Below are positions 1 through 64,000 of a stretch of 64,000 nt of DNA, piece after piece; position 1 is the stretch's first letter, and each line of letters starts with the position of its first letter. The notes beneath the pieces were generated by a model. That model did no database searches. It saw only the letters and a program-made list of their open reading frames with translations, and was not told the origin of the DNA. A program made the position numbers and the translations under genes. Location: positions 7,001,156 to 7,065,155 of the forward strand of contig NZ_CP027707.1 of NCBI RefSeq assembly GCF_003850345.1, in the 5' to 3' direction. This DNA comes from Pseudomonas chlororaphis subsp. piscium (GTDB taxonomy: Bacteria > Pseudomonadota > Gammaproteobacteria > Pseudomonadales > Pseudomonadaceae).

Positions 1-1281
1 CGTTTTCGCGGCAACTTTTTCGTCAACAGCTACGTCAAGGCACGCTTCCTCAGCCACGACCCGGCGCGGGTGGCCTCCTATGACAGCGACCCGCTGATCA
101 CCAAGGCGATCTCGGTGAACGTTCTGCTCGGCCTCTACGAAGCCGCCGAACGGGTGGTCGCCGACGCCCAGGCGATCCAGGTGCCGACCCAGCTGTTGAT
201 CTCCGGCGCCGACTTCGTCGTCCATCGCCAACCTCAGGAGCAGTTCTTCGAACGCCTGGGCAGCCTGCACAAGGAAAAACACATCCTGCCGGGCTTCTTC
301 CACGACACCCTCGGCGAGAAGGCCCGGGCCCCGGCCGTCGCCAGCGTCCGGCGCTTCATCCTGCAGAACTTCGCGCGGCCGCTGAACCGCCCTTCCCTGC
401 TCGACGCCGACCGCCTGGGCCTGACCTGCGCCGAATCCGAGGCACTGGCGGCGCCCCTGCCACGCAATTCCCTGCGCGACCTCTACTGGCGCATGACCCG
501 CGCCAGCATGCGCCTGGGCAGCCAGCTCTCGGCCGGGGTCAAGCTGGGTTTCGACACCGGTTTCGACTCCGGCAGCACCCTGGACTACGTGTACCGCAAC
601 CAAGCGACCGGCACTTCGGCCCTGGGCCGGATGATCGACCGCAACTACCTGGACTCCATCGGCTGGCGCGGCATTCGCCAACGCAAGCTGCATGTGGAAG
701 AACTGCTGCGCCTGGCCATGGAGAAATTGCGCGCCCAGCAGCGCGAAGTGCGCATCGTCGACATCGCCGCCGGCCACGGGCGCTACATTCTCGAAGCCTT
801 GCAGGGCGTCAGCCCGCTGCCGGAGTCGATCCTGCTGCGCGACTACAGCGATATCAACGTGCGCGACGGCAGCGCGCTGATCGCCGAGAAAGGCCTGGGC
901 CAGATCGCCCGCTTCGTCAAAGCCGACGCCTTCGACCGCAACGACCTCGCGGCCCTGGAGCCCAAGCCGACCCTGGCGGTGGTGTCCGGCCTGTACGAAC
1001 TGTTCGCCGACAACCAGATGGTCAGCGACTCCCTGGCGGGCCTGGCCGCCGCCGTGGAGCCTGGCGGCTATCTGGTCTACACCGGGCAGCCGTGGCATCC
1101 GCAGCTGGAGCTGATCGCCCGCGCCCTGACCAGCCACCGCGCGGGTCAGGCCTGGGTCATGCGCCGCCGGACCCAGGCCGAGATGGACCAACTGGTGGAG
1201 GCCGCGGGGTTCCGCCGGATCACCCTGCGCGTCGATCAGTGGGGCATTTTCAGCGTGTCGCTGGCGCAGCGGGTGCAATGA
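1..1281 (+). CDS. Alpha/beta hydrolase - SAM methyltransferase fusion, 5' end cut by window
   Basis: The reading frame is open from base 1, so the gene starts to the left and only its last 426 codons are present. The first ~120 residues look like the C-terminal part of an alpha/beta hydrolase: a conserved Asp in SGADFVV and the final catalytic His in LPGFFHDTLGE. A class I methyltransferase domain follows from about residue 210, with SAM motif I VDIAAGHGRYILEAL. This pairing is known in pseudomonads as a bifunctional hydrolase/methyltransferase next to phospholipid genes. The stop overlaps the start of the PAP2 gene (ATGATG), so it is the upstream partner in a coupled operon. Its role in modifying a lipid or lipid head group is inferred from context; substrates are unknown. 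Confidence 0.85.
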   Translation, partial: RFRGNFFVNSYVKARFLSHDPARVASYDSDPLITKAISVNVLLGLYEAAERVVADAQAIQVPTQLLISGADFVVHRQPQEQFFERLGSLHKEKHILPGFFHDTLGEKARAPAVASVRRFILQNFARPLNRPSLLDADRLGLTCAESEALAAPLPRNSLRDLYWRMTRASMRLGSQLSAGVKLGFDTGFDSGSTLDYVYRNQATGTSALGRMIDRNYLDSIGWRGIRQRKLHVEELLRLAMEKLRAQQREVRIVDIAAGHGRYILEALQGVSPLPESILLRDYSDINVRDGSALIAEKGLGQIARFVKADAFDRNDLAALEPKPTLAVVSGLYELFADNQMVSDSLAGLAAAVEPGGYLVYTGQPWHPQLELIARALTSHRAGQAWVMRRRTQAEMDQLVEAAGFRRITLRVDQWGIFSVSLAQRVQ

Positions 1282-2624
1282 TGACTGCCGCCGCGACATA
1301 CACTCGCGAGCCCGGCCTGCTGAAACCCGCGGTGCTCTGGCTGTTGCTGCTGGCGCCGCTGTTTTTCGGCACCTATGGCTTCGCCACCTGGGTCACTTCG
1401 CAGCGGGCCGAGGTCGGCAGCCTGGTGTTCGACTGGGAACAGCAGATGCCGTTCTGGGCCTGGAGCATCGTGCCCTACTGGTCGATCGACCTGCTGTACG
1501 GCTTTTCCCTGCTGCTGCCCACCAGCCGCGAAGAACTCAAGCGCCATGCCTTGCGCCTGCTGACCGCGCAAGTCATCGCCGTCAGCTGCTTTCTACTCTG
1601 GCCGTTGCGCTTCACCTTCCAGCGGCCGGAGCTGGATGGCCTGTTCGGCTGGCTGTTCGACGTGCTGGCCGGCTTCGACAAGCCGTTCAACCAGGCGCCG
1701 TCGCTGCACATCGCGCTGCTGGTGGTGTTGTGGGTCTGCTACGCGCGGCATGTCCAGGGTATCTGGCGCTGGTTGGTGCACGGCTGGTTCGCGCTGATCG
1801 GCGTGTCGGTGCTGACCACTTATCAACACCACTTTATCGACCTGCCCACAGGCGCCCTGGCCGGCTGGCTGTGTGTCTGGCTGTGGCCGCTGGACCGCCC
1901 CGGCCTGTTGCAGAACCTGCGCCTGGCCCGCGATCGCCAGCGCTGGCGCCTGGCGTTGTTCTATGCCCTGGGCGCCGCGGCGCTTGCCGTCCCGGCCTTG
2001 GCCTTCGTCGGTGCCTGGCTGTGGTTGCTGTGGCCGGCGGTGGCGCTGCTGCTGGTGGCGCTGAACTACGGGTTGTTCGACGCCAAGGGGTTCCAGAAAG
2101 GCGCGGACGGCCGCCTTAGCAACGCCACGCACTGGCTACTGGCTCCTTACCTGGCGGCGGCCTGGCTCAACTCCCGGCTGTGGACACGCAAGCATCCACA
2201 GCCCGACGAGGTTGTGGATAACGTCTGGCTGGGGCGCATTCCGACCCCGGGCGAGTTGCAGGACAGCCCGTTCAGCGCGGTGGTCGACCTGTGCGCCGAG
2301 CTGCCGGTGGACGGCCGCCACCTGGCCTATCGCTGTGTGCCGGTGCTCGACCTGACCGCCCCCACCACCGAGCAATGCCGCGAGGCCGCGCAAGCCATCG
2401 AAAGCCTGCGCGAGCACGCGCCGCTGCTGGTCTGCTGCGCCCTGGGCTATTCGCGCAGCGCCACCGCCGTGGCCGCCTGGCTGTTGCACACAGGCCGCGC
2501 CGCCAGCGTCGATGCGGCCATCGTGCAGATCCGCCGCGCGCGCCCGCAGATCGTCCTGCAACCCGCACACCGCCGGGCTCTGGAGCCTTTATCCACAGCC
2601 CAGGGGAAGGTGCATGGCCACTGA
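1278..2624 (+). CDS. PAP2-type membrane phosphatase fused to a dual-specificity phosphatase domain
   Basis: A 448-residue protein. ATG at 1278 (or 1281) overlaps the stop of the upstream gene. The N-terminal ~330 residues are a multi-pass membrane domain with PAP2-like signatures (APSLHIALL, then HHFIDLPTG), as in phospholipid phosphatases and Aur1-like enzymes. The C-terminal ~120 residues, beginning near NVWLGRIP, are a cytoplasmic dual-specificity (tyrosine) phosphatase domain with the CX5R loop CALGYSR. The residue before the catalytic Cys is Cys where the family usually has His. Together with the neighbouring acyltransferase and cytidylyltransferase it probably dephosphorylates a phospholipid intermediate such as a phosphatidyl-X-phosphate. 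That is inference from family and context. Confidence 0.85.
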   Translation: MMTAAATYTREPGLLKPAVLWLLLLAPLFFGTYGFATWVTSQRAEVGSLVFDWEQQMPFWAWSIVPYWSIDLLYGFSLLLPTSREELKRHALRLLTAQVIAVSCFLLWPLRFTFQRPELDGLFGWLFDVLAGFDKPFNQAPSLHIALLVVLWVCYARHVQGIWRWLVHGWFALIGVSVLTTYQHHFIDLPTGALAGWLCVWLWPLDRPGLLQNLRLARDRQRWRLALFYALGAAALAVPALAFVGAWLWLLWPAVALLLVALNYGLFDAKGFQKGADGRLSNATHWLLAPYLAAAWLNSRLWTRKHPQPDEVVDNVWLGRIPTPGELQDSPFSAVVDLCAELPVDGRHLAYRCVPVLDLTAPTTEQCREAAQAIESLREHAPLLVCCALGYSRSATAVAAWLLHTGRAASVDAAIVQIRRARPQIVLQPAHRRALEPLSTAQGKVHGH

Positions 2625-3069
2625 TATGGAACTGCACGCGGTAGCAAGCCTGTTGCGCCGCGGGCATTCGCTGGACCTGTTATCCACAGGCCTGAGCCTG
2701 CTTGGCGCCCTGCTCGGCCTCGGCCAGTGGCTGCTCGGCGTGTCCGCCCCCTGGGCCATCGCCCTGAGCGTTGCCCTGCTGGTCCTGGGATTGCTGCAAA
2801 AGTACTGGGCGCTGCGGGTGGCCTTCGATGCCGAGCTGTTCCAACGGGTGGCGGACAGCCCACTGCCCCTGGCCGAACGCAGCGCCGCCCTGGACCAGGC
2901 GCTGAGCGCCCTCGGCCTGCAACCGGCGAACGCCGGCGGCCGCCCGTGGCAGCAACGCAGCCGCGGCGCCCTCGACCTGTTGCGTCGCCAGGCCTGGCTG
3001 CTGGCGGCACAAGTACTGCTGACACTGGGCTTCATCCTGGCCAGCCCCTGGCTGGCCATCGCCGGATAA
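2614..3069 (+). CDS. Small hypothetical membrane protein
   Basis: A 151-residue protein. The ATG at 2614 lies 8 nt after AGGGGAAGG and overlaps the 3' end of the phosphatase gene by 11 bp. I see two hydrophobic segments near residues 20-60 (LLSTGLSLLGALLGL and IALSVALLVLGLL) and one at the C terminus (LLAAQVLLTLGFILASPWLA). The middle is soluble and Ala/Arg-rich. I recognise no catalytic motif. Its place between the phosphatase and the acyltransferase suggests an accessory membrane component of the lipid pathway. Two perfect DnaA boxes lie at 2589-2597 and 2680-2688. Confidence 0.75.
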   Translation: MATDMELHAVASLLRRGHSLDLLSTGLSLLGALLGLGQWLLGVSAPWAIALSVALLVLGLLQKYWALRVAFDAELFQRVADSPLPLAERSAALDQALSALGLQPANAGGRPWQQRSRGALDLLRRQAWLLAAQVLLTLGFILASPWLAIAG

Positions 3070-3078
3070 GGAATTCTC

Positions 3079-3702
3079 ATGCTCGAACCCCTGGTCGCTA
3101 CCCTCATCACCTCCGCCGCCCGCACCATCACCGGGGCGCGCAGCCTGTGGCTCGGTTGCGGGCCGCAGGCGGTGCAACGCATCTACTTCGCCAACCACAG
3201 CAGCCACGGCGACTTCGTGCTGCTCTGGGCCTCGCTGCCGCCCGCGCTGCGCAAGGTGACGCGGCCGGTGGCCGGCGCCGATTACTGGCAAACCCGCCCG
3301 CTGCGCCGCTACATCATCAACCGCGTGTTCAACGGCGTACTGATCGATCGCGAGCGCAAGGAGCCTGTGGATAACCCCTTGCAGCCGATGCTCGACGCCC
3401 TGGCCAGCGGCGATTCGCTGATCATCTTCCCCGAAGGCACGCGCAACCTGGAGGAGGAAGGCCTGCTGCCGTTCAAGAGCGGTATCTACCACCTGGCGAA
3501 AAGTTACCCACAGGCCCAGGTGATTCCGGTGTGGATCGCCAACCTCAACCGCGTGATGCCCAAGGGCCGTTTCCTGCCCCTGCCGCTGTTGTGCACCACC
3601 AGCTTCGGCGCGCCGCTGTCCCTCGAAGACGGCGAAAGCAAAGAGCAATTCCTCGAACGCAGCCGCGCAGCGCTGCTGGCCATGGCCCCGGAGCATTCTT
3701 GA
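3079..3702 (+). CDS. 1-acyl-sn-glycerol-3-phosphate acyltransferase-like protein
   Basis: A 207-residue PlsC-family acyltransferase. It has the catalytic HX4D box (HSSHGD, about residue 39) and the glycerol-phosphate-binding FPEGTRN box (about residue 121). The family transfers an acyl group to lysophosphatidic acid to make phosphatidic acid at the inner membrane. The protein is shorter than PlsC and lacks a clear N-terminal anchor. ATG 3079 follows AAGGAA. Being next to a CdsA-type gene, it probably makes the phosphatidic acid used by a dedicated CDP-diacylglycerol branch rather than serving as the housekeeping plsC; that is inference. Confidence 0.87.
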   Translation: MLEPLVATLITSAARTITGARSLWLGCGPQAVQRIYFANHSSHGDFVLLWASLPPALRKVTRPVAGADYWQTRPLRRYIINRVFNGVLIDRERKEPVDNPLQPMLDALASGDSLIIFPEGTRNLEEEGLLPFKSGIYHLAKSYPQAQVIPVWIANLNRVMPKGRFLPLPLLCTTSFGAPLSLEDGESKEQFLERSRAALLAMAPEHS

Positions 3703-3703
3703 G

Positions 3704-4636
3704 ATGGATAGGCAAACCCTGATGTTGTTCGGCGGGATCGGCGCGGTACTGGTGCTGGCCTCGCTGATCGGTTTTCTGCTCAAGCTGCGCACCCGTGGCG
3801 CGCCGAGCTCGGTGATCGACAACCTCAACGCACGCATCAACGCCTGGTGGGTGATGGTGCTGGTGATCGGCATCGCCTTCTGGCTCGGCACCAGCGCGGT
3901 GATCCTGCTGTTCTACGCGGTGTCCTTCTACGCCCTGCGCGAGTTCCTGACCCTGATGCCGACCCGGCGCAGCGACTACCCGGCGCTGGTGGCGGCGTTC
4001 TACCTGGCCCTGCCCCTGCAATACCTGCTGATCTACTTCGACTGGTACGGGCTGTTCTCGATCTTCATCCCGGTCTATGTGTTCCTGCTGCTGCCGATCC
4101 TGGCGTCCCTGGGGGGCGACAGCACGCATTTCCTCGAGCGCGCGTCCAAGGTCCAGTGGGGGCTGATGATCGCGGTGTTCTGCGTGTCGTTCGTGCCGGC
4201 ACTGCTGACCCTGGATATCGCCGGCTACGAAGGGCGCAACCTGCTGCTGATCGCCTACCTGGTGATCGTGGTGCAGATGTCTGACGTGTTGCAGTACGTC
4301 TGTGGAAAACTCTTCGGCAAACGCAAGATCGCCCCGCGGCTGTCGCCGTCCAAGACCGTGGAAGGTTTTGTCGGCGGCATCCTGCTGGCCTCGCTGATCG
4401 GCGGCGCGCTGTGGTGGATCACCCCGTTCACTATCTGGCAGTCGTTCCTGATCGCCCTGCTGATCAACCTGCTGGGCTTTGCTGGCGGCATCGTCATGTC
4501 GGCGATCAAGCGCGACCGCGGGGTGAAGGACTGGGGCCACATGATCGAAGGCCACGGCGGCATGCTCGACCGCCTGGACTCGGTGTGTTTCGCCGCGCCG
4601 ATCTTCTTCCACCTCGTACGCTACTGGTGGACCTGA
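3704..4636 (+). CDS. Phosphatidate cytidylyltransferase (CdsA family)
   Basis: A 310-residue multi-pass membrane protein that would make CDP-diacylglycerol from CTP and phosphatidate. The C-terminal CdsA signature is complete (KRDRGVKDWG followed by EGHGGMLDRLD, about residues 268-289), preceded by SPSKTVEGFVGG. ATG 3704 lies one base after the acyltransferase stop. The housekeeping cdsA of pseudomonads sits with uppS and dxr, so this is probably a second copy tied to this lipid operon. It is the last gene before a REP pair. Confidence 0.9.
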   Translation: MDRQTLMLFGGIGAVLVLASLIGFLLKLRTRGAPSSVIDNLNARINAWWVMVLVIGIAFWLGTSAVILLFYAVSFYALREFLTLMPTRRSDYPALVAAFYLALPLQYLLIYFDWYGLFSIFIPVYVFLLLPILASLGGDSTHFLERASKVQWGLMIAVFCVSFVPALLTLDIAGYEGRNLLLIAYLVIVVQMSDVLQYVCGKLFGKRKIAPRLSPSKTVEGFVGGILLASLIGGALWWITPFTIWQSFLIALLINLLGFAGGIVMSAIKRDRGVKDWGHMIEGHGGMLDRLDSVCFAAPIFFHLVRYWWT

Positions 4637-4657
4637 ACACCCCGCCCCCTCTTCTTC

Positions 4658-4746
4658 TGTAGGAGCGAAGCTTGCTCGCGATGCAGCCAACGCGGTTCAA
4701 CAGCAGGACCGCGTCGATACCATCGCGAGCAAGCTTCGCTCCTACA
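4658..4746. repeat. REP palindrome pair (GAAGCTTGCTCGCG type)
   Basis: Two inverted copies of a 25-base element, at 4658-4682 and 4722-4746, with a 39-bp spacer. The core AGCGAAGCTTGCTCGCGA is the common REP family of the P. fluorescens group. It separates the lipid operon from the lpd gene and may act as a transcription boundary. Confidence 0.85.
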
Positions 4747-4857
4747 GGGGATGCGAACTCCTGCTTGACCGTCCGCCCTCCGCACGCTCATATTACGGTC
4801 ATAATTTTTTGCTCGACTACCTTTAAAGCCCTTCCTTCCGATTGCAGGAGAACAGCC

Positions 4858-6258
4858 ATGAGCAGCTACGACGTCGTCATCCTCGGTGGGGGTCCCGGTG
4901 GCTACAACGCCGCCATTCGCGCCGGCCAGCTGGGGCTCAAGGCCGCCTGTGTCGAAGGTCGCGCCACCCTCGGCGGCACCTGCCTGAACGTCGGCTGCAT
5001 GCCGTCCAAGGCCTTGCTGCACGCCTCGGAGCTGTACGACGCGGCCATGGGCAAGGAATTCGCCGAACTGGGCATCGAGGTCAAACCCAGCCTCAACCTG
5101 GCCCAGATGATGAAGCAGAAGGACGACAGCGTGACGGGCCTGACCAAGGGCATCGAGTTCCTGTTGCGCAAGAACAAGGTCGACTGGATCAAGGGCTGGG
5201 GCCATATCGACGGCCCGGGCCAGGTCACGGTGACCGACAGCGCCGGGGGCAAGACCCGGTTGCAGGCCAAGGACATCGTGATCGCCACCGGCTCCGAACC
5301 GACCCCGTTGCCCGGGGTGGAGATCGATAACCGGCGCATCCTCGACTCCACCGGCGCGTTGTCCCTCAGCGAAGTGCCCAGGCACCTGGTGGTGATCGGC
5401 GCCGGGGTGATCGGCCTGGAGCTGGGTTCGGTCTGGCGGCGCCTGGGCGCCCAGGTGACCGTGGTCGAGTACCTGGACCGCATCTGCCCCGGCGTCGATG
5501 GCGAAGCGGGCAAGACCCTGCAACGGGCCTTGGGCAAACAGGGGATCGCCTTCAAGCTCGGCACCAAGGTCAGCAGCGCCAGCACCTCGGCCAACGGTGT
5601 GCAGTTGAGTATCGAGCCGGCAGCGGGCGGCACCGCGCAACTGCTGGAAGCCGACTACGTGCTGGTGGCCATCGGGCGCCGGCCATATACCCAGGGCCTG
5701 GGCCTGAAGAACGTCGGCCTGGGCACCGACTCGCGCGGCATGCTCGCCAACCGCCAGCACCGCACCGAGGCCCCCGGCGTGTGGGTGATTGGCGACGTCA
5801 CGTCCGGGCCGATGCTCGCCCACAAGGCCGAGGACGAGGCCATGGCCTGTATCGAGCAGATCGTCGGCAAGGCCGGTGAAGTGAACTACGGCCTGATCCC
5901 CAGTGTGATCTACACCAAACCGGAGCTGGCCAGCGTCGGCAAGACCGAAGAGCAGCTCAAGGCCGAGGGCCGGGCCTACAAGGTCGGCAAGTTCCCTTTC
6001 ACGGCCAACAGCCGGGCCAAGATCAACCACGAGACCGAAGGTTTCGCCAAGGTCCTGGCGGACGCGCAGACCGATGAAATCCTCGGCGTGCATCTGGTCG
6101 GCCCGAGCGTCAGCGAAATGATCGGCGAATACTGCGTGGCCATGGAGTTTTCCGCCTCGGCCGAAGATATCGCCCTGACCTGCCACCCGCACCCGACCCG
6201 CTCCGAGGCGTTGCGCCAGGCGGCGATGGATGTCGAGGGGATGGCGACGCAGATGTAA
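4858..6258 (+). CDS. lpd: Dihydrolipoyl dehydrogenase (Lpd3-like)
   Basis: A 466-residue FAD-dependent disulfide oxidoreductase. It has the N-terminal FAD-binding GGGPGG (10-15), the redox pair Cys42/Cys47 in GGTCLNVGCMPSK, an NAD-binding GAGVIGLELG near 180, and the C-terminal His-Glu dyad in HPHPTRSE. It oxidises protein-bound dihydrolipoamide using NAD+. It closely matches what I recall of P. aeruginosa Lpd3 rather than the LpdG/LpdV forms encoded with 2-oxoacid dehydrogenases. The ATG at 4858 follows AGGAGAA. It stands alone between two REP pairs, so its partner complex is not evident here. Confidence 0.93.
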   Translation: MSSYDVVILGGGPGGYNAAIRAGQLGLKAACVEGRATLGGTCLNVGCMPSKALLHASELYDAAMGKEFAELGIEVKPSLNLAQMMKQKDDSVTGLTKGIEFLLRKNKVDWIKGWGHIDGPGQVTVTDSAGGKTRLQAKDIVIATGSEPTPLPGVEIDNRRILDSTGALSLSEVPRHLVVIGAGVIGLELGSVWRRLGAQVTVVEYLDRICPGVDGEAGKTLQRALGKQGIAFKLGTKVSSASTSANGVQLSIEPAAGGTAQLLEADYVLVAIGRRPYTQGLGLKNVGLGTDSRGMLANRQHRTEAPGVWVIGDVTSGPMLAHKAEDEAMACIEQIVGKAGEVNYGLIPSVIYTKPELASVGKTEEQLKAEGRAYKVGKFPFTANSRAKINHETEGFAKVLADAQTDEILGVHLVGPSVSEMIGEYCVAMEFSASAEDIALTCHPHPTRSEALRQAAMDVEGMATQM

Positions 6259-6261
6259 ATC

Positions 6262-6378
6262 CTGTAGCCGCTGCCGCAGGCTGCGATCGCGACCGAAGGG
6301 CGCGCAAACTCTCAAGATCGCTGAAGGCCTTCGGCCTTATCGTCCGAACGCGGCCCGAGCCTGCGGCAGCGGCTACAG
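6262..6378. repeat. REP palindrome pair (GTAGCCGCTGCCGCAGGC type)
   Basis: Inverted arms CTGTAGCCGCTGCCGCAGGC at 6262-6281 and its reverse complement ending at 6378. The interior contains further self-complementary sequence (GAAGGCCTTCGGCCTT). It is the same family as 7637-7752 and a different family from 4658-4746. It lies between the convergent lpd and lrp-like genes and may serve as a bidirectional terminator. Confidence 0.85.
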
Positions 6379-6387
6379 ATAATCGCT

Positions 6388-6870
6388 TCAGGCCGGCAAA
6401 TGCCCCAGCGGCAGCGCCCCCGGGGTTTTCACCGTGTGGATCGCGAAGTTGCTGCGGATATCGCTGACGCCCGGCAGCTTCAGCAGGCTGCCAGTGAGGA
6501 AGCGGTCGTAGGCCCGCAAATCCGGCACCACCACTTGCAGCAGAAAGTCCGACTCGCCGGACACCAGGAACGCCGAAAGCACCTCCGGCAGCGCCGTCAC
6601 CGCCTTGTGGAAGGCTTCGGAATGCTCGTCGGTGTGCCGCTCGACCTTGACCCCGACGAACACCGTCAGCCCCAGGCCCACTTCATCGCGATCGAGGTTG
6701 GCCTGGTAGCCGCGAATCACCCCGGCTTCTTCCAGCATCCGTACCCGACGCAGGCAAGGTGAAGGAGACAGTCCGATCTCCTCCGCCAGTTGCACGTTGC
6801 TCAGGCGGCCGTCGCGCTGCAGGGCGGCGAGAATCTTGCGGTCGTAGGCGTCCAGTTTCATCTTTGGCAT
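6388..6870 (-). CDS. Lrp/AsnC family transcriptional regulator
   Basis: A 160-residue protein with an N-terminal winged helix-turn-helix (DRKILAALQRDGRLS to LSPSPCLRRVRMLEE, residues ~8-45) and a C-terminal RAM/AsnC ligand-binding domain (VPDLRAYDRFL). The family binds amino acids and controls their metabolism or export. It is divergent from the LysE-type exporter gene 137 bp away, so it probably controls that exporter in response to an amino acid. Start codons at 6870 and 6861 are both possible. Confidence 0.9.
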   Translation of the reverse strand: MPKMKLDAYDRKILAALQRDGRLSNVQLAEEIGLSPSPCLRRVRMLEEAGVIRGYQANLDRDEVGLGLTVFVGVKVERHTDEHSEAFHKAVTALPEVLSAFLVSGESDFLLQVVVPDLRAYDRFLTGSLLKLPGVSDIRSNFAIHTVKTPGALPLGHLPA

Positions 6871-7006
6871 TTTCCGATAGTCACTCCATGTCCAGGTGGA
6901 AGATTATGCCAATTTCCGCCTGCATGTTGGCTGACTACGCAAGCACCTGCCCTGCCCTTCGGCCCTAGACTTTGCCTACCGAATCGACAACGAAAGGGGT
7001 GGCAAG

Positions 7007-7633
7007 GTGGCACAACTGTGGATGTTTTTCCTGGCGCTGGCGGTGGTCTATCTGCTGCCCGGCCCCGACATGATCCTGCTGCTGCAAACCGGCGCCCGCC
7101 AGGGCAAGGGCCTGGCGCTGGCCACGGCGGTGGGCCTGGCGATCGCCCGGGGCTGCCATGTGGCGCTGGCGGCGCTGGGCCTGGCCACTCTGTTCAAGGC
7201 CGCGCCCTGGACCTTCGAGGTGGTGCGCCTGGGCGGGGCCGCGTACCTGTTGTGGCTCGGCGTGCAGTGCCTGCGGGCCAACTTGCTGCCCAGCCTGCAG
7301 GACGGCGAGGCCGTGAGCGCATTGCGCTGGCGCGAAGCGATCCGCCGCGGCCTGCTGACCAACCTGCTCAACCCCAAGGCGCTGCTGTTCTGCTCGGTGT
7401 TGCTGCCACAGTTCATCGACCCGCAGGCCGGCCCCGTGGCCGCGCAGTTCGCCAGCCTCGGTCTGCTGCTGGTCTTGGTGGGGTTGCTGTTCGACAGCGC
7501 CTACGCCCTGGCCGGCGCCTGGATCGGCCGCTGGCTGGCGCACAACCGCGCCGCCCAGCGGGTCCAGCAATGGCTGTTCGGCAGCCTGCTGATCGGCTTC
7601 GCCCTGCGCCTGACCTTCGTGCAACAGGCCTGA
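7007..7633 (+). CDS. LysE family amino-acid exporter
   Basis: A 208-residue inner-membrane protein with about six hydrophobic segments. It carries the LysE/RhtB N-terminal motif LPGPDMILLLQTGARQGKG (about residues 16-34) and NLLNPKALLF in the middle. The family exports amino acids or their derivatives using the proton motive force. It starts with GTG at 7007 after AAAGGGG. The divergent Lrp-type gene is its likely regulator. Substrate unknown. Confidence 0.9.
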   Translation: MAQLWMFFLALAVVYLLPGPDMILLLQTGARQGKGLALATAVGLAIARGCHVALAALGLATLFKAAPWTFEVVRLGGAAYLLWLGVQCLRANLLPSLQDGEAVSALRWREAIRRGLLTNLLNPKALLFCSVLLPQFIDPQAGPVAAQFASLGLLLVLVGLLFDSAYALAGAWIGRWLAHNRAAQRVQQWLFGSLLIGFALRLTFVQQA

Positions 7634-7636
7634 ACT

Positions 7637-7752
7637 CTGTAGCCGCTGCCGCAGGCTCGGGCCGCGTTCGGACGATCGCGACCGCAGGGCGCGCAAGGTC
7701 GCAAAATCGCTGAAGGTCTGCGGCCTTATCGCAGCCTGCGGCAGCGGCTACA
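7637..7752. repeat. REP palindrome pair (GTAGCCGCTGCCGCAGGC type)
   Basis: Inverted arms CTGTAGCCGCTGCCGCAGGC at the left and GCCTGCGGCAGCGGCTACA at the right, with interior GGTCTGCGGCCTTATCGCAG. Close copy of 6262-6378. It lies between the convergent lysE-like gene and the CPA accessory genes. Confidence 0.85.
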
Positions 7753-7781
7753 AAAGCCTGCGTCCTACCGCATTCGCCGGT

Positions 7782-8606
7782 TCAGGCCGGCTTGCGGGCA
7801 ATGATGACCTGGCTCTTGGCGACCACGGCGTCCAGCGCGTGCTTGATCTGCACCCCACGCGGCGAGTTGAGAATGGTCTGCCAGGTGTTCGCCCACTGGT
7901 CGAGCAATGGGTGGTCGGGGTTGCTGAACTCGACCTTGGCTTCCCAGAACAGCAGCATCCACATCGACCAGTAGAAGCCGTACTGGCTATGGCTGAGCAC
8001 TTCCAGCCCGGCGTCGCCGACCATCTGCTTGAACTGTTCTTCGCTGATGATGCGGATATGGTTGGGCTTCTGGAAATACTCGGGCGCGGCGATGTCCTTC
8101 TGCAGGTCCTCGGAGCTCGGGTGCGGCACGCTCAACAGGTACAGCGCGCCCGGCTGGCCGACCCGCACCAGCTCGGAGAGAAACTGCGCCGGATCGTCCA
8201 CATGCTCGATGACCTCGGTGGACACCACGCGGCTGGCGGTGCCGTCGGCGATCGGCAGCGGGTTGCAGTCGGTGACGTGGCATTCCACGCCGCGGGCCGG
8301 GGTATCGCTCAGACGCTGGCGCGTCGCCTCGACCTTGGCCGCATCGATGTCGGCAATGATGATCTTCGCCCCGCGCATCGCGCAGTAATGCACGTTGCCG
8401 CCGTCACCACAGCCGACATCCAGCAGGGTGTCCTCGGCCGTCACCGGAAAACCGGTGAACAACTCGCCGTTTTCCTGGTTGAACCAGCCGCTGAGCATGG
8501 CGTCCTGCAGGCCCAGCATGTACGGATCGACCTTGGCCGGCGGCGGTGTGTCGGGCGTTACGGCCGCAGGAGCGCTCGCCGTGAGTTTTTTCAGAAGGCT
8601 CAGCAT
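7782..8606 (-). CDS. SAM-dependent methyltransferase (CPA accessory; PA5459-like)
   Basis: A 274-residue class I methyltransferase with motif I LLDVGCGDGGNVHYC (about residues 62-76), acidic loop IIADIDAAK and EVIEHVDDP. It is the distal gene of a five-gene minus-strand set whose order (glycosyltransferase, glycosyltransferase, methyltransferase, acyltransferase, methyltransferase) matches PA5455-PA5459 beside the A-band LPS cluster in P. aeruginosa. That set is linked to common polysaccharide antigen synthesis and O-methylation. It is a paralogue of the methyltransferase at 9754-10641 (both share DAML.GWF and AEDTLLDVGCG). Its start overlaps the acyltransferase stop by 7 bp. A sugar O-methylation role is inferred. 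Confidence 0.85.
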   Translation of the reverse strand: MLSLLKKLTASAPAAVTPDTPPPAKVDPYMLGLQDAMLSGWFNQENGELFTGFPVTAEDTLLDVGCGDGGNVHYCAMRGAKIIIADIDAAKVEATRQRLSDTPARGVECHVTDCNPLPIADGTASRVVSTEVIEHVDDPAQFLSELVRVGQPGALYLLSVPHPSSEDLQKDIAAPEYFQKPNHIRIISEEQFKQMVGDAGLEVLSHSQYGFYWSMWMLLFWEAKVEFSNPDHPLLDQWANTWQTILNSPRGVQIKHALDAVVAKSQVIIARKPA

Positions 8607-9757
8607 GAAGTGACTCCAGTGGAAGGAACGGGAGAACGGGATGGACCCAGGCGTTGCACCAGCTCGACACCCCGATTGCGCAGGGGCAACTCGATGACAC
8701 GGTAGTTGAGTTCGCTCAACAACAACAGCAAGCCCAGGGCACAGGCCAGCGCCAGCAGCGGCTGCTCGTTCAGCCCGGTCGTGCCCAAAGGCGCCAGGCG
8801 GAACCAGGCTTCGCGGACCAGCAGAAACACCGGGACATGGATCAGGTAGATCCCGTAGGAACGGCTGCCGACCCAGGCCAGCAGGCTTTTCAACGGGCCG
8901 CGGGGCAACAGGTAGTCACGGTCGTAGGAAGCGATCCACACCAGCAGCGCGCAGAGCACGGCCAGGGCACCGACCCGGTAGTGAGTGACATTGAACTTAT
9001 CGGTGGCCAGCCAGCCCATGCCCAGGCCGAGCAGGATCAACAGCAGCAGGCCGAGCCCCGGATGCCGCCCCAGCCATTTCGGTTCCCAGTGCCGGTAGCT
9101 GGCGCGGGCGGTCCACAGCGCCAGCAGCACACCCAGGGCCATGGCATCGGTGCGGATAAACATCAACAGCACCGAACGCAAGCTCACCAGTTGCACGACC
9201 ACCAATGCCAGCAATACCCAGACCAGGTACTTGCGGCACAACAGCACCAGCAACGGCAGCAACAGGTAGAACTGCTCCTCCAGCGACAGGCTCCAGTAGA
9301 CGAAGCTGGCGCCGTATTCATAGTGGAAAAAACTGTCGGCGAAACGCAAATTGGCGAACTGCAGCAGGCCGGCAACCGTGGCCCACAGGTTGGCGTGCAG
9401 GCTGCCGAAGGCCCCCGAGCGATTGAGGAACAGGCTCGCCAGCAACATCAGCAGCAGCCACAACCAGGCCGAGGGCAACAGGCGGAAGGCGCGACGAATC
9501 CAGAAGTCGCGGGTCCGCTGCCAGAACTGCGCGGCGCTGGTGCAGGCGCGCAGTTGCGGGATCAGGCTGCGGGCGATGACAAAACCGGAGATGGCGAAAA
9601 ACAGGTCCACGCCCCACCAGAACTGGCCGTAGGCCGCGACGCTGCCCAGCCAGGCGAGCCCGCCTGGAAACAGATTGCCTTGCAGATGATGGAACACCAC
9701 GCCCAGCACCGCGATGCCCCGCAGCAGCTCGATGTCCATGATCCGCTTGTCGTTCAA
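8600..9757 (-). CDS. OafA/YrhL-type membrane acyltransferase (PA5458-like)
   Basis: A 385-residue acyltransferase-3 protein with about ten hydrophobic segments. The N-terminal signature is present: IELLRGIAVLGVVFHHL (catalytic-type His in the first helix), GVDLFFAISGFVI, and SLSLEEQFYLLLP. The family O-acetylates polysaccharides, including O-antigens. It sits between two paralogous methyltransferases with 4-7 bp overlaps, so all three probably decorate the same D-rhamnan chain. The acyl donor and acceptor are not evident from sequence. Confidence 0.88.
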   Translation of the reverse strand: MNDKRIMDIELLRGIAVLGVVFHHLQGNLFPGGLAWLGSVAAYGQFWWGVDLFFAISGFVIARSLIPQLRACTSAAQFWQRTRDFWIRRAFRLLPSAWLWLLLMLLASLFLNRSGAFGSLHANLWATVAGLLQFANLRFADSFFHYEYGASFVYWSLSLEEQFYLLLPLLVLLCRKYLVWVLLALVVVQLVSLRSVLLMFIRTDAMALGVLLALWTARASYRHWEPKWLGRHPGLGLLLLILLGLGMGWLATDKFNVTHYRVGALAVLCALLVWIASYDRDYLLPRGPLKSLLAWVGSRSYGIYLIHVPVFLLVREAWFRLAPLGTTGLNEQPLLALACALGLLLLLSELNYRVIELPLRNRGVELVQRLGPSRSPVPSTGVTSC

Positions 9758-10641
9758 GACGGCTCAGCCACTGCGCCGGACAGCGGCTTGCGGGCGATGA
9801 TGACCTGGCTCTTCGGCATGAAGCCATCCAGCACCTGCTTGATCGCCAGCCCGTCGGGTTGCGCCAGCAGCTCCTCCCAGGTCCGTGCCCAGCCTTCCAT
9901 CAGCGCCGGGTACGGCGCCTGGATGCGGTCACGCACGGCGCCCGGCGGCTCGCGTCCGGCGGCCCGTTCGCTGGCCCAGAAGAAGATCATGCCCATGACC
10001 CAGAAAAAGCCCGTGGCCTGCCGGTGTTCGATGACCAGCCCGGCGGCCTCGATCATCTGGCCAAAGCCCTCGCGGGAAAATATCTGCACATGGTTCGGCG
10101 CGCGGTAATAGCCGGGCGGCGCGATGCCCTTCTGCAGATGCTCGCCCACCGGGTCCGGAACGCTGATCAGGTACTGCGCGCCAGGGCGGCCCATGCGCAC
10201 CAGCTCGGCGAGAAACGGCTCGGGCTGTTCGATGTGTTCCAGCACTTCCATGCACACCACTTTGCTGGCGCAGCCCTGGGCCAGCGGCAACGGCAGGCTG
10301 TTGCTGACCAGCCCCAGGGCGGGCACGTCCGACTGCTCGGCGACTTGCCGGGCCAGCTCGCGCACCTTGTCAAATTCACTGTCGGTGAAAATCACCGAGG
10401 CGCCCTGGCGCATGGCGAACAGCGTCGCCACGCCTTCGCCGCAGCCGACATCCAGCAGGGTGTCTTCAGCGCTGATGGCAAAACCCTTGAGCAGCTCACC
10501 GGTTTCGGAACGGAACCAGCCGTCGAGCATGGCGTCGCGCAAGCCGCAATCGCGGGGAGAAACCGCGGGCCTGGGCGCATCAGCCAGCAGCGGCGCAGGC
10601 AATGGCGCGCCCCTGCGCAAACGCCGCAGAAACGCCCGCAT
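9754..10641 (-). CDS. SAM-dependent methyltransferase (CPA accessory; PA5457-like)
   Basis: A 295-residue class I methyltransferase starting at MRAFLRRLRRG. Its ATG overlaps the stop of the upstream glycosyltransferase (ATGA at 10641). Motif I is LLDVGCGEGVATLFA and a downstream motif is MEVLEHIEQPE. It is a paralogue of 7782-8606, with a more basic N-terminal extension. In the P. aeruginosa equivalent region this set is tied to common polysaccharide antigen synthesis; methylation of rhamnose, perhaps as a chain terminator, is the likely role but is inferred. Confidence 0.86.
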   Translation of the reverse strand: MRAFLRRLRRGAPLPAPLLADAPRPAVSPRDCGLRDAMLDGWFRSETGELLKGFAISAEDTLLDVGCGEGVATLFAMRQGASVIFTDSEFDKVRELARQVAEQSDVPALGLVSNSLPLPLAQGCASKVVCMEVLEHIEQPEPFLAELVRMGRPGAQYLISVPDPVGEHLQKGIAPPGYYRAPNHVQIFSREGFGQMIEAAGLVIEHRQATGFFWVMGMIFFWASERAAGREPPGAVRDRIQAPYPALMEGWARTWEELLAQPDGLAIKQVLDGFMPKSQVIIARKPLSGAVAEPS

Positions 10642-11945
10642 CACCCAGCAAGCCCGGGGGTGGCAGGCGCCTTGCGTTGCTCCAGCACCTGCCGGAAAAA
10701 CTCGCCCAGGCGCTGTTCGGCCGTGGCCTGGCTGCAGAAGCGCCGCAGGCTGTCGATCGCATGGGTCGACATCTGTGCATAACGCTCCGGGTCCCGCAGG
10801 GCGACGTCGTAGCTGGCGCGATAGGCCGAGCACAGCGAATCCCAGTTGGTGATGTAGCGCAGGGTCCGATAGGCGGCCCGGGGATCGTGGGGCCAGGCGG
10901 TCAGCTCGTCGGTGGAGTCGACGATGAAGCTGTTGTCGTGGTCGATGTAGTCGGCCATCGCGGTGTTGCACGGCGCCACCGCCGGCTTGCCGCAGGACAT
11001 GAACTCCATCAGCGGCAGGCACTGCCCTTCGCCGAACGAGGAATTCACCACATAGCTGGTGGCCTCCACCAGTCGTTCGTAGTCCGGATCGGACAAAAAG
11101 CCGTGGATCAGCACGATACGGCACTGGTAGGACTGGTTCTTGTAGAGGTGGTGCAGCATGTCGGCCAGCGCGTTGCCAATATCGTGGTGGGTCAGTTTCA
11201 GCACCAGGGTGGCGTCGGCACAGTCGCGGAAGGTGGTGCAGAACGCGCTGATCATGTCCTGCCAGTTCTTGCGCCCGTCGTAGGGGTTGAACACCGAGGT
11301 GTAGATCACCCCGTCAAGCAGCAGTTGGCAATCGCGGGCCTGGGTATCGAGCGCCAGCGGCATGCCTTCGCGCAGCGTGCTCGGGCCGTAGCCGCTCAGG
11401 TCCAGGGTGCGGCTGTCGAGCAGCAAGCCATGCAGGTTGAGGATCACCTGGGACGCCCGCGCCTGCTTGCCCAGTTGCTCGCCACGGCTGGCGAAGCGAT
11501 CCCAGACCGGGGCCGGGATCGCACAGATCGGATAGTCCTCGCCCATCACATCGCGCACCGCTCGCACGGTAAAGCTGGAGTGGGTGATCGCCGCGCCCGC
11601 GGTGCCCAGGACCAGTCGCCAGTCATGCCGCGGCTCGCCCTGCCAGCTTTCGGTGGGAATGGTGCTGAACTCCCAGGCGAACACCGGGATGGTCGGGCAG
11701 GCGTAATGGTTGGGCGTGCGATGGGGCGGCGAGAACGACAGGAAAATGCACGCCTCGCCCCGGCTCTGGCAGTCGAAATACAGGCGGTCCACCAACTCGT
11801 CCGGGTTGCTGACCTCGAGCACCTGGCCCAGGCGTTCCAGCACCGGCCGGAACTCCTTGAGCACGAAGTAGTAGCTGTATTCGGGACGGCCGAGGTTTTG
11901 CTGGATGTTGCTCTTGTTGGTTTCCGAATGGATGAGGATCAGCAT
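10641..11945 (-). CDS. Glycosyltransferase, GT4-like (PA5456-like)
   Basis: A 434-residue GT-B type glycosyltransferase. The C-terminal half has VFNPYDGRKNW, GFLSDPDYERL and EGQCLPLMEFMSCGKPAVAP, typical of the nucleotide-sugar-binding domain (the E of EGQCLP corresponds to the EX7E motif). It is a paralogue of the next upstream gene along its whole length (both have GRPEYSYYFVLK near the N terminus and WEF.(T/S)IP) but lacks that gene's ~100-residue insertion. ATG overlaps the upstream stop. It probably extends or caps the CPA chain. Confidence 0.85.
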   Translation of the reverse strand: MLILIHSETNKSNIQQNLGRPEYSYYFVLKEFRPVLERLGQVLEVSNPDELVDRLYFDCQSRGEACIFLSFSPPHRTPNHYACPTIPVFAWEFSTIPTESWQGEPRHDWRLVLGTAGAAITHSSFTVRAVRDVMGEDYPICAIPAPVWDRFASRGEQLGKQARASQVILNLHGLLLDSRTLDLSGYGPSTLREGMPLALDTQARDCQLLLDGVIYTSVFNPYDGRKNWQDMISAFCTTFRDCADATLVLKLTHHDIGNALADMLHHLYKNQSYQCRIVLIHGFLSDPDYERLVEATSYVVNSSFGEGQCLPLMEFMSCGKPAVAPCNTAMADYIDHDNSFIVDSTDELTAWPHDPRAAYRTLRYITNWDSLCSAYRASYDVALRDPERYAQMSTHAIDSLRRFCSQATAEQRLGEFFRQVLEQRKAPATPGLAG

Positions 11946-13558
11946 CAGGCGTTACCCGCCACAGCCAGGGAGGACGCGCCGTCGGCCTCGGTCAGTGGGG
12001 TCAGGGCGAAGAAGTCCCGCAGGCGCCCCTGGACGCTGGCGAAGCTGCTGTACTCCTGCATGCGCCGGGCCGCTGCCAGGGACATCGACTGGTAGCCCTC
12101 GGGGTTTTCCTTGGCCATGCGGTAGCTGTCCTGGTAGGCGGTTTTCAACGAGCCCCAGTCCGGGCGGTGGCGCAGGGTGCGAAACAGGATGCGCGAGTCC
12201 TGCGGCCAGATCGCCGGCTCCTGGCTGGACTTGACGACAAAGGCTACCTCCTCGTCGATGTAATCCAGCATGGCCGTATGCAGCGGCGCGATCGCTGGCT
12301 TGCCACAAGCCATGAACTCCATCAGCGGTAGGCACAGGCCTTCGCAACGCGAGGCGTTGACGTAGAAACTGGCCGCGCCGTACAGCCGGGCGAACTGCTC
12401 GTCGTCCAGATAACCGTGCATGGCCACCACCCGGCAGCTGAAGGGCGACAGCTGCGACAACAGGGTCAACATCTCGACGTAATAGGTCGACAGGTCGTTC
12501 TGGGTCATCTTCAACACCAGGGTAGCGTCTTCGGTGTCGCGCATCGCCCAGCAGAACGCAGTGATCAACTGATGCCAGTTCTTGCGACCGTCGTCGGGGT
12601 TGAACACGCTGACATAGACCACGCCATCGACCTGGAACTCTACCTGCTGGTCGGTGGCCGGGAGGACGGCCTGGGGATGTTCCGGCTCAGGCGCAGGCTC
12701 GGGTTCCGGCAAAACGACGGGCAGCGGTGCCGCGTGCTCCGGGCTCGATTTCGCCATCAGCGCCCGCAGGCGCTCAGGGACCCGGTCGCGCAACCCCTCG
12801 CGGTAGCATTCGCGAACATAGTGCTTGCTGATGAACAACGGCCGGCGCCATTCGCCACCGACCAGCGCCCGATACCATTCGCGCAGATAGTGCTTGGCGA
12901 TGAACAACCGACGCCTGGCGGTCAGCGGTGGGGCTTCGACGATTTCGGCCTCGACGGGAGCTGGAGGAGGCGGCGCCTCCTCCAGCACCGGTGCGATCAG
13001 GCCGTCGGCGGAAAGCCCCAGCGCCCGGCTGTCGATGATGCAGCCCTTGATTTGCAAGGTGGTGCCGGCGTTGACCGACACATTGGGGTATTGCCCGCGG
13101 ACGCCGTCGAAGCGCTCCCACAACGGGGTAGGCAGCACCAACACCGGAAAATCCTCACCCAGCACCCGCCGCACCGCCCGGGCCGTATGGCTGGACAACG
13201 TGATCACCCGGCCATGGCGGCCAAGGGTGCGGCTCCAGTCCTGGTGCGGGTCGTTATCCCAGTATTCGTGGGGGATCGAGTCGAACTCCCAGGCCACCAC
13301 GCACAGGGTCGGGCAGTCCAGGTCGAGCGGGGTTTTCTGGGGTGGGGTGAACGAAAGAAAAAGACTGTCTTCGCCCTTGAGCCACAGCTCGTGATACAGC
13401 CGATCAACCTCGGCGGGCGCCTGCACCACGTGAACGCGCCCAAGGCTTTCCAGCACCGGGCGATAGGCCTTGAGCACGAAGTAATAACTGTATTCCGGAC
13501 GCCCGAGGCTCTGGCTGATGGAGCCGTCGTTAACATCCGAATAAAGAATGAAATTCAT
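11945..13558 (-). CDS. Glycosyltransferase with repeat-bearing insertion (PA5455-like)
   Basis: A 537-residue GT-B type glycosyltransferase and first gene of the five-gene accessory operon, divergent from rmd. The C-terminal domain has VFNPDDGRKNW and CEGLCLPLMEFMACGKP. Compared with its downstream paralogue it contains an extra segment at about residues 195-305. That segment is proline-rich at both edges (EEAPPPPAPVE; PEPEPAPEPEHP) and carries an imperfect tandem repeat, LFIAKHYLREWYR (218-230) and LFISKHYVRECYR (241-253). The N-terminal domain starts GRPEYSYYFVLK. The role in D-rhamnan assembly is inferred from synteny with P. aeruginosa. Confidence 0.85.
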   Translation of the reverse strand: MNFILYSDVNDGSISQSLGRPEYSYYFVLKAYRPVLESLGRVHVVQAPAEVDRLYHELWLKGEDSLFLSFTPPQKTPLDLDCPTLCVVAWEFDSIPHEYWDNDPHQDWSRTLGRHGRVITLSSHTARAVRRVLGEDFPVLVLPTPLWERFDGVRGQYPNVSVNAGTTLQIKGCIIDSRALGLSADGLIAPVLEEAPPPPAPVEAEIVEAPPLTARRRLFIAKHYLREWYRALVGGEWRRPLFISKHYVRECYREGLRDRVPERLRALMAKSSPEHAAPLPVVLPEPEPAPEPEHPQAVLPATDQQVEFQVDGVVYVSVFNPDDGRKNWHQLITAFCWAMRDTEDATLVLKMTQNDLSTYYVEMLTLLSQLSPFSCRVVAMHGYLDDEQFARLYGAASFYVNASRCEGLCLPLMEFMACGKPAIAPLHTAMLDYIDEEVAFVVKSSQEPAIWPQDSRILFRTLRHRPDWGSLKTAYQDSYRMAKENPEGYQSMSLAAARRMQEYSSFASVQGRLRDFFALTPLTEADGASSLAVAGNA

Positions 13559-13988
13559 GGCATCTCACGATGAAGCCGCCATCCTGGCACCTTCACACAA
13601 TGACGGTAGAGCCATGGCACCACGCCTGTGTTGTGGGCGTGCGTCCATCGTTCTCATGCCCGTCTACGTTCTTGTTCTATTGGTCAGTTTTGCATGGCTC
13701 CGAGACAGCCACTCTGATCGCTTTGGGGTCGAGACGAGGGGCATTCTAAACACATCCGTTTAAGATTCGGGAACCTCCCGACAAGATTTTTCCTATGCTG
13801 GAAAACGAGAACTTACCGGTCACGGTAGGACTTGTTGAAATTCCAACGCAATTGGCACAGATTGACCGCCAAACAACTACAACAAACTTCGTCAATAGGA
13901 AAACTCTTAGAAGTAGAAGGGTTTTCAATTTTTTCACATGACTTATGTGTCGAAATATTGCCGAAGTCTCCGTCTGAGAGGCTGCTGC
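13559..13988. other. Divergent promoter region between the CPA accessory operon and rmd
   Basis: 430 bp with no supportable gene. The right half (about 13760-13950) is clearly AT-richer than either flank, as expected for promoters serving both the leftward glycosyltransferase operon and the rightward rmd operon. I cannot assign -35/-10 elements with confidence. The probable rmd ribosome-binding site GAGAGG is at about 13976-13981. Confidence 0.6.
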
Positions 13989-15868
<1,880 letters not shown>

Positions 15869-15871
15869 GGC

Positions 15872-17314
15872 ATGCTGATTCCAGTGATTCTTTCCGGCGG
15901 TGCCGGGACCCGCTTATGGCCGGTTTCGCGTGAAGGCCACCCCAAGCCCTTCATGATCCTGCCCGACGGCCAGAGCCTGCTGGGCAAGACCTACCGCCGC
16001 GCAGCCGGGTTGCTGGCCGGTAGCGGCGACATCGTCACCGTGACCAACCGCGATCACTTCTTTCAAAGCAAGGATCACTTCCAGGCCGCCCGGCTGGATC
16101 GGCACCTCGGGCATTTCATCCTCGAGCCTTCGGGCCGCAACACCGCCCCGGCCATCGCCATCGCGGCCCTGGCCGTGCAGGCCCGGCATGGTGACCAGGC
16201 GACCCTGGTGGTGATGCCCGCCGACCATCTGATCCGCAACGAAGAAGCCTTCAAAAGCGCGGTCGCCCATGCCGCGCAACTGGCCGAAACCGGGCATCTG
16301 GTTACCTTCGGCGTCACCCCGAACGCGCCGGAAACCGGCTTTGGTTATATCGAGTCGGGTGACGCTCTCGACGACCAGGGCGCCGCCAGGGTGCTGCGCT
16401 TCGTGGAAAAGCCCGACCTGAAGACCGCCCTGGGCTACCTCGAAAGCGGCCGGTTCCTGTGGAATTCGGGCCTGTTCTGTTTCACCGTCGCCACGCTGCT
16501 GGAGCAGCTGCAACAGCACGCCCCCGAGCTGCTGGAACTGGGCCGCGCCTGCCTGGCCGCGAGCACGCCGGTGGAAACCGGGCGCATCCTCCAGCATGAA
16601 CTGTCGGCGGAACATTTCGCCGAGATGCCGGACATTTCCATCGACTACGCGTTGATGGAGGTTTCGGACCAGGTCGCGGTGGTGCCCGCCCGGTTCGACT
16701 GGAGCGACATCGGTTCCTGGGGTGCGATCAGCGCCCTGGTCGACGCCGATGCCCAGGACAACCGCGCCAGCGGCGAAGCCCTGTTCATCGACAGCCACGG
16801 CAACTTCGTGCAGAGCGAAGGCCGGATGATCGCCACGGTGGGCGTCGACAACCTGATCGTGGTCGAGACCGCCGACGCCATCCTGGTGGCCCACGCCGAC
16901 CGCGCCCAGGACGTGCGCCAGGTGGCCCGGCAGCTCAAGGATCGCAACCACGAGTCCTATCGCCTGCATCGCACGGTCAGCCGGCCCTGGGGCAGCTATA
17001 CCGTGCTGGAGGAAGGCCCGGGCTTCAAGATCAAGAAAATCGTGGTCAAGCCGGGCGCCGCGCTGTCGCTGCAGATGCACCACCATCGCAACGAGCACTG
17101 GGTGGTGGTCAAGGGCACGGCCATGGTCACCAACAACGGCGATGGCTCGCATCTGGTCAACAGCAACGAATCCACCTTCATCGCCGCCGGGCACAAGCAT
17201 CGACTGGCGAACCCGGGGGTGATCGACCTGGTCATCATCGAAGTGCAGAGCGGCGAGTACCTGGGCGAGGACGACATCGTCCGCTTCGAAGACCAATACG
17301 GCAGGACGGCCTGA
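15872..17314 (+). CDS. wbpW: Mannose-1-phosphate guanylyltransferase / mannose-6-phosphate isomerase
   Basis: A 480-residue bifunctional type II PMI-GMP of the AlgA/WbpW/PslB family. The N-terminal nucleotidyltransferase has GGAGTRLWPVSR (about 8-19) and FVEKPD. The C-terminal cupin isomerase domain (from about residue 365) has RPWGSY, QMHHHRNEHWVVV and NPG. It makes GDP-mannose from fructose-6-phosphate via mannose-1-phosphate, using a separate phosphomannomutase. Its position after gmd and before wzm matches wbpW of the A-band cluster. Confidence 0.94.
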   Translation: MLIPVILSGGAGTRLWPVSREGHPKPFMILPDGQSLLGKTYRRAAGLLAGSGDIVTVTNRDHFFQSKDHFQAARLDRHLGHFILEPSGRNTAPAIAIAALAVQARHGDQATLVVMPADHLIRNEEAFKSAVAHAAQLAETGHLVTFGVTPNAPETGFGYIESGDALDDQGAARVLRFVEKPDLKTALGYLESGRFLWNSGLFCFTVATLLEQLQQHAPELLELGRACLAASTPVETGRILQHELSAEHFAEMPDISIDYALMEVSDQVAVVPARFDWSDIGSWGAISALVDADAQDNRASGEALFIDSHGNFVQSEGRMIATVGVDNLIVVETADAILVAHADRAQDVRQVARQLKDRNHESYRLHRTVSRPWGSYTVLEEGPGFKIKKIVVKPGAALSLQMHHHRNEHWVVVKGTAMVTNNGDGSHLVNSNESTFIAAGHKHRLANPGVIDLVIIEVQSGEYLGEDDIVRFEDQYGRTA

Positions 17315-18111
17315 TGCTGCTCAATCTGTACCGCTCGCTGCGCAGCTATCGGGGCTTCATCCTCGGCAGTGTGCAGCGGGAGTTCCAGGCGCGTTATCGC
17401 AACTCGCTGTTCGGTGCCTTGTGGACCGTGCTCAACCCATTGTCGATGATCGTCGTCTACACGGTGATCTTTTCCCAGGTGATGCGCGCCCGCCTGCCGG
17501 GGGTGGAGGACGGCCTGGCCTACAGCGTCTACCTCTGTGCCGGACTGCTGACCTGGGGCCTGTTTTCCGAGCTGACCCTGCGCAGCCAGAGCATGTTCCT
17601 GGAAAACGCCAACCTGCTGAAGAAGATCAGCTTCCCGCGCATCTGCCTGCCGGTGATCGTGCTGCTCAACGCTGGCATCAACTTCGCGATCATCCTCGGC
17701 CTGTTCCTCGGCTTCCTGCTGATTACCGGGCGCCTGCCGGGCCTGGCGCTGCTGGCGCTGATCCCGCTGCTGCTGTTGCAGGTGCTGTTCTGCGCCGGCC
17801 TGGGGATGATCCTCGGGGTGCTGAACGTGTTCTTCCGCGATGTAGCGCAGTTCTTCGGCATCTTCCTGCAGTTCTGGTTCTGGCTGACGCCCATCGTCTA
17901 CCCCATCAGCATCCTGCCCGAGTCGATCCAGCGCCTGCTGGCGCTCAACCCGCTGACCGCGCTGATGCACAGCTACCAGAACCTGTTCCTGTACGACCAG
18001 TGGCCGCAGTGGAGTTCGCTGACCCCGATGCTGGTGATCAGCCTGCTGTTCTGTGGCATGGGGCTGCGGCTTTTCCGCCAGCGCGTCGGTGAAATGGTGG
18101 ATGAGCTCTGA
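17314..18111 (+). CDS. wzm: O-antigen/CPA ABC exporter, permease
   Basis: A 265-residue ABC-2 type inner-membrane permease with about six transmembrane helices. The N-terminal REFQARYRNSLFGALW and the PIVYPISILP segment are typical of Wzm/RfbA-type polysaccharide exporters. With Wzt it moves the finished undecaprenyl-linked D-rhamnan across the inner membrane. The start overlaps the wbpW stop and the stop overlaps the wzt start (TGATG). Confidence 0.94.
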   Translation: MLLNLYRSLRSYRGFILGSVQREFQARYRNSLFGALWTVLNPLSMIVVYTVIFSQVMRARLPGVEDGLAYSVYLCAGLLTWGLFSELTLRSQSMFLENANLLKKISFPRICLPVIVLLNAGINFAIILGLFLGFLLITGRLPGLALLALIPLLLLQVLFCAGLGMILGVLNVFFRDVAQFFGIFLQFWFWLTPIVYPISILPESIQRLLALNPLTALMHSYQNLFLYDQWPQWSSLTPMLVISLLFCGMGLRLFRQRVGEMVDEL

Positions 18112-19376
18112 TGGGACATATACGCGTCACTGGCCTGGGCAAGGCCTACAAGCAGTATCCGAACCGCTGGAGCCGGCTGTTCGAATGGATGATTCCGTTT
18201 TCCAGGCCGCGCCATCACCTGCACTGGGTACTGCAGGGCGTCGACTTCGAGATCGAGCCGGGCCAGGCCGTGGGCATAGTCGGGGTCAACGGCGCCGGCA
18301 AAAGCACCTTGCTGAAAATGATCACCGGCACCACCCAGCCGACCTGCGGCGAGATCCATCTGCGCGGTCGGGTGGCGGCATTGCTGGAGCTGGGCATGGG
18401 TTTTCACCCGGACTTCACCGGGCGTCAGAACGCAATCATGGCCGGCCAGCTGCTGGGCATGCAGGTCGAGGAAATCGAGGCCCTGATGGCGGAAATCGAA
18501 GCCTTCGCCGAAATCGGCGAAGCTATCGATCACCCGGTACGCACCTATTCGAGCGGCATGCAGATGCGCCTGGCGTTCAGCGTGGCCACCGCCCGGCGCC
18601 CGGACATCCTGATCGTCGATGAAGCGCTGTCGGTGGGCGACGCCTACTTCCAGCACAAGAGTTTCGAGCGCATCCGCAGCTTTCGCCGCGCCGGCACTAC
18701 CCTGCTGATCGTTTCCCACGACCGTTCGGCGATCCAGTCGATCTGCGACACCGCGATCCTGCTCGAGCAGGGCCGCGTGGCCATGCACGGCAAGCCGGAA
18801 GAGGTGATGGACTACTACAACGCCATGCTCGCCGAACGCGAAGGCCAGACAGTACGCCAGGAAATGCTCGCCAACGGCCAGGTGCGGACCATTTCCGGCA
18901 CTGGCGAAGCCGGGATCCTCAGCGTGCACCTGCGCGACGAACGCGAGCGTTCGATCGAAATGGCCGAAGTCGGCCAGCCGGTGGTGCTGGAAGTACAGGT
19001 CGAGGTACGCCAGGACATCGAACGGCTGGTGCTGGGTTTCATGATCAAGGACCGGCTCGGCCAGCCCATGTATGGCATCAACACCCATCGCCTGGACCAG
19101 GCCCTGACCGACTTGAGCGCCGGCGAAAAGGTCACCTTCCGCTTTGCCTTCACCATGGGCCTGGGCAAGGGCAACTACTCGGTGGCCCTGAGCCTGTCGC
19201 GGCTGGATTCGCACCTGGATCGCAATTTCGAATGGCGCGACTACGGCCTGGTCTTCCACGTCATCAATAACCGCCAGGAAGACTTTGTCGGCTGTTCCTG
19301 GTTGCAGGCGCGGACCAGCATTGTCCGCTCGCCGTCGAAGTCCAATCAGTCAATGCCTCAGCGAGCCGCTCCATGA
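18111..19376 (+). CDS. wzt: O-antigen/CPA ABC exporter, ATP-binding protein with carbohydrate-binding tail
   Basis: A 421-residue protein. The N-terminal ABC ATPase has Walker A GVNGAGKST, signature YSSGMQMRLAF and Walker B ILIVDEALSVGD. The C-terminal ~150 residues (from about 265, around LRDERER and DRLGQPMYGINT) form the Wzt-C beta-sandwich that in homologues recognises the capped end of the glycan. The tail fits with the neighbouring methyltransferases if O-methylation marks the chain end. Overlaps wbpX by 4 bp. Confidence 0.94.
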   Translation: MGHIRVTGLGKAYKQYPNRWSRLFEWMIPFSRPRHHLHWVLQGVDFEIEPGQAVGIVGVNGAGKSTLLKMITGTTQPTCGEIHLRGRVAALLELGMGFHPDFTGRQNAIMAGQLLGMQVEEIEALMAEIEAFAEIGEAIDHPVRTYSSGMQMRLAFSVATARRPDILIVDEALSVGDAYFQHKSFERIRSFRRAGTTLLIVSHDRSAIQSICDTAILLEQGRVAMHGKPEEVMDYYNAMLAEREGQTVRQEMLANGQVRTISGTGEAGILSVHLRDERERSIEMAEVGQPVVLEVQVEVRQDIERLVLGFMIKDRLGQPMYGINTHRLDQALTDLSAGEKVTFRFAFTMGLGKGNYSVALSLSRLDSHLDRNFEWRDYGLVFHVINNRQEDFVGCSWLQARTSIVRSPSKSNQSMPQRAAP

Positions 19377-20749
19377 CCCGACTGTTGATTGAATGCACCT
19401 ATGTGTTCGAACACCCCGAGACCAACTCGGGCATCCAGCGTGTGGTGCGCAACGTTATCCGTGAATTGCCCGCGGCCAACGGCACGGTGGAATGCATTCC
19501 AGTGGCGATGCTCGGCGGCAAGCTGTATCGGGTCCTGAGCCTCAAGCCGCTGCCGACCCGACGCTGGAACCTGATGGGGCTGCGGGTACGCCTGGAGCAG
19601 ATGGCCAACGTCTTCTGGCTGCGCCACCGGACTCTGGAACGCCGCAAACCCTTTGCCGATTCATACATCGCCCGGCGCTTGCTCTACATCGCGTGCCGCC
19701 TGACAGCCTTTGCCTTTCTCAGCATTCCCCTGCGCCTGTGCAACCGCTTGGTGAACGTGGATGAAATCCCCCAGCGTTGCGTACCGCTGCAACATCAACC
19801 GGGCGATCAACTGGTGTTGCTGGACTCATCCTGGCACGCCGACTTTTTCCCCTTGGCCGAACGGCTCAAGCGCGATGGCGTGGGCATCGTCTCGGTGATC
19901 TATGACCTGATTCCCCTGACTCATCCGCAGTTCTGCGACGCAGGGCTGGTCCGGGTGTTCAACCATTGGTTCGACTGGATAGCGCGCACCGCCGACGGCT
20001 ATATCGCCATTTCCGCGACCATCCGCGACCAGGTCCGCGAAGAGATGCTCCGCCGGGTCGGGCGCCAACAGGTGGCACAGCGCTGGTTCGACTATTTCCA
20101 CCTGGGTTCGGAACTGGACCAGTGCAGCGAAAACGCTCGGATCAACCCGGACCTGGCCCAGCTGTTCAAGGGCCAGGCAGCGGTCTTCCTGATGGTCAGC
20201 ACCATAGAGCCCCGTAAAAACCATGGCTTCCTGCTCGATGCCTTCGAGCGTGTCTGGGCCAGCGGTTCCCAGGCTCGCCTGTGCATCGCCGGGCGCATTG
20301 GCTGGAAGTGCGAGGCGCTGATCGAGCGGATTCGCCGGCACCCGGAGCTGAACCGGCGCCTGTTCATGTTCAACTCCCTGGACGACAACAGCCTGGAGTA
20401 CGCCTATTCCAAGGCGACGGCCCTGGTGTTCCCCTCCCATGTCGAGGGTTTCGGCCTGCCGCTGGTGGAAGCCATGCAGCGCGGCTTGCCTGCCATGGGC
20501 AGCGACATCCCGGTGTTTCGAGAAATCGGCGGCGAGTTCATGGCCTACTTCGACCTGCACGATCCGCAGAGCCTGGCCGACCTGGTCATCCAGCAGGAAA
20601 CCAGCGGCGTGTTTCCCGCGGCCCGCCATGTCGATGAGTGGCGCTGGCTGGGTTGGCGAGAAGCCAGTACCCAACTGGTCGAACGCATTGTGTTCCACAG
20701 GAACCACGCCCCCACGGTCATGGAGACGCACGATGCGGATAGCCCTTAA
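19373..20749 (+). CDS. wbpX: Rhamnosyltransferase WbpX
   Basis: A 458-residue GT4-type glycosyltransferase; length and position match P. aeruginosa WbpX (adds alpha-1,2-linked D-rhamnose). C-terminal motifs: VSTIEPRKNHGFLLDAF and FPSHVEGFGLPLVEAMQRG (EX7E type). N-terminal ECTYVFEHPETNSGIQRVV is the acceptor-side start. The ATG overlaps wzt, and the 3' end overlaps wbpY by 17 bp. Linkage is known from the P. aeruginosa protein and assumed here. Confidence 0.9.
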   Translation: MTRLLIECTYVFEHPETNSGIQRVVRNVIRELPAANGTVECIPVAMLGGKLYRVLSLKPLPTRRWNLMGLRVRLEQMANVFWLRHRTLERRKPFADSYIARRLLYIACRLTAFAFLSIPLRLCNRLVNVDEIPQRCVPLQHQPGDQLVLLDSSWHADFFPLAERLKRDGVGIVSVIYDLIPLTHPQFCDAGLVRVFNHWFDWIARTADGYIAISATIRDQVREEMLRRVGRQQVAQRWFDYFHLGSELDQCSENARINPDLAQLFKGQAAVFLMVSTIEPRKNHGFLLDAFERVWASGSQARLCIAGRIGWKCEALIERIRRHPELNRRLFMFNSLDDNSLEYAYSKATALVFPSHVEGFGLPLVEAMQRGLPAMGSDIPVFREIGGEFMAYFDLHDPQSLADLVIQQETSGVFPAARHVDEWRWLGWREASTQLVERIVFHRNHAPTVMETHDADSP

Positions 20750-21863
20750 CGCGCGCATTCTCCAGTCGCCCCGCACCGGTATCGGCCATTACGTAGCGGA
20801 ACTGGCCTCGGCCCTGGTCACCGAACAGGGGCTGGAGCTGTCGCTGTTCCATGGCTGGGGCTGGAGCCCCGAACTGCCGGCGGCGGCCATGCCGGGTTAT
20901 TCCCAAGTGGCCCCCTGGCTGCGGCGGGTCCCCGGGGCCTACCAGGCCCGGCGCTGGCTGGAGCAGCGACGTTTCGACCAGGGGTCGCACGCAGCGATCG
21001 ACCTCTACCACGAACCCAGCCTGTGGCCGCTGGAGTTCGACGGCCCGACCGTGATGACCCTGCATGACCTGACTCACCTGCATTACCCCTCGACTCAGCC
21101 GCCGGCACGCTTGAAGGAAATCGAGCGGCGCCTTGGCACAGGCGTGGAACAGGCGCGGCTGATCCTGACGGACTCGCAGTTCATCGCCGATGAAGCCCAG
21201 GATTATTTCGGCCTGCCGCGCGATCGCTTTGTCGTGGCGCCACTGGGCGTCGCCCCGCGCTTCCATCCACGCGGGCACGCCGAGCTGGAACACAACCTCG
21301 CAGTCCATGGCTTGCAGCCTCAAGGCTACTTCCTCTGCGTCGGCACCCTGGAGCCGCGCAAGAACCTGTCCCTGGCCTTGCAGGCCCACGCGCAGTTGCC
21401 GGAAACCCTGCGCCAGCGTTATCCGTTGCTGATTGTCGGCATGGCGGGTTGGGAACAAGGCCAATTCAGCGACACCCTGCAAAAGGCCCTGGCCAGCGGC
21501 CATGTGCGCCTGCTGGGCTACCTGCCGGACGAACAGCTGGCACAGCTGGTCGCCGGGGCCAGGGCCCTGGTTTTTCCTTCGCGTTACGAGGGCTTTGGTC
21601 TTCCGGTCCTGGAGGCCATGGCCAGCGGTACGCCGGTGGTACTGGCGCGATGTGCGGCAATGCCCGAAGTCGCGGGTGCGGCCGGCAACTATGTCGACCC
21701 CGACGATGTGGACGGCTTGCGCCACGCCATGCTGCGCCTGATCGAAGACGACAGCCATTGGCAGGCGTGCCGCGAAGCGGGATTGGAACAGGCAACACTT
21801 TTTTCCTGGGGGCGCTGCGCACGGATCACCGCGCATGCCTACCGTCAGGCCATGGGAGGCTGA
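20733..21863 (+). CDS. wbpY: Rhamnosyltransferase WbpY
   Basis: A 376-residue GT4 glycosyltransferase starting MRIALNARILQSPRTGIGHY. The C-terminal domain has CVGTLEPRKNLSLAL and FPSRYEGFGLPVLEAMASG. The ATG at 20733 was chosen for this family-typical start; it lies inside the end of wbpX. In P. aeruginosa WbpY adds the two alpha-1,3-linked D-rhamnoses of the trisaccharide repeat. The stop is immediately followed by the wbpZ start. Confidence 0.9.
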   Translation: MRIALNARILQSPRTGIGHYVAELASALVTEQGLELSLFHGWGWSPELPAAAMPGYSQVAPWLRRVPGAYQARRWLEQRRFDQGSHAAIDLYHEPSLWPLEFDGPTVMTLHDLTHLHYPSTQPPARLKEIERRLGTGVEQARLILTDSQFIADEAQDYFGLPRDRFVVAPLGVAPRFHPRGHAELEHNLAVHGLQPQGYFLCVGTLEPRKNLSLALQAHAQLPETLRQRYPLLIVGMAGWEQGQFSDTLQKALASGHVRLLGYLPDEQLAQLVAGARALVFPSRYEGFGLPVLEAMASGTPVVLARCAAMPEVAGAAGNYVDPDDVDGLRHAMLRLIEDDSHWQACREAGLEQATLFSWGRCARITAHAYRQAMGG

Positions 21864-22994
21864 ATGCGGGTCTTACACTTCTACAAAACATACCTGCCCG
21901 ACTCGATCGGCGGCACCGAACAGGTCATCTTCCAGCTCTGCGAAAGCGGTGCCCACTACGGTATCGATGGCCAGGTTCTGACGCTGAGCGCCGATCCCTC
22001 GCCCGGCGCGCAGAAGGTGGGTCAGCATGAGGTGCATCAGGCAAAGCTGGATTTCCAGTTCGCCTCCACCGGTTTCTCCTACAGCGTGTTCAAGCAGTTT
22101 CGCGAAATGGCCGCCGAAGCCGACGTGGTCAACTACCACTTCCCCTGGCCGTTCATGGACCTGGTGCATTTCATGAGTGGCATGAACAAGCCCTGCGTGG
22201 CCACCTACCACTCCGACATCATCCGCCAGCGCCACCTGCTCAAGCTGTACCGGCCGTTGATGAACCGCTTCCTGAACAGCGTCGACCGGATCGTCGCCGC
22301 GTCGCCGAACTACCTGCACACCAGTGATGTTCTGCAACAATTCCCGGACAAGACCCGGGTCATCCCCTACGGCCTGAACAAGGCCGGTTATCCACAGCCC
22401 GATAGCGAACGCATGACCCACTGGCGCCAGCGCCTGGGCGAGCGTTTTTTCCTGTTCGTCGGGGTGATGCGTTACTACAAGGGCCTGCACATCCTGCTCG
22501 ATGCCCTCAAGGACGTGGACTACCCGGTGGTGATCGTCGGTGCTGGCCCACTCGAGGCCGAACTGCATGCCCAGGCCGCGGCCCTGGGCCTGCGCAACTT
22601 GCATTTCCTCGGCCGCCTGGGGGATGAAGACAAGGTGGCCTTGTTGCAACTGAGCTACGCCATCGTCTTCCCCTCGCACCTGCGCTCCGAGGCCTTTGGC
22701 ATCTCGTTGCTCGAAGGCGCGATGTACGGCAAACCGATGATCTCCAGCGAGATCGGGACCGGCACCAGCTACATCAATATCCATGGCGAAACCGGCCTGG
22801 TGGTGCCACCCAGCGATCCCCTGGCCTTCCGCACCGCCATGCGCCAGCTCTGGGACAACCCGGAACAGGCCGCACAGATGGGCCTCAAGGCCGAAGCCCG
22901 TTACCGGCAGCTGTTCACCGCCGACGAGATGGGCCGCAGATGGAGCGAGCTGTACCAGGAGCTGCTGGAGGAAAAAGCCCTGTCCTACGCCTGA
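21864..22994 (+). CDS. wbpZ: Initiating rhamnosyltransferase WbpZ
   Basis: A 376-residue GT4 glycosyltransferase with N-terminal VLHFYKTYLPDSIGGTEQV and C-terminal FVGVMRYYKGLHILLDAL and FPSHLRSEAFGISLLEGAMYGKP. It matches the end-of-operon WbpZ, which in P. aeruginosa transfers the first D-rhamnose to the undecaprenyl-PP-GlcNAc primer. ATG directly follows the wbpY stop; GGGAGG lies about 8 nt upstream. Carries one perfect DnaA box (22388-22396). Confidence 0.91.
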   Translation: MRVLHFYKTYLPDSIGGTEQVIFQLCESGAHYGIDGQVLTLSADPSPGAQKVGQHEVHQAKLDFQFASTGFSYSVFKQFREMAAEADVVNYHFPWPFMDLVHFMSGMNKPCVATYHSDIIRQRHLLKLYRPLMNRFLNSVDRIVAASPNYLHTSDVLQQFPDKTRVIPYGLNKAGYPQPDSERMTHWRQRLGERFFLFVGVMRYYKGLHILLDALKDVDYPVVIVGAGPLEAELHAQAAALGLRNLHFLGRLGDEDKVALLQLSYAIVFPSHLRSEAFGISLLEGAMYGKPMISSEIGTGTSYINIHGETGLVVPPSDPLAFRTAMRQLWDNPEQAAQMGLKAEARYRQLFTADEMGRRWSELYQELLEEKALSYA

Positions 22995-23011
22995 TCCGCC
23001 AGGCGCCAATC

Positions 23012-23091
23012 TGCAGGAGCGAAGCTTGCTCGCGATGCAGACGCCGCGGTGGGTCAGGTACAGCCCTTTCGCGGGCAAGCCTCGCTCCTAC
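23012..23091. repeat. REP palindrome pair (GAAGCTTGCTCGCG type)
   Basis: Left arm TGCAGGAGCGAAGCTTGCTC at 23012 and right arm GCGGGCAAGCCTCGCTCCTAC at 23071-23091. Same family as 4658-4746 with a diverged right arm. It lies between convergent wbpZ and the PPOX gene, whose stop codon falls inside the repeat. Confidence 0.8.
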
Positions 23092-23981
23092 GTCTGATCC
23101 GTCAGGCGCCAGCGCAAGGCCAGCGCCGCGGGCCGGCGCACCAGTTGTTCGACCTCGAAGCGCCACAGGCGCTCGGCGCCCGAGAAGCTTGCGATCCGCG
23201 GGTCGTCGAGCACGACTTCAGTGCGCCCGCTGAGCTGCAGCAGGTCGCCACGGCTGAAGTCGATGAACAGCAGGCCGGCGCGGGGGTTGAGCAGCAGGTT
23301 GCCCAGGGTGTTGAAGTGCAGGTTGCCGGCGAAATCCGGAATGCTCAGGCGGTTGCCCTCGACCCGTACGAAGCCGGCCGGGCCGCCGCGGTGGGAAACA
23401 TCGACCCAGAGCCGTCCCTCGACCTCCACGTAACTGGCGACAAAAAACGTATCGGCGCCCCGGATCATCGCCCTCGCCGCTTCATCCAGCGCGTTCAGGC
23501 GCTGCACCGGCCGGTGCGCGGCCAGCGGCACCGACTCGAACTGACGCAGCTGGATGTAGCGCGGGCAGTTGCCGAAGGACTGCTCGACGCCCAGGGCAAA
23601 ACCGCTGTCGTCCAGCTCGACGATCCGACCGTTGAGGCGGTTGCGCCGCCGGGTGTGCAGTTCGATGCCCAGCAGGCCGACGGCCGCGCCCGGCGTCAGC
23701 TGGGCAGGGTCTTCGGCGGCTGGCAGGCTGTCGAGCTGCAGCAACCCAGGGGTTGGCGAGTGAGCGAAACCGACAGCCCCTTCGAGCACGCTGGCCCAGG
23801 GGTTGCCCCGGTTATCCACAGCCCCGAGCAGCATGAACGGCAGCTGTTGATAAAACTGCCGGTGCTGGTCGGGCATCTCGCTGCGGATGACCTTGCGCCC
23901 GACGACGTCCATGCGCTCGGCCACGCCAGCCTGGGCTTGCAGGCGGGTTTCGCCTGCATGCCAGGGGGATTCGGTGTTCAT
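23088..23981 (-). CDS. Pyridoxamine-5'-phosphate-oxidase-like flavoprotein
   Basis: A 297-residue protein of the PPOX split-barrel superfamily. QQLPFMLLGAVDNRGNPWASVLEG (split here as QQLPFMLLG and NPWASVLEG) is the typical first strand and flavin-binding region. FVASYVEVEGRLWVDVSHRG and LLINPRAGLLF-type strand LLLNPRAGLLFIDF follow. It resembles the N-terminal module of proteins often annotated as FAD-binding oxidoreductases fused to ferredoxin reductase, but the reductase part is absent here. It is downstream of a GST gene in the same direction (65-bp gap). Role unknown, perhaps detoxification. Confidence 0.8.
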   Translation of the reverse strand: MNTESPWHAGETRLQAQAGVAERMDVVGRKVIRSEMPDQHRQFYQQLPFMLLGAVDNRGNPWASVLEGAVGFAHSPTPGLLQLDSLPAAEDPAQLTPGAAVGLLGIELHTRRRNRLNGRIVELDDSGFALGVEQSFGNCPRYIQLRQFESVPLAAHRPVQRLNALDEAARAMIRGADTFFVASYVEVEGRLWVDVSHRGGPAGFVRVEGNRLSIPDFAGNLHFNTLGNLLLNPRAGLLFIDFSRGDLLQLSGRTEVVLDDPRIASFSGAERLWRFEVEQLVRRPAALALRWRLTDQT

Positions 23982-24046
23982 GATGGGGCTCCTCTGCGTC
24001 GATGACGCAGCAGTCAGCGGGCCCGGGGGGTGCCGGGCCGCCAGAT

Positions 24047-24670
24047 TCAGGCGCTTTGCAGGCCCACCGCGGTGCGCGGCATGCCGACGAAGCCGGGCAA
24101 GGCTTCGATGCGCGCCAGCCAGGCGCGAACCTGTGGATAATCCGCCAGCGACACATTGCCCTCAGGGGCGTGGGCGATGTAGCTGTAGCCGGCGATATCG
24201 GCGATGGTCGGTTCGCTGCCCGCCAGGTAAGGGCTGGCCGTCAGTTCCTGCTCGACCACCTTGAGCAATGCATGGGAGCGGTCGATGGCCTCCTCGGCGT
24301 TGCGCTGCGCGCCGAATACGGTGATCAGCCGCGCCACCGCCGGGCCGAACGCAATCGGTCCCGCCGCCACCGACAACCAGCGCTGGACCCGTGCCGCGCC
24401 AACCGCATCGCTGGGCAGCCAACGGCCCTGGCCGTACTTCTGCGCCAGGTACACCAGGATCGCGTTGGAGTCGGCCAGCACCACGCCCTGGTCGTCGATC
24501 ACCGGCACTTGGCCAAAAGAGTTCAGCGCCAGGAAGTCCGCCTGTTTGTGCTCGCCCTTCGCCAGATCGACGAAGATCAGCTCAAAAGGCAGCCCTAGCA
24601 ACGACAACATCAGTTCGACGCGATGGGCATGACCGGAACGGGGGAAGTTGTAGAGCTTGATGGCGTGCAT
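24047..24670 (-). CDS. Glutathione S-transferase family protein
   Basis: A 207-residue protein. The N-terminal thioredoxin-fold domain has [16 protein letters not shown] (about 7-22), cis-Pro region FGQVPVIDD and the glutathione-binding Glu/Asp-Ser in [12 protein letters not shown]. The C-terminal all-helical domain has [17 protein letters not shown] with the conserved Asp N-cap. The likely cofactor is glutathione; the substrate is unknown. Probably co-transcribed with the PPOX gene downstream and preceded by an AT-rich 130-bp promoter region (24671-24800). Confidence 0.9.
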
Positions 24671-24800
24671 GGCAGACTCCGCTGGGCAGGGGTGCGGCTC
24701 ACACGAGCAGCACTAACGGACGCCATCTTCCCTCTCGGCTTAAAACAACAGAATCACCAGAAAACACAATCCATCATTTCAGCCAGCGCAATGATCCGCG

Positions 24801-25703
24801 CTACGACTGCAACGCCGGATGTTCGCGCAGCGCCTGCACCGCGAAGTCGACGAAACTGCGCACCCGCGCCGGGGCCTTGCGCCCGCCCTGATACACCACA
24901 TGGATCGGCAGCGGCGCCAGTTCGAACTCCGCCAAAACAATCTCCAGCTCGCCGGCCGCCACCTTGCCCGCGACCTGGTACGACAGCACCCGGGTCAGGC
25001 CCAGCCCCAGGCACGCGGCACTGATCGCCGCCTGGTTAGCGGTGACCACCAGCCGCGGTTCCGGGCGAACGCTCAAGGGGGTTCCGCCCTCGTCGAACAG
25101 CCAGCTTCTGGACTGGCCGATGGAAGACGGGGCAATCACCGGCGCCTGGCGCAATTCCTGCGGATGTCGCGGCCGCCCATGCCGGGCCAGGAAAGCCGGG
25201 GAAGCGCAGATGACCCGCCGCACCTCGCCGACACGCATCGCGTGCTGACCGCTGTCGGGCAACTCGCCGATGCGCACCGCGACGTCCATGCCCTCCTCGA
25301 CCATGCTCACCACCCGGTCGACCAGCAGGGCATTGATGCTGACCTCGGGAAAGCGTTCCAGGTAATCCACCATCAGCGGGGTCACGAACAACTCGCCAAA
25401 CAGCACCGGAGCAGTGATCGTCAATTGTCCGCGAGGGAGGGCATGGATGCCGGCGGCCGAGGCCTCGGCGTCCTGCAACTCGGCGAGGATGCGCCGGCTG
25501 TCTTCCAGGTAACGCTGGCCGGCTTCCGTCAGCAGCACATTGCGCGTGGTGCGGGTCAGCAACTGGGTGCCGATACGCTGCTCCAGCGCCGCCACCGCCC
25601 GGGTCACGCTGGGCGCGGACAGCCCCAGGCGCCGGGCCGCGGCAGCGAAGCCCTGCTCCTGGGCGACGCTGATGAACACCTGCATTTCCTGGAATCGGTC
25701 CAT
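24801..25703 (-). CDS. LysR family transcriptional regulator
   Basis: A 300-residue LTTR. The N-terminal helix-turn-helix (FISVAQEQGFAAAARRLGLS, then VTRAVAALEQRIGTQLL, residues ~9-48) and C-terminal effector domain are full length. The start at 25703 follows GAGGAC. It is closest in style to the DsdC/YhjC-type regulators that control a neighbouring GST or oxidoreductase. It lies upstream of and in the same direction as the GST/PPOX pair, and 58 bp downstream of the twelve-gene operon, so either could be its target. Confidence 0.9.
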   Translation of the reverse strand: MDRFQEMQVFISVAQEQGFAAAARRLGLSAPSVTRAVAALEQRIGTQLLTRTTRNVLLTEAGQRYLEDSRRILAELQDAEASAAGIHALPRGQLTITAPVLFGELFVTPLMVDYLERFPEVSINALLVDRVVSMVEEGMDVAVRIGELPDSGQHAMRVGEVRRVICASPAFLARHGRPRHPQELRQAPVIAPSSIGQSRSWLFDEGGTPLSVRPEPRLVVTANQAAISAACLGLGLTRVLSYQVAGKVAAGELEIVLAEFELAPLPIHVVYQGGRKAPARVRSFVDFAVQALREHPALQS

Positions 25704-25761
25704 GGCGGTCCTCGCACTACGGCGCCCTGCCCCGGCACTGTCCCGCATGGACCGCCCGGGC

Positions 25762-26418
25762 TCAGGCAGGGACCTGGAGTCGCTGCCACAGGGCCTCATC
25801 GTTGAAGTCCCGGATGATACTCCGCGCACCCGCCTCGCGAAGCTGAGTTTCCTCGAGCCCCGACAGCATGCCGAAGGTGTGGATGCCCGCCGCTGCCGCG
25901 GAACGCACACCGGCCAGCGAGTCCTCGAAGGCCAGCGCCTGGTCGGCGCTCACCTCCAGCAGTTGCAGGGCCGTCAGGTAAGGCAGCGGGTCGGGCTTGC
26001 CGCGCGCCAGCTCACCGCCGATCACCAGCGCATCGAAGCGCTCGGCAATCCCCAGGCCCTGGAGCATGGCTTCGGCGTTTTCCCGGGGCGCGTTGGTCAC
26101 CACCGCCATGGGGATGCCGGCCGCCTGGGCATAATCCAGGGTGCGCAGCACGCCGGGCACCGGAGTGGTCTCGCGCAGCTGGGCGCGGAACATGGCCTCC
26201 TTCTGCGCCGCCAGCTCCGGGTACTGCGCCGCCGGCGCATGGGGAAACAGGCCGGAGAAAATCATGTCGTCGGGAAAGCCCATCACATGGGCCTTGTAGT
26301 AATCCAGGCTCATGGACTTGCCCCAGCGCGCCAGCAACTGATTGTAGGCGTTGAGGTGCAGGTCATCGGTGTCGATAAGGGTGCCGTCGAGATCGAACAA
26401 CAGGGCAGAAAGCTTCAA
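25762..26418 (-). CDS. HAD hydrolase, beta-phosphoglucomutase-like (last gene of the 12-gene operon)
   Basis: A 218-residue subclass IA HAD protein with intact motif I FDLDGTLIDTD (nucleophile Asp8, acid Asp10), motif II VVTNAP and motif III/IV KPDPLPYL and FEDSLAG. The family dephosphorylates or isomerises sugar phosphates. There is no ATG; TTG 26418 is chosen because GGAG lies 8 nt upstream and it overlaps the MFS stop as TTGA. In the operon it could remove phosphate from a sugar- or cyclitol-type intermediate; substrate unknown. Confidence 0.87.
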   Translation of the reverse strand: MKLSALLFDLDGTLIDTDDLHLNAYNQLLARWGKSMSLDYYKAHVMGFPDDMIFSGLFPHAPAAQYPELAAQKEAMFRAQLRETTPVPGVLRTLDYAQAAGIPMAVVTNAPRENAEAMLQGLGIAERFDALVIGGELARGKPDPLPYLTALQLLEVSADQALAFEDSLAGVRSAAAAGIHTFGMLSGLEETQLREAGARSIIRDFNDEALWQRLQVPA

Positions 26419-27617
26419 GGGCGTGCTCCAGGAAAATGCAGACCGCGCGCGATCGGCAGCATGAGAAAGGGATAAACAATCAACAGGCTGAATGCCGCTT
26501 CGACCCCGATCCGCGAGGACAGCAGGCCCAGCAGGAAAGGCGCCAGCAACAGCGCCACGCCCACCGCCTGCGAAGCCTGGGCGCTGATGGCCGAGCTGGC
26601 CTGGGGCGCGACGCGCATCGCCGAACCGAGGATCAGCGGGAAGAAATTGCCCAGGCAGGTGCCCAGGACAAAGATGAACAAGGCTGTCAGCAGCTGGACC
26701 TGGCTGAAGTACAGCACCACCAGGGTGGCGATGGCCCCGAGCATCACGCCGACCAGCAGCGGCAACGGGCTGATGCGGATCAACGCATAACGGCTGGCCA
26801 GGCGCCCGCACACCGTGCCGGCAAAATACAGGCTCATCAGCGTGGCCGCGGCCGAGGCGCTGACCTGGACGTGCACGGCCAGGTATTCCGCGCCCCAGAA
26901 GCCGACGCCCCATTCCGCGGAAATCCCCAGCAGCACCAAGGCCCACAAGCTCAGTTGCACCCGCCGGGTCATGAGGGTCTGCCCGCTCTCGCTGGCTTGA
27001 TGGGCGGCGGCGAGTATCACCGGGGCGTTCCAGGCACTCAGCGAGAGCAAGCTCACCAGCAGCGCGACGGCGGCGATGCTGCCCGGCACCAGGCGCCAGG
27101 ACAGCCCCAGGCCGGTCATGCTCCCTACCAGCAAGGCGCCGCCGAGCACGCACAGCCCGGCGACTATGTGCGCCTCCACCAGCCTCGGCGCGGCCTGCTC
27201 GCGATAACGCTCGCCCAGGGCCGCCTGCCCCACCGCCAGCACAAATCCGCCCGACAGGCCCATCGCCCCGGCGGCGAACAAGGTCAGCGACCAGTGTCCG
27301 GCAAGGGCGAACAGGCTGCTGGCGATAACCACCGAGAGGCAGGCGATGGTACTCATGCTCGTCGACCGCACCCGTCGTTCCAGCCAGCGATAGGGCCAGC
27401 CGACCAGCGCCAGGCCGGCGGCATAGGCGGCGAAATGCAGGCCGGCCCAACCGAGGTCGAGCGCCAGGGTTTCGCGCAGGAACGGCATGATCGGCCCGAG
27501 CAACCCTTGCTGGGCGCCGAACAACCCGAACAGCAGGTAAAGGAACCATGGGCGCGCTTCATGGACCTGCTCCTGGCGGCTGAGCGCCTGACTGGAATCC
27601 CGCGCGGCTTCAGCCAT
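26415..27617 (-). CDS. MFS transporter
   Basis: A 400-residue protein with about twelve hydrophobic helices, starting near QEQVHEARPWFLYLLFGLFG. The loop GWPYRWLERRVRSTS after helix 2 corresponds to the usual MFS loop 2-3. The C-terminal half repeats the pattern (AGTVCGRLASRYALI). As the only multi-helix transporter in the twelve-gene operon it is the candidate exporter (or importer) of the product. It overlaps the upstream solute-binding-like gene by 8 bp and the downstream HAD gene by 4 bp. Confidence 0.88.
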   Translation of the reverse strand: MAEAARDSSQALSRQEQVHEARPWFLYLLFGLFGAQQGLLGPIMPFLRETLALDLGWAGLHFAAYAAGLALVGWPYRWLERRVRSTSMSTIACLSVVIASSLFALAGHWSLTLFAAGAMGLSGGFVLAVGQAALGERYREQAAPRLVEAHIVAGLCVLGGALLVGSMTGLGLSWRLVPGSIAAVALLVSLLSLSAWNAPVILAAAHQASESGQTLMTRRVQLSLWALVLLGISAEWGVGFWGAEYLAVHVQVSASAAATLMSLYFAGTVCGRLASRYALIRISPLPLLVGVMLGAIATLVVLYFSQVQLLTALFIFVLGTCLGNFFPLILGSAMRVAPQASSAISAQASQAVGVALLLAPFLLGLLSSRIGVEAAFSLLIVYPFLMLPIARGLHFPGARP

Positions 27618-28515
27618 GAGCCGTCTCCCGGCTGAACAGCGCCTGCCATTGCCGGCAACGGGCGGCCTTGTCCCGACTGGCCTGCAAGGCCGGCAGCGGT
27701 TGCAGCGTTCCGGTCGGATGGGCCTGGCCCGGCACCACCTTGCCATAACGCTGGCTGATCGCCGCCGCGGCAGGCGTGAGCATCCACTGCAACGCCTGCT
27801 GCGCATAGGCGGCGTTGGGCGAACCGGCCCGGCAGGCGAACACCTCGTCCTCATAACAGCGCGCATCTTCGGGCACGCACCAGCGCAGCTGCGGGTGCTG
27901 TTCGGCGGCGCGGGTGGCCGCGGTCGACACCGTCACCCCCAGCCAGGCCTGCCCCTGCACGACCGCCTCGATCGGCGCCGTGGAGGAACCGCTGATCGAA
28001 GGGGCTTGCCTGGCCACCCGGGCCAACAGCGCCCAGGCCTGCTCGCCGTAATGTTCGAGCAGTGCGCCAAGGTGCAGGTAGCCGGCGCCGGAGCGCCCGG
28101 GGTCGGGCAAGGCCAGCCGCCCGGACCACTCGGGGCCTGTCAGGTCCTGCCAACGGGTCGGCACCGCCAGGCCTTCGCGGGCGAGGACTTTGGGGTCATA
28201 ACAGAAGGCCGGGACGAAACCCGACGCCGCGAACCAGCGGCGATCCGTGGCCACCGCGGCGTCCGGCAGGCCGGCGAATTCGATGTCCGTCAGCGGCATC
28301 AATTGCCAGGCCAGGCCGGGGTCGAGCAAGGCGGTTGCCGCCGTCCCCAGCAACAGGTCCCAGGCCCCGGCGCTGCCGCTGTGCAGGCGTTCGATCAGCT
28401 CCGAGGTGGAGCAACGGGTCAGGCGCACCGGCATGCCGATGTGCTGGCTGATACCGGCGATGAACTCGGCCAGCTCGGCATGCTCCATCGAACTGATGGC
28501 GTTGAGCTCAGTCAT
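27610..28515 (-). CDS. Periplasmic-binding-protein-fold protein without a signal peptide
   Basis: A 301-residue protein resembling type 2 extracellular solute-binding proteins (iron/2-aminoethylphosphonate class). Visible family features: ELAEFIAGISQHIGMPVRL, DLLLGTAATALLDPGL, an internal WSGRLALPDPGRSGAGYLHL and C-terminal YAQQALQWMLTPAAAAISQRYGK (split by short gaps here). The start at 28515 (MTELNAISS) begins at the first domain strand with no signal peptide or lipobox, and the upstream bases are coding for NudK, so it is likely cytosolic. It may be a ligand-binding helper of the MFS gene or an enzyme on this fold, as with THI5-type proteins. Function unknown. Confidence 0.78.
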   Translation of the reverse strand: MTELNAISSMEHAELAEFIAGISQHIGMPVRLTRCSTSELIERLHSGSAGAWDLLLGTAATALLDPGLAWQLMPLTDIEFAGLPDAAVATDRRWFAASGFVPAFCYDPKVLAREGLAVPTRWQDLTGPEWSGRLALPDPGRSGAGYLHLGALLEHYGEQAWALLARVARQAPSISGSSTAPIEAVVQGQAWLGVTVSTAATRAAEQHPQLRWCVPEDARCYEDEVFACRAGSPNAAYAQQALQWMLTPAAAAISQRYGKVVPGQAHPTGTLQPLPALQASRDKAARCRQWQALFSRETAHG

Positions 28516-29116
28516 CGGCAGCCTCCAGCAAGCGGTGCAGCTTGGCGTACTGCAGCAGCATGATGGTCTTGCCGTCGCAGATCTCGCCGCTGTCGATCAT
28601 TGCCAGGGCCCGGTCGATCGGCAGCTCCAGCACTTCGATCTCTTCGCCCTCGTGTTCCAGGCCGCCACCCTCGCCCTGCTTGTCTTCATCGAAATATTCG
28701 CCGACGAAAAAGTGCAGGCGCTCGGTGACCGAACCCGGGCTCATGAAGGCTTCGAACACCTTGCGCACCTCACGGATGCGATAGCCGGTTTCCTCCTCTG
28801 TCTCCTTGTGGATGCAGGTACGGGCATCGTCCTTGTCCAGCAGCCCGGCACAGGTTTCGATCAGCATGCCGTCGTGTTCGTTGACGAAGGCCGGGAAGCG
28901 AAACTGCCGGGTCAGCACCACCGTCTGCTTGGCCCTGCTGTACAGCAGGATGGTGGCGCCATTGCCACGGTCGTAGGTTTCCCGGTTCAGGGTGCGCCAG
29001 ACGCCATCGCGGCCCTGGAAGTCGTAGGTGGTCTTGCGCAGCACGTACCAGTTGTCCGAGAGCACTTCGACCTGATGGATCCGCACACGGTCCTTGGTGA
29101 GGATGGCCTGGTTCAT
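28508..29116 (-). CDS. NudK-like NUDIX hydrolase (GDP-sugar pyrophosphatase type)
   Basis: A 202-residue NUDIX protein that reads like E. coli NudK (GDP-mannose hydrolase) over its length: ILSDN-type start VLSDNWYVLRKTTYDF, RETYDRGNGATILLYS, QLIE-type IETCAGLLD, and MSPGSVTERLHFF. The Nudix box is at about residues 91-112 with KETEEETGY; its first acidic position is Asp rather than Glu. The start MNQAILTKD was chosen over an upstream ATG inside the preceding gene. It probably cleaves a nucleoside-diphosphate sugar to NMP and sugar-1-phosphate. Whether it serves the operon or is general housekeeping is unclear. Confidence 0.85.
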   Translation of the reverse strand: MNQAILTKDRVRIHQVEVLSDNWYVLRKTTYDFQGRDGVWRTLNRETYDRGNGATILLYSRAKQTVVLTRQFRFPAFVNEHDGMLIETCAGLLDKDDARTCIHKETEEETGYRIREVRKVFEAFMSPGSVTERLHFFVGEYFDEDKQGEGGGLEHEGEEIEVLELPIDRALAMIDSGEICDGKTIMLLQYAKLHRLLEAADD

Positions 29117-29120
29117 CGAC

Positions 29121-30032
29121 TCATTCCTTGTTCGCTGACAGATGAGTGGCATTGGGCGCAACGCTCAACAGGCGCTCGACCATGCGTGGGTCCCGGTGCT
29201 CGGGAGCGGTCATCACCGCGGTGTCCAGGGCGCGGTCGCAACCGCAGGGGCAGGCGCCGGCATGCCGGCCCAGGCGCGTCACGGCTTCGGTCACCAGGCG
29301 CCGGGTCAGGTTGAAGGTGTCCGCCATGCGTTGCGCCACCAGCGTGGCGTTCACCGGCTCGTGGGATTCGTGCCAGCAGTCGAAATCGGTCGGAATGGCG
29401 ATCATCGCGTAGCACAGCTCGGCCTCGCGGGCCAGCTTGGCTTCGGGCATCGCGGTCATGCCGATCACCGTGCCGCCCCACTGGCGGTACAGGTGGGACT
29501 CGGCGCGGGTCGAGAACTGCGGGCCTTCCATGACCACGTAGGTGCCGCCGTTGCGCGCCTGGATATCGGTGGCCTCGGCACTCTCGGCGAGCACGCCACG
29601 CATGCGCGCGCAAACCGGCTCGCCGAAAGGCACATGGCCGACCAGCCCGGGGCCGAAAAAGGTTTTTTCACGCTGGATGGTGCGGTCGATGTACTGGTCG
29701 ATCAGCACAAAGCTGCCTGGAGGCGCGTCGTGGGTCAGGCTGCCCACCGCGCTGACCGACAGCAGTTGCGTGCAACCGACACTGCGCAGCGCGGCGATGT
29801 TGGCGCGGGCATTGATCGAGGCCGGCGGAATCACGTGCCCCACGCCATGCCGTTGGACAAAGGCCACGGGCACGCCATTGAGCGTGCCCAGGGTGAGCGG
29901 CGAGGACGGCGTGCCGAAGGCGGTCGTGCACTCCACCTGTTGAATGTCCTGCAGGCCTGGCAGCTGTTGCAGGCCGCTGCCGCCGATGATGCCGATACGT
30001 TGAACGTGCTGGGTTGGAGTGGAATGGGTCAC
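29121..30032 (-). CDS. mtnP: S-methyl-5'-thioadenosine phosphorylase
   Basis: A 303-residue MTAP/PNP-family enzyme that splits methylthioadenosine (or a related 5'-modified nucleoside) with phosphate to adenine and a ribose-1-phosphate. Phosphate and nucleoside motifs: GGSG (17-20), RHG (61-63), SAVGSL, IDQYIDRTIQREKTFF, MEGPQFSTRAES (168-179), TDFDCW. A Cys cluster CPCGC is at 261-265, reminiscent of CXC motifs in some archaeal MTAPs. It starts with GTG 30032 overlapping the desaturase stop. Pseudomonads normally use a shorter methylthioinosine phosphorylase elsewhere, so this is probably a dedicated extra enzyme. Confidence 0.88.
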   Translation of the reverse strand: MTHSTPTQHVQRIGIIGGSGLQQLPGLQDIQQVECTTAFGTPSSPLTLGTLNGVPVAFVQRHGVGHVIPPASINARANIAALRSVGCTQLLSVSAVGSLTHDAPPGSFVLIDQYIDRTIQREKTFFGPGLVGHVPFGEPVCARMRGVLAESAEATDIQARNGGTYVVMEGPQFSTRAESHLYRQWGGTVIGMTAMPEAKLAREAELCYAMIAIPTDFDCWHESHEPVNATLVAQRMADTFNLTRRLVTEAVTRLGRHAGACPCGCDRALDTAVMTAPEHRDPRMVERLLSVAPNATHLSANKE

Positions 30033-31141
30033 AGGCTACCTCTCGACTTCAGGGGGGACGGTTCGTGTTCGGTGCACACCAGGCGTTCATAGAGTTCGGA
30101 CAGGGCCGTGGGCGCATTGCCGCGGGGCAACAGCAACCCTTCGCTGGCGTTGGTGCTGTAGCGCGGTTCGTGGATTTTCAGGTGCCGGTCGATCGCCGGC
30201 AGGTAGTTCCAGCGCACGCCGGGGTACAGGGAATGTGCCAGGTGATAGGCGTCGGACGTCGGGGCGATGAACACCCGTACCAGCCAGCCGGAAATCCCGA
30301 AGTAATCGGTGGGCCGGCCCGCCAGGTATTCCAGCTCGCGGCGATTGCGCGCGGTGCCTTCGATGAACCAGCGGTGCTCGGTCAGCAGCGAGATCCAGGC
30401 AAACACCGGATAGGACGTCAGCAGCGGCAGCAACCAGCCGAACAACACGCCTTTCCAGCCGCCGAAGGCGTACAGCAACGCCGCCACCGCCGCCACACTC
30501 AGGCACCGCACCAGGGTGGTCAGGCGGGAGTGGTTGAGCAGGCTGCTGCGCACCAGGGTGGTGAGATTCACCCAGGCCCCGCGAGGGGTCAGCGGGTACA
30601 GCAACAGGCCATAGAAACCGCTGGGCGACAGGCCGGCAACGTAGCCGCCGGCATGTACCCGGGCGCGGTTGGGGTCGAGTTGCGGATGGTTGGGGTGGCG
30701 ATGGTGCTCCAGGGTATGGGTCTGGTGCCGGCTGCGCATGTCGCGCTTGAACATCGGGAACTGGTAGAACAGGTTACTCAGCCACCACTGCCAGCCATGG
30801 TGGCGACACAGGGCGAAGTGCACCGCGTTGTGCCCGAATTCCTGCAACGCGCGCATGCGCCCGCCGCTCCACAGCAGCACGGCCAGCCAGGCCAGCGGCG
30901 ACGAGTAGATCGATGCCGCCTGCACCGCGGCGACTATATCCAGCCACGTCCAGACAAAGGGCAGCGGCGCGAACCAGGTATCCAGCGGGCGGTAGTACTG
31001 CTCCCGCCGCCCCTCCAGGCGCGGTATCAGCTTGAGCAGGCGCAGCACCCGCTGCGCATCCCGGTAATAGAACGCCACCAGCGCGCGCAACAGCAGCGAA
31101 ACAGCGATCAGGCCAAGCAGGACAATGTGCGCAGTGTCCAT
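30029..31141 (-). CDS. Fatty acid desaturase-like His-box membrane protein
   Basis: A 370-residue integral membrane protein with hydrophobic segments near residues 5-23, 60-92 and 200-260. It has desaturase/hydroxylase-type histidine boxes: HNAVH (104-108), then H142 and HHRH (146-149) with H152, and later EHRWF and AYHLAHSLYPG. This pattern fits a non-haem diiron oxygenase/desaturase of the membrane FA_desaturase superfamily. It has no acyl carrier or reductase partner nearby. In this operon it might hydroxylate or desaturate a lipidic part of the product, or an amine-bearing small molecule. It starts 2 bp after the HAD stop. Confidence 0.82.
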   Translation of the reverse strand: MDTAHIVLLGLIAVSLLLRALVAFYYRDAQRVLRLLKLIPRLEGRREQYYRPLDTWFAPLPFVWTWLDIVAAVQAASIYSSPLAWLAVLLWSGGRMRALQEFGHNAVHFALCRHHGWQWWLSNLFYQFPMFKRDMRSRHQTHTLEHHRHPNHPQLDPNRARVHAGGYVAGLSPSGFYGLLLYPLTPRGAWVNLTTLVRSSLLNHSRLTTLVRCLSVAAVAALLYAFGGWKGVLFGWLLPLLTSYPVFAWISLLTEHRWFIEGTARNRRELEYLAGRPTDYFGISGWLVRVFIAPTSDAYHLAHSLYPGVRWNYLPAIDRHLKIHEPRYSTNASEGLLLPRGNAPTALSELYERLVCTEHEPSPLKSRGSL

Positions 31142-31143
31142 GA

Positions 31144-31842
31144 TCAGGCCCCCTCGCGAACGACGGCGCGCCGCTCGGTGCTGGCGTAATGGCCCAGCAA
31201 TTCGCCCAAGCCGCGGAAGACCGGGGCGTCGGCCTGCCGCAGGCGGTCGATGTCCTGATGGCCGGTGCTGACCAGCAGCGGCTTCCAGCCGACGGCCCGC
31301 GCCACATCGTAGTCGTGCAGGGTGTCGCCGATGAACAGGGTGCGCCCGGCCGGTGTGCCGAGCTTCTCCTGGAGCATCAGGGCCTCGGCGGTCTTGCTGG
31401 TGGCCTGGTTGTGGCTCAGCCCCACGACATGCTCGAAATGCCCGCGCAGGCCCTTGGCCTCCAGGGTCTGGAGCAGCACGTCGCAATGCGAGGCGGACAC
31501 AATGGAGACGCCGATGCCGGCATTGCGCGCCGCCTCCAGCACCTCGAACACCCCATCGTGCAGCGGACACTGCGCGACATTCGTATCGAAGTGCTCCAGG
31601 TAATGTTCGACGATTTGCGCGAAGGGCGTGCGCTGCAGATCGAACCCCAGGGAGGCGTAGAAATCGGCAATCGGAAAGTCGAACAGCGCACGGTAGCGAA
31701 CGGCATCGATGGGCGGCACCGCGTAACGCTCGCCACAGCGATTGACCGCGCTGACCGCCAGGGCGATATCGTCGATCAGGGTGCCGTTCCAGTCGAATAC
31801 CAGGTGTTCGATCCCCGAGAAGTGCAGTCGATCATCGATCAT
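31144..31842 (-). CDS. HAD superfamily protein, phosphoglycolate-phosphatase-like, variant motif I
   Basis: A 232-residue HAD protein. Motif I is FDWNGTLIDD with nucleophile Asp17, but Asn19 at the +2 position where phosphatases have the general-acid Asp. Motif II is VSASH, the conserved Lys is in SKTAEAL, and motif IV is FIGDTLHDYDVA. The cap region matches the PGP-like subgroup. The Asn may mean altered chemistry (phosphotransfer, weak phosphatase) or a family variant. The start at 31842 overlaps the FAD gene stop by 4 bp. Confidence 0.85.
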   Translation of the reverse strand: MIDDRLHFSGIEHLVFDWNGTLIDDIALAVSAVNRCGERYAVPPIDAVRYRALFDFPIADFYASLGFDLQRTPFAQIVEHYLEHFDTNVAQCPLHDGVFEVLEAARNAGIGVSIVSASHCDVLLQTLEAKGLRGHFEHVVGLSHNQATSKTAEALMLQEKLGTPAGRTLFIGDTLHDYDVARAVGWKPLLVSTGHQDIDRLRQADAPVFRGLGELLGHYASTERRAVVREGA

Positions 31843-33209
31843 GGTCGGGTTTTCTCCGCAAGAAGGGCGTTGAGGGCGATACGCGAGGCGATCGCCGGTG
31901 TGTATAGCTTGCTGGGCTCCATCACCAGGTTGGTCACGCCAATCTGGGTTTCCAGGGCCCGCCGATTGTTCGCCGAGACCTGGCCCAGGCCGGCGCCGTA
32001 CCAATGATGGAAACGGGTGCGCCAACTGCGCTGGCCAACGGTTTCGGGAAAGCGGAAGTCTTCGGTGGTGGCCATGCTCCAGGCGCCATCGACCACCCCG
32101 CACAGGCGGCCCTGCAACTGGCGAAAGCCCTGGCCGCCCTGCAGTACTTCGTCGATGTGGCGGTCGATGCAATCGGCCTCCAGCGCGCCGATGGTCATGC
32201 CCTGGCTGTACAGCGGGTTCATGCTGCTCAGGGCGTCGCCGACCACCAGCAGCCCGGCGGGCCAGTGCTCGACCCGGTCGAAGTGGGTGCGGCGGCTGCC
32301 GGGCATCTTGAAGGTGTGGACCGGCGACAGCGGCTCGGCGTCGCGGATCACCTCATGGATGTCCGGCACCGGAAGCGCCGCCAGCGCCTGCAGGAACTCC
32401 TGCGGATCGTTACCGGGAAAATGGCCGAACCAGCCGCCAGTGGTGACCATCCAGCGGTCGCCTTCGATCGGGCTGATCACCCCCATGGAACGCTGCAACG
32501 GCGCCTTGGGCAGCACCAGCAGGACCTGCCACTGTTCGGCATAGGCCGGAAGGCGCCGGTAGATGCGCGACGCATAACCCAGCTCGGTCTTGACCACGCT
32601 GGTCTCGACCTCGCCGAAGCCGGCCTCTTTCAGCCACGTCGGCAAGCGCGTGCCACGCCCGCTGGCGTCGACCAGCAGGTCGCAGCGCAGCGTCCGCTCG
32701 CCGTGCCCATCGTCGACGGTCACCGCCTCGACCCGCCGGGAAGGATCGGCCCCGGTGAACTCGATCTGCGTGACCCGGGTGCTGGACAGCACCTCGACGT
32801 TCAGCACGCCGAGCAAAGCCCGGCGCAGCTGGTTGTCGATCAGCCGCCGGCTGCAGTAATGGGCGTAGATGCCACTGCGGTAGCGGTTTTTCCAACGCCC
32901 GCCCTGGTACCACTTCACGTCATGACCCAGGTCGGCCACTTGCGCGCCTCCCTGCTCCAGGGCGCTCAGGGTGCCGGGGAAGATGCCTTCGATGATCTGC
33001 TTGCCGCGCAGCAGCAACAGGTGGACGTGATGCTCCTGGGGCAGGCTCTGGCGCGGGCCGGTTTCGTCGAAGAAATCGCTCTTCTCGATCACCGTGACCC
33101 GCTGGAAACGCCGGGCCAGGACCGCGGCCGTCAGGCAGCCCGTCACGCTGCCGCCGATGACCACGGCATGTCGACCGCCCACGGCGGTATCAGGCTGGGG
33201 AGTAGTCAT
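31839..33209 (-). CDS. FAD-dependent oxidoreductase / monooxygenase
   Basis: A 456-residue class A flavoprotein. The N-terminal dinucleotide fold is VVIGGSVTG (16-24) with IEKSD for the FAD ribose; a DG-like motif DASGRGTRLP is at 181-190; the second FAD motif GDALSSMNPLYSQG is at 324-337. This is the layout of aromatic hydroxylases, halogenases and geranylgeranyl-reductase-like enzymes; I see no WxWxIP halogenase motif. The start at 33209 follows AAAGGTG and overlaps the aminotransferase gene by 20 bp; an ATG at 33224 is an alternative. It probably oxidises an intermediate of the operon's pathway. Confidence 0.87.
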   Translation of the reverse strand: MTTPQPDTAVGGRHAVVIGGSVTGCLTAAVLARRFQRVTVIEKSDFFDETGPRQSLPQEHHVHLLLLRGKQIIEGIFPGTLSALEQGGAQVADLGHDVKWYQGGRWKNRYRSGIYAHYCSRRLIDNQLRRALLGVLNVEVLSSTRVTQIEFTGADPSRRVEAVTVDDGHGERTLRCDLLVDASGRGTRLPTWLKEAGFGEVETSVVKTELGYASRIYRRLPAYAEQWQVLLVLPKAPLQRSMGVISPIEGDRWMVTTGGWFGHFPGNDPQEFLQALAALPVPDIHEVIRDAEPLSPVHTFKMPGSRRTHFDRVEHWPAGLLVVGDALSSMNPLYSQGMTIGALEADCIDRHIDEVLQGGQGFRQLQGRLCGVVDGAWSMATTEDFRFPETVGQRSWRTRFHHWYGAGLGQVSANNRRALETQIGVTNLVMEPSKLYTPAIASRIALNALLAEKTRP

Positions 33210-34296
33210 TGAGCACCTTTGCAATGTATGCCAGGTCGTCGTCCGCCAGGCCCGGGTGCAGCGGCACCGTGGTCAGCGAACGTAGCAACCGGGCGGCGTT
33301 GGGGCAATCGCGGCGGTACTGCGCCAGCAGCGGCAACTGGTACAGCGGCTGGTTGTCGTACTTGCCGATGTCCGATGGGATGCCATGACGCTGCTGGTAA
33401 TGCACCAGTTCACGCCCATCGTGCCCCACTGCCTGCAACAGCAAGGCATAGGCGTTGGCCTCTCCACCGGGGGTCAGCGGCAGTTCGCGGATCGCCGGGT
33501 TGTCCAGTTGCTCCAGCAGCTGCCGGCGGTTGTCCTGGCGCTGGTGCAGACGGCTTTCCAGCTGCCGCGAACGCGCCAGCCCGAGGGCGGCCTGCAGGCC
33601 ACCGAGCTTGAGGTTGATGCCCAGGGTTTCGCCGGTGAGATTGCCGAAGCGGGTGTAGGCCCGGATACGGCTGGCGCGCTCGTCGTCATCGGTCATGACA
33701 AAACCGCCCTCACCGGTGGACATGAACTTGCAGTCGTGGGTGCTGAAGCAGCTGATGTCGCCATGCTGCGCCAGCCAGCTGCCGTTCAGGCGCGTCAGGT
33801 GCGCGTGGGCCAGGTCCTGGATCAGCGGGATGCCGGCCTGGCGCGTGGTGGCCCAGGTGGTGTGCGAGGCGATCGGATACCCCCACATCGGCACCTCGAT
33901 CACCGCGCAGGTCCGCGGGCCGATGCAGCGTTGCAGGTCTTCCGGGTCGAGCCCGAAGCTGTCCGGCGCCACATCGCAGAACACCGGGACCAGGCCCAGG
34001 GACAGGATCGGCAGGACGGTGCAGATCGGGCACGTGGGCGCGACTATCACTTCGTCCCCCGGCTGGAAGCGCACGCCGGCCAGTGCCGCGGTGACCGAAG
34101 CGGCCCCCGACGACACGGCGATCACGTGGCGCACGCCGTACAGCACAGCGAGCGCGGTCTCGTAGTCCTCGACGATCTGCGAGGTGCCAGTCAGCCCTGT
34201 CGCCAGGGCGCGTTGCAGCTCGGGCACATCGTCGGGGGTATCGTGGCCGCACTTGTCCGCGATGACCCGGGTGGGTCGGGAGATGGCCTGGTTCAT
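33190..34296 (-). CDS. DegT/DnrJ/EryC1/StrS family aminotransferase (second copy)
   Basis: A 368-residue fold-type I PLP enzyme of the sugar/cyclitol aminotransferase family. Key features: SSGAASVTAAL (phosphate-binding loop), D161 in QDLAHAH for the pyridine nitrogen, Schiff-base Lys190 in FSTHDCKFMSTGEGG, and RFGN/INLKLG in the C-terminal half. Between the loop and the Asp it has the unusual APTCPICTVLP. It is a paralogue of 34805-35914, with the NUDIX gene between them, and overlaps it by ATGA. Such enzymes transfer an amino group from Glu or Gln to a keto-sugar, keto-cyclitol or similar ketone. Confidence 0.9.
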   Translation of the reverse strand: MNQAISRPTRVIADKCGHDTPDDVPELQRALATGLTGTSQIVEDYETALAVLYGVRHVIAVSSGAASVTAALAGVRFQPGDEVIVAPTCPICTVLPILSLGLVPVFCDVAPDSFGLDPEDLQRCIGPRTCAVIEVPMWGYPIASHTTWATTRQAGIPLIQDLAHAHLTRLNGSWLAQHGDISCFSTHDCKFMSTGEGGFVMTDDDERASRIRAYTRFGNLTGETLGINLKLGGLQAALGLARSRQLESRLHQRQDNRRQLLEQLDNPAIRELPLTPGGEANAYALLLQAVGHDGRELVHYQQRHGIPSDIGKYDNQPLYQLPLLAQYRRDCPNAARLLRSLTTVPLHPGLADDDLAYIAKVLNDYSPA

Positions 34297-34808
34297 GGCG
34301 CCACCTTCCTGCCGACCATGTCCCACACCTCGGCATCGGCGAATACCCGGTCCACCATGCGCCGGAAGTTGGGGAACATCTTCAGCTCGGCAGTTTCCTG
34401 CCGGCTGAAGAAGCGCGCGTTTTCCACCTCGCGCTCCGGCGGGCAAGCCCGCAGGTCGGTGGCGGTGAGGTAGATCAGGTCCAGGTGGTAATGCGGCCCG
34501 CGCTTGTCATCGATGAACTCGCAGAGGATCCGGTAAGGCTGGTGCAACACCGTGACATCGGTCTCGGCATCGGCCAGTTCCAGGTCACGCTCGCCCAGCA
34601 GGGCGGCGTGAATCCCGGTTTCCTCGTAGATCTCGCGCAGCACCGCCACATCAGGGGTTTCCCCCTGTTCTATATGGCCGCCCGGGTACAGCCAGACCCC
34701 CAGCTTGCGATGGTGCAGCAGGAGCATCTTGCGGTCCGGATTCAACACGAACGCCGAGGCCGTGAAATGCCGGTCCAGGGTCGAACGATCGGGGACGTCC
34801 GTCATCAT
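34293..34808 (-). CDS. NUDIX hydrolase
   Basis: A 171-residue protein with a perfect Nudix box at residues 44-66 (GX5E from GHIEQGE, then REIYEETGI). The N-terminal strand FVLNPDRKMLLLHHRKLGVW fits MutT-like NTP or nucleotide-derivative hydrolases (split as FVLNPDRKMLLL and HHRKLGVW). It sits between the two aminotransferase genes with ATGA-type overlaps on both sides, so it is part of the same pathway. By analogy with Pur7 of puromycin synthesis, it could remove pyrophosphate from a nucleotide intermediate; that is a guess. Confidence 0.88.
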   Translation of the reverse strand: MMTDVPDRSTLDRHFTASAFVLNPDRKMLLLHHRKLGVWLYPGGHIEQGETPDVAVLREIYEETGIHAALLGERDLELADAETDVTVLHQPYRILCEFIDDKRGPHYHLDLIYLTATDLRACPPEREVENARFFSRQETAELKMFPNFRRMVDRVFADAEVWDMVGRKVAP

Positions 34809-35914
34809 GGCGCACCGTACTGGTTGATCCGCTCGGCCATGTAGTCCAGTTCGGCGTGGGTGATGTCCGGATGGACCGGGATGGTGGTCATGCTGGCCAG
34901 CAGCGCCTCGGCGTTCGGGCAGTCGTTGCGGTACTGGGCCAGCGCCGGGAACTCGTAGAGCGCCTTGCAGCCGTAGCGCTTGATATCCGACGGGATGCCC
35001 GCCTCGTCCAGGTAATCGATGAAGGCCCGGTTGTCGGCGAAATGCAGTTCCAGGTTGAGGAAGTAGTAGTTGGTCCGCCCGCCCTCGATGATGACCTTTT
35101 CCCGCACCTTGCTATGGTCGAGTTGCTGCAGGAAGTAGGTGGCATTGGCGCGTCGTTGCTCGATCTGCGCGGCCAGCGAGTCCAGGCGGTTGGCGCCCAG
35201 GGCGGCAGGCAGCGCGGCCAGCTTGTAGTTGAGGCCGAAGTCCTTGCCGTTGAGGTTGCCGAAGCGGCTGTAGTCACGGCAACGCTGGGCCAGTTGGTCG
35301 TCGTCGGTGAGGATGAAACCGCCCTCACCGGTGGCCAGCGGCTTGCGTTCGTGGGTGCTGAAGCACGACAGGTCGCCATAGGCCGACAGCGGCCGACCAT
35401 TGAGGGTGCTGCCATGGGAATGCGCCAGGTCGAGGATCAGCTTGATCCCCAGTTCACGGGTCAGGCCTTGCAGCTCATCGACTTCGGTGGGGTAGCCCCA
35501 CATCGGAATATCGATGATCGCCCGGGTACGCGGGGTGATGCGGGCCTTGATCGACTCCGGGTCGGCGCCGAAACCGTGACGGCGGGTGTCGACGAAGATC
35601 GGGTTGGCGCCAGCGGCGATGATCGGATAGATGGTGCACAGCGGGCAGCTCGGCGTCAGCAGGACGTCGTCGCCGGGACCGACGCCGGCGGCGTAGATCG
35701 CCACGCTCAGGGCCGCGCCCCCCGAAGAGACCGCGATCGCATGCCGCGCCTCGAACCAGGCCGCCAGCTTGGCCTCGTATTCGCCCACCACATCGCTGGT
35801 ACCGGACAGTGGCCGTTCCAGGGTGTTCTGCAGGGTCAGCAGATCGTCGGCGTACATCGGACGGTACTTGTCGGAAACGGAGATGCGCGCGGCGCTGGAG
35901 AGATTAGAGGACAT
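34805..35914 (-). CDS. DegT/DnrJ/EryC1/StrS family aminotransferase (first copy)
   Basis: A 369-residue PLP enzyme of the sugar aminotransferase family. Key features: SSGGAALSVAIY loop, D162 in LDLAHSHGS, Schiff-base Lys191 in FSTHERKPLATGEGG, RFGNLNGKDFGLNYKL. It shares the uncommon Cys-containing TPSCPLCTIYP with its paralogue. I chose the ATG at 35914 (MSSNLSSAAR); a longer frame upstream overlaps the dehydrogenase gene and is proline-rich shadow. It overlaps the dehydrogenase gene by 11 bp. Together they suggest oxidation of a hydroxyl to a ketone followed by transamination. Confidence 0.9.
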   Translation of the reverse strand: MSSNLSSAARISVSDKYRPMYADDLLTLQNTLERPLSGTSDVVGEYEAKLAAWFEARHAIAVSSGGAALSVAIYAAGVGPGDDVLLTPSCPLCTIYPIIAAGANPIFVDTRRHGFGADPESIKARITPRTRAIIDIPMWGYPTEVDELQGLTRELGIKLILDLAHSHGSTLNGRPLSAYGDLSCFSTHERKPLATGEGGFILTDDDQLAQRCRDYSRFGNLNGKDFGLNYKLAALPAALGANRLDSLAAQIEQRRANATYFLQQLDHSKVREKVIIEGGRTNYYFLNLELHFADNRAFIDYLDEAGIPSDIKRYGCKALYEFPALAQYRNDCPNAEALLASMTTIPVHPDITHAELDYMAERINQYGAP

Positions 35915-36983
35915 TGGTCTGGGCTCCGAGAAAGGCTGGGGACTTGGCGGCATGGGTGGAGTGGAGGGCAAGCACGGGGGCGACATCGGCGCGGGCGCTG
36001 TCGGCATGACAGATCTGCTCAATCACCCGGAAGGTCGGCAGCAGGCTCTCGAAGCTGGCCTCGTAAGGCGAACGGTTGCGCACCGCGTCGAAGAACTTCT
36101 CCAGTTCGCCGAAATAACCGCTGCGCTCATAACCCGAATCCAACGGCCCCGGCTGCCACGCGCCGCGCCAGCGCTTGGCGGTGCCGGTTGCCCCGGTGCC
36201 ATGTACCGGCTCGTGCAGGGTGATGTTCCACAGGTTGTTGAGCTCGACCATCATCGAATTGGAGCTGACGATCTTCATGTCGAATTCGAAGTACGGGAAC
36301 ATCGTTCCGCTCAGCAGGCTGACCGTCGCGCCGGAGCTGAAGCCGAGTTCCAGGCTCACCAGCAACGAGTCCTCGTGGCGTTGCACCCGGGATTCGATAT
36401 CCCGCAATTCGCCACCGCCGAAGGTCACGCCAAGGTCGATGGTGTGAATCGCCTGGGCCAGCAGAAACGAACGCAGGGTGGAGTCCAGCCCCCACAGCGG
36501 TGCGGTGGGTTTGCTCGCATAGTGGTTGAGCTGGATGTGCACGACCTTGCCGAACTGCTCGGTGCGCGTCATATCGCGCAGCTGGCGCATGGGCTTGGCA
36601 TATTTGAAGTTCATGCCCACGCCAGTGACCACCTGGGCCTGGCGAGCCGCGCCGATCAGGTATTCGAGCTCGGCGAGGGTGAAGCACGGCGGCTTCTCGA
36701 CGAAAACATGCACGCCCTTGGCCATTGCCTTGATTGCCAGGTCGCGGTGCGCCTGGGGCGGGCACGCCATGACCACCGCATCCAGCGCAGCGGTATCGAG
36801 CATCTCGTCGAAGTCGTCGGTGATCGCGACCTCGGAAATGAAACGGTGGATTTGTCCGGCGCGGGTCAGGTCGCTGTCGCACACGGCGACGATGCGAATA
36901 TCCGGCATTTGCAGAAGCGTGGGCAGCAGGTTTTCTTGCATCTGCGCGCCAAGGCCGACGATGCCAACTCTGAGTACAGTCAT
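35904..36983 (-). CDS. Gfo/Idh/MocA family NAD(P)-dependent oxidoreductase (first gene of the 12-gene operon)
   Basis: A 359-residue dehydrogenase. The Rossmann motif is VGIVGLGAQ (6-14), the catalytic EKP is at 96-98 (VFVEKPPC), and a His in AQAIHTIDLG fits the family's substrate-binding His. The family oxidises hydroxyls of sugars, inositols and nucleotide sugars. Three in-frame ATGs lie at 36995, 36989 and 36983; 36983 is chosen because GGAG ends 6 nt upstream. As the promoter-proximal gene followed by two aminotransferases it probably generates the ketone they use, like NtdC before NtdA in kanosamine synthesis, or Pur10 before Pur4; this is inference. Confidence 0.88.
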   Translation of the reverse strand: MTVLRVGIVGLGAQMQENLLPTLLQMPDIRIVAVCDSDLTRAGQIHRFISEVAITDDFDEMLDTAALDAVVMACPPQAHRDLAIKAMAKGVHVFVEKPPCFTLAELEYLIGAARQAQVVTGVGMNFKYAKPMRQLRDMTRTEQFGKVVHIQLNHYASKPTAPLWGLDSTLRSFLLAQAIHTIDLGVTFGGGELRDIESRVQRHEDSLLVSLELGFSSGATVSLLSGTMFPYFEFDMKIVSSNSMMVELNNLWNITLHEPVHGTGATGTAKRWRGAWQPGPLDSGYERSGYFGELEKFFDAVRNRSPYEASFESLLPTFRVIEQICHADSARADVAPVLALHSTHAAKSPAFLGAQTNVL

Positions 36984-37118
36984 AACCATCTCCATCCTGG
37001 AAAAGTGGGTACTGCGTCATGAAAAGGTTGGACGAACGCCTACACGGAACCCGCGTCGGGTCACCTGTGGGGTGAACCGATCGGGTCCGGCATTCGCTTG
37101 GATCGAGGCAGGATCGCC

Positions 37119-37403
37119 TCAGAACAACGGATTGCCCTTACGGGACCCGTTCGGGCTATTGCCCAGGGTCATCCGAGTAGAACACCCGGATGTTTCACGC
37201 CACACGCCGACACGGGGTTGATGACCAGCAGTCACCAAGGCGCAGCGAGCAGAATGGATATGACCGCGCAGGCGGTAGGTATGAGGGGCGGCAGGTCGAA
37301 TCGGCTGCCAGTCACTGTGAGCGACCTGGCCGAGGGCCTTGATCAATGAATCGGGGTTTCGTTGGAAAACCGAATAGCGCCCGAAATGACGATACGCATG
37401 CAT
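37119..37403 (-). CDS. Possible small ORF upstream of the 12-gene operon
   Basis: A 94-codon frame read toward the operon. Its ATG at 37403 has a good ribosome-binding site (AAGGATGA, about 7 nt upstream). The product is basic, starts MHAYRHFGRYSVFQRNPDSL and matches no family I know. A 135-bp gap separates it from the dehydrogenase start. It could be a real small protein, a precursor-like peptide or a leader, or chance. The antisense frames look no better. I rate it as uncertain. Confidence 0.3.
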   Translation of the reverse strand: MHAYRHFGRYSVFQRNPDSLIKALGQVAHSDWQPIRPAAPHTYRLRGHIHSARCALVTAGHQPRVGVWRETSGCSTRMTLGNSPNGSRKGNPLF

Positions 37404-37475
37404 GGCTGAATCATCCTTGAAGCAATAAATCTATCCCTTGTTATGCAGAAGCTCATGTTCCGTGAGCCCTTGCTT

Positions 37476-37500
37476 GCCACACACCTCATCAATGTGTGGC
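37476..37500. promoter_or_regulatory. Inverted repeat upstream of the 12-gene operon
   Basis: Perfect 8-bp arms GCCACACA (37476-37483) and TGTGTGGC (37493-37500) with a 9-base spacer. It has no T-run suited to a terminator in either direction and lies in an AT-rich zone, so it may be an operator or mRNA hairpin. Function inferred from position only. Confidence 0.4.
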
Positions 37501-37918
37501 TTGGATGTATAGATCAGGCTTTTTCGGAGCGCAAATCAGTTGCTATATCGTTTCATCATATTGTTTTGAGCAATCCGGACATAAGGCAACGGGCCATATA
37601 GGTCCGTTGTCACCATCGTCGAACCGCCGGAAAAAATTGAAACCGGATAATCAAATCCGTCTCACCAGAGGCACGGGCTTCGAGCTGAGAGGTCTGGATA
37701 CACTTGGCTTGCGTAGTCCCCTGACATGCGGCCGGATGCGCACGGGCGATGAAATTTGATTGTTGTTGAGGATTATTGATTCGGATTATCCAGCCACTCC
37801 GGGCAGCATCCACCACGCATTGAGCGACAGGCGAGCATCCGCTTCGCGTAGCTCGGGTCGGTGCCGGGGGCCAGGTCGGAACCTGAATGACAACGTTCAT
37901 CACTTGGGAACAGAACAC

Positions 37919-38599
37919 ATGTGCATGTCGAACAAATGGATCGTGGGAATTGCCTTGAGCTGCATATTCCAGGTCGGGTGTGTCTCGAAGGTGGCGCAGC
38001 AAGAGCAATATTCGGGCTTCCTGGCCAATTATCAGGGGCTGGAGGAACACACCACGCCAAGTGAACAGAAGGTGCTGCGCTGGGTGGCGCCAGGGTTCGA
38101 TCCTCACGCCTATTCCACTGTCGTGTTCAAGCAGGTAGAGCTGTATCCAGCGCCGAAACCGACCGAGCGCGTCAACCTGCAAACCCTGAAAGACCTGCAG
38201 ATCATCGCCAGCAACAGCGTCAGGAACGCATTCGCTCCCACCTACAGGATCGTTTCGAATGCGCAGCAGGCACCGGCCCATTCGCGGACATTGATCTTGC
38301 GGGCGGCTATCACCGGCGTCAGCGCCAGCAACGAAGGCATGCATTGGTATGAGGTCGTCCCCATCGCCGCCATTGTCGGGGCAACACAGGCAGCCACCGG
38401 CCATCGCGATCAGACGGCCGAGTTGTATCTCGAAGCCGACCTGATCGATGCCAAAACCGGTTTGCCGGTCGCCAAGATGGTGCGCAAGGTGTTCGGCGAG
38501 ACCTTGAAAAACGCCAGCCAGCCGATAGTCGCCAATGACTTCAAGGTCGCCTTCAAAAGCATGACCAACGACATGCAGACACTGCTTTCCAGGCAGTGA
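37919..38599 (+). CDS. DUF3313-type outer-membrane lipoprotein
   Basis: A 226-residue protein, start ATG 37919 (TGGGAA upstream; ATG 37925 also possible). A hydrophobic signal WIVGIALSCIFQVG ends at a Cys (GCVSKV), a slightly atypical lipobox. The mature part has YSGFLANYQGLEE, VLRWVAPGFDPHAYSTVVFK and a glycine/alanine-rich loop typical of DUF3313 proteins. It is probably anchored to the membrane; function unknown. It may be paired with the secreted protein gene 131 bp downstream. Confidence 0.8.
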   Translation: MCMSNKWIVGIALSCIFQVGCVSKVAQQEQYSGFLANYQGLEEHTTPSEQKVLRWVAPGFDPHAYSTVVFKQVELYPAPKPTERVNLQTLKDLQIIASNSVRNAFAPTYRIVSNAQQAPAHSRTLILRAAITGVSASNEGMHWYEVVPIAAIVGATQAATGHRDQTAELYLEADLIDAKTGLPVAKMVRKVFGETLKNASQPIVANDFKVAFKSMTNDMQTLLSRQ

Positions 38600-38730
38600 C
38601 AACTGCGGGATACCCAGCGCAAACCTTGCATTGCCTCGAAAGGCCTAGGGTTTCAGAACGACAGTCACGCTGCGTCTGCCAAAAACAGGCCGCCAGGCCA
38701 GGCAGCGACGTCCAACGAGAGTCCGACTTG

Positions 38731-39192
38731 ATGAAAATACTGAGTTTTACCTTATCGGCCGTTGTATTGCTCGCCAGCTCCGGAGCGTTGGCGGCAACGG
38801 TGGTTCCCCTGAAAGGCCAGACTTCCCAGACGATCCAGCAAGACACCAGTGCCTGCCAGTCGCAGGCCAATGCTCAGTTCCCGATACAAAACACCGTGCC
38901 CTACGGTGGCCGGATAAAAGGCGCGACTACCGCCGCCATCGCCGGGGCCACCGCTGCGGAAGTTCGGGGCCGGCAACATGAAAACGTCTATGACCATATC
39001 GACGACGATATCAAGCAAGACTATCGCCAGAACCATGCCCGCAGCGCCGCGACGGCCGGCGCAATGATCGGCGCATCAAGACAGCGCCAGGAACGCAGGC
39101 AGGACCTTAAAAGCACCGAGCAAAACATCACCGCCAACAACTCCGTGTACAGCAGTTGCCTGCAACAGCGTGGCTACAACGTTCAGCCTTGA
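38731..39192 (+). CDS. Secreted protein with glycine-zipper-like segments
   Basis: A 153-residue protein with a clear signal peptide (MKILSFTLSAVVLLASSGALA, cut after ALA). Two Gly/Ala-rich helices, GATTAAIAGATAAEV and AATAGAMIGASRQR, are separated by a charged stretch, like glycine-zipper or YMGG envelope proteins. Cys residues at both ends (TSACQSQ and YSSCLQQ) could form a disulfide. It follows a DUF3313 lipoprotein, a common neighbour pattern for envelope stress proteins; role unknown. Confidence 0.75.
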   Translation: MKILSFTLSAVVLLASSGALAATVVPLKGQTSQTIQQDTSACQSQANAQFPIQNTVPYGGRIKGATTAAIAGATAAEVRGRQHENVYDHIDDDIKQDYRQNHARSAATAGAMIGASRQRQERRQDLKSTEQNITANNSVYSSCLQQRGYNVQP

Positions 39193-39675
39193 TCCAGCCG
39201 TTCCTTTACAAGGCACAGGCATTCTTGATGCAGATTGTGAAATCGATCCAACGGGCTGCACTGGAATGCCTGCAAGTTCATCCTTCCCCCTGAAGTAATG
39301 CCACTCTTCCCTTCTCCCTCCAGCCTCCCTCTGCATTCAAATCTTCGCTTCAATACAGGGCGCGGATATCGCCAGGTCGCAAGCTTGTGCTTGAACAACG
39401 AGCCGTCCGATACTCTGCCCTGCAGTTTTCGGATGGCGCAGATGACTCGTACTGAGCATCATCATGACCTCCGATTAAACCCCGTGGATTACCCTTGCCT
39501 GATTCCAGTGAGACTTTTGATGGGTTGCTCCAGCATTGTCCAGTGACGCTCTCTGCACCTTGCGTGCTTGCTCACGCATAGCCGTTCATCTCCCCGACAA
39601 GCCTGTATTGCCTCAGATCCAGCCCATCAAAGCCGTCCCTATACTCAGCCAGAACCACCTGAACGGAGGATTCGC
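39193..39675. other. Intergenic region upstream of the ToxR-like gene
   Basis: 483 bp without a supportable gene. The codon-like stretches I looked at lack ribosome-binding sites and recognisable products. It must contain the promoter for the regulator gene at 39676; GGAGGA at 39665-39670 is that gene's ribosome-binding site. From here to 42.8 kb the sequence is noticeably AT-richer than the rest of the window. Confidence 0.5.
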
Positions 39676-40497
39676 ATGCGCTACGCCTTCAAGTTGAAAA
39701 ATGATTCCATGGTTCTTTTCGACCCGGATACTGCCTTGCTCTCCATCACGACACCTCATGGAGATGTTCAAAACTCCACGATAGGTAGAGCTGAATCGCG
39801 TCTACTGGGTCTGCTGCTTATGGAGCCGGGTCAGACTAAAAGCCGTGAGGAGATCATCGACTACGCCTGGAATGACCGCGTCGTCGCCTCCGGTAGTTTG
39901 AATCAGGCCGTTTTCTCACTTCGAAATATTCTCAACGACAGTAGAGATCACGAGATCTTGATGACGGTTCCTCGAAGAGGATATTGCTTCAACCGTCATT
40001 ATGTAGTCGATGCACCGACAGGCTTGCCGACGCCTTCAAATGAGGCCGCACAATCCGCCGTACCCATCATTGAACAGCTTCCACCAAGCGCAAAAGATCA
40101 TCTCCCGTTGCCTTCAGAGAAACCCATAAAACCAACTCGCATAACAAAAGCCCAGTTGATCGGTTATCTCTTGACCTTGGGAGTCTGTGCCTTCACGGGT
40201 TTCCACACCACCTTCGACACGCCGAAAATAGAAGTTTCCAGCATAAAACAGAATGAGTTGGTCATCCATGCAGTCGCCAACAGTGTCGCCGAGGCTCAAT
40301 CGCTGAGAGATCTTTCGGCTAAACAGGTTCAACAGTTTTCGCCGAACTTGAAAGGCCAGGTCTGGTTGAATCTCGCTAAATCAAACTATTCCGTTTCGTG
40401 CGTTCGCCCGGATCTAAGCACTGCAAACCTACAATTGAACAGCGAACAGAAAGACCTCGCACTGATGATCCGGCAATGTTTGGAAGCCACCCTATGA
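39676..40497 (+). CDS. ToxR/CadC-like membrane-anchored transcriptional regulator
   Basis: A 273-residue protein. Residues ~30-108 form an OmpR-type winged helix (SRLLGLLLMEPGQTKSREEI, SLNQAVFSLRNIL, VPRRGYCF). A proline-rich linker leads to one transmembrane helix at about 159-177 (LIGYLLTLGVCAFTG), then a ~95-residue periplasmic domain with two Cys (SVSCVRPDL and MIRQCLE). This is the ToxR/CadC architecture, where the periplasmic part senses a signal and the cytoplasmic part binds DNA. Its stop overlaps the start of a second single-pass protein. Targets may include the nearby outer-membrane barrel genes. Confidence 0.82.
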   Translation: MRYAFKLKNDSMVLFDPDTALLSITTPHGDVQNSTIGRAESRLLGLLLMEPGQTKSREEIIDYAWNDRVVASGSLNQAVFSLRNILNDSRDHEILMTVPRRGYCFNRHYVVDAPTGLPTPSNEAAQSAVPIIEQLPPSAKDHLPLPSEKPIKPTRITKAQLIGYLLTLGVCAFTGFHTTFDTPKIEVSSIKQNELVIHAVANSVAEAQSLRDLSAKQVQQFSPNLKGQVWLNLAKSNYSVSCVRPDLSTANLQLNSEQKDLALMIRQCLEATL

Positions 40498-40976
40498 AGC
40501 CAACAATATCGTCAACCGCTCATTGGATAATGCTTGCGATCATCAATGCCGCCTGTATTTTTTTACTGACTTATTCTCCATCTCATTACATGGAAAACAC
40601 CAGCTATCAAACCATCACTCGACAATGGCTCGAAGATTCGAATCAGCTCAATACGGAAGAGTACCTGACTATCGGGCACGGTCGACTGACCCAAACCATG
40701 CTGGAAAGCCTGAACGGAAAGATTCGTAACGCGACTGTATCGGCGGATGTTATCCGAGAAAGCAAGCATCACTTTCAGATAAAAATCAGCACTGTAAAAC
40801 TTAGCCAGGATAACGAGCTATTCGCCATCGAAAAGACACCTGATCTCTTTTTCAAACGCCAATACGTTCTGCAAGAAGGCGCTGTTCTAAACTACGAATT
40901 GATTCCTACCACCGATAAAAACACCCTGTGCGTTTATGTGCACGAACTGAGTCGCTTGCGCTGCATGAGTCACTAG
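40494..40976 (+). CDS. Single-pass periplasmic partner of the ToxR-like regulator (ToxS-like)
   Basis: A 160-residue protein whose ATG overlaps the regulator stop (ATGA). One N-terminal transmembrane helix (IMLAIINAACIFLLTY, about residues 12-27) is followed by a ~130-residue periplasmic domain with two Cys near the C terminus (TLCVYVHE and RLRCMSH). The size, topology and coupling to a ToxR-like gene match ToxS-type effectors that stabilise the regulator's periplasmic domain. I see no sequence motif that proves homology; the name rests on arrangement. Confidence 0.7.
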   Translation: MKPTISSTAHWIMLAIINAACIFLLTYSPSHYMENTSYQTITRQWLEDSNQLNTEEYLTIGHGRLTQTMLESLNGKIRNATVSADVIRESKHHFQIKISTVKLSQDNELFAIEKTPDLFFKRQYVLQEGAVLNYELIPTTDKNTLCVYVHELSRLRCMSH

Positions 40977-41235
40977 GGCCTCCCAGGGCTGTCCCAAAAA
41001 TTTGACCAGACGACAGGGCTTGATGCGCTCTTGTTCTGTCTAACGCTGATTCAAACAGAAAAATAATAATCACTGATTTGAATCAGACGTTCCTTCCCCT
41101 TCAAGATCACTCCACTTTGGCGTTCGGAGCCGTGCCTGTTGTCACTCGGCACAAAACCGGCTCCACGTCCCTCTCATCCGAACACTCTCCTGGGTGCCAG
41201 ATGAAAACATACATTTTTTGCGAGTCGTCAAATCG
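40977..41235. other. Intergenic region
   Basis: 259 bp, AT-rich in its middle (AGAAAAATAATAATCACTG near 41058). It may contain the promoter of the small exported protein gene that follows. I see no gene or clear terminator. Confidence 0.45.
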
Positions 41236-41499
41236 ATGATAACCAGAATCTTGGCAGTCCTATCTTTAGCTGCAATATCCTTTCATTCGGTGGCGCATGA
41301 TGAATACTCTGCCGGCAGCACGGAAATCGAGTTCTACCAAATAGAATTGAGCCCGAATGAGAAACTAAAGTTGTCGCAACTGAACATCTACTTTGAGAAT
41401 GAATACCATGACGAAGACGGGGCGATCGATCTTCCCCCTCCTTCCCCAGCACAAAATACCATTAGTGATATTCACGACTTTTCGCTAATCGCACTTTGA
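41236..41499 (+). CDS. Small exported protein of unknown function
   Basis: An 87-residue protein with a signal peptide (ITRILAVLSLAAISFHSVAHD, predicted cut after VAH or SVA). The mature ~65 residues are acidic (EFYQIELSPNEKLKLSQ, NEYHDEDGAIDLPPP) with no Cys. I recognise no family. It sits between the ToxR/S-like pair and two outer-membrane barrel genes and shares their AT-rich composition. The ATG at 41236 was chosen because it begins the signal peptide; there is only a weak ribosome-binding site. Confidence 0.5.
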   Translation: MITRILAVLSLAAISFHSVAHDEYSAGSTEIEFYQIELSPNEKLKLSQLNIYFENEYHDEDGAIDLPPPSPAQNTISDIHDFSLIAL

Positions 41500-41564
41500 T
41501 CATGATTCCTTGCGCGCTGACTCTGTGTCCTGCCTGAAAACTCATTAACAAGGAACGCATATCG

Positions 41565-41990
41565 ATGCTGCTGAAAAACCTCGCAATCGCATCCTTTGGT
41601 TTGGTGTTTTCTCTCAAGGCCATGGCCAAGGACAAGGAACTTTACAGCGCCGACCTGACGCGCATTGAAAACAGCAAAAAGACGCTGGGCAATGAAAAGT
41701 CCGGTTATAGGATTTGCACAGGCTATCTAGCCAATGATTATTTTGCCTTTGATGCAGCGGCCATCAGTCCAACGCGTCAGAAAACGGCAATCTTTGGTTC
41801 ACAAACAGCGCCATGCAAACTTGAAAACCTGAACTTGCCATCGAGCGACAGGTACGTTTTTTCAGCAGCCTTGGAGCTTATGCCGAAGTCATTGACATCG
41901 ACGCCTGAAAAAAAACGCCTCACCTGAACTACCAACATCGACTTTTTCCAACTCGAGGGAATAAGTGTGCACTTTCGATTAAACGCACTG
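41565..41990 (+). pseudogene. Decayed outer-membrane beta-barrel gene (paralogue of 42316-42816)
   Basis: The frame from ATG 41565 gives a signal peptide (IASFGLVFSLKAMAKD) and then DKELYSADLTRIENSKK and YRICTGYLANDYFAFDAA, which align with the intact paralogue (DDKGLYLGAGVSNIETDKS, YKVFAGYRLNGYLAFEGA). At the T-run near 41855-41861 the frame slips. Adding one T gives YVFFSSLGAYAE, matching the paralogue's VRVFGSVGAHAW. After an in-frame stop at 41925-41927, NIDFFQLEGISVHF (about 41934-41975) matches the paralogue's ELDVFRNIGIRAEY. At least two lesions therefore separate it from a working gene. The 3' limit is uncertain. Confidence 0.75.
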
Positions 41991-42315
41991 TCACTCAAAC
42001 AGAAAATCTTCTTTTGCCTTGCCGCCTATTTATGTGGCGTAGCCTTAGCCTGGTTGATTGACGGTTAATAACGGCGCCCAGGCCAGATCCCGCCAAGCCG
42101 AATCATATTATTTCGGATTCGACGCCAAGGTGTTGGAACTCGACAGCAACTAGCACACTGGCTTCAGAGGCTGTGTTATTGGCTGAAGAACGCCCTGCTC
42201 ATGGGCTGGCGAAGTTACGCAAAGATATCAGGCAGTGACTTTTATCAGCCTTCGCGATCACTCGAATTCTCAGTCCCCCTCACAATCGACAACCTGTAGA
42301 AGGACACTGCTTCAC

Positions 42316-42816
42316 ATGCTATTTCGCAACCTTGGCTTCATTTCACTGCTTTCGCTGCTGTCTTTTCAAGCATTGGCTGACGACAAAGGCCTGTATCTTG
42401 GAGCAGGCGTAAGCAATATCGAAACCGACAAATCCCATCTGAGCGATGAAGACTATAGCTATAAGGTTTTTGCAGGCTACCGTCTCAACGGTTATCTGGC
42501 CTTCGAGGGCGCCTTCGTAGATCTCGGGCAATTCAAGGACAAGAATCTGGATTTCGATGGTAAATCCGTTCAGGCCAGTGCCCATCTCGGCTTCCCGCTG
42601 GGAGAACGGGTGCGAGTTTTCGGTAGTGTCGGTGCTCATGCCTGGGATGCCGGCGGTAATGCCAGCGATGATGACACCGGGGTGAATCTGACCTACGGTG
42701 CCGGCGTTGAACTTGATGTGTTTCGCAACATCGGTATCCGCGCCGAATATGAAGTACTTGAGGTCGGCGACATCAACCTGAATCAAACGACGGCATCTGC
42801 CTTTATTCTCTGGTAA
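42316..42816 (+). CDS. Outer-membrane beta-barrel protein (OmpA/OmpX-like, 8 strands)
   Basis: A 166-residue protein with signal peptide (LGFISLLSLLSFQALAD, cut after ALA) and an alternating hydrophobic pattern of about eight strands, e.g. GLYLGAGVSNIE, YKVFAGYRLNGYLAFEGAFV, VRVFGSVGAHAW, IGIRAEYEVLEVGD. It ends in Trp (AFILW), close to the aromatic C-terminal residue used for outer-membrane insertion. It matches the porin-like OMP_b-brl family. The start at 42316 has GAAGGAC upstream. A decayed paralogue lies 325 bp upstream. Confidence 0.85.
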   Translation: MLFRNLGFISLLSLLSFQALADDKGLYLGAGVSNIETDKSHLSDEDYSYKVFAGYRLNGYLAFEGAFVDLGQFKDKNLDFDGKSVQASAHLGFPLGERVRVFGSVGAHAWDAGGNASDDDTGVNLTYGAGVELDVFRNIGIRAEYEVLEVGDINLNQTTASAFILW

Positions 42817-43084
42817 CGCTAACTTGAATCGAGCGGCCATACTGGTCGCTCAACGCACGCCCTGAAACCATCATCCTCGTCGGACTTGCCGCCCAGGATT
42901 GCGAAGCAACCTGAACGACGGCAAACCGGTCGAACCGGCCCTGGCAAACCAATCCAATACCCGCGTGCGAAAAGCACGAAAAAGCGATTGGGAGCCAGCG
43001 CGCGAATAGCCCAGCATGACCCGGCGCCAGAACAACACTCAATTCAGACGCCGGGTAGATCTGTGCAGCCCGATTGTGGATAAC

Positions 43085-44917
43085 TCACTCCACGGTGACC
43101 GACTTGGCCAGGTTGCGCGGCTGGTCGACGTCAGTGCCCTTGAGCACCGCCACGTAATACGACAGCAGTTGCAGCGGAATGGTGTAGAGGATCGGCGACA
43201 GGATGTCGTGGATATGCGGCATGTGGATAACATGCGTGCCCTCGCCATTGGTCATGCCGGCTTTCTCATCGGCGAAGACGATCAGCTCGCCGCCACGGGC
43301 GCGGACTTCCTGCAGGTTGGACTTGAGCTTTTCCAGCAGCTCGTTGTTCGGCGCCACGGTGACCACCGGCATGTCGTTATCCACAAGGGCCAACGGACCG
43401 TGCTTGAGCTCGCCGGCCGGGTAGGCTTCGGCGTGGATGTAGGAGATTTCCTTGAGCTTGAGTGCCCCTTCCATCGCTACCGGGAACTGCGCGCCGCGAC
43501 CGAGGAACAGGGTGTGGTGCTTCTCGGCGAACAGCTCGGCGATTTTTTCCACTGTGCTGTCCATCGCCAGGGCTTCGCCCAGGCGGGTCGGCAAGCGCCG
43601 CAGTTCTTCCACCAGGGTGGCTTCGACGCCTTCGCCCAGGGTGCCACGGACCTGGCCCAGGGACAGGGTCAGCAACAGCAGGCCCACCAGCTGGGTGGTG
43701 AAGGCTTTGGTGGAGGCCACGCCGATTTCACGACCGGCCTGGGTCAGCAGGGTCAGGTCGGACTCACGCACCAGCGAGCTGATGCCGACGTTGCAGATTG
43801 CCAGGCTGGCGAGGAAGCCCAGTTCCTTGGCGTTGCGTAGGGCGGCCAGGGTGTCGGCGGTTTCGCCGGACTGGGAGATGGTCACGAACAGGGTGTCCGG
43901 CTGTACCACCACCTTGCGGTAGCGGAACTCGCTGGCCACTTCGACCTGGCACGGAATCCCGGCCAGTTCTTCCAGCCAGTAACGGGCGACCATGCCGGCG
44001 TGGTAGCTGGTACCGCAGGCGACGATCTGCACATTGCGCACTTTGGCGAACAGCTCGGCGGCCTGTGGACCGAAGGCCTGGACCAGCACCTGGTTCGGGC
44101 TCAGGCGGCCTTCGAGGGTGCGTTGCACCACGGCTGGCTGCTCGTGGATTTCCTTGAGCATGAAGTGGCGGAACTCGCCTTTCTCGGCGGCTTCGGCACC
44201 GTCGCGGTATTGCACGGCTTCGCGCTCGACCACTTTGCCGTCGACATCCCAGATCTGCACGCTGTCGCGGCGAATCTCGGCGATATCGCCCTCTTCCAGG
44301 TACATGAAGCGGTCGGTTACCTGACGCAGGGCCAGTTGGTCGGAAGCCAGGAAGTTCTCACCCAGGCCCAGGCCGATCACCAGCGGGCTGCCACTGCGGG
44401 CGGCGACCAGGCGATCCGGCTGGCTGGCGCTGATCACGGCCAGGCCATAGGCGCCGTGCAGCTCTTTGACGGTGGCTTTCAGGGCCACGGTCAGGTCGCC
44501 CAGGTCCTTGAGCTTGTGGTCCAGCAGGTGGGCGATGACTTCGGTGTCGGTGTCCGAGGTGAAGACGTAGCCCATGCCTTTGAGCTGCTCGCGCAGGGCT
44601 TCATGGTTCTCGATGATGCCGTTGTGTACGACTGCCAGGTCACCGGAGAAATGCGGGTGGGCGTTGCGTTCGCACGGCGCGCCGTGAGTGGCCCAGCGGG
44701 TATGGGCGATGCCCAGGCGACCGACCAGCGGCTCGCCGGCCAGGGCCTGTTCCAGCTCGCTGACCTTGCCCGGACGACGCATGCGCTCGAGCTTGCCATC
44801 GTTGGTCAGGACCGCCACCCCGGCGCTGTCATAGCCGCGGTATTCGAGACGCTTGAGGCCTTCGAGCAGGATGGCCGTGATATTCCGTTCAGCAACGGCG
44901 CCAACAATTCCACACAT
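43085..44917 (-). CDS. glmS: Glutamine-fructose-6-phosphate aminotransferase (isomerising)
   Basis: A 610-residue enzyme that makes glucosamine-6-phosphate from fructose-6-phosphate and glutamine for cell-wall and LPS precursors. The N-terminal amidotransferase domain begins [12 protein letters not shown] (catalytic Cys after Met removal) with TRWATHG and NGIIEN. Two SIS domains follow, including [18 protein letters not shown] and STKAFTTQL. The C terminus KSVTVE is the family's usual end. It is just downstream of its regulator gene glmR (10-bp gap). Two perfect DnaA boxes lie inside the 3' part (43222-43230, 43377-43385). Confidence 0.97.
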
Positions 44918-44927
44918 GGTTTCTCTC

Positions 44928-45695
44928 CTAGATGACTGCCGCGCAAATCAGCGTGATACCGCGGGCCTGAATCTGGTCGCGGGCCTCTGCAGGCAGGCGA
45001 TCATCGGTAATAAGGGTATGGACGCTGCTCCAGGGCAGCTCCAGGTTGGGAATCTTGCGGCCGATCTTGTCGGCCTCGACCATCACCACCACTTCCCGCG
45101 CCACCTCGGCCATCACCCGGCTCAAGCCGAGCAACTCGTTGAAGGTGGTGGTCCCGCGCACCAGATCGATGCCGTCGGCACCGATAAACAGCTGGTCGAA
45201 GTCGTAGGAACGCAATACCTGCTCGGCGACCTGCCCCTGGAATGACTCGGAATGCGGGTCCCAGGTGCCGCCGGTCATCAACAGCACCGGCTCGTGCTCC
45301 AGTTCGCTCAGGGCATTGGCCACATGCAGCGAGTTGGTCATGACCACCAGGCCCGGCTGCTGGCCGAGTTCGGGGATCATCGCCGCGGTGGTACTGCCGC
45401 TGTCGATGATGATGCGTGCGTGTTCGCGAATCCGCGCTACCGCCGCACGGGCGATGGCTTGTTTATAGGGCGAGACTGGCTGGCCGATATCGCCAACCAG
45501 TTCCTGCGGCATGGTGATTGCGCCGCCATAGCGCCGCAGCAACAGGCCGTTGCTCTCCAAGGCCGCCAGGTCCTTACGGATCGTAACTTCCGAAGTTTCG
45601 AAGCGTTTAGCCAGCTCGTCCACACTCACTTCACCCTGTTCATTGAGCAAGGCGAGAATATTGTGGCGTCGTTGAGGTGTGTTGCGTTTCGACAT
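44928..45695 (-). CDS. glmR: DeoR-family regulator of glmS
   Basis: A 255-residue DeoR/GlpR-type repressor. The N-terminal winged helix is in [17 protein letters not shown] and [16 protein letters not shown]; the C-terminal sugar-phosphate-sensing domain has [11 protein letters not shown] and FIGADGID. It matches GlmR of P. aeruginosa (PA5550), between glmU and glmS. The start could be ATG 45695 ([10 protein letters not shown]) or an in-frame GTG at 45701. It probably senses amino-sugar phosphates and adjusts glmS. Confidence 0.92.
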
Positions 45696-45783
45696 GAGCA
45701 CTTAAGTTTCGATTCGAAAGATAACGGAAGCAATCAAAACCTATTGCCGGAAATTCGTCAAGCGAGGGAAATGAAAAAAATGC

Positions 45784-45922
45784 TGTGGATAACAGACTGA
45801 AGGAATTATCCACAGGGATGGCGCTTCGCGGCTACAGAAGGATGGGTATCCATCCTGTAGCCGCGAGTTTGCTCACGATAGGTAGAGTGAACAGCACCGA
45901 CCTTGCATCGGACTGTGGATAA
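45784..45922. promoter_or_regulatory. Three perfect DnaA boxes between glmU and glmR
   Basis: TGTGGATAA at 45784-45792, TTATCCACA at 45806-45814 and TGTGGATAA at 45914-45922, within 139 bp of non-coding DNA upstream of glmR and just past the end of glmU. All match the 9-mer exactly. Likely DnaA binding; effect on origin titration or glmR transcription is inferred. Confidence 0.65.
45827..45865. repeat. REP-like hairpin between glmU and glmR
   Basis: Nearly perfect palindrome: CGCGGCTACA...GGATGG, loop GTAT, CCATCC...TGTAGCCGCG, with three unpaired bases (GAA) in one arm. The GGCTACAG/CTGTAGCC ends match the REP family seen elsewhere in the window. It may end glmU transcription. Confidence 0.65.
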
Positions 45923-45923
45923 C

Positions 45924-47291
45924 TCAGCTCTTCTTGATTTTCACCGGGCGTTTCCAGCCATCGATGTTCTTCTGCCGGGCACGGGCCACGGCCAGCTGGG
46001 CTTTTTCCACAGTCTGGTTGATGGTGGAACCGGCCGCCGTGGTCGCGCCATCCTGGATATCCACAGGCGCCACCAACGAGTTGTTGGAACCAATGAATAC
46101 GTCTTCGCCCAGCACTGTCCGATGCTTGTTGGCGCCATCGTAATTGCAGGTGATGGTGCCGGCGCCGATGTTGCTGCGCGCACCGATCTCGGCATCGCCC
46201 AGGTAGGCCAGGTGACCGGCCTTGGCGCCTTCGCCCATGCGTGCATTCTTCAACTCGACGAAGTTACCCACATGGGCACGGGCTTCGAGAACGGTGCCCT
46301 GGCGCAGACGGGCGAACGGACCGGCATCGCTGCCTTCGCCCAGTACCGCACCTTCGATGTGGCTGTTGGCCTTGATCACCACACCCTTGCGCAGGGTGCT
46401 GTCCTTGATCACGCAGTTCGGGCCGATCACCACATCGTCCTCGATGACCACGCGGCCTTCGAGAATCACGTTGATGTCGATCAGCACGTCACGACCGACG
46501 CTGACTTCGCCGCGCACGTCGAAACGCGCGGGATCGCGCAGGGTCACGCCCTGGGCCATCAGGCGGCGGGCCGCCCGTAGCTGGTAATGACGCTCCAGCT
46601 CGGCCAACTGCTTGCGATCGTTGGCGCCCTGCACTTCCATGGCGTCGTGGGGTTGCTCGGTGGCCACCATCAGGCCGTCGCTGACCGCCATGGCGATCAC
46701 GTCGGTCAGGTAATACTCGCCCTGGGCGTTGTTGTTCGACAGCCGGCTCATCCAGTCGCCCAGGCGGTTGGCCGGTACCGCGAGAATGCCGGTGTTGCCT
46801 TCGGTGATCGCGCGCTGGGCTTCGTTGGTGTCCTTCTGCTCGACAATGGCGGCCACCTTGCCGGCAGCGTCACGCACGATGCGGCCGTAACCGGTCGGAT
46901 CGGCCAGTTCGACAGTCAGCAGGCCCAGTTGCTCAGGGCCTGCCTGCTTGAGCAGGCGTTGCAGGGTTTCCACCTCGATCAGCGGCACGTCGCCGTACAG
47001 GATCAGCACGGTGTCGGCGGTGATGAAAGGCACGGCCTGGGCCACAGCATGGCCAGTACCGAGCTGCTTGTCCTGCAGCACGAAATTCAGGTCATCCGCC
47101 GCCAGGCGCTCGCGCACCGCATCGGCGCCATGACCGATGACGACATGGATGCGTTGTGGATCGAGTTGCCGGGCACTGTGGATAACATGCCCAAGCATGG
47201 AATTGCCCGCCACCGGATGCAGCACCTTTGGCAACGACGAACGCATGCGAGTGCCTTGACCGGCAGCGAGAATAACGATTTCAAGAGACAT
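45924..47291 (-). CDS. glmU: Bifunctional GlcNAc-1-P uridyltransferase / GlcN-1-P acetyltransferase
   Basis: A 455-residue enzyme for the last two steps to UDP-GlcNAc. The N-terminal domain has the pyrophosphorylase motif [18 protein letters not shown] (8-25). The C-terminal half is a left-handed beta-helix with hexapeptide repeats (from about residue 250, e.g. [13 protein letters not shown]) and the acetyltransferase region [15 protein letters not shown]. Length is standard. It lies downstream of the atp operon, separated by a terminator, as usual in pseudomonads. Confidence 0.97.
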
Positions 47292-47350
47292 GACTGGCTA
47301 CCAATCCTGGGTGGTCGGCGACTGCGACCATGAGGTGAATTGCAAAAAAG

Positions 47351-47378
47351 AAAAAGGGTAGCCGAGGCTACCCTTTTT
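47351..47378 (-). terminator. Rho-independent terminator of the atp operon
   Basis: Stem AAAAAGGGTAGCC / GGCTACCCTTTTT with a 2-base centre, followed on the minus strand by more T residues. It sits 26 bp past the atpC stop and before glmU. Confidence 0.9.
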
Positions 47379-47404
47379 AATCAATCACGCGGAAATCCCG
47401 CGGC

Positions 47405-47830
47405 TTAGCCGCCGAACTTCTTGCGGATCTGCTGGACGGTGCGCAGCTGGGCTGCGGCCTCGGCCAGACGTGCAGCAGCGGCACCGTAGTCGAACTCCGA
47501 GCCTTTTTCATGCAAGGCCTTCTCGGCAGCCTTGACGGCTTCCTGAGCGGAGGCTTCGTCCAGGTCGGCAGCACGCTGCACGGTGTCGGCAAGAACCTTG
47601 ACCATGTTCGGCTGAACCTCGAGGAAACCACCGGAGATGTAGAACACCTCGGCTTCCCCGCCCTGTTTGATCAAGCGGATCGGACCTGGTTTCAGGTTAG
47701 TGATCAGCGGAGCGTGACCCAGGGCGATACCAAGATCCCCCAGCTCACCGTGTGCGATCACCATCTCGACCAGACCGGAGAAGATTTCTCCTTCCGCGCT
47801 GACGATATCGCAATGGACTGTCATAGCCAT
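47405..47830 (-). CDS. atpC: ATP synthase F1 epsilon subunit
   Basis: A 141-residue protein with the N-terminal beta-sandwich ([31 protein letters not shown]) and a C-terminal helical hairpin rich in Ala and Glu. It is part of the rotor and inhibits ATP hydrolysis. Last gene of the atpIBEFHAGDC operon, 45 bp after atpD. Confidence 0.97.
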
Positions 47831-47875
47831 CTGCTTGCCTCAACCTAAATTAGCGCCCGTTGCCGGGCGCCGGGA

Positions 47876-49279
<1,404 letters not shown>

Positions 49280-50140
49280 TTAAACCGCGGCAGCGCCGCC
49301 GACGATTTCCGAGATCTCTTGGGTGATCGCAGCCTGACGCGCCTTGTTGTAGATCAGCTGCAAATCGCTGATCAAATCACCGGCGTTGTCGGTAGCGTTC
49401 TTCATCGCGATCATCCGCGCAGCTTGTTCAGCCGCGTTGTTCTCGACCACCGCCTGGTAGACCTGCGACTCCACGTAGCGAACCATCAAGCCGTCAAGCA
49501 GCTCTTTGGCGTCCGGTTCGTAGAGATAGTCCCAGTGGTGCTTGAGTTCTTGATCCGGGGTTGCCACCAGCGGAATCAACTGCTCCACCGTAGGCTGTTG
49601 CGTCATGGTGTTGATGAACTTGTTGGACACTACGGACAGGCGGTCAATCCGGCCGTCCAGGTAGGCATCCAGCATCACCTTGACGCTGCCGATCAGATCA
49701 TTGATCGACGGCTCTTCACCCAGGTGGCTGATTGCAGCGACGACGTTACCGCCGAAGTTACGGAAGAAAGCCGCACCTTTGCTGCCAACCACGCACAGAT
49801 CGATCTCGACGCCATTTTCGCGGTTTACCGCCATGTCCTTGACCAAAGCCTTGAACAGGTTGGTATTCAAACCACCGCACAGACCACGGTCACTGCTCAC
49901 CACGATATAACCGGCGCGCTTGATTGCACGGTCGATCATGAACGGGTGGCGATATTCCGGGTTGGCGTTGGCCAGATGACCAATAACCTGGCGGATGCGC
50001 TCCGCGTAAGGACGGCTAGCAGCCATGCGCATTTGTGCCTTGCGCATTTTGCTGACCGCCACTTTTTCCATGGCGCTGGTAATCTTTTGCGTGCTTTTGA
50101 TGCTCGCAATCTTACTGCGAATCTCTTTTGCGCCTGCCAT
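49280..50140 (-). CDS. atpG: ATP synthase F1 gamma subunit
   Basis: A 286-residue central-stalk protein. The N-terminal helix [20 protein letters not shown] and the C-terminal helix with [20 protein letters not shown] (each within the coiled shaft) are the conserved ends. [11 protein letters not shown] is the family signature. It couples rotation of the c-ring to the F1 head. It lies between atpA and atpD as usual. Confidence 0.97.
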
Positions 50141-50190
50141 GTAACACCTATCAGGTTAGCAAGCGGGAGCCTCGCGGCCCCCGCTGCGGC

Positions 50191-51735
50191 TTACCAGGTT
50201 TGGGTGGCCTTGAACTTCTCGATACCGGCTTTCAGGCCAGCGTCGATTTCGTCATTGAAGTCACCCTTCACGTTGATCTTCGCCATCAAATCGGCGTGAT
50301 CGCGGTTGAAGTAAGCAATCAGCGCTTGTTCGAAGCTACCGATCTTGGCGATTTCGACGTCAGTCAGGAACCCACGTTCAGCGGCATACAGCGACAGCGA
50401 CATGTCAGCGATGGACATAGGCGCGTATTGCTTCTGCTTCATCAGCTCGGTAACGCGCTGACCGTGTTCAAGTTGCTTACGGGTCGCTTCGTCCAGGTCA
50501 GAAGCGAACTGGGCGAATGCCGCCAGTTCACGGTACTGAGCCAGAGCGGTACGGATACCACCGGACAGCTTCTTGATGATCTTGGTCTGAGCGGCACCAC
50601 CTACACGGGATACCGAAACACCGGCGTTCACTGCCGGACGGATGCCGGAGTTGAACATGGCCGATTCCAGGAAGATCTGACCGTCGGTGATGGAAATCAC
50701 GTTGGTCGGAACGAACGCAGAAACGTCGCCAGCCTGGGTTTCGATGATCGGCAGTGCGGTCAGGGAACCGGTCTTGCCAGTTACCGCGCCATTGGTGAAC
50801 TTCTCTACGTACTCTTCCGAAACGCGGGATGCGCGCTCCAGCAGACGGGAGTGGAGATAGAACACGTCGCCTGGGTAAGCTTCACGGCCTGGTGGACGGC
50901 GCAGCAGCAGGGAAATCTGGCGGTAAGCCACTGCTTGCTTGGACAGATCGTCATAAACGATCAGCGCGTCTTCACCGCGGTCGCGGAAGTATTCGCCCAT
51001 GGTGCAACCGGAGTACGGTGCCAGGAATTGCAGGGCAGCGGATTCGGAAGCACTGGCAGCCACGATGATGGTGTTAGCCAGAGCGCCGTTTTCTTCGAGC
51101 TTGCGAACAACGTTGGCGATGGTCGATTGCTTCTGACCAACTGCTACGTATACGCAGAAGATGCCGCTGTCTTTCTGGTTGATGATCGCGTCGATCGCCA
51201 GAGCGGTCTTACCGATCTGACGGTCACCGATGATCAGCTCACGCTGGCCACGGCCGACTGGGATCATGGCATCGACAGCCTTGTAGCCAGTCTGTACAGG
51301 CTGGTCTACCGACTTACGCCAGATCACGCCTGGAGCAACTTTCTCGACCGCGTCGGTCTCGGTGTTGTTCAGCGGACCTTTGCCGTCAACTGGGTTACCC
51401 AGTGCGTCGACTACGCGACCCAGCAGTTCCTTACCAACCGGAACTTCGAGGATGCGGCCGGTGCACTTGGCGCTCATGCCTTCAGCCAGAGTCGTGTATG
51501 CGCCCAGTACAACGGCACCTACGGAGTCTTGCTCGAGGTTGAGTGCCATACCGTAGACACCGCCCGGAAACTCGATCATCTCGCCGTACATGACGTCGGC
51601 CAGACCGTGAATCCGCACGATACCGTCAGAAACGCTGACGACTGTGCCTTCGTTACGGGCTTGAGAGGTCACATCGAGCTTTTCGATGCGGCCCTTGATA
51701 ATTTCACTTATTTCGGAAGGATTGAGTTGCTGCAT
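50191..51735 (-). CDS. atpA: ATP synthase F1 alpha subunit
   Basis: A 514-residue regulatory nucleotide-binding subunit. Walker A is GDRQIGKTA (about residue 170), with [13 protein letters not shown] [15 protein letters not shown] and the alpha-specific arginine-finger region [11 protein letters not shown]-terminal [16 protein letters not shown] is typical. 50-bp gap to atpG. Confidence 0.98.
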
Positions 51736-51756
51736 TGCTCTGCTGCCCCTTCAAAC

Positions 51757-52293
51757 TCAAGATTTCAATGCTTCGGCAAGTTTCGCGATTTTGCCGCGAA
51801 TCGAGCCATCGATAACCAGGTCGCCGGCGCGGATGACGACACCACCAATCAGGGCAGCGTCCTCCGCAACTTGCAGGCGCACTTCCCGGTCGAGTCGTGC
51901 ACTGAGAACCTTGGCGAGTTTGTCTTGCTGTTCTTGGTTCAACGCAAAAGCACTGGTGACTTCCACATCTACCGACTTCTCTTGCTCGGCCTTGTACAGG
52001 TCGAACAGGGCGGCGATCTCCGGCAGAAGCAGGAGACGGTCGTTTTCGGCAACGACGTGGATGAAATTCTGTGCCTTGGCATCGAACTTGTCGCCGCACA
52101 CGTCGATAAACGTGGCGGCCTTGTCTGCGCTCGTCAGTCGCGGGGCCTTGAGCACGCGCCGCATGGTGTCGTCTTGCGACACCGCTGCAGCCAGGCCGAG
52201 CATGGCTGACCAAGAGGCCAGCTGCTGGTGGGCCTGAGCGTGCTCGAAGGCCGCCTTAGCGTAAGGTCGGGCCAACGTGGTCAGTTCTGCCAT
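51757..52293 (-). CDS. atpH: ATP synthase F1 delta subunit
   Basis: A 178-residue peripheral-stalk protein. N-terminal [13 protein letters not shown] and C-terminal [21 protein letters not shown] are the conserved ends of the OSCP/delta family. It links the b-subunit stalk to the top of F1. 12 bp from atpF. Confidence 0.97.
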
Positions 52294-52305
52294 GATCGCC
52301 CTCGC

Positions 52306-52776
52306 TTAAATTTCAGCAGCCAGTTTGTTAACCAGCTCCGCGTGCGCGTTTTGATCGATTGTGGCACCCAGGATCTTCTCGGCGCCGCCAACGGCCAGCA
52401 CACCCAGTTGGGCACGCAGCGCGTCTTTGACACTGTTCAGTTCCTGCTCGATCTCGGCCTGAGCCTGAACCTTCACACGGTCAGCGTCGACACGGGCTTT
52501 TTCAACAGCCTCTTCGACGATCTGGTTACCGCGTTTCTTGGCTTGCTCAATGATTTCGGCTGCCTGAGCTTTTGCTTCGCGCAGTTGCTGACCCGCTTTC
52601 TCTTGGGCCAGTTCCAGGTCGCGAGCTGCTCGGCTGGCAGCGTCCAGTCCATCCGCGATCTTCTTCTGACGTTCGTGCAAAGCCGCGATGACCGGAGGCC
52701 ACACGAACTTCATGCAAAACAGTACAAAAATGAAGAACGCAACGGACTGGCCAATCAGGGTTGCATTAATGTTCAC
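52306..52776 (-). CDS. atpF: ATP synthase F0 b subunit
   Basis: A 156-residue protein with one N-terminal membrane helix ([18 protein letters not shown]) and a long charged coiled-coil helix ([34 protein letters not shown]). It forms the peripheral stalk as a dimer. Length matches E. coli AtpF (156). Confidence 0.97.
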
Positions 52777-52833
52777 GCCAACACCTCGCTCGTTCGTTGT
52801 CCATCACACCAATCAACTCGAAAATTCGAGTGA

Positions 52834-53106
<273 letters not shown>

Positions 53107-53178
53107 TTACGTCGTATGGTTTAGGTTTTTTAGATTAAAGCGGTAAAACAAATCGTTTCATCGTGCCCTATACGGGCC

Positions 53179-53200
53179 CCCTCCCGTTTGACCGGGAGGG
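53179..53200. promoter_or_regulatory. Hairpin in the atpB-atpE intergenic region
   Basis: Perfect 8-bp stem CCCTCCCG/CGGGAGGG with a 6-base loop, no following T-run, within the 133-bp gap between atpB and atpE. It is probably an mRNA processing or stability element that lets atpE be expressed above atpB, or a weak attenuator. Confidence 0.5.
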
Positions 53201-53224
53201 ACATCAGACTGGTCGAGACCGGTC

Positions 53225-54521
<1,297 letters not shown>

Positions 54522-54666
54522 TCTTGCTCCTCATGGGTCGGCTGCCAGAATTCAATAACTTGGCATAATTTGTGCCGACAAAATGCGCGCAGAGTATAGG
54601 GGCGGTTCAGCCCCTATTCAACTGCCGGGTAGTGATTTCCGACTGCACGCTACATGAGGAAATGTT

Positions 54667-55539
54667 TCAGCGGATGTGTGCAAGGACGCCTTGAAGCTCA
54701 TCGAGGGAGTTATACCCGATGACCAACTGACCTTTCCCTTTCTTTCCGTGACGAATCTGCACCGCAGAGCCTAGACGCTCGGCCAGGCGTTGCTCCAGGC
54801 GCGCGATATCCGGGTCGGGTTTGACGGGTTCGGCAGGCTGCTGTTTGCCACTCAACCACTGGCGAACCAGGGCTTCGGTCTGGCGTACGGTGATGCCACG
54901 TGCGACAACGTGTCGCGCCCCTTCAACCTGTTGATTTTCCGGCAAGCCCAGCAAGGCACGGGCATGACCCATTTCCAGGTCGCCGTGGGACAGCATGGTC
55001 TTGATCACTTCAGGCAGAGCGATCAGGCGCAGCAAGTTGGCTACGGTCACGCGGGACTTACCCACAGCCTCGGCAACCTGCTGCTGAGTCAGCTGGAATT
55101 CCTGCTGCAGACGCTGCAGGGCAACCGCTTCCTCGATGGGATTGAGATCTTCGCGCTGGATATTCTCGATCAGCGCCATGGCAATGGCGGTTTCGTCCGG
55201 CACATCGCGGACCATCGCCGGGATGGTTTCCTGGCCCGCCTGCTGGCTGGCGCGCCAGCGACGCTCGCCGGCGATGATTTCAAAACGGCCGGAACCGATC
55301 GGACGCACCACGATCGGCTGCATCACGCCCTGGCTCTTGATCGAGCTCGCCAGTTCTTCCAGCGCCTGTGGGTCCATGTCCCGGCGCGGCTGATACTTGC
55401 CGCGCTGGATCAGGTCCAGTGGCAGGTGTTGCAGCTCGCGCACATCGGCTTGAACCGCTTGTTCTTCCAGTGCGCTGACAGTCGGACCACTCAACAGTGC
55501 ATCCAGTCCACGTCCGAGACCTCGTTTCTTGACGGCCAT
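54667..55539 (-). CDS. parB: Chromosome partitioning protein ParB
   Basis: A 290-residue CTP-dependent clamp that loads at parS and spreads along DNA. The N-terminal ParB/Srx domain has PLDLIQRGKYQPRR and the GERRWRASQ (GERRxRA) motif. The central helix-turn-helix is QQQVAEAVGKSRVTVANLLRL (split at GKS). The C-terminal dimerisation tail ends at LQGVLAHIR. Basic N-terminal tail VKKRGLGRGLDALL is the ParA-activating peptide. Coupled to parA by a 9-bp gap. Confidence 0.96.
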   Translation of the reverse strand: MAVKKRGLGRGLDALLSGPTVSALEEQAVQADVRELQHLPLDLIQRGKYQPRRDMDPQALEELASSIKSQGVMQPIVVRPIGSGRFEIIAGERRWRASQQAGQETIPAMVRDVPDETAIAMALIENIQREDLNPIEEAVALQRLQQEFQLTQQQVAEAVGKSRVTVANLLRLIALPEVIKTMLSHGDLEMGHARALLGLPENQQVEGARHVVARGITVRQTEALVRQWLSGKQQPAEPVKPDPDIARLEQRLAERLGSAVQIRHGKKGKGQLVIGYNSLDELQGVLAHIR

Positions 55540-55548
55540 GGGGATTCC

Positions 55549-56346
55549 TTAAGTTGGCTGGGCAGCGGCTGCGCGTGAATTTTTCCGTTGCCGACGAACC
55601 ATCTCGCCAGCGAGGGCCAGATAGGCGATGGCACCGCGGGACTGTTTGTCGTAGGCCAACGCCGGCATGCCATAACTGGGGGCTTCCGCCAGACGGATGT
55701 TGCGAGGGATCACCGTGTCGTACAGCTGATCGCCGAAGTGTTCCTTGAGCTGCGCGGAAACATCGTTCATCAGGCTCAGGCGCGGGTCGTACATGGTCCG
55801 CAGCAAGCCTTCGACCTTGAGGTTCGGATTGAGCAGTTCGGAGATGCGCTTGATGTTATCCACAAGGTCGCTCAGACCTTCGAGTGCAAAGTACTCGCAC
55901 TGCATGGGGATAATGACCCCATCGGCGGCGACCAAGGCGTTGAGCGTGAGCATCGACAGCGACGGCGGGCAGTCGATCAGAATGTAATCGTAGTTTTCCC
56001 GGATCGGCGCCAGGGCGCTGCGCAGACGGCTTTCCTTCATCTGCATTTCCAGCAGAACAACTTCCGCGGCAGTCAGGTCGCGGTTCGCCGGCAGCAGTTG
56101 ATAACCGCCGTGCTCGGAGTAGTGCATGGCCTGGGCCAGATCGCATTCGCCGATCAGCAGGTCGTAGACCGAATTTTCCAGGCCGTGTTTATCCACACCG
56201 CTACCCATGGTGGCGTTGCCCTGTGGATCAAGATCGATCAACAGCACCCGGCGCTTGGTAGCAACCAGCGATGCTGCGAGGTTGATGCAGGTGGTGGTCT
56301 TGCCCACACCACCTTTCTGGTTCGCTATCGCGAATACCTTAGCCAT
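55549..56346 (-). CDS. parA: Chromosome partitioning ATPase ParA (Soj)
   Basis: A 265-residue Walker-type ATPase that moves ParB-parS complexes. The deviant Walker A is KGGVGKTTT (11-19), the Walker A' is VLLIDLDPQGN, and switch regions are DYILIDCPPSL and VIIPMQCEYF. ATG 56346 (MAKVFAIANQ) is chosen over 56364, which adds six residues not seen in family members. A perfect DnaA box (56189-56197) and another at 55856-55864 lie inside. Confidence 0.95.
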   Translation of the reverse strand: MAKVFAIANQKGGVGKTTTCINLAASLVATKRRVLLIDLDPQGNATMGSGVDKHGLENSVYDLLIGECDLAQAMHYSEHGGYQLLPANRDLTAAEVVLLEMQMKESRLRSALAPIRENYDYILIDCPPSLSMLTLNALVAADGVIIPMQCEYFALEGLSDLVDNIKRISELLNPNLKVEGLLRTMYDPRLSLMNDVSAQLKEHFGDQLYDTVIPRNIRLAEAPSYGMPALAYDKQSRGAIAYLALAGEMVRRQRKNSRAAAAQPT

Positions 56347-56364
56347 TCTTGCTTGTGTTCCCAA

Positions 56365-57009
56365 TCATGCCGTGCGGCGCAGTATCAGCAGATGGCGTTG
56401 GCCTTGGCAACCGGGTACGGCCAGGGCGTGTTCGCTATCGAGGTGGAAGTCTGCCGGCAATGCTACCAGCTCATCGGCGGGATGAACGCCCTTCATTGCC
56501 AGCCAACGTGTATCGCGGTCGCCGAGGTGGCGAGTCCAGTTGGTGAAGTTCTCCATGCTGCTGAACGCCCGGGAAATGATCCCGTTGAATGGCTGCTGCG
56601 GCTGGAAAGCTTCGACCCGACTGTGGATAACATTCAGGTTATCCAGCTTCAGTTCCAGTTTGACCTGGGTCAGGAAGCGGGTTTTCTTGCCATTGCTGTC
56701 CAGGCAGGTCACTTGCGAATCCGGAAACAGGATAGCCAATGGAATACCCGGCATCCCGCCGCCACTGCCAACATCCAGCCAGCGGCCGTTTTCGATGAAC
56801 GACATCACGCTCAGGCTATCGAGCAGATGACGCGAGACCATTTCATCCGGATCGCGCACGGCGGTCAGGTTGTAAGCCTTGTTCCATTTGATCAACAGGG
56901 CCAGATAACCCAGCAGCAATTCGTGCTGGGCTTCTGTCAGGTTGACACCGAGTTGGCGAGCACCTGTGGATAACTCTTCTGCATGTTGCGAGGTGACCTG
57001 CGAACTCAA
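56365..57009 (-). CDS. rsmG: 16S rRNA m7G527 methyltransferase
   Basis: A 214-residue SAM-dependent methyltransferase that modifies G527 of 16S rRNA. Motif [17 protein letters not shown] (about 78-93) and [12 protein letters not shown] are clear, and [10 protein letters not shown] is the RsmG-specific segment. It overlaps mnmG by 4 bp. Two perfect DnaA boxes (56622-56630, 56965-56973) are inside. Confidence 0.96.
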
Positions 57010-58901
57010 GCGCTTTGCTCCAACTGACGGCCCGCGCCGCGTTTTTTCAAGTGAATCATCAACAGGGAAATCGCTGCTGGGGTAACGCCCGGGATCCGCG
57101 AAGCCTGGCCCAGGGTTTCAGGACGAGTGGCGCCGAGCTTGCTCTGGATCTCTTTCGAGAGGCCGGAGATGTTGCTGTAGTCGATATCCACAGGCAGCTT
57201 GGTGTCTTCGCTGGCCCGCAGACGAGCGATTTCGTCCTGCTGGCGATCAATGTAACCGGCGTACTTGGTCTTGATCTCGACCTGCTCGGCGACCTGTGGA
57301 TCTTCTGCGCCCTGCCCGGTCACTTCGACCAGACCAGCGTAGTCGATTTCCGGACGGCTCAGCAGATTCAGCAAGTTGTACTCATGAGTCAGCGGCGTGC
57401 CGAACTTTTCAGCGATCGCATCGCCTTGTTCGGTACCCGGGCGAACCCAGGTGCTTTTCAAACGCTGCTCTTCCAGGGCAATGCCTTCACGCTTCTTGCA
57501 GAACGCAGCCCAACGGACATCGTCGACCAGACCCAGTTCCCGACCTTTTTCGGTCAGGCGCAGGTCGGCGTTGTCTTCGCGCAGGATCAGGCGGTATTCG
57601 GCACGGGATGTGAACATCCGATACGGTTCCTGAGTTCCCAGGGTAATCAGGTCGTCCACCAACACACCGATGTAGGCCTCGTCGCGACGCGGGCACCAGC
57701 TGTCTTTGCCCTGCGCGCGCAATGCGGCGTTGGCTCCGGCGAGCAGACCCTGGGCGCCGGCTTCTTCATAGCCGGTGGTGCCGTTGATCTGGCCGGCAAA
57801 GAACAGGCCGCCGATCACTTTGGTTTCCAGGCTGTACTTCAGGTCGCGTGGATCGAAGTAGTCGTATTCGATGGCGTAGCCGGGACGCACGATGTGGGCG
57901 TTTTCCATGCCGCGGATCGATTGCACGATCTGCAACTGCACATCGAACGGCAAGGATGTGGATATCCCGTTCGGATACAGCTCGTGAGTGGTCAGGCCTT
58001 CCGGTTCGATGAAGACCTGATGGCTTTCCTTGTCGGCAAAGCGATGGATCTTGTCCTCGATCGATGGGCAGTAACGCGGACCAATCCCCTCAATCACCCC
58101 GGAGTACATCGGCGAACGATCAAGGTTGGAAGCAATGATCTCGTGGGTACGGGCATTGGTATGGGTGATCCAGCAGCTGACCTGCCGCGGATGCTGCTCT
58201 TTCGAGCCCAGGAACGACATCACCGGAATCGGTGTATCGCCCGGTTGTTCAGTCATCACCGAGAAATCCACGGAACGGCCATCGATACGTGGCGGCGTGC
58301 CGGTTTTCAGGCGACCGACACGCAGCGGCAGTTCACGCAGGCGCTGGGCCAGGGCGATCGAAGGTGGATCGCCGGCGCGACCGCCAGAATAGTTCTGCAT
58401 CCCGATGTGGATAAGTCCACCCAGGAAGGTACCGGTGGTCAACACCACCGATTCGGCGAAGAAACGCAGGCCCATTTGGGTCACTACGCCACGGACCTGG
58501 TCCTGTTCGACGATCAGGTCATCCGCCGCCTGTTGAAATATCCACAGGTTCGGCTGGTTTTCCAGGATTTCGCGGACCGCTGCTTTGTACAGAATACGGT
58601 CGGCTTGAGCGCGAGTAGCGCGCACGGCCGGGCCTTTGCGGCTGTTCAACACCCGAAACTGAATACCACCTTTATCGGTAGCTGTGGCCATCGCGCCGCC
58701 GAGGGCATCGATTTCTTTGACCAAATGACTTTTACCGATCCCGCCAATCGCGGGGTTGCAGCTCATCGCTCCGAGGGTTTCCACGTTGTGCGTCAGCAAC
58801 AGGGTTTTTGCCCCCATGCGTGCTGATGCAAGTGCTGCCTCGGTACCGGCATGACCGCCGCCGATGACGATCACTTCAAAACGGGAAGGGAAATCCACCA
58901 C
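57006..58901 (-). CDS. mnmG: tRNA U34 carboxymethylaminomethyl synthase, FAD subunit
   Basis: A 631-residue FAD protein. N-terminal [16 protein letters not shown] (FAD) and [19 protein letters not shown]; the Cys-containing motif and C-terminal [18 protein letters not shown] are typical of GidA/MnmG. With MnmE it makes the cmnm5 modification at the wobble uridine of several tRNAs. It is the gene next to oriC in E. coli; here a DnaA-box cluster lies upstream. Confidence 0.97.
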
Positions 58902-58984
58902 GCACCTCGTGCCTGCTTATATGGGTAAAAAAGGATGGGTTCTTGGGATAACGGACAAGTATAGGGTCTTCGCCCTTCCTAAAG

Positions 58985-59305
58985 AACCCTTTGCACAAAA
59001 TTTAACCAGCTGTGGATGACTCACGGACAATAGAAATTAAAAAGAAAGAAATTTATTAAATCTTTGTTTTTATGTTTATTCTTAGGCACCGACCTATCTG
59101 TGGATAGATTCATACAGCCCTTTGTTTTCAATGTGTACAGAGATTCAAAAGTCTGTGGTTAGGTGGCAACGAGGCCCTTGGATAACCAGCGTAAGCCTGT
59201 GGATTAAAGTGGTGCTTATCCACAGATCGGGTTTTCCTCAGTTTTGACGCCCTGTTATCAACTGAGCCTAAGGGCAGTTATTCACAGGGCTTAATCCACA
59301 GAAAA
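58985..59305. other. AT-rich, DnaA-box-rich intergenic region between mnmG and mnmE (origin-like)
   Basis: Between mnmG and the REP upstream of mnmE. It holds an AT-rich tract (about 59025-59085) and, to its right, a set of DnaA-box-like 9-mers: TGTGGATGA (59011-59019), TGTGGATAG (59099-59107), TGTGGTTAG (59154-59162), TGTGGATTA (59198-59206), TTATCCACA (59216-59224, perfect), TTATTCACA (59278-59286) and TAATCCACA (59292-59300). The layout of an AT-rich block beside a box array next to gidA/mnmG is like E. coli oriC. The expected Pseudomonas origin is the rpmH-dnaA gap, so this may be a secondary or ancestral origin or a DnaA reservoir. Confidence 0.6.
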
Positions 59306-59393
59306 AAGCTTAGCCGACCAAAGGGCGCCCACGAGAAATCCGCCAAAGCGCCCGATGGCGCCCAGCAAACTCGGAAATGGTGGGGAGTACGAG

Positions 59394-59479
59394 GGATGCG
59401 GGAGCGGGTTCGCCCGTGATGCCGGCGGAACACCGCCATTGAGCATCACGAGCGAGCCGTCGAACGGCTGCTCCTACAG
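59394..59479. repeat. REP-like inverted repeat downstream of mnmE
   Basis: Arms GGGAGCGGGTTCGCCCGTGATGC and GCATCACGAGCGAGCC...GGCTGCTCCTAC in inverted order (split for length), with an interior hairpin GGCGGAACACCGCC. It lies just past the mnmE stop in the direction of transcription and may act as its terminator. Related to, but diverged from, the other REP pairs in the window. Confidence 0.65.
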
Positions 59480-59489
59480 GGGGATGGGG

Positions 59490-60860
59490 TTATTTACCGA
59501 TACAGAAGCTGGAGAAGATCCGGCCCAGCAGGTCGTCCGAGCTGAAAGCACCGGTAATTTCTCCCAGGGATTGCTGGGCTTGACGCAGGTCTTCAGCCAG
59601 CAGCTCGCCGGCACCGGCCAGGGTCAATTGCGAACGGCCATGTTCAAGCGCCTCACTGGCGTGGTGCAGGGCTTCCAGGTGACGCCTGCGTGCGCTGAAG
59701 CTGCTTTCGGAAGTCTGCTCGTAACCCATGCAGGCCTTGAGGTGCTCACGCAGCAGTTCCAGGCCCTCTCCTCCCGCCTTGGCGCTCAGGCTGATAGTCA
59801 CATGGCCATCGTCGCTGACTTCCAAGGCGATTGCTTCGCTGGTCAGGTCGGCCTTGTTGCGGATCAGCGTGACTTTCGCCGGATCCGGCCGCTGCTCCAG
59901 GAACTCCGGCCACAGGGCGAAGGGGTCCAGCGCTTCCGGCGCTGTGGCGTCGACCACCAGCAATACGCGGTCGGCTTCGCCAATGGCCTTGAGGGCACGT
60001 TCCACACCAATCTTTTCCACCTGGTCTTCGGTATCGCGCAGTCCCGCGGTATCCACAACGTGCAACGGCATACCGTCGATGTGGATATGTTCGCGCAGCA
60101 CATCCCGAGTAGTACCGGCGATCTCGGTGACAATGGCCGCTTCACGTCCGGCCAGGGCATTGAGCAGGCTGGACTTGCCGGCATTCGGTCGGCCAGCGAT
60201 GACCACGGTCATACCGTCACGCAGCAAGGCGCCCTGCCCGGCTTCGCGGACCACGGTGGATAACTCGTCGCGCACCGCATCGAGCATCTGCAGGACGTGG
60301 CCATCGGCCAGGAAGTCGATTTCTTCCTCGGGAAAATCGATGGCCGCCTCGACGTAGATACGCAGTGCGATCAATTGCTCGGTCAGGTTATGCACACGCT
60401 TGGAGAACGCCCCCTGCAAAGAGCGCAGTGCGTTGCGCGCGGCTTGTGCGGAACTGGCTTCGATCAGGTCGGCGATGGCTTCGGCCTGAGCCAGGTCGAG
60501 TTTGTCGTTGAGGAACGCACGCTCGCTGAATTCCCCCGGCCGGGCCAGGCGGCATCCCAGCTGCAGGCAACGCTGCAGCAACATATCCAGGACGATAGGG
60601 CCGCCGTGGCCCTGAAGTTCCAGTACGTCTTCACCGGTAAAGGAGTTCGGCCCCGGGAAATACAGGGCGATACCTTCATCCAGGACCTCGCTCCGATCAC
60701 TGAAAAACGGCCCGTAATGGGCGTAACGCGGTTTCAGCTCACGGCCGCTGATGGCCTTGGCGGCAACGCTGGCCAGCGGTCCGGAAATACGCACGATGCC
60801 CACACCACCACGCCCCTGGGCAGTGGCTACGGCTGCGATGGTTTCACGAGGGACATTCAT
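59490..60860 (-). CDS. mnmE: tRNA U34 modification GTPase
   Basis: A 456-residue GTPase. The N-terminal formyl-THF-binding domain starts [22 protein letters not shown]; the central G domain has G1 [15 protein letters not shown]2/G3 TTRDV and DTAGLRDT, and G4 NKAD. The C terminus has the conserved FSSFCIGK. It works with MnmG. The start MNVPRETI is chosen over an upstream ATG at 60890 lacking family homology. Confidence 0.97.
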
Positions 60861-60903
60861 AACCCGCTCCAGACATAAAGAGGCAGACAAAAGTGACAGA
60901 TAG

Positions 60904-60930
60904 CAAAACGCCCCACTAGGGGGCGTTTTG
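60904..60930 (-). terminator. Rho-independent terminator after yidC
   Basis: Stem CAAAACGCCCC / GGGGCGTTTTG around the loop ACTAG, with T-rich ends on the minus strand, 21 bp past the yidC stop. Confidence 0.88.
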
Positions 60931-60951
60931 AGTGGTTATCCACAGCGTAGG

Positions 60952-62634
60952 TCAGGCAGCTGCTTTCTTGGTAGCGGCTTCGATCTTACGTGTGATGTAC
61001 CACTGTTGGGCGATCGACAGGCAGTTGTTCACAACCCAGTACAGCACCAGACCCGCCGGGAACCACAGGAAGAAGAAGGTGAAGATGATTGGCATCATTT
61101 TCATCACCTTGGCCTGCATCGGATCCGGAGGAGTCGGGTTCAGCTGCTGCTGGATGAACATGGTGGCGCCCATGATGATCGGCAGGATGAAGAACGGATC
61201 CTTGATCGACAGGTCGGTAATCCACAGCATGAACGGTGCCTGGCGCATTTCCACGCTTTCCAGGAGTACCCAGTACAAGGACAGGAACACCGGCATCTGC
61301 ACGAGGATTGGCAAGCAACCACCCAGCGGATTGATCTTCTCTTTCTTGTACAGCTCCATCATGGCTTGCGACATTTTCTGCCGGTCGTCGCCATGTTGCT
61401 CTTTCAGAGCCGCCAGTTTCGGCGCCACTGCACGCATGCGCGCCATGGATTTATAGCTGGCTGCCGACAGCGGGAAGAAGATCCCCTTGATCAGCATGGT
61501 CAGGAAGATGATCGACCAGCCCCAGTTACCCACAATGCTGTGGATATGTTGCAGCAGCCAGAAGATCGGCTGGGCAATGAACCACAGAATGCCGTAGTCG
61601 ACGGTCAGTTCCAGGCCTGGGGACAACTCTTTCAGCACGGCCTGGCTTTTCGGACCGGCGTACAGAGTGGCGGTGGTTTCAGCCTTGGCACCTGGTGCAA
61701 CGGTCAGCGCCGGGCCAGTGAAACCAATGATGTAGTTGCCTTGGTTGTCCTTGCGGGTCTGCACCACGTTGCTTTCGTTCTTCGCCGGAATCCAGGCGGT
61801 CACGAAGTAGTGTTGCAGCCAGGCAACCCAGCCACCTTGCACGGTTTCCTTCAACGAGCCCTTGTCGATATCTTTCATCGACACTTTTTTGTACGGCTCG
61901 GAACTTGTCCACAGGGCTGCGCCCAGGTAAGTCGCGGTGCCGGTGGCGGTGCTGGAAGAAGGATCGGAGCTGGCGTCGCGTTTGAGCTGGGCAAACAGGT
62001 TGCCAGTCCAGGCCTTGTTGCTGGTGTTGTCGATCAGATAGGTAACTTTCAGATCGTACAGACCGCGGGTAAAGGTGAAACGCTTGATGTAGTTGACGCC
62101 GGCGTCGCTGAATTTCAGGTCGACATTCAGCTGGTTCTGGCCGTCAGCCAGTTGATAAGTCTTTTTCTCGGCGGAGTAGACCGGGCGTCCTGCAGGACGG
62201 GCATCCGGACCGTTGACACCGGTCAGGCCGCTTTGCGCCAGATAAGTACGTTCGCCACCGTTATCGAACAGTTGGAACGGAATTTCCGGATGGTCCTGGC
62301 GACGTGGATACAGCGGCAGCTTCAGCTGGGCGATATCACCACCTTGAGGATCGATAGCCAGATCGAGCACATCCGTTTTTACCTGGATGAGGTCTTTGCT
62401 TGCCGCTACCGGGGTTTCGGTAGGGGTGCTGGTATCGGTATTCGCGCTGGGTACATCGGCACTGGCGGAAGCATTGTTACCAACAGGCGTATCCGGTAGA
62501 GCCGGGGTGGCGGTGTTGGCAGCAACATTCTGAGTCGGCAGGGCAGCCTGGCCATAATCCTGGTTCCACTTAAGAACCATGACGTAGGACACGATTGCCA
62601 GGGCGACGATCAGGATCGTGCGTTTAATATCCAT
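60952..62634 (-). CDS. yidC: Membrane protein insertase YidC
   Basis: A 560-residue inner-membrane insertase. An N-terminal anchor (TILIVALAIVSYVMVLKW) is followed by a periplasmic domain of ~310 residues with a long Thr/Pro/Ala-rich linker, then the conserved five-helix core with GWSIIFLTMLIKGIFFPLS (split at KG), MQMPVF-type LVQMPVFLSLYWVL and VNNCLSIAQQW. Family length is normal for gamma-proteobacteria. It inserts F0 c-subunits and other proteins; the yidD and rnpA genes precede it. Confidence 0.97.
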   Translation of the reverse strand: MDIKRTILIVALAIVSYVMVLKWNQDYGQAALPTQNVAANTATPALPDTPVGNNASASADVPSANTDTSTPTETPVAASKDLIQVKTDVLDLAIDPQGGDIAQLKLPLYPRRQDHPEIPFQLFDNGGERTYLAQSGLTGVNGPDARPAGRPVYSAEKKTYQLADGQNQLNVDLKFSDAGVNYIKRFTFTRGLYDLKVTYLIDNTSNKAWTGNLFAQLKRDASSDPSSSTATGTATYLGAALWTSSEPYKKVSMKDIDKGSLKETVQGGWVAWLQHYFVTAWIPAKNESNVVQTRKDNQGNYIIGFTGPALTVAPGAKAETTATLYAGPKSQAVLKELSPGLELTVDYGILWFIAQPIFWLLQHIHSIVGNWGWSIIFLTMLIKGIFFPLSAASYKSMARMRAVAPKLAALKEQHGDDRQKMSQAMMELYKKEKINPLGGCLPILVQMPVFLSLYWVLLESVEMRQAPFMLWITDLSIKDPFFILPIIMGATMFIQQQLNPTPPDPMQAKVMKMMPIIFTFFFLWFPAGLVLYWVVNNCLSIAQQWYITRKIEAATKKAAA

Positions 62635-62636
62635 GA

Positions 62637-62882
62637 TTACTCGGCCATCGAAGAAGAACGGGAGGTAGGGATAGGTGGAACCGGGTCATAACCACCGGGA
62701 TTCCACGGATGACAGCGACCTAAACGACGAAAGGTCAGCCAGCCACCGCGCAGAAGGCCATGATTTTCGATGGCTTCATACGCGTAGCAGGAACAGCTGG
62801 GGTAGAAACGACAGTGACTGGCCATCAGAGGACTAATGGCATAGCGATAAAACTGGATCGGAACGAGTGCCAGTTTACGCAT
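62637..62882 (-). CDS. yidD: Membrane protein insertion efficiency factor YidD
   Basis: An 81-residue protein with the family's Cys-rich core: [27 protein letters not shown] (split as [18 protein letters not shown] and [11 protein letters not shown]) and [12 protein letters not shown]. It overlaps rnpA by 8 bp and ends 2 bp before yidC. Helps YidC-dependent insertion. Confidence 0.95.
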
Positions 62883-63276
62883 TCGGGCTGTCTACCCCTA
62901 CAGTTTCGGTTTTGACTGCTGGTGCCGGCTTGTTACGGGCCAGACGCTTCCAGAGTTTGTCGAAATGCTGAATCAATTCGGGGTTTTCTACATCGCCCAA
63001 ACCTTTGCGCGCGACGATAACGATGTCCCAGCCGACCAGAGAATCCTGGTGCAGGCGAAACGATTCGCGCATCAGACGTTTGAGGCGATTGCGCTCAACG
63101 GAGAGCTTGACGCTCTTTTTTCCGATAACCAGCCCCAGACGGGGATGATCCAGATCGTTGTTGCGCGCAAGGAGCAGGAGATTTTTCCCCGGAACCTTGC
63201 CGGTAGGGGAGTCAAAGACTGCCTTGAAATGCCGGGGGGTAAGCAGACGCTTTTCCCGACTGAAGTCCTGACTCAC
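62875..63276 (-). CDS. rnpA: RNase P protein component
   Basis: A 133-residue basic protein that with the RNase P RNA matures tRNA 5' ends. The motif [13 protein letters not shown] (about residues 61-73) is the RNR signature; [18 protein letters not shown] begins the family domain. The longer frame upstream overlaps rpmH in another phase, so the start must be downstream of 63293. GTG 63276 fits homology, but GGAG directly abuts it; CTG 63282 is an alternative. Confidence 0.9.
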
Positions 63277-63292
63277 CTCCAGTGCCGGAGTA

Positions 63293-63427
63293 TCAAACTG
63301 CCAGACGCGCACGACCTTTGGCGCGACGACGCGACAGGACGGCACGACCGTTCTTGGTAGCCATGCGAGCACGGAAACCGTGGGTACGAGCGCGTTTGAT
63401 AGTGCTTGGTTGGAAAGTACGTTTCAT
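63293..63427 (-). CDS. rpmH: 50S ribosomal protein L34
   Basis: A 44-residue, very basic protein: [19 protein letters not shown] at the start and [12 protein letters not shown] at the end. It matches bacterial L34. It lies 16 bp upstream of rnpA on the same strand and begins the rpmH-rnpA-yidD-yidC operon. It flanks oriC. Confidence 0.98.
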
Positions 63428-63539
63428 TGTCGTGTTACCTGGTTCGTCCACAACGGGCCGGAATGGCCCCCGTTTTAAGAGATCGGCGATTCTAGAGAAA
63501 GCAAGCCTCTAGGTCAATTTCCAACCAGCTTTTCCTTTA

Positions 63540-63990
63540 TCTGGGTATGTCCGGCTCCGAGGTTGAAGAACCGGGTCAGCCAGATATAAAAATAAAGAAG
63601 GGAATTATTTAAAGCTTTTCTGTAAAGCTTATAAAGGCTAGGGACGCTCCTATCTGTGGATAACTACACTCAGCCCTTATAGCACGTGCTGTACAGAGAA
63701 TGACAACACTGTCGAGAAACGGTGCTCTGCCTGTGCTGCGCTATCGGAAAAGCTGTGTGTGGAAAGGTGAGTTATCCACAGGCGGGTTATCCACCGATTT
63801 TCGCCCCCAGTTGTGCAATGCCCTTAGGCGTGGTTATCCACAGAGCTTATGCACATACCATTGGTCGTGTTTTTTCGGGATAAAGCGTTGATTCATAGCG
63901 CCCTGTGATCAAGCTACATGTGGATAAGTGTGCGTCTGATCGTTACAATGGCGGCTTGTTTTTGCCTCACCGGCTTTCAACTTAGGGGAT
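63540..63990. other. oriC: Chromosomal replication origin oriC
   Basis: Intergenic region between rpmH and dnaA, the established origin position in Pseudomonas. It has an AT-rich stretch (about 63580-63640, with repeated AAGCTT) and perfect DnaA boxes at 63655-63663, 63772-63780, 63834-63842 and 63919-63927, plus one-mismatch boxes TTATCCACC (63787-63795) and TTATGCACA (63847-63855). This arrangement matches what is known for P. putida and P. aeruginosa origins. Confidence 0.9.
63919..63949 (+). promoter_or_regulatory. Candidate dnaA promoter overlapping a DnaA box
   Basis: A -10-like TACAAT at 63944-63949 lies 17 bp after TGGATA (63921-63926), a 4/6 match to -35 that is inside the perfect DnaA box at 63919-63927. 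That would allow DnaA to repress its own gene. Prediction by eye. Confidence 0.4.
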
Positions 63991-63994
63991 ATCC

Positions 63995-64000
63995 GTGTCA
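63995..64000 (+). CDS. dnaA: Replication initiator DnaA, first two codons only
   Basis: GTG TCA at the window end, 7 nt after AGGGGA. The position after oriC and rpmH and the GTG-Ser start match Pseudomonas dnaA. Only six bases are present, so identification rests on synteny. Confidence 0.85.

What the first reader, a model, noticed from the sequence alone, without database searches (positions are those of the whole stretch)
25762..36983. Twelve-gene translationally coupled operon that looks like an undescribed small-molecule pathway
Seen directly: twelve minus-strand genes in 11.2 kb, with neighbouring start and stop codons overlapping by 4-20 bp (ATGA, GTGA, TTGA) or separated by only 2-4 bp. 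Enzyme set: Gfo/Idh/MocA dehydrogenase, two DegT aminotransferases, NUDIX, FAD oxidoreductase, two HAD proteins, diiron desaturase-like protein, MTAP, NudK-like NUDIX, solute-binding-fold protein, MFS. Known parallels: dehydrogenase + StrS aminotransferase + HAD phosphatase make kanosamine (NtdC/NtdA/NtdB); dehydrogenase + aminotransferase + Nudix + phosphatase act in puromycin aminonucleoside synthesis (Pur10/4/7/3). Inference: an amino sugar, aminocyclitol or aminonucleoside is made, tailored by the FAD and desaturase-like enzymes and exported by the MFS protein. I know of no described cluster with this full set, and there is no PKS/NRPS core to flag it in routine searches.
Basis: partly seen in the sequence, partly recalled or inferred. 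Interest (0 to 1): 0.88.

Follow-up and report, generated by a model that had tools for sequence, protein, structure and literature searches.

The report
Mobile operon for unknown amino sugar
A compact set of twelve bacterial genes, found in nearly the same order in bacteria of two phyla, probably makes and exports a small sugar-like compound carrying amino groups whose identity has not been established.

Summary
Twelve minus-strand genes (36983-25762) overlap by 4-20 bp or sit 2-4 bp apart. Host: Pseudomonas chlororaphis or very near it. The unit is real: 18 of 23 loci of a genome scan carry g1-g9 in exactly this order, one more in changed order, four keep only the desaturase. The genes diverge together and have crossed phyla. 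The core is g1-g10; exporter and second HAD are exchangeable.

It is not wholly undescribed: PMC2885751 listed it in P. cichorii (ORFs C1-C12) and Chromobacterium violaceum, and PMC11019928 reports CV_1395-CV_1407 as quorum-sensing activated. I found no product in print.

New clues: a canonical adenine-nucleoside phosphorylase (MTAP); aldose 1-epimerases coupled to the operon in four relatives; GalE in Pantoea; a MonCI-like flavin enzyme; a GntB/RtxC-like diiron enzyme; a signal-less solute-binding-protein fold nearest to sugar-phosphate and PLP binders. Best reading: an aminated, probably diamino, reducing sugar built on an adenine nucleotide, cut from adenine by the phosphorylase, tailored and exported. 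This is inferred, not shown. New variant of a known kind (puromycin/ADG-type aminonucleoside logic).

The parts
35904..36983 (-). g1 Gfo/Idh/MocA dehydrogenase
   Evidence: PF01408 81.8 bits; PDB 3m2t 532 bits, next match 55
34805..35914 (-). g2 DegT aminotransferase 1
   Evidence: PF01041 234.6 bits; lysine motif kept
34293..34808 (-). g3 NUDIX hydrolase
   Evidence: PF00293 62.8 bits; complete Nudix box in 20 of 22 rows
33190..34296 (-). g4 DegT aminotransferase 2
   Evidence: PF01041 204.9 bits; 46% identical to g2; separate clade
31839..33209 (-). g5 flavin monooxygenase-like, MonCI/Lsd18-type
   Evidence: MonCI 223 bits, Lsd18/LasC 171-173 bits
31144..31842 (-). g6 HAD protein with DWNG in motif I
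   Evidence: PF13419 66 bits; DWNG in 22 of 22 rows
30029..31141 (-). g7 desaturase-type diiron enzyme, GntB/RtxC-like
   Evidence: PF00487 70.8 bits; NF041365 98 bits, below cut-off 380; eight His invariant in 23 sequences
29121..30032 (-). g8 MTAP-family nucleoside phosphorylase
   Evidence: TIGR01694 290.3 bits, cut-off 274.85; adenine-side Asp pair in 14 of 14 cluster proteins
28508..29116 (-). g9 NudK-type NUDIX hydrolase
   Evidence: NF011585 236 bits, cut-off 234
27610..28515 (-). g10 solute-binding-protein fold without signal peptide
26415..27617 (-). g11 MFS transporter
   Evidence: PF07690 58.8 bits
25762..26418 (-). g12 HAD phosphatase, beta-phosphoglucomutase/sugar phosphatase type
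   Evidence: PF13419 117.7 bits; TIGR02009 122.4 bits, below cut-off 153.35
24801..25703 (-). LysR-type regulator just downstream, possible regulator of the operon
   Evidence: PF03466 and PF00126 on a slightly longer frame; start and 58-bp gap; also in L037, L038, L054

Best explanation
A self-contained, horizontally spread biosynthetic operon for an exported small reducing amino sugar, probably with two amino groups. Most likely route (inferred): an adenine nucleotide serves as scaffold. The Gfo dehydrogenase (g1) oxidises a sugar hydroxyl; a DegT enzyme (g2 or g4) aminates the ketone; NUDIX g3 and a HAD protein (g6 or g12) strip phosphates; the MTAP-family phosphorylase (g8) cuts off adenine to give an amino-sugar 1-phosphate. 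A second oxidation (diiron g7 and/or flavin g5) and the second DegT add further function. The cytosolic binding-protein-like g10 holds a phosphorylated intermediate or product (carrier, enzyme or immunity), g12 removes the last phosphate or detoxifies re-phosphorylated product, g11 exports it. Shown: gene set, order, conservation, family membership, motifs. Inferred: every reaction, the order of steps and the product. g9 has no sure place in this route.
For: Core g1-g9 in the same order in 18 of 23 loci; g1-g10 distances correlate 0.75-0.97 with g7. MTAP above its family cut-off, adenine-side Asp pair kept in 14 of 14 cluster proteins aligned (residue roles recalled); the own genome's only other match at E <= 1e-20 is a 39% relative. 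Aldose 1-epimerase coupled to the operon in L047, L048, L050 and, of another type, L071; such enzymes act on reducing sugars (family knowledge). GalE in the Pantoea operon. Two DegT clades kept apart, lysine motif in all 42 rows printed. Precedent in a Gram-negative: adgB-E (homologues of pur10, pur4, pur7, pur3), with an MFS gene adgA beside them, make 3'-amino-3'-deoxyguanosine (PMC9239236, passages). The four best structural matches of g10 bind sugar phosphates or PLP.
Against: No substrate, product or mutant is known. MTAP's usual substrate MTA is not excluded. Three of the five AfuA residues tested by mutation (T150, H205, D206) are not kept in g10; iron and citrate binders follow close behind and an iron binder is first in Foldseek, so its ligand class is weakly supported. 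Aldose epimerases of the two types were found in 5 of 34 sequences searched and not in the window; GalM and GalE are named for hexoses, not pentoses. MonCI-type flavin and desaturase-type diiron enzymes would be unusual on sugars. g6 lacks the second motif-I Asp of ordinary HAD phosphatases. g9 is unexplained. Homology of g1/g2/g3 to Pur10/Pur4/Pur7 proper was not tested.
Confidence: 0.42

Rival explanations
1. An intact aminonucleoside antimetabolite, like 3'-amino-3'-deoxyguanosine or puromycin aminonucleoside; MTAP recycles shunt nucleosides or protects the producer.
For: Dehydrogenase + aminotransferase + Nudix + phosphatase + MFS is the gene logic of adgA-E; the first four are shared with pur/cst.
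Against: Aldose epimerases coupled to the operon in four loci point to a free reducing sugar; MTAP sits inside the fixed core in the 19 cluster loci; two oxygenase-type enzymes and a second DegT are unexplained.
Confidence: 0.2
2. A hexose route as for kanosamine (NtdC/NtdA/NtdB-like): dehydrogenase and DegT act on a hexose phosphate or nucleotide sugar, NudK and HAD release the sugar, MTAP is a helper.
For: DegT matches are mostly nucleotide-sugar and cyclitol aminotransferases and include NtdA at 97 and 79 bits; NudK family; GalE in L034, GalM type in L047 and L048 and L050; g10 near G6P/F6P binders.
Against: No nucleotidyltransferase or kinase in the operon; leaves the core MTAP without a job; DegT and all Gfo matches but 3m2t are distant.
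Confidence: 0.2
3. A non-proteinogenic amino acid of the rhizobitoxine/guanitoxin sort: the diiron enzyme desaturates or hydroxylates an amino acid and MTAP clears methylthioadenosine.
For: g7 is GntB-like by profile and its nearest database cluster is named dihydrorhizobitoxine desaturase; a distant g7 relative sits beside a class I/II aminotransferase (L076).
Against: No family in the operon is a SAM-using enzyme that would make methylthioadenosine; sugar-type DegT, Gfo, two NUDIX and two HAD unexplained; GntB cut-off missed (98 against 380 bits).
Confidence: 0.1
4. A salvage or catabolic operon for an environmental sugar or nucleoside, with the MFS protein as importer and the binding protein as sensor.
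For: Solute-binding fold, MFS, NUDIX and MTAP all occur in salvage; LysR next to the window's operon and DeoR near that of L071.
Against: Two DegT aminotransferases with a flavin and a diiron enzyme look anabolic; in C. violaceum the cluster is activated by quorum sensing together with antibiotic clusters; patchy spread.
Confidence: 0.06

Closest known systems
Photorhabdus adgA-E operon (3'-amino-3'-deoxyguanosine; PMC9239236, passages read)
   Same: Pur-type dehydrogenase, aminotransferase, Nudix and phosphatase plus an MFS gene; compact; Gram-negative; no assembly line
   Different: Here a second DegT, MTAP, second NUDIX, diiron and flavin enzymes and a binding-protein fold; sequence kinship to AdgB-E not tested
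Nucleoside parts of the puromycin, cystocin and A201A clusters (pur10, pur4, pur7, pur3; PMC11641026, passages read)
   Same: The same four kinds of reaction, starting from ATP
   Different: No peptidyl ligase or methyltransferase here; adenine probably discarded (inferred)
P. cichorii region C (ORFs C1-C12) and C. violaceum CV_1407-CV_1396 (PMC2885751 and PMC11019928, passages read)
   Same: The same cluster by gene order and annotation
   Different: Other species; no product or function assigned there
AfuA / VcA0625 / P5PA periplasmic binding proteins
   Different: No signal-like N-terminus, no ABC partner gene, T150/H205/D206 not kept
GntB (guanitoxin) and RtxC (rhizobitoxine)
   Same: Desaturase-type diiron family
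   Different: 98 bits against a cut-off of 380; different gene company; RtxC itself not compared (the name comes from a database record)

Membership tests
Pur/ADG aminonucleoside operons | Dehydrogenase, DegT-type aminotransferase, Nudix and phosphatase in one operon | tested here: met
   At family level only; g6 is a doubtful phosphatase, g12 an ordinary one by motif
Pur/ADG aminonucleoside operons | Enzymes orthologous to Pur10/Pur4/Pur7/Pur3 or AdgB-E | not tested
   No Pur or Adg sequence was at hand; none of the 120 rows shown (of 175) bears such a name
Pur/ADG aminonucleoside operons | Product keeps the nucleobase | not testable with these tools
   Needs chemistry
S-methyl-5'-thioadenosine phosphorylase (MTAP) | Family score above cut-off and catalytic residues kept | tested here: met
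   TIGR01694 290.3 against 274.85; motifs (residue roles recalled)
S-methyl-5'-thioadenosine phosphorylase (MTAP) | Acts on MTA | not testable with these tools
   Needs an assay
GntB L-arginine gamma-hydroxylase | NF041365 equivalog cut-off | tested here: not met
   98 against 380 bits
Desaturase-type diiron enzymes | Histidine clusters | tested here: met
   H104, H108, H142, H146, H147, H256, H300, H303 invariant in 23 sequences
NudK | NF011585 cut-off | tested here: met
   236 against 234 bits, only just
MonCI/Lsd18 flavin epoxidases | Sequence similarity over most of the protein | tested here: met
   223 bits over residues 12-387 of 456
MonCI/Lsd18 flavin epoxidases | Epoxidation of an alkene | not testable with these tools
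   Needs an assay
AfuA-type sugar-phosphate uptake proteins | Sugar-binding motif H205, D206, E229 | tested here: not met
   Aligned residues are T198, A199, E222 (a numbering offset of 2 was fitted by me to the five residues named)
AfuA-type sugar-phosphate uptake proteins | Signal peptide and ABC partner genes | tested here: not met
   No signal-like N-terminus in 20 loci by eye; 28515 is the most upstream in-frame start in the window; no ABC genes in the operon
Kanosamine NtdABC | NtdA-like DegT, NtdC-like Gfo, NtdB-like phosphatase | tested here: inconclusive
   NtdA matched at 97 and 79 bits among many DegT chains; NtdB and NtdC not compared
A characterised MIBiG cluster | At least eight matching genes | not tested
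   MIBiG was not available; the ten paper searches found no product

The most novel reading that the evidence does not exclude
Adenosine as a disposable scaffold: the pathway builds a diamino sugar (pentose) on an adenine nucleotide, discards adenine by phosphorolysis, and hands the phosphorylated sugar to a binding protein that has lost its signal peptide and become a cytosolic carrier, enzyme or immunity protein of a biosynthetic pathway. That would be a new class of natural product and a new role for the solute-binding fold, under quorum control in at least one producer.
Probability: 0.25. Interest if true: 0.82.

Novelty: new variant of a known kind. Interest (0 to 1): 0.6.

Why it matters
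A conserved, mobile biosynthetic operon without a known product, in a biocontrol Pseudomonas species, plant-associated pseudomonads, Chromobacterium, Burkholderia relatives and myxobacteria, is a strong lead for a new antimetabolite. It has no assembly-line gene among its twelve, so routine mining would probably miss it (inference). It also offers a test case for a binding-protein fold working inside a pathway, and for a membrane diiron enzyme and a MonCI-like flavin enzyme in sugar or nucleoside chemistry.

Tried and rejected
Regulation: no lux-like or long palindrome upstream of g1 in the window with my simple scan; weak or unrelated palindromes in L041, L045, L049 and L050. The sigma-70 scan found 0 promoter-like sites (1.6 expected), and terminator-like sites were at chance level (8 found, 6.8 in shuffles). 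No tRNA and no Rfam family in the window. Paper searches on the gene set found nothing; searches on names and locus tags led to PMC2885751 and PMC11019928. A search of Enterobacterales with the LSJC7 Gfo protein, meant to reach an ADG-like operon, found only its own genome, 1 of 295; the LSJC7 desaturase likewise, 1 of 295. A search of 194 genomes of the window's order with g5 found, besides itself, one 31% relative that I did not follow. My Nudix-box pattern fitted g9 in none of 22 rows, so only the family score supports g9. The 5' side of the MTAP pocket was compared from recall of the human enzyme and was not decisive. glmS lies about 6 kb upstream in the window and close by in L038 and L054, which suggests the Tn7 hotspot (recalled), but I looked for no transposon gene.

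Considered and rejected: an uptake operon (no ABC genes, no signal-like N-terminus); a chance run of ORFs (order conserved in two phyla).

Full report
OBSERVATION. The twelve genes are there, all on the minus strand, with neighbouring ends overlapping by 4-20 bp or 2-4 bp apart. The window is the last 64 kb of a single 7.07-Mb contig. The closest g7 record is 98% identical, stands for 160 member sequences and is named P. chlororaphis, so the host is that species or very near it. A LysR gene starts 58 bp beyond g12.

THE UNIT IS REAL AND MOVES. A scan of the species-genome collection with the desaturase alignment gave 23 loci. In 18 of them (L037-L054) g1-g9 stand in exactly the window's order, in Pseudomonas, Paraburkholderia, Mycetohabitans, Chromobacterium, Archangium and Dyella. 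One (L055, an enterobacterium) has the families in a changed order. Four (L056-L059) have only the desaturase, apart from a 45-residue NUDIX-like match on the other strand of L059.

Mean identity over g1-g10 is 65% between Chitinivorax, a betaproteobacterium, and the two myxobacterial loci, but at most 58% to the other eleven rows; gene distances correlate 0.75-0.97 with g7. So the unit has probably crossed phyla as a whole. It is rare: a close g7 (over 80% identity) in 2 of 298 Pseudomonas genomes, the window's own included; a match at E <= 1e-60 in 2 of 300 genomes of the order of L045, its own included, and in 7 of 193 of the phylum of L051, its own included. Of those seven I examined six: two carry the cluster and four lack the other core genes. 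In the window and in L038/L054 it lies downstream of glmS; in P. cichorii it lies in the hrp region (PMC2885751).

CORE AND ACCESSORY. g1-g10 are the steady part, though g10 stands after g11 and g12 in L047, L048 and L050. The exporter is replaced by an MFS_3-type protein in L071 and L072, and by an MFS protein not matched by g11 in L052. HAD2 was not matched in L051, L071 or L072. A GalM-type aldose 1-epimerase is coupled in L047, L048 and L050 (66% and 81% identical to that of L048) and one of a different type in L071; a 52% relative of the latter lies near the cluster in L051. The other 29 of the 34 sequences searched, the window included, gave no match to either. GalE ends the Pantoea operon. 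These recurrent sugar epimerases are the best independent sign that a reducing sugar is involved.

MECHANISM. See Best explanation. The Gram-negative precedent is the Photorhabdus adg operon, shown by heterologous expression to make 3'-amino-3'-deoxyguanosine (PMC9239236, passages); the reactions of Pur10, Pur7, Pur4 and Pur3 are as summarised in PMC11641026 (passages). Phosphorolysis of an aminated nucleoside to an aminopentose 1-phosphate also has a precedent in the caprazamycin-type aminoribose pathway (recalled, not looked up).

KNOWN BEFORE. PMC2885751 (passages) lists ORFs C1-C12 of P. cichorii as homologous to CV_1407-CV_1396 and suggests later acquisition. PMC11019928 (one passage) lists CV_1395-CV_1407 among gene clusters activated by CviI/CviR that may make new metabolites. 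The ten paper searches turned up no product; the library holds openly licensed papers only, so a product may be in print elsewhere.

VERDICT. A genuine orphan biosynthetic operon, new variant of a known kind, product unknown; amino-sugar chemistry likely, the adenine-scaffold route plausible.

Noticed in passing
window 31144-31842 and 21 relatives: HAD1 has DWNG in motif I (second Asp replaced by Asn) in 22 of 22 rows, unusual for a phosphatase.
   Followed up: partly
L076 4656-10367 (the same neighbourhood as L057): A distant g7 relative sits near a class I/II aminotransferase and an AurF-type N-oxygenase: a different small gene cluster in Corallococcus.
   Followed up: partly
L058 9956-20537 (Legionellaceae MAG): A 38% g7 relative is followed by a 3161-aa ORF whose start looks by eye like an assembly-line enzyme; not scanned.
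   Followed up: no
L059 9159-12963 (Halomonas): A 30% g7 relative beside what look by eye like an aminotransferase and a LysE-type exporter; not scanned.
   Followed up: no
L073 8279-10481 and L074 8684-10875: Myxobacterial g7 relatives (about 38%) next to a gene that looks by eye like an alanine-racemase-fold protein; not scanned.
   Followed up: no
window 37000-43000: Stretch of 46-59% GC (operon 62-70%) between glmS and the operon, with a DUF3313 gene and a Trans_reg_C protein; looks insertion-prone.
   Followed up: partly
upstream of g1, ten Pseudomonas sequences aligned: A stretch shortly before the start is conserved across the ten, possibly a shared promoter or operator.
   Followed up: no
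PDB 3m2t: An unassigned 'probable dehydrogenase' structure matches g1 at 532 bits and is probably an enzyme of this pathway.
   Followed up: partly
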